From Clostridiales bacterium (GTDB lineage: Bacteria > Bacillota > Clostridia > Christensenellales > UBA3700), in NCBI GenBank assembly GCA_014799575.1, contig JAAVHS010000018.1, forward strand, positions 35,148 through 69,795: a stretch of DNA of 34,648 nt. The letters run 5' to 3'. Made by a program: the position numbers and the translations under genes. Shown here one piece after another: positions 1-34,648 of this stretch; the stretch's first letter is position 1, and the number at the start of each line of letters is the position of its first letter. The notes under the pieces were generated by a model, which was not told the origin of the DNA, made no database searches, and worked only from the letters and a program-made list of their open reading frames with translations.

Positions 1-1
1 T

Positions 2-77
2 TGGGGTGTCGCCAAATGGTTAAGGCACTGGACTCTGACTCCAGCACTTGAGGGTTCAAATCCTTCCACCCCAGCCA
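2..77 (+). tRNA. tRNA-Gln (anticodon CTG)
   Basis: Acceptor TGGGGTG/CACCCCA, anticodon arm CTGGA-CTCTGAC-TCCAG, T-arm GGTTCAAATCC, encoded CCA. Confidence 0.93.
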
Positions 78-129
78 TACGGGACAGGCTAAGAAGTCGC
101 AAAAAATTTAATAATGTGTATCAAAAGAC

Positions 130-158
130 TTGATTTTTAAGTCGTAATGATATATTAT
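130..158 (+). promoter_or_regulatory. Putative sigma-A promoter for the Lys-Leu-Gly-Lys tRNA cluster
   Basis: TTGATT (130-135), 17-nt spacer, TATTAT (153-158), just upstream of the tRNA at 170. Confidence 0.5.
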
Positions 159-169
159 AACAAAGGTTC

Positions 170-245
170 GACCCATTAGCTCAGTCGGTAGAGCACATGA
201 CTTTTAATCATGGTGTCCCGGGTTCAAATCCCGGATGGGTCACCA
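170..245 (+). tRNA. tRNA-Lys (anticodon TTT)
   Basis: Acceptor GACCCAT/ATGGGTC, loop CTTTTAA, GGTTCAAATCC T-arm, CCA end. Confidence 0.95.
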
Positions 246-257
246 AATCATAAATAT

Positions 258-341
258 GCGGATGTGGCGGAATTGGCAGACGCGCTAGACTTAGGATCTA
301 GTGTCAACGACATGGGAGTTCGAGTCTCTTCATCCGCACCA
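258..341 (+). tRNA. tRNA-Leu (anticodon TAG)
   Basis: Acceptor GCGGATG/CATCCGC, anticodon arm CTAGA-CTTAGGA-TCTAG, long variable arm, CCA end. Confidence 0.95.
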
Positions 342-352
342 AAAGCAAAAAT

Positions 353-428
<76 letters not shown>

Positions 429-439
429 AAAATGAATAT

Positions 440-515
440 GCGCCTTTAGCTCAGTTGGTAGAGCAAATGACTCTTAATCATTGGGTCCAGAGTTCGAGTC
501 TCTGAAGGCGCACCA
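440..515 (+). tRNA. tRNA-Lys (anticodon CTT); prophage attachment gene
   Basis: Acceptor GCGCCTT/AAGGCGC, anticodon arm AATGA-CTCTTAA-TCATT, CCA end; its 3' half is duplicated at 31198. Confidence 0.95.
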
Positions 516-520
516 AAAAG
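469..520 (+). repeat. attL core (52-bp direct repeat)
   Basis: GACTCTTAATCATTGGGTCCAGAGTTCGAGTCTCTGAAGGCGCACCAAAAAG, identical to 31198-31249. Confidence 0.93.
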
Positions 521-538
521 CGGTTTTTAACCGCTTTT
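516..538 (+). terminator. Intrinsic terminator after the tRNA cluster, partly phage-derived
   Basis: AAAAGCGGTT-TTT-AACCGCTTTT stem-loop directly after the tRNA CCA. Confidence 0.75.
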
Positions 539-606
539 CTTCTAAAATCAGGCTTGTTTTGACGAATGTGTGAAGAGTTTTTAGTCAAAATGAGCCTTTT
601 TTCTTG

Positions 607-1941
607 CTATTTGGTGGTACGTTTGGTGGTACAGTCATCTAAAAAACTGTCTATTAACTGCAAGACTTCTTGATATTTTGTCCTATATGCCGTATTTTTC
701 TCGTCTTCCGTCAAATCTCCGCGCAAAAACGTGCCTTTGTCCAACTGCTCGGGGTGGGTATAGATTCGCAACGTCGTATCAATCGTCGTATGTCCGAGCC
801 ATAGCGACACGGTCTTGGGATTGATTTTCTCGACGCAAATTTGTATCGTTCCGAACGTGTGGCGTAAGTCGTGTATCTTGTGCTTGGAATAGACTTCGCG
901 GAATTTCCGCCCGACGTTGTCGTATGACAAGCCGAAGTAATCGCCGTTTTCGGTCGGCAGTGTGGACAATAGCGTTGCAACTCTATTTACGAGCGGTATG
1001 CATCTATCTGAACTTTCCGTCTTGTCTCCATGGATTGCAAGTACTTTGTTTTTCAAGTCTACGTCGCTTTTATTGATTTTGAGAGCCTCCTCGCGACGCG
1101 AACCCGTCAAGTATATAAATATAAAATAACATTTCTCGCGGTAGGAAAGCGCGTTGCTTGCGAAGAGACTTGCGAAGAAATCAACCTGCTCGTCGAAAGA
1201 AAGCGCCGTGCCTTGCTCTTGCGTGTGTTGCATTTTCTCAATAGGCGCGCACGGATTTGCTTTGATAAGCGATAGCGTAAGCGCTCTATCAAACATATTA
1301 TTGAGGAGACCCTGCACAACTTGTCTTTTACGCGTTTTTTCTATGCCATAAAGGAAACTTTCAATCTCTTGCGATTTGTACGCTGTAAGCGGTTTATCAA
1401 AGCCTTGCGCCATAATATACTTAAAGTTGCTTTCAATACCTTTCATTGTATTTTCGGCGCGGTTTTGATTGAGTTTATAAGGCAAGTAATTGTCTTTGTA
1501 GAATTCCGAGAGTAGCGGAGCAGTCTTTTTATTTTTCTTTTCTTTGTTTACCTCCTTGAATCTTTCGGTCAATTTTGTCTCGATTTCGTCTCTTGTTCTG
1601 CCATATATAGAGCCAAAATCTTTTGTACGAAGTTCTATCAGACCGTTTGCGCGTTGTCTGATAAAGCCTTTAATTTTGAGTTCAAATATCATTTCTTTAA
1701 TCTCCTTAATTAGATTGTTGGAAATGCTTTTTTGATACCCATTGCCGTCAATATTGTTTATAGTCATCAATCCGCTTTTAGTAGGATACGTCATATTGCC
1801 GAAATCAAAATCTATGTCGTCCGCCTCCATATTTCCTATTATTACGCAGATTGATTGTTTGATTGTTTTGAGTAGTTCGTCAAATGAAATGACCGCATTT
1901 GACACTTGTTCTAAATGGTGCTTTATCAAATTTCTATCCAT
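607..1941 (-). CDS. int: Phage tyrosine recombinase/integrase
   Basis: 444 aa; catalytic motifs GSRREEAL, HDLRHTFGT and WLGHTTIDTTLRIYTH; adjacent to attL. Confidence 0.95.
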   Translation of the reverse strand: MDRNLIKHHLEQVSNAVISFDELLKTIKQSICVIIGNMEADDIDFDFGNMTYPTKSGLMTINNIDGNGYQKSISNNLIKEIKEMIFELKIKGFIRQRANGLIELRTKDFGSIYGRTRDEIETKLTERFKEVNKEKKNKKTAPLLSEFYKDNYLPYKLNQNRAENTMKGIESNFKYIMAQGFDKPLTAYKSQEIESFLYGIEKTRKRQVVQGLLNNMFDRALTLSLIKANPCAPIEKMQHTQEQGTALSFDEQVDFFASLFASNALSYREKCYFIFIYLTGSRREEALKINKSDVDLKNKVLAIHGDKTESSDRCIPLVNRVATLLSTLPTENGDYFGLSYDNVGRKFREVYSKHKIHDLRHTFGTIQICVEKINPKTVSLWLGHTTIDTTLRIYTHPEQLDKGTFLRGDLTEDEKNTAYRTKYQEVLQLIDSFLDDCTTKRTTK

Positions 1942-2007
1942 TGTAAAAATCCCCCTAAATTATAGTAGGGATATTATACATTATTATTTGGAATAGTAAA
2001 TTTGTTG

Positions 2008-2922
2008 TTATTTAGCAACGTCGGTAATTTTAATGTTGCAACCGACGTACTCTTTGCCGTCTGTGCCTCCAGTAATATCAAGGATTTTTCCACACAAAAC
2101 AAAGCCGTCGCCAAATTCGCCGAGAAAGGCGTGTGATAATTCACTTTTGACGCTACCGAGAGTCTTGCCGGTACGGTCGTTTACAATAATGCTTGCCTCG
2201 GGATATTTATCGAGTGGCGTGTGCTTGATAGTCAAGGGGTCGCCGACTTTGCTTTCCTTTATACAATCTTGTCTATCGTCGAAAGAAACGCCAACGACTT
2301 TTGTTTTTAATGGTAATTGAATTCTGCGCGGTCTATATATTGCAACTTTGATAGAGTATACGTCAGTATCGTCGTCTTGGGATATGTCGGCAACTTCAAG
2401 ATGTAACGAGCCTTGCATATCGTCGCTTACTTTCTCGGGCAAATATCCGATGTCGCCACCGTCAACCGAGCAAAGATATAAGTCTTTGTCAATACCGTAC
2501 TCAATCGCTACGTCGTCGCCTACTTTGCAGTCGATAATATTACTTTGCATTTCTTCATTGCGATTGCCGATAAGCGTTACAACAATATCGGGCGTATCCG
2601 AGAAATTAGAAAGGTCCGCGTCATAATTTAGTTTAACGCCTAGATCTGACGGGGTTGAGTCTTTCGCTATTGTATTCTTAATCTTTTCGTCTTGCTTTGT
2701 AGTGGCTTTTACTTCGAGTCGGCGCGCTTTTACTGCAAAAACAGTGACGGCAGTTGCAACCGCTAATAAAAGCAATACAATGATTGCTTGCCATAGTGGC
2801 ATATTGTCAGTGTTGTCGCCTAAGGAATTGCCGATTATAGAAGTCACTATGAAAAACAATACCCACACTGCAACCGTAATAATTATTCTTATATTTCTTT
2901 TAAGTTTATAAAACCACTTCAT
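2008..2922 (-). CDS. Two-TM membrane protein with tandem HIRAN-like domains
   Basis: Two N-terminal hydrophobic segments; TKVVGVSFDDRQDCIKESKVGDPLTIKH...ASIIVNDRTGKTLGSV resembles HIRAN; a weaker copy lies upstream (VTLIGNRNEE...KVGDDVAIEY...GDIGYLPEKV). Confidence 0.6.
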   Translation of the reverse strand: MKWFYKLKRNIRIIITVAVWVLFFIVTSIIGNSLGDNTDNMPLWQAIIVLLLLAVATAVTVFAVKARRLEVKATTKQDEKIKNTIAKDSTPSDLGVKLNYDADLSNFSDTPDIVVTLIGNRNEEMQSNIIDCKVGDDVAIEYGIDKDLYLCSVDGGDIGYLPEKVSDDMQGSLHLEVADISQDDDTDVYSIKVAIYRPRRIQLPLKTKVVGVSFDDRQDCIKESKVGDPLTIKHTPLDKYPEASIIVNDRTGKTLGSVKSELSHAFLGEFGDGFVLCGKILDITGGTDGKEYVGCNIKITDVAK

Positions 2923-2945
2923 TTGTTTTCATCTCCTAAAATATT

Positions 2946-3356
2946 TTAATATCCTAAGATAGATTGTGTATCAATACCGCGCTTTTGCAAAATACCGATT
3001 AAAAGTCCTAAACACAGCGCACGGTATTCGGCTGTCATCGCATTAAAAAGTTTTACAACGTCCATAAAGTTATTGTCTTTCAGCAAGTCAGCGTATTCGC
3101 TTGCAAATTTTTCGGAGAGGGAATTGTCGGGACGCTGTGATATTGTCGTATCTTGTGTCTCAACTTCGTGACCTAATAAATAGTCAATCGAAACGCCGAA
3201 ATAATCGGCGAGTTTTTTCAATGTATCGAAATTTGGTTCACGTTCTCCATTTTCCCATTTTAATATGGCAACGTGTGAATAGCCAAAATGATTAGCAAGT
3301 TCAGTTTGAGTAATTTTTTTCTCTTTTCTCAACATTTTAAGATTTTCAGCAAACAT
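2946..3356 (-). CDS. XRE-family CI-like repressor
   Basis: N-terminal HTH: LRKEKKITQTELANHFGYSHVAILKWENGEREPNFDTLKKLADYFGVSIDYLLG. Confidence 0.9.
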   Translation of the reverse strand: MFAENLKMLRKEKKITQTELANHFGYSHVAILKWENGEREPNFDTLKKLADYFGVSIDYLLGHEVETQDTTISQRPDNSLSEKFASEYADLLKDNNFMDVVKLFNAMTAEYRALCLGLLIGILQKRGIDTQSILGY

Positions 3357-3434
3357 TTTTGTATCTCCTTTTGTGTGAATTGTAACACAAAGTATATATA
3401 ATTAGCAATATTTATAAAAGATTTTTGAAAAAAT

Positions 3435-3494
3435 TGTAACTAAATGTATTGACAATGCTATTTTACTGTGTTAGTATTGTATCAGTTAGTTACA
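3435..3494. promoter_or_regulatory. Lysis/lysogeny promoter with inverted operator-like half-sites
   Basis: TTGACA (3449-3454), N17, TAGTAT (3472-3477), flanked by TGTAACTAA (3435-3443) and its reverse complement TTAGTTACA (3486-3494). Confidence 0.65.
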
Positions 3495-3532
3495 TAAATG
3501 ACACAAAAAAATAAAATTTAAGGAGATAAGCA

Positions 3533-3712
3533 GTGAAAGGACTTAAAATACAAAGAATCAAGAAAGGCGTAACGCAAGAAGCGTTAGCGAAAGCAACCGC
3601 ACTTACTGTTCGTCAAATTCGTTCTTATGAGCAAGGACAAAGAAACCCAAAACCGCAAACACTCGAATGTATCGCCAAGTACTTTGGCTGTACGATTGAC
3701 GAACTTTTATAA
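3533..3712 (+). CDS. Cro-like XRE HTH protein (59 aa, GTG start)
   Basis: Absent from the ORF track; translates as MKGLKIQRIKKGVTQEALAKATALTVRQIRSYEQGQRNPKPQTLECIAKYFGCTIDELL; RBS AAGGAGA; divergent from the repressor. Confidence 0.88.
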   Translation: MKGLKIQRIKKGVTQEALAKATALTVRQIRSYEQGQRNPKPQTLECIAKYFGCTIDELL

Positions 3713-3726
3713 ATAGGAGGGATTTA

Positions 3727-3957
3727 ATGAATAAACAAAGACGGCAGGTAATTGATAAATTGATTGAACAAGTTGAAGAACTCAAATGTGGTATTCAAGA
3801 AGTATTAGACGAAGAAGACGAGTATAGAGAAAATATACCCGAAAGCATGACGGTCAAACAAGAGATTGCAGATTCTGCTTGTGAAAACCTTGATAACGCA
3901 ATAAGTAGTCTTGATGAAGTAGAAGAATATTTGCAGTCAGCACGAGACGGAGAATAG
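3727..3957 (+). CDS. Hypothetical phage protein, acidic coiled-coil-like
   Basis: 76-aa ORF with upstream GGAGG. Confidence 0.65.
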   Translation: MNKQRRQVIDKLIEQVEELKCGIQEVLDEEDEYRENIPESMTVKQEIADSACENLDNAISSLDEVEEYLQSARDGE

Positions 3958-3969
3958 AGGAGGACAAAG

Positions 3970-4377
3970 ATGACAATCAACCAACCAACCTTAAAATCAT
4001 TTTTTGCCACTAATACACCCGACAAGATGTTTATCAATGGAAATGAAGTACCGCAACAATATATGCAATTCGCTATGCGTGTAATTGCTCGTTGTCCGCT
4101 TGCGGTCAAGTCCATTGTAAAGGTCCGTCGCAGTAGCAGAGCAGTCAAAGTTTGTATATCAACATACACTTCGGAAGAAGTAAGAGACTTTTCTATTAAA
4201 AGTTATAAAGTTACACGACAATGCCAAATGACGGATTTGCTTGTTTTTATGATTACGGATAGAATGGTCGAAGCGTTAAGACAAATTGCCGATGCACTTA
4301 ATTCAATAGCGAGAGCATTTTCAATTTTGTTGCCAAAGAGTGACGACACCGAAGAAGACAACGGAGGCAAACAATGA
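3970..4377 (+). CDS. Hypothetical phage protein
   Basis: 135-aa ORF with RBS, overlapping the next gene by 4 nt. Confidence 0.65.
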   Translation: MTINQPTLKSFFATNTPDKMFINGNEVPQQYMQFAMRVIARCPLAVKSIVKVRRSSRAVKVCISTYTSEEVRDFSIKSYKVTRQCQMTDLLVFMITDRMVEALRQIADALNSIARAFSILLPKSDDTEEDNGGKQ

Positions 4378-6236
4378 AAGGCTATCAAGATAATTTGTTA
4401 AAAGGACTTATCGTTGACAACTTCGCAGGCGGAGGCGGAGCAAGTGTCGGTATCGAACTTGCGGTCGGCAGACCCGTCGACATCGCAATCAATCACGACG
4501 CGGACGCAATCGCAATGCACAAAGTCAACCACCCATACACGACACACTATCAAGAAGACGTTTTCGCAATCGACCCTGTAAAGGTTACGGGCGGTCGTCC
4601 CGTTGATATTGCTTGGTTTTCGCCCGACTGCAAACACTTTTCAAAAGCGAAAGGCGGAAAACCCGTCGAGAAGAAAATACGCGGTCTTTCTTGGGTAATT
4701 CTCAAATGGGCGATGTCAAGCGTCGCGCCGACGTGCATTTTTATGGAAAACGTCGAAGAGATTCAGACATGGGGTCCGCTCGTCGAGAATAACGGCAAAA
4801 TGTATCCCGACCCAAAGAGAAAGGGCGAGACGTTCAAAGGATTTATTGCAATGCTTACAAAGGGAATAAACGCCGACCACCCTGCATTTGCGGAGGCTTG
4901 CGAGTTTTTGCATATTGACCCGTCGAGCGAAGACGGCAGAAAACTTGCAAACGGACTCGGATACAAAGTTGATTGTAAAGTATTGAAAGCGTGTGACTAT
5001 GATACGCCAACACTTCGCAAGAGATTTTATCTCATAGCAAGGAACGACGGACAACCTATTGTATTTCCAAAGCCTACAAATGGCAAAGGCTTAAAACCTT
5101 ATAGGACCGCGTCCGAGTGTATTGATATGACAATACCATGTCCGTCAATATTCGGGCGCAAAAAGGAACTTGCTATCAATACGCAACGCCGTATTGCTCG
5201 CGGACTTGACAAGTTCGTTATCAAGAACCCAAAGCCGTTCATAATGCAAGTAAATTTTGAAAACGTACCGCAAGACATAGATAAGCCGATGAGTACGCAG
5301 ACGGCAGTCAATAAGCATTATTTAGGCATTCCAAAGATAGAGCCGTACATAATGAGTAACAACACGGGCAACGTGCCAAAGAGCGTATCAGATTCAACCC
5401 CGACGGTTACAACGGGCAATAGAAATTTTCTTTGTGAGGCGTTTATTACAAAATATTTTGGCGGCGAAAAACAAAGCGGAGCAGACTTGAACTCGTCAAA
5501 GCCAACCGTTACGGGCATAGACCATAACGCGCTAGTCGCAGTCAATTTGTCTTCGAGACACGGCGACGGCAAGGACGGCAGGGGAAGTAAAGTAGATGAA
5601 CCTACGCCGACGCATACCGCCACAAATCACGAACACCTTATCGCTACAAATATCGTGCATTATTACGGCGGAGAGGACCACGCAAGCAAAACGGACGACA
5701 AATTGCCGACCATTACGACGTTGCCGAGACATTACCTAGTGGCGAGCCACATGGTGGTGTTAAGGAACAATATGGACTGCAAGTCAATGAAAGAGCCTAT
5801 ACCTACGATTACGGCGCACGGTGGACACTTGGCGCAAATAGCCGTTTATCTTGAAAAGATTATAGACGGCAGTCAAGACTTAGGACATTGGGCGGAAATA
5901 CGCAAGTTGCTCAACGACTACGCAGGATATAACATCGCAGACGACGAAATTCTTATTATCGAAATCAACGGAGTGCAACATTTTATATCTGACGTCGGTA
6001 TGCGTATGCTTGAACCCGAAGAGTTGAAGTTGGCGCAAGGTTGCCCGAAAGATTATATCATCGACATTGAGTCACATATCGGCAAGCCGTATAGCAAAGC
6101 AAAGCAGATTGCAAGACTAGGCAATATGGTTTGTCCGCCTGTTGCAACCGCTCTTGTTCGAGCGAATTGCCCACAGTTGGCGTATGGACGTCCGCTGAAA
6201 ACGGTTGCCGAATTAGAGTCGGCAATGTGCGTTTAG
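4374..6236 (+). CDS. DNA (cytosine-5) methyltransferase with internal repeat domain
   Basis: Motif I DNFAGGGGASVGIELA, motif IV FSPDCKHFSKAKGG, ENVEE motif VI, LRKRFYLIA motif VIII, C-terminal GNMVCPPVATAL motif X. Confidence 0.93.
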   Translation: MKGYQDNLLKGLIVDNFAGGGGASVGIELAVGRPVDIAINHDADAIAMHKVNHPYTTHYQEDVFAIDPVKVTGGRPVDIAWFSPDCKHFSKAKGGKPVEKKIRGLSWVILKWAMSSVAPTCIFMENVEEIQTWGPLVENNGKMYPDPKRKGETFKGFIAMLTKGINADHPAFAEACEFLHIDPSSEDGRKLANGLGYKVDCKVLKACDYDTPTLRKRFYLIARNDGQPIVFPKPTNGKGLKPYRTASECIDMTIPCPSIFGRKKELAINTQRRIARGLDKFVIKNPKPFIMQVNFENVPQDIDKPMSTQTAVNKHYLGIPKIEPYIMSNNTGNVPKSVSDSTPTVTTGNRNFLCEAFITKYFGGEKQSGADLNSSKPTVTGIDHNALVAVNLSSRHGDGKDGRGSKVDEPTPTHTATNHEHLIATNIVHYYGGEDHASKTDDKLPTITTLPRHYLVASHMVVLRNNMDCKSMKEPIPTITAHGGHLAQIAVYLEKIIDGSQDLGHWAEIRKLLNDYAGYNIADDEILIIEINGVQHFISDVGMRMLEPEELKLAQGCPKDYIIDIESHIGKPYSKAKQIARLGNMVCPPVATALVRANCPQLAYGRPLKTVAELESAMCV

Positions 6237-6247
6237 GAGGGGAGCAA

Positions 6248-7291
6248 ATGCCGAGTAAAGAAGAATTGAAATACTTGCAATCGCTACCGCTTGACATAAA
6301 GATAGCAAAGACTAAGCAACGTATCCGCGAGTGGGTAAATCGCTACGGAGTAGACGGCGTGTATGTGTCGTTCAGCGGTGGCAAAGATAGTACGGTCCTT
6401 TTACATATTGTTAGAGAGATGTATCCCGACGTCGAGGCAGTATTTGTAAATACGGGACTTGAATATCCCGAAATACAAAGATTTGTAAAGTCGTTTGACA
6501 ACGTGACTATACTACGCCCGAAAATGCGTTTTGACGAAGTGATAAGAAAATACGGCTATCCATTTATAAGCAAGGAAGTGAGTCAATGTATCAAAGAGGG
6601 CAAATCATCTTTGCGGCGCGGAAGTAATTCGGTAAAACTTAGTAAATTGCTTTATGGCTTGCAGACCGAGAACGGCGGAAAATCAATTTTTGACCATACG
6701 AAATACAAACCGCTTTTATACGTTGATTTTAATATAAGCGATGTTTGTTGCAAGGTAATGAAAAAGAGTCCTGTACGCAATTATGCGAAAGTAAGTAGCA
6801 AAGTAGCAATAACCGCTCAGACGGCAGAAGAGAGTTTTTTACGTCGACAAAATTGGTTACGACACGGTTGCAACGCATTTGAAAGCAAATATCCTGTCAG
6901 CAATCCAATGAGTTTTTGGGTAGAGCAAGATATTTTGCAATACATAAAGCAGAACAAAGTACCGATAGCAAGCGTATACGGCGATATTGTATACGGCGAT
7001 AAATACGGCGCACAATACGAAAATTTGATTTGCGATTGTAACGGCAAACTTTGTACTACGGGGTGCGAAAGGACGGGTTGTATATTCTGCGGATTTGGCG
7101 CACACCTTGACAAAGGCGAAAGCCGTTTTGAGAGATTAAAGCGGACACACCCAAAGCAATATGCCTATTGTATGGGCGGTGGTGCTTATGATACCGACGG
7201 ACTTTGGAAACCGACCAAAGACGGCTTGGGTATGGCTCATTGTATAGACGAGTTAAACAAAATCTACGGCAAAGACTTTATTAAATATTAG
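6248..7291 (+). CDS. PP-loop ATPase, PAPS-reductase/DndC-like family
   Basis: SFSGGKDSTVLLHI PP-loop motif and C-terminal cysteine cluster CDCNGKLCTTGCERTGCIFCGFG; start reassigned to ATG 6248, which has RBS AGGAGGGG. Confidence 0.88.
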   Translation: MPSKEELKYLQSLPLDIKIAKTKQRIREWVNRYGVDGVYVSFSGGKDSTVLLHIVREMYPDVEAVFVNTGLEYPEIQRFVKSFDNVTILRPKMRFDEVIRKYGYPFISKEVSQCIKEGKSSLRRGSNSVKLSKLLYGLQTENGGKSIFDHTKYKPLLYVDFNISDVCCKVMKKSPVRNYAKVSSKVAITAQTAEESFLRRQNWLRHGCNAFESKYPVSNPMSFWVEQDILQYIKQNKVPIASVYGDIVYGDKYGAQYENLICDCNGKLCTTGCERTGCIFCGFGAHLDKGESRFERLKRTHPKQYAYCMGGGAYDTDGLWKPTKDGLGMAHCIDELNKIYGKDFIKY

Positions 7292-7302
7292 GAGGCGGAA
7301 GA

Positions 7303-7845
7303 ATGAGCGATTATAAGAGAATGACGGAAAGAGACGAATTCGGAAACGCAGATATCATAGGTGTCGATAGTTGTGTTTTACAAGGCGATTTACCATTTGA
7401 GGAGTTAAATAGAGTAACAAATGCGCTTAATAGATTTGCAACTCTTGAAGAGATGATTATTAGCGGTAAGTTAGTGGAATTACCCGAGACAAAACAAGCG
7501 GGCAAAATTTATTACGTTTGCGACCGAAAAGCGTGCGTGCAATGCAATCCCGATTGTAACCATACATGCAAGATTGCACACGCAAAAAACTTTACGCCTG
7601 CGGACATCAACGGCAATTTCCCCAACGAGGTAGGATACAACGGAGCGCCGGCTATATTTATGGAACGTAAAGTAAACGATGATAGCAAGCAAGCGCAAAG
7701 AGAAGTGTTGGAGGAGTTGAAAGAGCGTATTTGTGGAGGCATATTTGAAGACGAAGATATATATGTCGAAAACAAATGGTATATGAAAAAAGAATTTATC
7801 AAAGAGATGATTGACGAACTCGTCAAGGAGGTATGCGGAGAATGA
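7303..7845 (+). CDS. Hypothetical phage protein with Cys cluster
   Basis: MSDYKRMTERDEFG...CDRKACVQCNPDCNHTC; RBS GGAGG. Confidence 0.7.
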   Translation: MSDYKRMTERDEFGNADIIGVDSCVLQGDLPFEELNRVTNALNRFATLEEMIISGKLVELPETKQAGKIYYVCDRKACVQCNPDCNHTCKIAHAKNFTPADINGNFPNEVGYNGAPAIFMERKVNDDSKQAQREVLEELKERICGGIFEDEDIYVENKWYMKKEFIKEMIDELVKEVCGE

Positions 7846-8480
7846 GCGAATATAAAAGATTAACAAAGAAAGATAGATTAGGTAAATGGTATGTGAAATA
7901 TGCGAATGGCGACATTACGCTTGCGCCAAATAGAGCCTCGCAAGAAGTGTTTAACTATCTTGCCAAACTAGAAAACAAGATTGAGCGAGGAGAGTTTGTA
8001 GAGTTGCCTTGCAAGGCGGGAGATATTTTCGGTGTCAGTATCAGTATGAGTATGCAAAATCTAGAAGAGGTATTGAACCACGAAATATATGTGATAAATA
8101 AAAGCACTTGTCGATGCAGACGTAGGCGCAGTCGACGTAAACAATATCAAGAAGAGATTGAGCGCTTGAATGCCGAAAACGCAAACTTGACCGCACGTCT
8201 CGAAGTTGCGGAGCAAGACAAGGCGAGCCTAGAACGCACAACGCAAGAAGTAAACGAGACTTTGAGCGCAAATGGTATAAGCATTGATTGCGACGGCAAC
8301 GTCGTTGACGAAAACCGTAGTCAAGCCGTTAAAGTGTTTGCGGAAGAGTTGCAAAAGCGAATCGAGATTTTGCAAGTCGCTGACGATGAGAATGATATTT
8401 TCCGCTACGGCTTTGAAACAATGAAAGAGCAGATACCCGACATAATCGAAAAATTATTAAAGGAGTCGGCAGTCAAATGA
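7842..8480 (+). CDS. Hypothetical phage protein; N-terminus related to the upstream gene, C-terminal coiled coil
   Basis: MSEYKRLTKKDRLG matches MSDYKRMTERDEFG; C-terminal heptad-rich region; ATG 7842 overlaps the upstream stop. Confidence 0.6.
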   Translation: MSEYKRLTKKDRLGKWYVKYANGDITLAPNRASQEVFNYLAKLENKIERGEFVELPCKAGDIFGVSISMSMQNLEEVLNHEIYVINKSTCRCRRRRSRRKQYQEEIERLNAENANLTARLEVAEQDKASLERTTQEVNETLSANGISIDCDGNVVDENRSQAVKVFAEELQKRIEILQVADDENDIFRYGFETMKEQIPDIIEKLLKESAVK

Positions 8481-8980
8481 AAAAATCAGCAATGACGAGC
8501 GTCAACAAGCCATTCACGGACAAAATCTTCGCGCTAGTCGACGGCGACCAAAAGACCATTGAATGGCGCACAAAGCCGTTGCCGAGAGGCTTGCATTATG
8601 TGTATGAGACGAAGAACAAAGGCGGTTGCGGTAAGGTCATAGGCGAAATGACGATTATTGGATATATGAAGTTTTCTTCTATTGATAATATACCCGATAG
8701 AATAATAGGCTTTGGCAAAGTAGATAGAAAAGACTTGAAGAAGTACGCAAAAGGCAGACCGCTATATGCAAATGCGATTGTCAATGCAAAGCGATACGAT
8801 ACGCCGAAAGAGTTGGGCGAATTTTGGGCGTATAACGAAAACCTACAAAAATGCTTTGATGAGCAAGAGGGATATTGTTTCGAAGAGTGGAGCAGTTTTT
8901 GTCGTCCACTTACACAACCGCCTCAAAGTTGGCGCTACGTCGTGAATTGGCAATGCGTCATGGAGGCAGTGAAATGTTAG
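8477..8980 (+). CDS. ASCH-like domain protein
   Basis: FTDKIFALVDGDQKTIEWRTKPLPRG...FCRPLTQPPQSWRYV, typical of phage ASCH-like proteins. Confidence 0.6.
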   Translation: MKKSAMTSVNKPFTDKIFALVDGDQKTIEWRTKPLPRGLHYVYETKNKGGCGKVIGEMTIIGYMKFSSIDNIPDRIIGFGKVDRKDLKKYAKGRPLYANAIVNAKRYDTPKELGEFWAYNENLQKCFDEQEGYCFEEWSSFCRPLTQPPQSWRYVVNWQCVMEAVKC

Positions 8981-9772
8981 GACCTTACGAACTAAACAAA
9001 ATCTATTGCGAAGATTGCTACGAGGCGATAAAGAAGATACCCGACAAGAGTGTGGATTTGATATATACGGATATTCCGTACGACTTTGTCGGCAATGGCG
9101 GTGGCGGTGTCTTTGGCGAAAAGAGACGTAAATATCATGAAGAATACGAAAAGATTGCAAACAACACGATAGAGAATACTCTCAACAAGAAAAAGCGTAA
9201 AAGCACGTCAGATACGGAGGATATTGCTTTTGGTATAGATTACTCGATACTTGACGAATTTGTGCGAGTATGCAAGCAAATCAACTGTTATATTTGGTGT
9301 AGCAAAAAGCAAATACTCCCAATTATGGAATATTTCGTAGAGGGTCATGACTGCGTGTGGGATTTATTGCTATGGCATAAAACAAACCCAATACCGACTT
9401 GCAACAATACATATTTGCCTGACACGGAGTATTGTTTATATTTTCGAGAGCAAAGCGCTGGTCTCGACGGTAGCGTTGCAACAAAGTCAAAGTACTACAT
9501 ATCGCCTACGAATAAGCGTGATAAAGATAAATTTGAGCATAGCACAATTAAACCGTTGTCGTTTGTGCAGGACCATATAACGAATAGTACTCGGGGGGGG
9601 GGGTAGCGTTGTTCTAGATCCTTTTATGGGAAGTGGAACGACCGCCGTCGCTTGTAAAAATTTAGGACGGCAGTTCATCGGATTTGAAGTAAATCCGAAG
9701 TGGCATAAAATCGCCGTTGACCGCTTGAACAATATTCAAGCCAACGGACAAATGACATTATTTACAATGTAA
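8974..9772 (+). pseudogene. DNA adenine-type methyltransferase (beta-class), out of frame by 1 nt at an 11-G tract; possibly phase-variable
   Basis: Motif IV YTDIPYDF is in the frame starting at 8974; after GGGGGGGGGGG (9593-9603) the frame hits TAG; motif I GSVVLDPFMGSGTTAVACKNLGRQFIGFEVN continues in the shifted frame to TAA 9770-9772. Confidence 0.9.
9593..9603 (+). repeat. Homopolymer G(11) tract inside the methyltransferase ORF
   Basis: Direct reading: actc-GGGGGGGGGGG-tagcg. Confidence 0.95.
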
Positions 9773-9791
9773 AAATTTAGGAGGATAAAAG

Positions 9792-10364
9792 ATGACGGAC
9801 AATGAAATTGAAAAGGCTCTCGAATCTTGTAGAAACGTCGGTTCTTGCAAAAAGTGTCCTTGCAAAAAGTGTCCTTGCGAAAAAGACGGGAGTTGCAAAC
9901 AAATGCTTGGCGAGGCGCTTGACTATATAAATCGCTTAAAGCAAGAAATTAAAATTATGGACGCAATGACGATAGCGAAGAAGTCGGCGCAAACTGCGTT
10001 TGAATCTAGTGCAAAGCAATTCGGTAATATTAAGTTTATGTCGTTAGACTCAGATATTCAGAAGACGGCAAATAAGAATTATTTACACAAGCAAATATGT
10101 GAGTTTATACACGAGACGTATACAAGAAAAAACGCAGACTACGGCGATTCTTTCTCGAATATGTTCGCCGAGTATGGCATTATCACGGCGCTTGCTAGGA
10201 TTGGCGACAAGTACAATCGAATTAAAAATATTTACAAGAAAGAAAATCGCATACACGTCAAAGACGAGAGTGTCAAAGACACTTTGTTGGATATGGCAAA
10301 TTACTGCATTATGACGGTAATGGAATTAGAAAGCGAAAATAAAACTCAAAACGGAGGTAAATAA
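9792..10364 (+). CDS. DUF1599/nucleotide-modification-associated-domain-like protein
   Basis: ICEFIHETYTRKNADYGDSFSNMFAEYGIITALARIGDKYNRIKN...KDTLLDMANYCIMTVMEL; also two exact 15-bp in-frame repeats encoding CKKCP. Confidence 0.7.
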   Translation: MTDNEIEKALESCRNVGSCKKCPCKKCPCEKDGSCKQMLGEALDYINRLKQEIKIMDAMTIAKKSAQTAFESSAKQFGNIKFMSLDSDIQKTANKNYLHKQICEFIHETYTRKNADYGDSFSNMFAEYGIITALARIGDKYNRIKNIYKKENRIHVKDESVKDTLLDMANYCIMTVMELESENKTQNGGK

Positions 10365-10365
10365 A

Positions 10366-10836
10366 ATGAGTTACAATTACGAAAACGGCTACGACGAGAA
10401 CGTCGAACCCAAAAACTATGGCAGTACGCCGAAACCCAATGGCTTTACGCCTACTTGTAGATTTTGCGGACAAACGCAAATGCAAGGACCGTACGATAGT
10501 CAAGAGCAAGCGGACGAATCTGCAACGATGTCGTGCGATTGTCCGGAAGCAAGAGCCTATCAAGCGGAGCAGGAACGCAAGCAAAAGCGTGAAGAAAACA
10601 TCGTGAAATTAAAGTCACGACTCGGCGAATTGCAAGGATATTGCGAAAAGCGTCAAGTCAATTTCGACAACGCCCGATATGACACAGTATTGAAAATAGG
10701 TATTGACGTATTGGACGGCATTATAGATTCGGCTACGTTGAAATTTGCCCGTATGAAAGTATCGGTAGGTATCAACAACAAATCGAACCTTGTAATAAAG
10801 TTTACATACTCAGACGGTGCGTCCTTAGAAGTGTAG
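10366..10836 (+). CDS. Hypothetical phage protein with Cys motif
   Basis: 156-aa ORF; CRFCGQTQMQGPYDSQEQADESATMSCDCPEA. Confidence 0.7.
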   Translation: MSYNYENGYDENVEPKNYGSTPKPNGFTPTCRFCGQTQMQGPYDSQEQADESATMSCDCPEARAYQAEQERKQKREENIVKLKSRLGELQGYCEKRQVNFDNARYDTVLKIGIDVLDGIIDSATLKFARMKVSVGINNKSNLVIKFTYSDGASLEV

Positions 10837-10849
10837 TAGGTGGCAAGAG

Positions 10850-11341
10850 ATGTCAAAGTATAAAAAGAGAATGCTATACATGGGCATTATGCAAAGTGAA
10901 GTATTGAAAAACATACAACGCATAGACCCACGCATTGACAAGTCGCTTTTGAGTAAGATTGTCCATGATATTGTCTTGCCGACAAAACGCGTACTTAACA
11001 ATATATGCGAGACGTTACATTGCGACGTGTTGGACATATACGACGAAAGCGAAATAAACTTGTTGCCCGAAAAGCCTACTATCACGCAGGCTGAGGCAGT
11101 TGCAACCGACGTCAAGAGCAAAGAAAGTAAACCGCGCGTAAGCGAAGACAAGCGCAAAACAAACGTATACAATCTTACGGTCGAAGTAGATAGAGCAACG
11201 GCGCTAAGAGTTTTTTCAAAAGAATCATTGGCAAAGTTGGGGTATAGCGGAGTAACAGACTTTGTGCGCAAGTCAGTCGACGACCTTGCTCGTCGATTAG
11301 ACAAAATCGAGAACAACAAAAAAGTAGAAGACGGCAGATAA
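10850..11341 (+). CDS. Putative HTH DNA-binding protein
   Basis: DKSLLSKIVHDIVLPTKRVLNNICETLHCDVLDIYD resembles an XRE-type HTH. Confidence 0.6.
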   Translation: MSKYKKRMLYMGIMQSEVLKNIQRIDPRIDKSLLSKIVHDIVLPTKRVLNNICETLHCDVLDIYDESEINLLPEKPTITQAEAVATDVKSKESKPRVSEDKRKTNVYNLTVEVDRATALRVFSKESLAKLGYSGVTDFVRKSVDDLARRLDKIENNKKVEDGR

Positions 11342-11391
11342 GTCTGAATGTCTTTTAGAAGTCAAAATCAAACTAAATAGACAAAGAAAAA

Positions 11392-11641
11392 GGGAATTGC
11401 AATATGGCACTTGCAATTCCCCAAAGTTGACAAAGATATCAACTAACCAACTATAAATAGTATAGCAGAGTCAAGGCGAATTGTCAACTTTTTTGAGGTC
11501 GAAAAAGTGCTATTAGCGTCCTCGTAATCAGTATTAAGTTACCGACGAAATAGTATGTAAAAAAAGATGTCAATTATTCGCTTATTGACGGGGTCAAGGG
11601 GAAATCCCCTTGTCGTCTTGCAAGGGGCGAAACCCTTGCAA
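11392..11641. promoter_or_regulatory. Hairpin cluster; candidate rolling-circle replication origin
   Basis: GGGAATTGCAA/TTGCAATTCCC (11392-11421), CAAGGGG/CCCCTTG (11595-11612), TTGCAAGGG/CCCTTGCAA (11618-11641), directly upstream of the HUH gene. Confidence 0.5.
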
Positions 11642-11696
11642 TGAGAAGTGCGAGTTTTCTTTGTCGTTAGAATATCAGAACGGAGGGAATGAACTC

Positions 11697-12662
11697 ATGC
11701 AAACAACACTTAACAGTAGGTATGACGATTACGACGAGATATTTGCCTATACCGACACCAACGACGAGCGACTTGCAAGTCTAGACGATAAGTCGATAAT
11801 CAAATATCGCGTAAAGACAATCAAGAGTGGAAAGGTACTTGAAAGCGAAGTCTATCCGATATGGAATACGCACAAATCGACTAGCCGTGCAAGAAAGATA
11901 AGAGAGAGTCGAGATACTCAGAAACGTCTCAATGAGAAAAACGCGTTAAAGCGCATAATACGACTTGTCAATGCGAATTTCACTGACGACGATATTTGGT
12001 GTACTTTTACATACGAAACCGCAAAACTCCCAAAATCCGTAGAGGACGCGGAAAACGAATTCGTAAACTTCCTACGGAGATTGCGGTATCACGGGCGCAA
12101 GCGTGGTTTTCCGCCACTCAAATATGTCTTTTGGACAGAGTTCGAGGACGATGAAAAAAAAGGCAAAAAGCGTGTGCATCACCATATCGTGACGAATTTT
12201 CCCGACCGCGACCTTGCCGAAAAACTTTGGCGCGGAGGCGCAAGAAAGCAGACGAGACGATTGCAATCAGACGAAAACGGATACGAGGGTCTAGTGCGAT
12301 ATTGTATGAAAGACCCGAAAGGTAAAAAGCGTTGGAAAACGTCGAAAAACCTACGCGAGCCACAAATCACTATTGCCGATTACAAATTTACTCGAAAGAA
12401 AGTACGTCAAATCGTAGCGGGCGACATATCGGCAGTGGGAGTATTTGAGTCGATGTACAAAGGATATGAATTGCTCGAGGCATTTACATTTACAAGCGAA
12501 TTTGTGTCGGGCGCATACATATACGCTAAAATGACAAGACGTAATTATTATGGCTTGTCGCCGAATATAACAACAAAACGGAGGAGTAACAATGCCAAAA
12601 ATCACAAAGAAAACAGTCAAAAAAGTCGTTCCGCCGAAAGACGACGCGGACAAGCCACCTAA
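11697..12662 (+). CDS. HUH-family rolling-circle-type replication initiator
   Basis: WCTFTYE motif, HUH motif KRVHHHIVTNF, downstream YEGLVRYCMKDPKGKKRW; ATG 11697 with RBS GGAGG preferred over TTG 11610. Confidence 0.75.
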   Translation: MQTTLNSRYDDYDEIFAYTDTNDERLASLDDKSIIKYRVKTIKSGKVLESEVYPIWNTHKSTSRARKIRESRDTQKRLNEKNALKRIIRLVNANFTDDDIWCTFTYETAKLPKSVEDAENEFVNFLRRLRYHGRKRGFPPLKYVFWTEFEDDEKKGKKRVHHHIVTNFPDRDLAEKLWRGGARKQTRRLQSDENGYEGLVRYCMKDPKGKKRWKTSKNLREPQITIADYKFTRKKVRQIVAGDISAVGVFESMYKGYELLEAFTFTSEFVSGAYIYAKMTRRNYYGLSPNITTKRRSNNAKNHKENSQKSRSAERRRGQAT

Positions 12663-13146
12663 AAATTACAGCAGGTCAAAATACGAAGAAAAAGTAAAAC
12701 CGTACCTTTCCGACATTGAGCGGTATTATAGATGTGGAGTTACGGAGGGGCAGTTGTGCGCGTACTATAATGTAAGTAAAACGCAATGGATTCAATACAA
12801 GAAGAGTCACCTCGAACTAGACGAACTACTTTGTAATGCAAAAAAACAATTACAAGTAGACCTCGTCAATAAAGCGTATGAAGTTGCCATAGGCGGAGAC
12901 TACGTCGAAACAACGTCAGTTGAATACTATGAACTTAAAGACGGAGTAAAAGTCGTGACGGGCGGTAAGGTAACTAAGCATACGCGCCACTGCAAACCCG
13001 ACGTAGGTATGTTGCAATTTTTACTTATCAATCGTTTTTCCGAAGACTTTGCAAAAGACCCTCAAGTTATTGCGTTGCGTAAGAAAGCATTGGAACTTGC
13101 AGAGAAGAAAGGCACACCGTTGCCCGATAATTGGGGGGAAGTATAA
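12592..13146 (+). CDS. Terminase-small-subunit-like HTH protein
   Basis: YRCGVTEGQLCAYYNVSKTQWIQYKKSHLELDELLCNAKKQLQVDLVNKAYEVAIGG, typical of terS HTH N-termini. Confidence 0.6.
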   Translation: MPKITKKTVKKVVPPKDDADKPPKNYSRSKYEEKVKPYLSDIERYYRCGVTEGQLCAYYNVSKTQWIQYKKSHLELDELLCNAKKQLQVDLVNKAYEVAIGGDYVETTSVEYYELKDGVKVVTGGKVTKHTRHCKPDVGMLQFLLINRFSEDFAKDPQVIALRKKALELAEKKGTPLPDNWGEV

Positions 13147-13835
13147 TGGCGCTCGACCCGATACATGCTTTCTATTGTCGAAAAGACTACTTGACATTGG
13201 CGCAAGCGTGCAAAATCAAGAGTGGCGGAGTATGCGCTCGTTGCGGTGGTATTTTTGACATCAGCGGATTAAGACCACACCACAAAATAGAATTGACACT
13301 CGATAACGTAGATGACCCGAAGATTGCGCTCAATCAAGACAATATCGAAGTATTATGCCACGATTGCCATAATGCGACGCATCGTCGATTTGGTAGCGTC
13401 GTAGGAACGAAGCGCGTTTATCTTGTTCACGGCTCGCCTAGTAGTGGTAAAACAACTTATGTCGAAAGCGTTGCAACTCGTAACGACGTAATTGTAGACC
13501 TTGACAAGATACATCGCTCGATATGTATTTGCGGTTTGTATGATAAACCCGACGCAACAAAGCAGATTGCATTTGATATACGCAATCTTTTGCTTGACAA
13601 GATTTATCACGCAGGACCGCGGCGCAAGTGGCAAGATGCGTACATTATCGGAACTTTTCCCGACGTGTACGATAGAGAAAGATTTATAGCGGAATACAAC
13701 GCTGAACCTATTCACATCGCGACACCACGCGAAGAGTGTATCAGACGTGCGCAAGAAGATTTGCAACGTGGAGCGGTTTTGGATATGGTGCTTGGGTGGA
13801 TAGATAATTATTGGAAGAATTATAGCGAACGATAA
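13146..13835 (+). CDS. HNH endonuclease fused to P-loop NTPase/kinase-like domain
   Basis: CARCGG...RPHHKIELTLDNVDDP...NIEVLCHDCHNATHRRFG, then Walker A VHGSPSSGKTTYV. Confidence 0.85.
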   Translation: MALDPIHAFYCRKDYLTLAQACKIKSGGVCARCGGIFDISGLRPHHKIELTLDNVDDPKIALNQDNIEVLCHDCHNATHRRFGSVVGTKRVYLVHGSPSSGKTTYVESVATRNDVIVDLDKIHRSICICGLYDKPDATKQIAFDIRNLLLDKIYHAGPRRKWQDAYIIGTFPDVYDRERFIAEYNAEPIHIATPREECIRRAQEDLQRGAVLDMVLGWIDNYWKNYSER

Positions 13836-13838
13836 TAT

Positions 13839-13850
13839 CCCCCCGGGGCG
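13839..13850. promoter_or_regulatory. Candidate cos/packaging site
   Basis: CCCCCCGGGGCG, containing the palindrome CCCCGGGG, in the AT-rich gap between the HNH gene and the terminase genes. Confidence 0.35.
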
Positions 13851-13961
13851 ATTAAAAATTTTGAAACGCAAAAAGACTCCAAGTGCCAAATCAAAAAAAT
13901 ACACACCGAAAATTTGACTTTTTTTCTCGAAAAGTTTGAAAAATAAATTTATGAGGCTGAA

Positions 13962-14321
13962 ATGAAGAAAGATAGCAATAAAAAAATGTCAATCGACAAA
14001 CTTGCAGACGAAGAATATAATCGTTTGATTGGACTTTATAAAAAAGCAAGCGTCGACGAGATTAAACTCCAAGTCAATGACCGACTTATCAGAAAGACGG
14101 CAGAGTTGTACGCGAGATTAGAAGATATGCAGAAATTGCCGTCGATAATTTATAACAAGAAAAATCCTTACGAGCAGAAAGAGACGGCAGTTGGGAAAGC
14201 GCGTGTCAAGTACATGGCGCAATACTTGAACTGTATGCAAAAACTCAACAAAGAACTTTTGGGAGAGATTGTGGAAGACGATGACGACCTCAACAAATAT
14301 AATGACGACGACCAAGACTAA
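13962..14321 (+). CDS. Putative P27-like terminase small subunit
   Basis: 119 aa immediately upstream of terL; synteny plus charged helical sequence. Confidence 0.6.
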   Translation: MKKDSNKKMSIDKLADEEYNRLIGLYKKASVDEIKLQVNDRLIRKTAELYARLEDMQKLPSIIYNKKNPYEQKETAVGKARVKYMAQYLNCMQKLNKELLGEIVEDDDDLNKYNDDDQD

Positions 14322-16155
14322 TCGAAAATCGGTTGACACCGATTGGACATTAGTCAATTCTGATATTGTACCTATTGACGGTTGGGAGATTCTCAACGAA
14401 GAAATCGGGGGTAGACATAGTTTTCTTATTGAGTATTACAAGCGTTGTCGCTCGGGCGAGATAATAATCGGTCGAGAACTGAAAACACAACTTGAAATGC
14501 TGATACAAGATATTGTCTACCGCTATGATACTTATCGCTTTATTCTCGGCGGTGCGCATAAGCGTATCAAGTTTATCGAAAATGAAATCAAGCATTTTGA
14601 GTCGCCTTTTGCCGGACAACCTTTTATTTTGACGCTTTGTCAAAAAGCGATTGCGGAGGCAATTTTCGGATTTGAGATATTCGATACCGAATTGCTCGGC
14701 GGTGGACGTTGGGTGCGTAGATTTAAGGAAGTTTTATTGCTTATCGCTAGAAAAAACGGCAAGACGCCGTTTGCATCGGCATTGATTCTCGCAGATTGGT
14801 TTTGCGGCGAGGCAGGACAAAAAGTAATGTGCGCGTCAAATGACTATGACCAAGCAGGATTGATTTTCGATTGTATAAACAATTTCCGAGAAGAATCTAG
14901 CGCCATGGTAAAAGTGACACGCAAAAATATTAAAGGCATTTTCTTCGGAAATCCAAAGCAACGTCGCAAGACGGGCAAGTTCTCAGCGCAAAACAAAGGC
15001 ACGATAAAAAAGTTGTCGGCGAAAACGAACGCAAAAGAGGGACGTAATCTAAAAACCGTAATTGTGGACGAAGTACACGAAATGAAAGACCGTTCGACCG
15101 TAATGCCTCTGCGTTCGTCGCTTACTACACAAGACGAGCCGTTGTATATCGAAATCACGACGGAGGGAGTAGTTAGAGACGGATACCTTGACGAACGCTT
15201 GGCTGACGCAAGAAAGGTATTGAAAGGCGAGTTAGATCGTCCGCGTTGGCTTGTTTGGTTGTATACACAAGATAGTGAGTCGGAAATATGGAACGACGAG
15301 AAGTCTTGGACAAAATCAAATCCGATGTTGCACGTCGTTAAGAAAGTGTCGGACTTGCGAGACTTAGTGGAAGAGGCAAGGATTAAAGGCTCGCAACGAG
15401 CGTTTACGCTTGCAAAAGAGTTTAATTTGAAACAATCATCTAGTAAAGCGTGGTTGCGTTTATTAGATATTGAGGCTTGCGACGGCATTTTTAATATTGA
15501 GGATTTCAAAAATTCTTGGTGCATTGTCGGCGTAGATTTAGCAGAAACAAACGACCTTTGTAGTGCGACATTTTTATTTATGAAACCGAATGACGACGTC
15601 AAGTATTTATTTACGATGTACTTTGTAACCGAAACGAAAGCAAACGACCCTAACGCAACGGATAGTCCGACAAATCCCGAAAAAAAAGATTATAGAGAGT
15701 GGGAACGTATGGGATTATGTCGAGTTGTTAAAGGCAATGTAATCGACGACGACGTAGTCGCGAAGTATTTGCGCGAGATATATGACAAGTATCATATCCG
15801 CCCGTACCGCGTTGGATATGACGAATGGCACGCAAAGGAATTTGCAAAATTGACGGCTAAGACTTTCGGCGACGACGTTTTAATCAAAATCAAAATGTCA
15901 TACGAGGCGCTGAACACGCCAATAAAAACGGTGGAGTTAGATCTAATCGCGCGTCACATAAATTACAACAAAAACGAAATTTGCAAGTGGTGTTTTCAGA
16001 ATACCGCAGTCAAGCACGATAAAAATGGTTTTGTTATGCCCGAGAAAGTAGCCGGATATATCGGGAATAAGATTGACGGCACGGTGTCAAAGATTATTGC
16101 GTACGCCACGCTACGCGAATGTAAAAGCGCATTTATTAGTAAAATTGGAGGCTAA
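14302..16155 (+). CDS. terL: Phage terminase large subunit (HK97 type)
   Basis: LLLIARKNGKTPFASALILADW, VIVDEVHEM Walker B, VGVDLAETNDLCSATFLF nuclease motif; exact start (14281 or 14302) uncertain. Confidence 0.93.
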   Translation: MTTTKTNRKSVDTDWTLVNSDIVPIDGWEILNEEIGGRHSFLIEYYKRCRSGEIIIGRELKTQLEMLIQDIVYRYDTYRFILGGAHKRIKFIENEIKHFESPFAGQPFILTLCQKAIAEAIFGFEIFDTELLGGGRWVRRFKEVLLLIARKNGKTPFASALILADWFCGEAGQKVMCASNDYDQAGLIFDCINNFREESSAMVKVTRKNIKGIFFGNPKQRRKTGKFSAQNKGTIKKLSAKTNAKEGRNLKTVIVDEVHEMKDRSTVMPLRSSLTTQDEPLYIEITTEGVVRDGYLDERLADARKVLKGELDRPRWLVWLYTQDSESEIWNDEKSWTKSNPMLHVVKKVSDLRDLVEEARIKGSQRAFTLAKEFNLKQSSSKAWLRLLDIEACDGIFNIEDFKNSWCIVGVDLAETNDLCSATFLFMKPNDDVKYLFTMYFVTETKANDPNATDSPTNPEKKDYREWERMGLCRVVKGNVIDDDVVAKYLREIYDKYHIRPYRVGYDEWHAKEFAKLTAKTFGDDVLIKIKMSYEALNTPIKTVELDLIARHINYNKNEICKWCFQNTAVKHDKNGFVMPEKVAGYIGNKIDGTVSKIIAYATLRECKSAFISKIGG

Positions 16156-16156
16156 T

Positions 16157-16345
16157 ATGGAAAGACAAAACAACGATAAATTACCATGGGCGTATTATCA
16201 ACGCGAAATACGTTGTCCTCGACATAATAAGTTGCTTGGTAGATATGACGGCAGATGTGGGGTAATAAATGCGACATACTTTTGTCCACAATGCAAGCAA
16301 GAGTATACATTTACTATCAAAGGCGAGAAAAATCCAAATTTTTAA
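16157..16345 (+). CDS. Com-like zinc-ribbon protein
   Basis: IRCPRHNKLLGRYDGRCGVINATYFCPQCKQEYTF; ATG 16157 with RBS GGAGG. Confidence 0.65.
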   Translation: MERQNNDKLPWAYYQREIRCPRHNKLLGRYDGRCGVINATYFCPQCKQEYTFTIKGEKNPNF

Positions 16346-16357
16346 CAAGTCTAGCGG

Positions 16358-16383
16358 TATTTGTCCAAAAGTTCGGACAAATA
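16358..16383. repeat. Perfect 9-bp inverted repeat (operator or terminator-like)
   Basis: TATTTGTCC-AAAAGTTC-GGACAAATA. Confidence 0.6.
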
Positions 16384-16399
16384 ATTTCAAAAATAATTG

Positions 16400-16428
16400 T
16401 TGACAATGCGGATTTTATCGGTTATAAT
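16400..16428 (+). promoter_or_regulatory. Perfect-consensus sigma-A promoter
   Basis: TTGACA (16400-16405), 17 nt, TATAAT (16423-16428). Confidence 0.8.
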
Positions 16429-16434
16429 GAAGAA

Positions 16435-16550
16435 AATTTAATATACGTCAGTAGCGTGTACTCCATTTTTACAAAGTGAAAACAAGTGAGTCGGTGCTTT
16501 AATTTAACGCGTAATGCGCGTTGAGTTAGGTATCGGCTCATTTTTTATTT
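16435..16550 (+). ncRNA. Candidate small structured RNA or attenuated leader between terminase and portal
   Basis: Long wobble-rich stem 16487-16540 enclosing AACGCG-TAATG-CGCGTT, followed by TTTTTTATTTT. Confidence 0.45.
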
Positions 16551-16568
16551 TGTCAAGGAGGTGGAGAC

Positions 16569-17870
16569 GTGGGAAAATTTATAACGGCTATCAAGAAATT
16601 GCTAGGTTGGCACAACAAAGAAAATGTTTATAGCAGTCGTTTTATAAATGGAAACAATGTGTTGTTTTCGTCCTACGGAAGAGATATACACGCAAGCGAC
16701 ATTGTTGCAACTGCGTTACATCGTGTCTGCGAAGAAGTATCCAAATGTACATTGAAGTCGGTCGTAGAATTCGAGAATCCACGTCGCATAGAAGTTCAAA
16801 AAGATGATATAAACAAAGTGTTTTCCGCTCGCGTAAATCCATTGTGTGGATTGAAAGACTTCTTATATAAAATCGCTTGGCTGACGCTTGTCAATAAAAA
16901 TTGCTTTATATATTGGCAGTATGACGAAGTACCGATTAAGATTGACGGTAGGGAATACGTCAAGCGCGTTACAAAAGGTTTTTATCCGATAGAGGCGACA
17001 AGAGTCAAAATGTATATGCTTGACGACGAAATGCGTATTGAACTTACAAGCGCTGACGACTCGGTTGTCTTGGATATGCCGTACTCAGACGTAATACATA
17101 TTCGCCACTCATACGGAGCGCATAAGTATTTAGGCGGTAGCGCGAACGGCGAGAATTATAAAAACTTGCTTGCCAACTTAGAGACAATGCACGTTATACA
17201 CGAGTCTATACCCAAAACGATTAAAGCAGGCTTGGCGCTAAAAGGCGTATTGACAATGAAGACTGTTGCCGACGTTGATGCAAAGAAATTAACCCGAGAA
17301 GAATTTGAAGAACATTTGTTTGATAGCGAACTCGGCATTATTGCAACTGACTATGAGAGCGAATTTAATCCGGTCAATATCAATGTGACTGATATACCGA
17401 CAAATATACTTACGTTTTTGCGCGACGAAATACTCGCGCCATTTGGGGTATCTTTGCCAATTTGGCAAGGTAAATATACCGACGACGATTATACGGCTTT
17501 TTATCAGACGGCAGTTGAGGGACTTTTACTAGAAATTGCCGAAGCATTCAAAATCACGTTGTTTACCGACAAGCAACTTGCGTATGGACACAAAATCAAA
17601 TATTACGATAGAGTAGTGCAGTCATTGTCTTTTGCGCGTCGTTTGGAAATCGCCAAAATGACGCAAGAGGACGCGCTACTTTCACGAGACGAGCGCCGTG
17701 AATTGCTCGGATATGAACCCGACGGACAACCTACGAGAATGTCGTTGAATTATATCAACGTATCTCTTGCGGATAAGTATCAAATGGACAAACTCAAAAA
17801 TCAAAAACAAAATATATCGGACGGCAAGACCAAAACCGACGAGGAGGACAAAAATGAAAATACCGATTAG
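16569..17870 (+). CDS. HK97-family portal protein (GTG start)
   Basis: 433 aa; FINGNNVLFSSYGRDIHASDIVATALHRVCEEVSKC, DVIHIRH, APFGVSLPIWQGKYTDDDYTAFYQTAVEGLLLEIAEAF; between terL and protease. Confidence 0.92.
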   Translation: MGKFITAIKKLLGWHNKENVYSSRFINGNNVLFSSYGRDIHASDIVATALHRVCEEVSKCTLKSVVEFENPRRIEVQKDDINKVFSARVNPLCGLKDFLYKIAWLTLVNKNCFIYWQYDEVPIKIDGREYVKRVTKGFYPIEATRVKMYMLDDEMRIELTSADDSVVLDMPYSDVIHIRHSYGAHKYLGGSANGENYKNLLANLETMHVIHESIPKTIKAGLALKGVLTMKTVADVDAKKLTREEFEEHLFDSELGIIATDYESEFNPVNINVTDIPTNILTFLRDEILAPFGVSLPIWQGKYTDDDYTAFYQTAVEGLLLEIAEAFKITLFTDKQLAYGHKIKYYDRVVQSLSFARRLEIAKMTQEDALLSRDERRELLGYEPDGQPTRMSLNYINVSLADKYQMDKLKNQKQNISDGKTKTDEEDKNENTD

Positions 17871-18582
17871 GAGCGTAAGCGAACAAAATCCCGAAATTAT
17901 TAAACGCTTATTGCCGAGCAACGTGCAAGCGTTGACATTACGGTCTGATGATATGGAGGGCGTTATTGACGGCTATCCTATTGTGTTTAATCAACGTACT
18001 GCTATCGGCAAATGGTTTTTTGAAGAAATCGACTCGCACGCTCTTGATAATGCCGATTTGAGCGACATCAAACTTTTAGCAAATCACAATGACATGATGA
18101 TTCCCGTCGCGCGTCATAGACGCGGTAAACGGTCGACAATGGATATAAATGTCGACGACGTTGGTTTGCATATCAATGCAAAACTTGACATTGCGAACAA
18201 TGCGACAGCGCGAGAATTGTGTAGCGCGGTTATGCGTGGCGACATTGAAGATATGTCGTTTGTGTTCGGCATTGAAGTATCGGGCGACGAATGGTTTGAC
18301 CTTGACAAACCTATGCCCATAAGAAGAATAACAAAAATATCAAGAGTTTTCGAGGTATCCGCTGTCAATGACGGCGCATATCCGCAAACTTCGATAAATG
18401 CTCGCTCGGCGACGTTGGATAATGACAAAAAGACGTTGGATAACGTCCTCGCCGAAGCGTTGGAAAACGAAAAGAGAGCAGAAGAGCGCGCCAAGGCGTT
18501 AATATTGGCAAAACAAAAATTTTTATTAAAAGAGAGGTACAAAAACTATGACAATCAAAGAACTATTGGAAAAAAGAAGTAA
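17854..18582 (+). CDS. HK97-family prohead protease
   Basis: MEGVIDGYPIVFNQRT...ANHNDMMIPVAR...GDIEDMSFVFGIE...VFEVSAVNDGAYPQTSI; ATG 17854 with RBS GAGGAGG. Confidence 0.9.
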   Translation: MKIPIRSVSEQNPEIIKRLLPSNVQALTLRSDDMEGVIDGYPIVFNQRTAIGKWFFEEIDSHALDNADLSDIKLLANHNDMMIPVARHRRGKRSTMDINVDDVGLHINAKLDIANNATARELCSAVMRGDIEDMSFVFGIEVSGDEWFDLDKPMPIRRITKISRVFEVSAVNDGAYPQTSINARSATLDNDKKTLDNVLAEALENEKRAEERAKALILAKQKFLLKERYKNYDNQRTIGKKK

Positions 18583-19765
18583 ACTTCTTTCTGAAATTGA
18601 CGGGGCAGACGAAAAGCGTTTTGCCGAAATCAAACTTGAACTTGACAAAATCGACTTCCAAATGAAACAAGCGGAAGACGAAGAGCGCAAAAAGAAAGAA
18701 GAGGCGGAAGAGCGCGCGGCGCGTGAGAAGAACGCAAACGGCGGTAGCGCAAACAACAAAATCGTGTTGTTTACAACCGAAGAAGAAAAGCGTAAGGCTC
18801 AAATGGAAGAAATTGAGAAACGTGCGTCGAGTCTTAAAAAGGGCGAAAAAATAACGGTAGAAGAAAGAGCATTATCCTCGTCGTCGGTCGCACTTGGTAC
18901 GGCAACAAGCAACGAAATCAATCCGGCATTTGAGCAAGTCGGTACTCTTGATAAACTCGTAAACGTCGTTCACTTGGAGGGAACGGGCGCAGAAAGTTAT
19001 AAAAAACCGTTCATGAAAAATATCGGCGAGGGCGAAATTGTAAAAGAGGGGCAGTCGCCGAGTACGTCCGCTGAACCTGAGTTTGATTACGCAGAGATAA
19101 ACAAGGTAAAAATCGTTGCTTACGCAGAGATAAACGAAGAGATTGAAAAACTTCCGTCCGCAAACTATCTTGCAGAGGTTGACAAGGCTGTTCTCGGCGC
19201 ATGGCGCAAAAAAGTAATTGAACAAATGGTTAAAGGTCAAGGTAGCGGTAACAGCGAACTTGTCGGAATTGTAAATGCTCCCGAGAAAATCATAGCGAAG
19301 TCGCAGAAGAAAACAACAACTACTATCGACGAAAATACGCTCGATAGCATTATCTTTGCTTACGGCGGAGACGAGAATGTAGAAGGCGACGCAACTCTCA
19401 TACTCAATAAATTGACGCTCAAAGAATTTGCAAAAGTTAAAGGCTCGGATAAACGTCGCGCCTACGACATTGTAGTGCGTGGCAATTCGGGTACGATAAA
19501 CGGTATTCCGTTTGTATGTACTAGTAAATTGCCAGCGTATGGCGATGATAAGTCTGCAAGCACACCTTACATGATTTACGGCAAGTTGCAAGGCTACGAA
19601 CTTGCGTATTTCACCTATCTTGAAGTCGAGAAGTCTAAGGACTATAAGTTCAAGGAGGGCGTAATTTGCTTGAAAGTAAGCGGACACGTCGGAGGTTCAC
19701 CTGCAATGTACAACGGCTTTATGACGGTATCGAAAAATTCGTCTACACAACCGGCAAAAGAGTAA
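18548..19765 (+). CDS. HK97-family major capsid protein
   Basis: N-terminal coiled-coil delta domain, then EINPAFEQVGTLDKLVNVVHLEGTGAESYKKPF, GINGIPFVCTSKLP-type capsid fold sequence. Confidence 0.92.
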   Translation: MTIKELLEKRSKLLSEIDGADEKRFAEIKLELDKIDFQMKQAEDEERKKKEEAEERAAREKNANGGSANNKIVLFTTEEEKRKAQMEEIEKRASSLKKGEKITVEERALSSSSVALGTATSNEINPAFEQVGTLDKLVNVVHLEGTGAESYKKPFMKNIGEGEIVKEGQSPSTSAEPEFDYAEINKVKIVAYAEINEEIEKLPSANYLAEVDKAVLGAWRKKVIEQMVKGQGSGNSELVGIVNAPEKIIAKSQKKTTTTIDENTLDSIIFAYGGDENVEGDATLILNKLTLKEFAKVKGSDKRRAYDIVVRGNSGTINGIPFVCTSKLPAYGDDKSASTPYMIYGKLQGYELAYFTYLEVEKSKDYKFKEGVICLKVSGHVGGSPAMYNGFMTVSKNSSTQPAKE

Positions 19766-19819
19766 TCATCATTTATTTTTGGGTCAGAGTGAGTCAATAC
19801 AAAACGGAGGTATTTATCA

Positions 19820-20086
19820 ATGAAAGAAGTTGAGAAGATAGCACTAAAAATAGGATATGGCGCTTCTGACCCTCAAAAGATAGAAGAGATTCAAGGCTAT
19901 ATAGACGAGGCGGTCGAATTTATGAAGACGAGCGGTGTTGCCGAAAAAGAAATTAGTACGCACACCGCATACGTCGTCAAAAGCCTTTGGGCGGACTATC
20001 GTGATAGTGGCGTAGAAGAGAGCATCATCAAAAAAGACGGTATAGTTGTCGCGCTAATATCGAATTTGCGGAGGCGTAAGAAGTGA
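19820..20086 (+). CDS. Head-tail connector (gp6-like)
   Basis: 88-aa helical protein directly after the capsid gene. Confidence 0.65.
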   Translation: MKEVEKIALKIGYGASDPQKIEEIQGYIDEAVEFMKTSGVAEKEISTHTAYVVKSLWADYRDSGVEESIIKKDGIVVALISNLRRRKK

Positions 20087-20496
20087 GTAAACAACAACGT
20101 CCCAAAAAGCGACCTACGCTGATCAAGTTTGGCGTACCGAAAAACATATATGTCGCAGGGCAAGGAAATACGATTGAGTATGAATTGATAAGCCATGTTG
20201 TCGGCACTGACGGCGACGGCAAAGCGATTCAATCAGATTGCTTTTATTGCGAGTGGCTGAATTCTTACGGCGCAGTTGCTATCCAACAACAAGCCGACGG
20301 AGTATCGCAATCGGCAAGAATTCGTATGACCTACGTCAAGGCGGTATACGACGCGTTGAAAAAAGACTCAATAAGAATCTACAAGCACGGAATTATTGAC
20401 GATGAACATTGCTTTGTTTTATCGTCTTCGCCCGATAACTATGCCGAGAGCAACAAGATGTTGGAATTCAATGTCAAGCATTATGAGGTCAAGTAA
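20083..20496 (+). CDS. Head-closure/head-tail adaptor protein
   Basis: Position and size. Confidence 0.6.
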   Translation: MSKQQRPKKRPTLIKFGVPKNIYVAGQGNTIEYELISHVVGTDGDGKAIQSDCFYCEWLNSYGAVAIQQQADGVSQSARIRMTYVKAVYDALKKDSIRIYKHGIIDDEHCFVLSSSPDNYAESNKMLEFNVKHYEVK

Positions 20497-20925
20497 ATGT
20501 CGGTTAAGAATATCGTTCAAGAAATATTGGATAATACGTTGTTGCAACACGGCGTTTTGTCGCATCATCTTCGCCATGTCAAGACCGACGCAATACAAGG
20601 ACTTGACGTCAAGATAAACGACAACGAGTATGTAGTTTATAGGTCCGTATCGAATGGCAATGGTGTTTACGGCGACGGCAGAAAGGAAATTGGTCGCAAG
20701 TACGTTGACGTCAATTATTACTACAAATACGAAAAGGACGATACGCGTTATAGTGAAGTAGAACGTCGTGTTGAGGATATTAAAAAAGCCTTTTTGGCGA
20801 GCAAGCGCTTTCTATTAAAGAACGACGCAAGCGATATTTACGACATTGACAATCCGTATCGCGGTATCAACGTAGAGTTTTTATTCGTGGAGGCGGTCAA
20901 TAGTGAGCAACATATCAACTCATAA
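20497..20925 (+). CDS. Tail completion/head-tail joining protein
   Basis: Position and size. Confidence 0.5.
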   Translation: MSVKNIVQEILDNTLLQHGVLSHHLRHVKTDAIQGLDVKINDNEYVVYRSVSNGNGVYGDGRKEIGRKYVDVNYYYKYEKDDTRYSEVERRVEDIKKAFLASKRFLLKNDASDIYDIDNPYRGINVEFLFVEAVNSEQHINS

Positions 20926-21334
20926 ATATGCACTTGACGAATTGCCCGACGCGCTTGACGAAATGCTAAAAGACTTTTTGCAGTCGTCGTTTGAGGCTCG
21001 TCAAGATGCGGTGCAAGCAGGAGCAGAAGTATTCAAGTCAGCGATAGAGTCCGCTACGCCGAAAGATACGGGCGAAATGGCTCAGTCGTGGAAGATTAAA
21101 ACGAAGTACGTTGACGTTCGATACGTTGGTAATACACGCGTTGCAAAAGGTCAAGTACATCGCAAGACGAAGAGTGGAGGCAAGGGCGAGGCGCGTAGCA
21201 ACGTACCGCTGACCAATGTCTTGGAGTATAGCGCAAAATCGCCACATTATGGTTTTATCCGTCAGACTTTTGACGCGGTAGAGCCTCAAATATTCTCAGC
21301 AATGAAAAAAACTATTGAAAATGGAGGTAAATAA
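20903..21334 (+). CDS. HK97 gp10-like head-tail protein (GTG start)
   Basis: ARQDAVQAGAEVFKSAIESATPKDTGEMAQSWKIK...NVPLTNVLEYSAKSPHYGFIRQTFDA. Confidence 0.8.
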   Translation: MSNISTHKYALDELPDALDEMLKDFLQSSFEARQDAVQAGAEVFKSAIESATPKDTGEMAQSWKIKTKYVDVRYVGNTRVAKGQVHRKTKSGGKGEARSNVPLTNVLEYSAKSPHYGFIRQTFDAVEPQIFSAMKKTIENGGK

Positions 21335-21337
21335 AAA

Positions 21338-22006
21338 ATGAGTAAAAACGACGCACTTGTCCGCTTTAATATAAAAAATGCAAAGTGGGCGTTAAAGTTG
21401 GAAGACGGCAAATATGAAGTGCCGAAATCTTACGGCAAAATATCGAGAAAGATTGCTATTGAAGCCGATTCTAATACTAAAAAGATATTTGGCGACGGCG
21501 AGTGTCAAGCGTACATCATCAACGATAAAGGCAAGAGTGTGGTTTTGACTACAAACACTCTTAACAACGAGTTTGAGCAGGACATGGGACGCAAAATGGA
21601 GACGGCAAAAGGAATTGCAAGCATTAAGCAACAAAAAGTCCCGACTTTCGCTTTGTACTTTGAGACCGAGGGAGTTATGCCCGACGGCAGAATGGGTATA
21701 CTTGCCAAATCGTGGCTCTATGGTATGAAGTCGCCTACTGCGCCGTCAGAATCGTTTGAACAAACAACTGATGATATAAACGAGACGGTATACGAAACAT
21801 CATTTGAGGCATCGGGTGAGATACTGAAAGACGCAGACGGCAAAGAATATAAGGACGAGAAGACAAAATGTCCCGTCAGAGTATGGTTGCTTACTAGCAC
21901 TCCCGATATGCCCGACTTTGATACTTTCGGCGACACGGTTGTTATGCCAACTATGAGAGATACAAAGGCGGAGACTACGACTCCGAACACCGCGGAGGGC
22001 GAATAA
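21338..22006 (+). CDS. Major tail tube protein
   Basis: 222 aa, upstream of the chaperones; EADSNTKKIFGDGE...EGVMPDGRMGILAKSWLYG. Confidence 0.8.
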   Translation: MSKNDALVRFNIKNAKWALKLEDGKYEVPKSYGKISRKIAIEADSNTKKIFGDGECQAYIINDKGKSVVLTTNTLNNEFEQDMGRKMETAKGIASIKQQKVPTFALYFETEGVMPDGRMGILAKSWLYGMKSPTAPSESFEQTTDDINETVYETSFEASGEILKDADGKEYKDEKTKCPVRVWLLTSTPDMPDFDTFGDTVVMPTMRDTKAETTTPNTAEGE

Positions 22007-22395
22007 TGTTTAAGACAAAAATACCCGTTCAAGAAAAAATCGACGACGGCAACGGCAATATCAAAACGCAAAAGAGAGAAATCGCAGTTACGGTCGATAC
22101 GTCTATCTTTGCGGAGGAAAGGTGGGAAAAATATTTTCCTACAAATGCGAAAAGCGAAACGCTTTTTGCATATATTGAGCGAGTTCACGAAAACAGAATG
22201 CTTGATAAAGCGCATATTTTGTCTAATCTAAAAGCATTATACTGCTTTCTTGAAAGTGACGAACTTTCGGACTTCAAGTCATTTTGTCAACTATTCGACC
22301 TTGCAGACGTCAAATATCTTCAAACGCTTTGCGACAAGATAAAATGGATTTTCGGCATAGTCTTGGGTAGTAGTGTATCGCCCCCAAAAAACTAA
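22006..22395 (+). CDS. Tail assembly chaperone (G-like)
   Basis: Position between tail tube and tape measure; ends in a slippery A AAA AAC TAA. Confidence 0.8.
   Translation: MFKTKIPVQEKIDDGNGNIKTQKREIAVTVDTSIFAEERWEKYFPTNAKSETLFAYIERVHENRMLDKAHILSNLKALYCFLESDELSDFKSFCQLFDLADVKYLQTLCDKIKWIFGIVLGSSVSPPKN
22386..22392 (+). promoter_or_regulatory. Programmed -1 ribosomal frameshift heptamer A AAA AAC
   Basis: In 0-frame register: cca aaa aac taa. Confidence 0.85.
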
Positions 22396-22709
22396 AAGAG
22401 CGCAGTCAAGAATTGTTGCAGTTGTATGACAAGTTGTACCCAAACGGCAATCGCAACAAGCCTATGACTGCGCCGAGAGTAATTACATTATTGCAAAAGT
22501 GCGTTGATTTGAAAATACAAGATTGCTTAATTCAACGCTTACATTTTACCGATTTATACGTTCTAATTTTGTCGATTGATATTGAGAATATCAAGCAAGC
22601 ATTGAAACGCGAACGGCAAGCAAGAGCGAAAAAATCAAACTCCGAAGTCCGAGACATATCGGGAGCGGAGGCGGTCAAGTTTTTGAAAGGAGGTGGCGGA
22701 TTTGGCTGA
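22392..22709 (+). CDS. Tail assembly chaperone T-like extension made by -1 frameshift
   Basis: Continuous -1 frame from 22392 (LKERSQELLQLYDKLYPNGNR...) with no ATG or RBS of its own. Confidence 0.8.
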   Translation, partial: LKERSQELLQLYDKLYPNGNRNKPMTAPRVITLLQKCVDLKIQDCLIQRLHFTDLYVLILSIDIENIKQALKRERQARAKKSNSEVRDISGAEAVKFLKGGGGFG

Positions 22710-24771
22710 TAATATTCGTGGCTTAAAAGTAGAGATAAGCGCGGACGCAACGAAATTCAAAAAAGAAGTCAAAGATTTGCGTTCGGACGTGAAGTCGGCA
22801 AAATCCGACCTTGCCACGTTGCAAAAAAGCCTCCAACTTGACTACAACGAAGAGAAATTCGCCGAGGCGCAAAAGGTTGCTCAAAATGCAATAGACAAGA
22901 CGTCAGAACTTGCAGACAAATTGCGCGGACGGCTAAAAGACCTTGAACAAAGCGGAAATGTTGACACCGATGAATATCAGAAAGTGCAAAGCGAGTTATA
23001 CAAGGTTGAGTTGCAAGGCGCGCAGTTGCAAAAGCAATTAGAGCAAATCAATCAAATCAAGTTTGATAATCTCTCTAAGCAAGTGACTGACGTCGGCGAT
23101 AAGATAACGTCGGCAGGCAAAGCGTTAGCGCCTTTTTCGGCTATGGCGACGGGCGCTGTCACGGCTCTTGGCGCAGTGGGTAAGAAAGCAGTTGCAACGG
23201 GCGACGATATTGCCACACTTGCGACTAAGTACGATATGTCGTCCGACTCATTGCAACGCTTTAACTACGTTGCCTTGCAGACTGACGTTCAAGCGGAAGA
23301 TTTATACAAAGCATTTACGAAAGTTAGAGCAGGCGTGGCGGATATGGCTACGGGAACGGAATCAACCGCAAGCAAAGCGTTGCAACAACTTAATTTAGAC
23401 TTTGCGTCGTTCGACGGCAGTGAAGAGCAATTTTACGCAATCGCCGACGCATTGTCAAATATGGGCGATAAGACGCAAATGGTCGCAATCGCAAATGATA
23501 TATTCGGCGACAAACTTGCGACAAATCTTTTACCGCTCATATACGCCGGCACGGACGCAGTGAATGAGTATCGCAACGAGTTCGACGAATTGGGCGCAAT
23601 GACCGAAGAGCAAGTCGCAAGCATGGCGGAGTTTGACAACGTCTTGAACAAGATAAACACGCAAGTCAAAAACTCTATCACGCAAATAGGCGCGTCGCTA
23701 CTTCCTATTATGGAAAAAGTCGCCGATTGGGTAAGCAATACAATTATTCCGAAATTGCAAAGTCTTGCCGAGTGGTTTAACAATTTGACGCTCGGACAAC
23801 AAGAATTTGCATTGAAGATAGCGCTCGTTGTCGCCGCGCTTGCGCCTTTGACAATGGGCATTGGCAAACTTGTAACGACAATCGGTAGCGTAATAGAAGT
23901 CTTGCCAAAATTACAATCGGCGCTTTCTTCGTTGGCATCACACCCGATAATCTTAATCGTAGCGGCGGTCGCGGTTATTCTTGCGTTATTGTATAGTCGT
24001 TGTGAATCTTTCCGAGAGGCAATCAATAATCTAGTCGGCACGTTGGGACAGGCGTTGCAACCTGCTATGACCGCAATATTGCAAGTGTTTAATACTCTTA
24101 TGCCGATATTGAACGAGATAATCAATATTGTTGGCGGAGTGCTTGCAGTGGCAATAAACATCTTGTCGACTGCGTTGCAACCCGTGATTGTAGGAATACA
24201 AATGCTATTCGGTATTTTGCAATCGCTCTTGTCGGTTGCGCTCATACCGTTGCAACTCGTCTTACAAGCGTTGCAAATACCTTTGCAAATGCTTGGCACT
24301 TTGTTGAATTGGCTTGCTCCACTATTTGGCGCGTTTGCGAATCTAGTGCAAGGCGTGTTTAACGTTGTGCTTAAAGTGATAAATTCGGTATTGACGGCAG
24401 TTGAAAGCGCGATAAATTGGTGCATTGACAAAATAAATTTGCTTATTGACACGGTCAACGACAAAATGGGGTGGCTCGGCGTTCACCTCGAGAGGGTGCA
24501 ATCCGTATCGCTCCAAATCGACACGTCCTCGCTTGATAATATCAACGATATAAACGGCACACTAGACACTACGTCGCCCGATATTATAAGCGGTGACAAC
24601 GTCTATGACAAAATAGGCGCAGGCGGTATCAATGGCGATGTGTACAACAATGATTATAGCACGAATAATACGACGCAAAACATAACGGTCACTATTCAAA
24701 ATTATGCCGAAGAAGTCGACGTCGACGATCTAGTGCGACAAATCAATGTGAAACTTGCGGAGGCAATGTGA
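22702..24771 (+). CDS. Tape measure protein
   Basis: About 690 aa, N-terminal coiled coil, central hydrophobic segments; TTG 22702 after AAAGGAGGT (GTG 22693 is the alternative). Confidence 0.88.
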   Translation: MADNIRGLKVEISADATKFKKEVKDLRSDVKSAKSDLATLQKSLQLDYNEEKFAEAQKVAQNAIDKTSELADKLRGRLKDLEQSGNVDTDEYQKVQSELYKVELQGAQLQKQLEQINQIKFDNLSKQVTDVGDKITSAGKALAPFSAMATGAVTALGAVGKKAVATGDDIATLATKYDMSSDSLQRFNYVALQTDVQAEDLYKAFTKVRAGVADMATGTESTASKALQQLNLDFASFDGSEEQFYAIADALSNMGDKTQMVAIANDIFGDKLATNLLPLIYAGTDAVNEYRNEFDELGAMTEEQVASMAEFDNVLNKINTQVKNSITQIGASLLPIMEKVADWVSNTIIPKLQSLAEWFNNLTLGQQEFALKIALVVAALAPLTMGIGKLVTTIGSVIEVLPKLQSALSSLASHPIILIVAAVAVILALLYSRCESFREAINNLVGTLGQALQPAMTAILQVFNTLMPILNEIINIVGGVLAVAINILSTALQPVIVGIQMLFGILQSLLSVALIPLQLVLQALQIPLQMLGTLLNWLAPLFGAFANLVQGVFNVVLKVINSVLTAVESAINWCIDKINLLIDTVNDKMGWLGVHLERVQSVSLQIDTSSLDNINDINGTLDTTSPDIISGDNVYDKIGAGGINGDVYNNDYSTNNTTQNITVTIQNYAEEVDVDDLVRQINVKLAEAM

Positions 24772-24772
24772 T

Positions 24773-25618
24773 ATGAGAAAATTCTTTTTGCACAATTCAA
24801 GCAGGACGAAATCATTTGATTTGAACACTGCAAAGGCTTTCGCAACCGAGCCGTCAGGCTTGGGTAATTCGTTTAGCACGGAATATAAAGAAAGCGACAA
24901 GGGCAAACATCTTGTCAACGTTAAACCGAATTTTGACCCGATAACATTGAAAATTTATTTTAATGCAGACGGGACGGACGGATACGCAAACTATAAAGGA
25001 CTAATGTTGTTTTTGGAAGAGTGCGGAAAGTCGCCGTTTTTGTTTGAGTACAACGACGGAGTAACTGACAAGTATTGCGACGTAATTCTCAAATCGTCGG
25101 GAAAAAGTGAAAAGGATTCGGACGGAGTATTCTGCGAGCCTTTTACGTTCGAGCGCCAAAGTTATTGGTATGAGCGCCTCGAGGGGACTTTTGAATTAGA
25201 GAATACGTCGTCTTCACGCTTTCCGCTAGGATTTCCGTTTGGCTTTTCGGGGCGAGTACTCAAAACGAAGAAGTATGTATCGAATCCTTTTCACATTGCG
25301 TCGCCTATTACGATAACTATATCGGGGCAGATACGCGATAATATTCGAATATACATCGCTACGTTAGACGATAAAATCGTATCAGAAATTAAACTCTCGA
25401 CAAATTGCGAGGTTGGCAAAGTAATTGTTATCGAGCCTAATACAAAGAAGATAACTATTACTGAAAACGGAGTAGAGTCCAACGGTTACGGACTTATTGA
25501 CAAGACAAAGCAATCGTTTTTGTATCTACCCAAAGGTGATTATTATATCAGTTCTGATATGACGGGCGAGGACAAAGGAAAAATCACTTTTACAATTAAA
25601 CGATATTTGCTTGATTGA
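24773..25618 (+). CDS. Distal tail protein (Dit-like)
   Basis: MRKFFLHNSSRTKSFDLNTAKAFATEPSGLGNSF... after the tape measure; ATG 24773. Confidence 0.8.
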   Translation: MRKFFLHNSSRTKSFDLNTAKAFATEPSGLGNSFSTEYKESDKGKHLVNVKPNFDPITLKIYFNADGTDGYANYKGLMLFLEECGKSPFLFEYNDGVTDKYCDVILKSSGKSEKDSDGVFCEPFTFERQSYWYERLEGTFELENTSSSRFPLGFPFGFSGRVLKTKKYVSNPFHIASPITITISGQIRDNIRIYIATLDDKIVSEIKLSTNCEVGKVIVIEPNTKKITITENGVESNGYGLIDKTKQSFLYLPKGDYYISSDMTGEDKGKITFTIKRYLLD

Positions 25619-25629
25619 CGGAGGTCGGA

Positions 25630-26754
25630 ATGTATATAGAGATTTACGACGAAAACAAAAGGCATATATCTAACGTCGACAATATATCGTACGATTTGAC
25701 TAAACGCGTTTACGACCCAAATGCTTTTAACGCAGTCGGAATTAGCGCAGACGACGTCAACAAAGCGAAAATTGCCGTTATGGTTACTGATGTCGGAGAA
25801 TACGAATACGCTTGCCTAGTTGACAATATTACGCCCGACGGCAACAAGCGTACTATCAAAGGTCTAGATTTCAAAACGCTTTGGCAGACGGAAATATTGC
25901 TAGATTTTACTCCCGACGGCAGTTGGGACGGCAGATTGTCAGTAATATTCAATCGCGTTAAAAGCGCGGTATTTGATAGTGTAGATTCGACGGTATGTAA
26001 GATACCCGTCGAAGTAATTATCCCGACGGACGATACTGATACGACGGAAATGCTCGGGTCATATCAAGGACAGTATATCAATACGGACGCATACAAATTC
26101 TTAAAATGTTATCTCAAATTTTATGAGTATAACATTGAATCTCGGTACGACGTAGTCGCAGGCAAAATCATATTTGAGTTTGTTAAAACTACCGAAATAA
26201 TCGACGTCAATCTAAGCGACTTTATTTACGACTTGACTACTTCTTCGTCGACGACAAATAAAGCGGTTGCAACTGTCAAATACGACGTTGCAACGCCCGA
26301 GACTGACGGCGACGGAAATGTCGTTTATAATGCCGACGGAACACCAAAGAGAAAACCGCGTCCGACGACAATAGCGACAAAATACTATTATCTTAATCAC
26401 AACAACGATATTGTGCAAGCGGACGCGAGAGGCGAAATAGAGGGGAGAATATATCCGGTCAAGACAAAGTGGTTTGAAAAAGAATATTTGTCCGAGGCGC
26501 AATTTGACGCCGTGTATGAACTCGCAAATAGTCGCTTTGTCGATAACATTATTATCGACAACAACTTGACTATTGACCCGATAGACTTCGCGATATATCC
26601 GCTCTATACAAAGATACAACTCTATTACGACGGCAAGTTGTATAAGACGCTACCGATAAGCGAAAAGATAATTACGCTTAACGCAAGCGGTAAAAATACA
26701 CAAATAAAACTCGGCTTTAAGAAGATTTTATTGACTGAGTTATTAAAAGGTTAG
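25630..26754 (+). CDS. Tail-associated baseplate hub-like (Tal/gp18-like) protein
   Basis: MYIEIYDENKRHISNVDNISYDLTKRVYDPNAF...; position after Dit; ATG 25630 with RBS GGAGG. Confidence 0.7.
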   Translation: MYIEIYDENKRHISNVDNISYDLTKRVYDPNAFNAVGISADDVNKAKIAVMVTDVGEYEYACLVDNITPDGNKRTIKGLDFKTLWQTEILLDFTPDGSWDGRLSVIFNRVKSAVFDSVDSTVCKIPVEVIIPTDDTDTTEMLGSYQGQYINTDAYKFLKCYLKFYEYNIESRYDVVAGKIIFEFVKTTEIIDVNLSDFIYDLTTSSSTTNKAVATVKYDVATPETDGDGNVVYNADGTPKRKPRPTTIATKYYYLNHNNDIVQADARGEIEGRIYPVKTKWFEKEYLSEAQFDAVYELANSRFVDNIIIDNNLTIDPIDFAIYPLYTKIQLYYDGKLYKTLPISEKIITLNASGKNTQIKLGFKKILLTELLKG

Positions 26755-26766
26755 GAGGCAAAGAAA

Positions 26767-28224
26767 ATGATTAAGGCAGTAACTTATCAAGGCAATAGCG
26801 CTTTCAAGGCTAATCTATACGCATTGGAAATCAAAAGCCGATTTATCGACCAAAATCACGCCGACGGTTACTACACAAATTACGGCTCGGAACTCGACGC
26901 GCAAATAGTAGGTAATCAAATACAAATCGAGACGGGCGCTTTTGTAGTGCAAGGACGTATGAACGAAGTCGTATCAGCAGAAATTATATCGCCACAAATG
27001 ATTGACGACTATGTGGGATATATCGTTGCTCGTATTGAAACGTACCACGCAGAAGACGCGGATAATTGTTCTTTCAAAGCATACGTCAATACTGCGCTGA
27101 GTGAAATTCAGTTGCAACAAGACGACGTTTACGCTATGGACGCGGACGATTCTAACAAAGTTTATGAATTGCCGATATACTCGTTTGCAATCAAAAACGG
27201 AGCAATAACTGAATTGGTAAAACTTATTCAACCCGTTGCCGATTATGCTCGTATGATTGCCGAATACAATCAAAAAGTTGACGAGATATTAGAGGAATTC
27301 GTGCAAGGTGTCAATCAAAAACTTAAAGAGTTTGGACAACAACTAGAAGACGGGGGAACTAGTATCAAGGTTGACGGCGAACTCAAAAAGCAAATAAATT
27401 TTACTGACGACCCACAAAAACTAATTGATAGTAAAGTCAGCAAAAATGGCGACGATTTGAAGGGCGCATATAAATTTTACAATGCTAATGGTGTTAAGTA
27501 TGCGGAGATAAATACTTATAATAATCACGCTTTTGTGACTTTGTTTAATAACAATGGTGTACCTTATCTGCACTTTGATGCAACAACGTTGAATATAACA
27601 AGCGGTCTTCCACAAGCAGGTGGACAAAAACTTGGCGCAGGTGCTATGGTTTTGTCGAAAAATGGTATAGCCTTTACTAATCCCGGTACAAAAGACGATG
27701 CCGGTTGGGTGCGTGTGTTAGGTAGTTCTGAAACTGATACTGTACTAGAAATTGCTACGGGCGATGACGGAGGCGATGGCGAGGCGATAGTAGCGCGACA
27801 GTACAATACTGATAATGAGGTAAAGCGTCAACTCACTTTGCTAGAAAAAAGTAGCGAAGCGGGCAACTATAAAATATTTAAGGTTGATCCGTCAAAACTT
27901 TACCCGAAGACTGAAAACGGTTGGACGATAGGCGGTAAAGATTTAGTTCCCGATGGAGAGGGAATATATTTAGTTAGTATGGCAACATCCCAAACATTTG
28001 TTATCCCGGGTATTATGATTATTGGTAAGATATCCTCAGCAAGTTCAACCTTAGCAGGCGCAGCGATATTATGTAGTGTACAGACTAGTTCATATCCAAT
28101 ATTTCTGAAAGTTCGAAGTGGTAATACAACAGGAAGTACTATATGGACGGCTCAAGAGGTAACTTCAAGTAATACGATACAGTCTTATTATATTGCACAA
28201 GTTGCCTACAAAAAAATTTTATAA
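26767..28224 (+). CDS. Baseplate/tail fibre, likely receptor-binding protein
   Basis: 485 aa; conserved-looking N-terminus and coiled middle, C-terminal Ser/Thr/Gly-rich module. Confidence 0.7.
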   Translation: MIKAVTYQGNSAFKANLYALEIKSRFIDQNHADGYYTNYGSELDAQIVGNQIQIETGAFVVQGRMNEVVSAEIISPQMIDDYVGYIVARIETYHAEDADNCSFKAYVNTALSEIQLQQDDVYAMDADDSNKVYELPIYSFAIKNGAITELVKLIQPVADYARMIAEYNQKVDEILEEFVQGVNQKLKEFGQQLEDGGTSIKVDGELKKQINFTDDPQKLIDSKVSKNGDDLKGAYKFYNANGVKYAEINTYNNHAFVTLFNNNGVPYLHFDATTLNITSGLPQAGGQKLGAGAMVLSKNGIAFTNPGTKDDAGWVRVLGSSETDTVLEIATGDDGGDGEAIVARQYNTDNEVKRQLTLLEKSSEAGNYKIFKVDPSKLYPKTENGWTIGGKDLVPDGEGIYLVSMATSQTFVIPGIMIIGKISSASSTLAGAAILCSVQTSSYPIFLKVRSGNTTGSTIWTAQEVTSSNTIQSYYIAQVAYKKIL

Positions 28225-28236
28225 GAGGTAATAACA

Positions 28237-28599
28237 ATGGGATATTGGAATAGAAAAAGAAATGGTTTTACTCCTGAAAGGAGCAAGGACACGAGCGCAA
28301 CAAATTATACGACTGAACAAATCAATGCTATGTATGCAAAAGGCGACGTAGTCACAGGCGAAGACGGCGAGCCTATGGTCGTACCTAGACCCGAGTTGAC
28401 CGGAGAAGAAAAGCAAGCGCAGTACGAAAGCAAGGTGGATAGCCTTATTCGAGAGCGTTACACTCTCTCGCAAGAGTTGTCAATACTTCGTCAGCAAGAA
28501 AGTAAGAGCGAAGAATATCAAGCATATTTTGACTATTGTGAAGAGTGCAAAGCAAAGGCAAAAATAGAATTGCAAGGCGGTATCAAGAATGGAATTTAG
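28237..28599 (+). CDS. Hypothetical phage protein
   Basis: 120-aa ORF after the fibre gene, with RBS. Confidence 0.65.
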   Translation: MGYWNRKRNGFTPERSKDTSATNYTTEQINAMYAKGDVVTGEDGEPMVVPRPELTGEEKQAQYESKVDSLIRERYTLSQELSILRQQESKSEEYQAYFDYCEECKAKAKIELQGGIKNGI

Positions 28600-29014
28600 A
28601 AAAGATTTGCAAGCGATTTTAGAAGACTTGAACGCTCAAAAATTAAAAACCGAGCAAGAGAATGACGATACTGTCACTAATGTTGAAGTTAAAGTGACGG
28701 CAGATGTAGAAGAAAACTTGGAACAAGTAGAGATTGAAACAAACGAAACACACGCGTCACAAGAAAGCCAATCCGACGACCAAAGCGCAGAATCAAAAGA
28801 CGCGCAAGCAAATGCCGACTCTTCTAAAAACAAAGAAGAGTATTTGCATTTATTTGCGATTCTAAGCGTCCCGACGACTAATTTGTCTAATCGTATAAAG
28901 GCACTGAAAAAGATTGTTAAAAGTAGCGCGGTGACAGTTGGAATTGTGCTTTTATTGGCTATCTGCGGAGGCATAACATACGCAATATTGCGAGCGTGTG
29001 GATTATTCGGTTAA
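28589..29014 (+). CDS. Single-TM C-terminally anchored protein, holin-like candidate
   Basis: C-terminal hydrophobic segment SAVTVGIVLLLAICGGITYAILRACGLFG. Confidence 0.55.
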   Translation: MEFRKDLQAILEDLNAQKLKTEQENDDTVTNVEVKVTADVEENLEQVEIETNETHASQESQSDDQSAESKDAQANADSSKNKEEYLHLFAILSVPTTNLSNRIKALKKIVKSSAVTVGIVLLLAICGGITYAILRACGLFG

Positions 29015-29063
29015 AGGCGGACAACCGCATTTGACATAAAAATCTATAAGGAGGTAAAAGACT

Positions 29064-29405
29064 ATGTTGGAAGAAAAGAAAATTGTTATCGTATCCGACG
29101 AAAACGACGTTGTCACATTTGACGACATCACTATCAAGCACGATACTATAAATCGTGTCGAAGTTGCAGAAGTCAAAAAAGAACTCGAGCAACTTGAAAA
29201 CGAGAAAATCGAACTTGATAACCGTATTGTCTCACTTAAAGCAAAGTTGATGTATGCGGACAAGATTATCGCGATTGCAGACGAAAATAAAGCAAGCGAA
29301 TCCACTCCAAAGAACGTCAACGCAACCGTGTCCGAGGGCGAGGCGAGTATACTTGCCGACGCCATTGCCAACGACAAACCCGTCGCAAGCGACGACCTTG
29401 TCTAA
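29064..29405 (+). CDS. Hypothetical coiled-coil protein
   Basis: 113 aa with RBS AAGGAGG; EVKKELEQLENEKIELDNRIVSLKAK. Confidence 0.6.
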   Translation: MLEEKKIVIVSDENDVVTFDDITIKHDTINRVEVAEVKKELEQLENEKIELDNRIVSLKAKLMYADKIIAIADENKASESTPKNVNATVSEGEASILADAIANDKPVASDDLV

Positions 29406-29418
29406 GGAGGTGGTAAAT

Positions 29419-30273
29419 ATGGAAAACACGGAAAAGCAAGTTATCGAATGGGCGATTGAAAAAATAAACTCATACGATAGCGAAAAGAAATTGTATAATT
29501 TGTCGGCGGTAGTTCTATCAGTCCTTGACGTGGTATGTGGGATAATTGCGATATTTTATACTTCTATGATTGTGACGTCAGTCATAGCATCAATAATTTG
29601 TGGTACAATATGGGGCGGACGGCTGATTCAACTTATTAAGGCGGAGCGACTCGCAAAGGCTTTGAAAGTTTTGTCAACTGCAAGTATCACATATATATCC
29701 GTCCGAAAGAAGAGGAGCGAATATATGAACAAATTCAAGGATAATTTGAAAAACAATCCACTCACTATTGTGTTTGCGCTCATCGGCGCAGGCGTTATAG
29801 GATTTGCTACATATAAACTCGCTCAACTCTATTTTGTCGCACTGCCGAAATGGACTTACATTTTGTTTGCAATCATAATGGCGATACTTACCATTATTTT
29901 AGTTGTGTTGCTTGGTTGGGATAATCTCAAATCGGCAATACTGAGGAGCGCAAAAAAGACATTAAGCGAAGACGGTTATAATACGCTCGTTGAATATGTC
30001 AACGCTCTCAAAGCAAAAGAAGATGAGCAAGCCGAAATTCAAGCAAAGAAAGTAGCACACGACAAAGAAGTTGAGCAGGCAAGGCAAATTATCGCCGACC
30101 ACGAAAAGCGCAACGAAGAGTATCAAAAGGCACTCGAATTATTGAAAGCGCAGTCGTCCGACGTTCCGCAGGACAAGCAAGAAGTTGTTTTGACCGATAG
30201 CGGACAAGCGACGGCAGACGTAGCAAAACCCGAAGAGCCGAGCATATTATCTGATATGAAGAATATTTTATAA
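29419..30273 (+). CDS. Multi-TM membrane protein, possible holin
   Basis: About four hydrophobic segments and a charged C-tail; ATG 29419 with RBS AAGGAGGTGG. Confidence 0.6.
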   Translation: MENTEKQVIEWAIEKINSYDSEKKLYNLSAVVLSVLDVVCGIIAIFYTSMIVTSVIASIICGTIWGGRLIQLIKAERLAKALKVLSTASITYISVRKKRSEYMNKFKDNLKNNPLTIVFALIGAGVIGFATYKLAQLYFVALPKWTYILFAIIMAILTIILVVLLGWDNLKSAILRSAKKTLSEDGYNTLVEYVNALKAKEDEQAEIQAKKVAHDKEVEQARQIIADHEKRNEEYQKALELLKAQSSDVPQDKQEVVLTDSGQATADVAKPEEPSILSDMKNIL

Positions 30274-30301
30274 TAGATAATATAAACAATTTAATATAAT
30301 C

Positions 30302-30332
30302 AAAGCCACAAATTTTTGTGGCTTTTTTATTT
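30302..30332 (+). terminator. Intrinsic terminator of the late operon
   Basis: AAAGCCACAA/TTGTGGCTTTTTT. Confidence 0.85.
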
Positions 30333-30365
30333 GAAAAATTTTTTGAAAAAAATGATAAAAAACCC

Positions 30366-30394
30366 TTGACATATCGTTGGGGGAGTGATATAAT
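30366..30394 (+). promoter_or_regulatory. Perfect-consensus sigma-A promoter
   Basis: TTGACA (30366-30371), 17 nt, TATAAT (30389-30394), after the late terminator. Confidence 0.82.
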
Positions 30395-30429
30395 ATAATT
30401 ACAAAGATAAAGTAAGGGAGGTGATAAAA

Positions 30430-30561
30430 TTGACTGAAATAACAAAAGCCTTGCAAGACTTAGCAAGAGCAATCGAAAATCAAAACGCGGTCGAAAGTGT
30501 CAAGATTACGATAACGCTCAAAAAGCAAAAGCCGAGCAAGGCGACCAAAGACGATAAGTAA
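30430..30561 (+). CDS. Small ORF (43 aa, TTG start)
   Basis: MTEITKALQDLARAIENQNAVESVKITITLKKQKPSKATKDDK; RBS GGGAGGTG; not in the ORF track. Confidence 0.65.
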   Translation: MTEITKALQDLARAIENQNAVESVKITITLKKQKPSKATKDDK

Positions 30562-30659
30562 TCGTCGATAGGCAGAGCGGGCGAGGACATCGCCCCTCGT
30601 AAGTCCTATTATAAATGAACAAATTTAATTTGTCAATATTTTAATTAGGGAGGTACAAA

Positions 30660-30827
30660 ATGACTATCAAAAAAGAAAACAAAATCTATATAGCAAAAGA
30701 AAACAAGACATCTTGGACGCTATCGACTACGATAGGGCAAGTAGACGTATCATATAATGTCCCAAAGGTAGATTGTCCAACTTTTGACGCATTGACGGAG
30801 TACGTAATCGCAAACGATTTATTTTAA
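30660..30827 (+). CDS. Small ORF (55 aa)
   Basis: MTIKKENKIYIAKENKTSWTLSTTIGQVDVSYNVPKVDCPTFDALTEYVIANDLF; RBS GGGAGGT; not in the ORF track. Confidence 0.7.
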   Translation: MTIKKENKIYIAKENKTSWTLSTTIGQVDVSYNVPKVDCPTFDALTEYVIANDLF

Positions 30828-30838
30828 TGAGGTGTTCA

Positions 30839-31033
30839 ATGGCAAGAAGTGAGGCGCAAAAAAAGGCTGATAAAAAATACAGAGAATCCCACAAAGGCGA
30901 TTTTATAAAATGGTCAACGGTCTTTCCGCCCGAAGAGGCAAAGTATATTGATGAAGTAATTAAGCAAAGCGGAATGAACAAAGCCGAGTTTATTCGTTGG
31001 GCAGTCGAAGAGTTAAAGAAAAAGTCCAAATAG
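30839..31033 (+). CDS. Ribbon-helix-helix-like small DNA-binding protein
   Basis: KWSTVFPPEEAKYIDEVIKQSGMNKAEFIRWAVEELKKK; ATG 30839. Confidence 0.65.
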   Translation: MARSEAQKKADKKYRESHKGDFIKWSTVFPPEEAKYIDEVIKQSGMNKAEFIRWAVEELKKKSK

Positions 31034-31197
31034 TTGGACAACGAATGCCATTTATGATATATTTTATTTAGTATTATAGTTGGCAGAAATTGAGTGGTAC
31101 GGCGTGGGTACGCTCAAAGCATTTATTTTGGTTGTTGTTTTTGTTGAATATAGGTTGATTAAATGCCGTTTTTCGGTAGTTAAAAACCTTATTCAAC

Positions 31198-31249
31198 GAC
31201 TCTTAATCATTGGGTCCAGAGTTCGAGTCTCTGAAGGCGCACCAAAAAG
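31198..31249 (+). repeat. attR core with tRNA-Lys 3' remnant
   Basis: 52-bp identical copy of 469-520. Confidence 0.93.
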
Positions 31250-31275
31250 ACAAGTCGAATTCGACTTGTCTTTTT
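31245..31275. terminator. Palindromic terminator, the original host tRNA terminator displaced to attR
   Basis: AAAGACAAGTCGAATTCGACTTGTCTTTTT. Confidence 0.8.
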
Positions 31276-31302
31276 ATTTATTACGCTTAATCTTTGTTAG
31301 TC

Positions 31303-31716
31303 TTACAGTTCAATCTTTTCAACTTTGAAATCGCAGTAATATTCGGCGGTTTTGCACTTGAATTTCAAGACGCAATAATCGGGGTCTGTTACGCCTTGCT
31401 TATAAAATAATTTATCACCAAATCGCCAAATCATATCTTTTGTCGGTTGGTCGGTGCAGACTTCCATTTCTCCGATAATTGAGACGCCCTGATATTTGAA
31501 TTTTCCGCGTTTATAAAAATAAACGCAAGATTTGTTGTTGTCAAGGTATTGTTTGACTTTATTAGACGAAGTATTGGTCGAAAAGTAGATTTCGTTGTTT
31601 TCTATTTTTCTAGGCGCAAGCATAGCTCTGATCACGGGGTAGCCTTGCTCGTTGATTGAAGCGATAAACGCCGTCTTTTGTTCCGATATAAATTCAAAGA
31701 TTTGAGATTTATCCAT
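31303..31716 (-). CDS. Pyridoxamine 5'-phosphate oxidase-family (FMN-binding) protein
   Basis: TAFIASINEQGYPVIRAML...IYFSTNTSSNKVKQYLDNNKSCVYFYKRGKFKYQGVSIIGEMEV. Confidence 0.85.
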   Translation of the reverse strand: MDKSQIFEFISEQKTAFIASINEQGYPVIRAMLAPRKIENNEIYFSTNTSSNKVKQYLDNNKSCVYFYKRGKFKYQGVSIIGEMEVCTDQPTKDMIWRFGDKLFYKQGVTDPDYCVLKFKCKTAEYYCDFKVEKIEL

Positions 31717-31814
31717 AGTATTCCGTTCCTATATTGAATTGATTATATTCTACTACAAATAAATCATTATTTCAATATTTAACGTAAAAATTTCATCTAA
31801 GAATAGCAAACTAA

Positions 31815-31843
31815 TTGACACTCGCTATAAATAATGATAATAT
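31815..31843 (+). promoter_or_regulatory. Putative promoter of the lipoprotein gene
   Basis: TTGACA (31815-31820), 17 nt, TAATAT (31838-31843). Confidence 0.65.
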
Positions 31844-31872
31844 CAAAGTAATAAATACCAAGGAGAAAAACA

Positions 31873-32355
31873 ATGAAGAAATTTTTGACGAGCATTATAG
31901 TAGTAGTAATGTTGCTTTCAATCGTATGCTGTTGCGTGGCGTGTAATAAGAAAGCGCCGCTCGAACAAGTCGTTGATTGCGTAATCAAGTTGAAAGAAAT
32001 ACTAAACGACGAAACTTTTGAGATCTCCAACGACTGCGGATACCAAAAGTATTATCAAGACGAGGACGGAATTAAACTGAATATCTATATCGCAATTCAG
32101 TTCAAAGTAACCAACGCTTCGGGAGAAGACGTATATGACATCGCATATTTTGTAAACGGCTCTTACGTTGGATTGGATAGCAATTATGACGACGGCACGT
32201 ATGACACTTGGTCGGATTCAAAGAAACTTCAATTTTTAGAGTCTGCAATTATATGTCTGGACGGCTATTATACTGAAGTATTTACAAAAGACGAGGTAAA
32301 TACCGCTCTTGGAGTTGGAACGTCGTCAGAGGATACGGCTACGGCGGCTGCTTAA
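31873..32355 (+). CDS. Putative lipoprotein
   Basis: Signal MKKFLTSIIVVVMLLSIVCCCVACNKK with a lipobox-like Cys. Confidence 0.75.
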   Translation: MKKFLTSIIVVVMLLSIVCCCVACNKKAPLEQVVDCVIKLKEILNDETFEISNDCGYQKYYQDEDGIKLNIYIAIQFKVTNASGEDVYDIAYFVNGSYVGLDSNYDDGTYDTWSDSKKLQFLESAIICLDGYYTEVFTKDEVNTALGVGTSSEDTATAAA

Positions 32356-32389
32356 TAGCAGAAATTAATAGCAAAAACAAATAATTCGT

Positions 32390-32418
32390 TTGACAAAAAA
32401 ATCAAATTTTGATAAAAT
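32390..32418 (+). promoter_or_regulatory. Putative promoter of the MATE-kinase gene
   Basis: TTGACA (32390-32395), 17 nt, TAAAAT (32413-32418). Confidence 0.65.
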
Positions 32419-32437
32419 AATCAACGTTGAACAGCTC

Positions 32438-32475
32438 AAAGAGCGTAGAATTTCGACAGTTCTACGCTCTTTTAT
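32438..32475 (+). terminator. Strong terminator hairpin inside the 5' leader
   Basis: AAAGAGCGTAGAA-TTTCGACAG-TTCTACGCTCTTTT, downstream of the promoter and upstream of the RBS. Confidence 0.75.
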
Positions 32476-32544
32476 TATGTGTTCTTCGTAGGTTTCACGC
32501 GTTCTTTACTCCGACAAAGACGAAGTTCTTATCGGAGGTTTTTT

Positions 32545-34599
32545 ATGTCAGAATCAGCACAAAACAATTTTTTAGGCGTTGAAAAAGTCGGCAAACTAAT
32601 GAAAATGTTCGCCATTCCTTGCGTATTGAGTTTGATTATTCAATCTCTTTACAATTTGGTCGACCAAATTTATATCGGTCACTGCGACACGTTGGGCGCG
32701 GCGGGTAATGCGGCGACGGGTATAGTATATCCGCTTACGGTAATTGCGCTCGGTATCGGTCTATGGATAGGCGACGGTTGCGCGGCTTGTCTTAGTCTTA
32801 ATCAAGGGCAGGGCAACACAAAGGGCGCGGCAAAGAGCGTCGGCACTGCGTTGTTCTACGGCACTGCTGCAAGTATTGTTTTAATGATAATATGTTTTTG
32901 CTTGAAGGACAAAATCTTGGTAGCAATTGGCGCGCAAGGCGTTATATTGGATATGTCAAGCGAATACGCCAACTTCATTATCGGCGGATTTTTGTTCTTT
33001 ACTTTGGCATGCGTACTCAATCCGATAGTCCGCGCGGACGGCAGTCCAAAATTCGCAATGCTTGCAATGGCGATTGGCGCAATAATCAATATCGCGCTTG
33101 ACCCGTTGTTTATATTCGGTTTCAAAATGGGAATGACGGGCGCGGCTTTGGCGACCTTCCTCGGACAGTTGATTACTTTCGTATTGCACGTAGCGTATCT
33201 TTTCAAGACAAAGACGTTCAAGTTGAAGTTGAAAGACTTAATTCCGTCAAAAGCGATTGCAAGTATTCTCAAATTCGGAATATCGTCGCTCTTGACCCAA
33301 CTTGCGATTGTAATAATTTCTATCGTCAACAATATACTTTTGTTCAAGTTCAGCGCAAGCAGCGGTTACGATACGGCAATCACGCAAGGCGTTATCACTT
33401 TGGCGTTCAAAGTATTCGGTATCGTCGTTTCCGTCGCTATCGGTATCGCTTCGGGCGCGCAACCAGTCATTGGTTACAATTACGGGGCAAAGAAGTACGA
33501 CCGCGTAAAGAAGGCGCTGCTCTATATGATGATTGCGACAGTGGTCGTCGGCGCGATTGCGACGTTGATATTCGAAGCGTGTCCGCAAGTATTCTTGTAT
33601 ATCTTCGGCAACGGCGGAGAAGGAGTAGACCCCGTGGTGTATAAGGAATTCACTTTCTTGACGTTCAGAATATATCTCGGATTTATTCTCTTTACTTGCG
33701 TAATCAAGAATTTGGCAATATTCTTTCAAGCGATTGGCTCGCCAATCAAGGCTACTTTAATAACAATGACGAGAGACGTAATAGTTCTTGTTCCACTATC
33801 AATAATAATGGTGAACGCGGGCGGTATTAGCGCACTTTTGTGGTCTGCGCCTATATCCGACGCAGTAGCGTTTGTATTGGCTCTCGGATTGACGTTGAAC
33901 GTCCTTGCAACAATTAGCAAGAAAGAAAAAGAAGTCGCTCAAATTTCAGATACGGCGGAAATTAAAGAAGCCAAGCAAGGCATTATCGTGACCATTGCAA
34001 GACAGCACGGAGCATCTGGTAGAGAGATAGGAAAGTTGCTCGCCGAGAAACTTGGCGCGCCTTACTACAACAAAGACTTGACGTTGCTCACCGCGCAAGA
34101 GAGCGGTCTTTCGAGAGAGTACGTTCGCGACGTAGAAGACGGCAAATTGCAAAAGATTGAAACTTTGTATATCGGTCTTGACCCGACCGACCAAGCAAGA
34201 CAAGCGCAAGAAAAAGTGTTGAAGGCTATTGCCCAAAAGGGTAGTTGTGTAATTGTCGGCAGAGCGGCGGATAAAGTTCTCGAGGAATATAAACCTTTAA
34301 GATTGTTTATTCACGCGCCGTTGGAGTATCGCATAGAGCGCATTATGCAAAAGTACGGCGACAGCAAAGAAAGCGCGGCGGATTTTATAGCCAAGTCGGA
34401 TAAGCGCAGAGCCAACTATTATCAACTTATCACAGGCGAGAAGTGGGGAGATTTCAACAACTACGATTTAGCGGTAGACAGTTCTATCGGCGTGGAGAGC
34501 GCAGTCGACGTAATCCTTGAATATATCAAGTCTACTCAAAAAGAAACGGAGCAAGTCACTTCTGCTGACTTTGCAAGCGAAGCCGTTGAAAAAGCGTAG
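32545..34599 (+). CDS. MATE-family transporter fused to a cytidylate-kinase-like domain
   Basis: N-terminus MKMFAIPCVLSLIIQSLYNLVDQIYIGH and multiple TMs; C-terminus IVTIARQHGASGREIGKLLAEKLGAPYYNKDLL-like and CVIVGRAADKVL; ATG 32545 with RBS GGAGG. Confidence 0.9.
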   Translation: MSESAQNNFLGVEKVGKLMKMFAIPCVLSLIIQSLYNLVDQIYIGHCDTLGAAGNAATGIVYPLTVIALGIGLWIGDGCAACLSLNQGQGNTKGAAKSVGTALFYGTAASIVLMIICFCLKDKILVAIGAQGVILDMSSEYANFIIGGFLFFTLACVLNPIVRADGSPKFAMLAMAIGAIINIALDPLFIFGFKMGMTGAALATFLGQLITFVLHVAYLFKTKTFKLKLKDLIPSKAIASILKFGISSLLTQLAIVIISIVNNILLFKFSASSGYDTAITQGVITLAFKVFGIVVSVAIGIASGAQPVIGYNYGAKKYDRVKKALLYMMIATVVVGAIATLIFEACPQVFLYIFGNGGEGVDPVVYKEFTFLTFRIYLGFILFTCVIKNLAIFFQAIGSPIKATLITMTRDVIVLVPLSIIMVNAGGISALLWSAPISDAVAFVLALGLTLNVLATISKKEKEVAQISDTAEIKEAKQGIIVTIARQHGASGREIGKLLAEKLGAPYYNKDLTLLTAQESGLSREYVRDVEDGKLQKIETLYIGLDPTDQARQAQEKVLKAIAQKGSCVIVGRAADKVLEEYKPLRLFIHAPLEYRIERIMQKYGDSKESAADFIAKSDKRRANYYQLITGEKWGDFNNYDLAVDSSIGVESAVDVILEYIKSTQKETEQVTSADFASEAVEKA

Positions 34600-34648
34600 T
34601 AGCGATATTCAAAATATAAATTGATAAATATAAGAAGAGCGTAGGAAA

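Follow-up and report, generated by a model that had tools for sequence, protein, structure and literature searches.

A candidate attenuated leader RNA between the TerL and portal genes in one clade of Clostridia prophages

In attenuators such as the SacY/LicT RAT leaders and the expression platforms of riboswitches, one RNA strand pairs either with an upstream partner, forming an antiterminator, or with a downstream partner, forming a terminator with a U-tract, ahead of the first gene. The leader RNA described here is predicted to be built in the same way, but unlike those attenuators, it matches no Rfam family and sits before phage portal and capsid genes. In the pR'-tR' late leader of phage lambda (6S RNA, Q antitermination), a promoter is followed by a short RNA, a terminator, and then the late genes; the order is the same here, whereas the leader lies between TerL and portal, its competing helix is conserved, and no Q-like protein was recognized among the proteins scanned. 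In phage Mu, the Com protein binds a hairpin in the mom mRNA and changes the structure of that mRNA, and its target motif, determined by SELEX, is GAGNNCC (PMC6483171). As in com/mom, the gene for a small zinc-binding protein lies just upstream of a structured leader; in contrast to the leader analyzed here, however, Mu Com activates translation, and the zinc-ribbon protein encoded next to the leader is only weakly similar to Com in sequence. For the HK022 put RNA and for conAn/LoaP in Gram-positive mobile elements, an RNA element close to the transcript start is reported to affect termination (PMC9378689, PMC8955417), and the present leader likewise lies early in a transcript of a mobile element. 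Put and conAn/LoaP are reported to modify polymerase processively, whereas here the element is interlocked with a single terminator, and a NusG-like protein was not recognized.

The leader is found in a prophage within the window, that is, the whole 34,648-nucleotide stretch of DNA that was analyzed, the host being a 1.75-Mb MAG. The tRNA-Lys 3' end occurs as a direct repeat at about 476-520 and 31205-31250, which marks the likely ends of the prophage (attL/attR), and the integrase gene is at 607-1941. Outside the prophage, a single ORF of 706 aa (32479-34599) matches both MatE and a cytidylate-kinase-like domain. Upstream of the leader, an HNH/terminase-type gene, a small gene, TerL (14281-16155), and a 62-aa zinc-ribbon gene follow one another; downstream come the portal, protease, capsid, and tail genes. 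Searches with the portal, TerL, and zinc-ribbon proteins yielded 17 further distinct loci, which with the window make 18 loci in one TerL clade. The features of the region, in window coordinates, are as follows.

16157-16345, plus strand: Com-like zinc-ribbon gene of 62 aa with CPxH...CPxC, immediately downstream of TerL, in 18/18 loci; candidate regulator of no clear family
16400-16428, plus strand: promoter, TTGACA-N17-TATAAT, sigma-A type, 12/12 match
16435-16551, plus strand: predicted leader RNA of about 117 nt, its start placed from the position of the -10 element
16435-16444, plus strand: A/U-rich 5' end, AAUUUAAUAU, with a similar sequence at the same place in most loci
16442-16460, plus strand: hairpin H1, from folding and RNAalifold
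16460-16463, plus strand: S1 (ACUC), the predicted antiterminator strand, covarying with S2
16466-16482, plus strand: hairpin H2 (UUUUUAC-AAA-GUGAAAA), which S1:S2 closes in the predicted antiterminator fold
16484-16541, plus strand: predicted terminator hairpin H3, with S3 (GCUC) at 16536-16539
16488-16491, plus strand: S2 (GAGU), common to the antiterminator (with S1) and the terminator (with S3)
16541-16551, plus strand: U-tract, TTTTTTATTTT, read in the sequence
16555-16562, plus strand: portal Shine-Dalgarno sequence, read in the sequence
16569-17870, plus strand: portal gene (PF04860), the first after the leader, with a GTG start codon at 16569

A preliminary description of this DNA, made from the sequence alone, had placed an autonomous consensus promoter at 16400-16428, and this assignment is borne out: the exact hexamers and spacing occur nowhere else in the 19 kb scanned (9000-28000), and a promoter-like sequence is present in 18/18 clade loci, with TTGAC[AT] in 16 of them. 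L005 and L020 have a weak -35 element, yet they carry TATAAT with an extended -10. The sequence that follows the -10 element is also alike in most loci. Conversely, in 36 TerL loci from outside the clade, a regular-expression scan of the first 500 nt downstream of TerL found no promoter of this kind, and in those out-of-clade loci that were read, a portal-like frame directly follows TerL. The inverted repeat upstream of the promoter, proposed earlier as a 9-bp operator at 16358-16383, is real (ATTTGTCC/GGACAAAT, 8 bp at 16359-16382), but its reading as an operator was discarded, since it is not conserved across the clade; in L019 and L103 there is no space for it because the zinc-ribbon gene extends into the -35 hexamer.

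The RNA predicted to start at this promoter agrees well with the compact structured RNA of about 115 nt with a terminator that had been anticipated; its U-tract, the predicted end, lies 17 nt upstream of the portal GTG. The segment 16435-16570 folds with an energy of -59.5 kcal/mol, against a mean of -27.3 for shuffled sequences (z = -9.4; 0/200 shuffles as low), and when both strands of the window are scanned in 20-nt steps, no other 120-nt stretch is as stable as the leader. The reverse complement of the segment reaches only -19.8 kcal/mol, and 16 of the 55 pairs in the window's own fold are G-U; such strand specificity points to an RNA and not to a DNA palindrome. Of the stems originally listed, the terminator stands, and the outer stem and the AACGCG/CGCGTT stem both exist, but they are parts of one terminator stem at 16484-16541 instead of 16487-16540, and hairpins H1 and H2 and the S1:S2 helix had been overlooked. 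A leader peptide was rejected, the RNA having no ATG before 16513. Comparison with Rfam 15 agrees with the earlier failure to recognize an RNA family: at gathering scores the leader is without a match and only five tRNAs elsewhere in the window pass, whereas a permissive scan of 16340-16600 gave only two sub-threshold snoRNA matches, judged to be chance. No description of the element was found in the open-access literature. The segment GAGTCGGTGCTTT shows a 13-nt likeness to the end of the Streptococcus pyogenes tracrRNA, which was dismissed as chance because L021 and others have GGGTCGATATGCT in its place.

The same order, i.e., zinc-ribbon gene, promoter, A/U-rich 5' end, H1, H2, terminator, and portal, is kept in 18/18 loci. 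L104 has an insertion (7942-8605) that separates the zinc-ribbon gene from the RNA and consists of a hicAB-like pair and a promoter-like sequence belonging to that pair; the RNA is intact after it, directly before the portal. The covariance model R1 finds all clade members tested except L104, and across 297 genomes of the order its sole strong match is the window's own. Out-of-clade matches to the terminator pattern or the covariance model (L157, L159-L161, and L197-L201) were set aside, as they resemble ordinary terminators. H2 is variable; in L018 (2487-2684) it is about 90 nt longer than in the other loci. A module consisting of H1 and S1 (a hairpin followed by GUGCGC) occurs three times in tandem before the terminator in L024 (2338-2537), L025 (6620-6841), L101 (8122-8351), and L102 (8075-8305). 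Loci L101 and L102 come from the isolates Pumilibacter intestinalis CLA-AA-M10 and Pumilibacter muris CLA-AA-M08, respectively. A type III toxin-antitoxin system, considered for the tandem modules of L025, L101, and L102, was rejected: there is no adjacent toxin gene, and the portal follows.

The pairing of S1, S2, and S3 was counted in a fixed-piece alignment of 16 loci (A7), hand-assembled from pieces chosen by eye, for which the slid and shuffled controls are clear; this alignment was used because MAFFT alignments of the whole unit put the 5' part in the wrong place for L005 and L020. S1 and S2 are paired in 64/64 cells, 14 of them doubly changed (0/500 shuffles as high), whereas slid versions pair in 20-58% of cells. 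Compensatory changes affect three of the four pairs, the S1/S2 classes being ACUC/GAGU, ACCC/GGGU, AUCC/GGAU, GCUC/GAGC, and GCGC/GCGC; on the TerL tree, these classes require seven changes, with GCGC/GCGC arising in two places. The S2:S3 arms of the terminator are paired in 97.4% of cells, with double changes in 6/12 pairs. S1 differs from S3 (ACUC versus GCUC in the window, AUCC versus AUUC in L019, and GCUC versus GCUU in L103) and is thus no copy of it; therefore, each has separately been kept complementary to S2. RNAalifold applied to eight compact members recovered H1 and the terminator, with double changes in 12 of 33 pairs; the basal stem of H1 alone shows little covariation. Conservation and covariation in homologous phages, the check suggested at the outset, thus came out in favor of the structured RNA, the unit being kept throughout the clade and its stems covarying. 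Two of the hallmarks of an attenuator are present, namely, an intrinsic terminator (stem and U-tract) ahead of a downstream gene and an upstream strand that can pair with the 5' arm of the terminator, to the exclusion of the terminator, in 100% of cells and with covariation. As S2 can pair with only one of S1 and S3 at a time, the predicted antiterminator and terminator folds are mutually exclusive.

The energy model gives a graded picture. For the window, S1:S2 has a probability of 0.78 as long as S3 is yet to be transcribed and of 0.000 once the RNA is complete. In L019, L021, L022, and L108, a shifted pairing of S2 beside S1 is preferred, and in L025, L101, L102, and L104, the model does not favor the last S1 at all and thus lends S1:S2 no support there; the GCGC elements of these four loci are self-complementary and, in some, repeated. 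Masking of the portal Shine-Dalgarno sequence by S1, seen in the window's own minimum free energy fold, was rejected because it fails where S1 is ACCC.

On balance, the leader is probably a cis-acting attenuator that heads the virion-structure genes and gates the head and tail operon. The promoter match, the terminator, the fixed site before the portal, and the two competing pairings have both sequence and comparative support; from these we infer transcription, default termination, and regulation of the switch. Transcription would start at the promoter after TerL and the zinc-ribbon gene, and the first ~117 nt would end at the terminator, before the portal ribosome-binding site. During synthesis, H1 would form first, followed by H2 closed by the S1:S2 helix, the antiterminator; the emergence of S3 would then displace S1 from S2, so that transcription would stop by default and leave a short RNA. 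If some factor stabilized H1-S1:S2-H2, the terminator could not close, and polymerase would read through into the portal, protease, capsid, and tail genes. Without such a factor, S1:S2, of just 4 bp against a far more stable terminator, may have little effect. As a counterpoint, this terminator would also lie in the path of polymerases coming from terL, which would have to read through it. Among the proteins scanned, which include several small ORFs without a family, no known antiterminator was recognized.

The zinc-ribbon protein is the leading candidate for the factor that tips the fold, because its gene is next door and co-distributed, although this is a guess that we hold rather doubtful. 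The zinc-ribbon profile matches in only 4 of the 297 genomes of the order, the same ones that have the clade's TerL; as all 18 loci are from one clade, this co-distribution amounts to about one event. Resemblance to Com is weak: no Com model in Pfam was hit at E<=1 by seven zinc-ribbon members, two Com-type PHROGs were each reached at E of about 0.03 by one member of the 18 proteins, and hhalign against Com gave a probability of 34% (P 4e-4). AlphaFold predicts a small beta fold with moderate confidence (pLDDT 81, pTM 0.54), and a PDB fold search with this model returned no significant match. The Mu Com motif GAGNNCC was also sought in the leader; it occurs, as GAGUACC, only in L021, L022, and L108, and S1 of the window and of most other loci lacks it. 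That a Com-like protein binds H1-S1:S2-H2, holds off the terminator, and switches on the virion genes, as an RNA-protein antitermination pair not described before, is accordingly a proposal that we consider unlikely.

The best surviving alternative, albeit an improbable one, is a stand-alone, trans-acting prophage sRNA, a moron-like unit with host or phage targets whose place before the portal is incidental. A consensus promoter plus a strong terminator does make a complete small-RNA gene, and all loci keep both. However, the unit always lies directly before the portal start, even with hicAB-like genes inserted nearby, and a plain small RNA would not need an S1 complementary to its own terminator. 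The hairpin loops vary freely, so that a conserved seed for pairing with a target in trans was not seen in them. It is on these grounds, the fixed place, the competing pairings, and the varying loops, that the cis leader is favored over a stand-alone RNA, in line with the option of an attenuated leader controlling portal expression raised in the preliminary description.

Less probable still is a leader of the lambda pR'-tR' kind, in which a phage antiterminator joins polymerase at the promoter or early in the transcript and takes it past the terminator while the RNA folds matter little. The succession of promoter, short leader, terminator, and late genes, and the similar sequence after the -10 element in most loci, would fit this explanation, but it does not predict a covarying S1:S2 helix, and it calls for a Q-like protein, of which none was recognized among the proteins scanned. 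We give little credence to a simple insulator, i.e., an unregulated short RNA whose terminator limits leak into the structural genes in lysogeny, with a hairpin that may shield the portal mRNA at its 5' end: the terminator is indeed very strong, but neither a competing helix nor a dedicated strong promoter is required to stop leak.

A role of the terminated RNA as a packaging RNA that acts between TerL and the portal, like the phi29-type RNA that assembles on the portal/ATPase and is needed for packaging, is highly improbable, its position being only suggestive. RNA anti-CRISPRs (Racr) exist in phages (PMC10651486), and H1 with its 8-nt tail superficially resembles a type I-E repeat, but mimicry of a host CRISPR repeat by H1 and the following 8 nt is just as improbable: within the genomes searched no such mimicry was found, Cas1 is present in 0/5 genomes carrying the clade's TerL, the CRISPR systems found in the same genus have Cas9-sized genes and unrelated repeats, and S1 covaries inside the RNA. 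The window's own genome yielded no CRISPR array with Cas1. CRISPR arrays of two repeat types lie beside Cas9-sized genes in the same-genus genomes G015, G010, G007, G008, and G013 (L176-L180).

To return to the cis-acting leader, an RNA built for a choice between two exclusive folds probably gates the virus-particle genes. The principle, attenuation, is already known, whereas the RNA family is absent from Rfam. If the proposal is correct, capsid and tail production would be gated apart from the packaging motor through the choice of RNA fold, and the covarying S1 and S2 strands offer direct mutations for testing that choice. The RNA would then be a family new to Rfam, from prophages of little-studied gut Clostridia that include two named Pumilibacter strains, and it could reveal a role of small Com-like zinc-ribbon proteins outside Mu.
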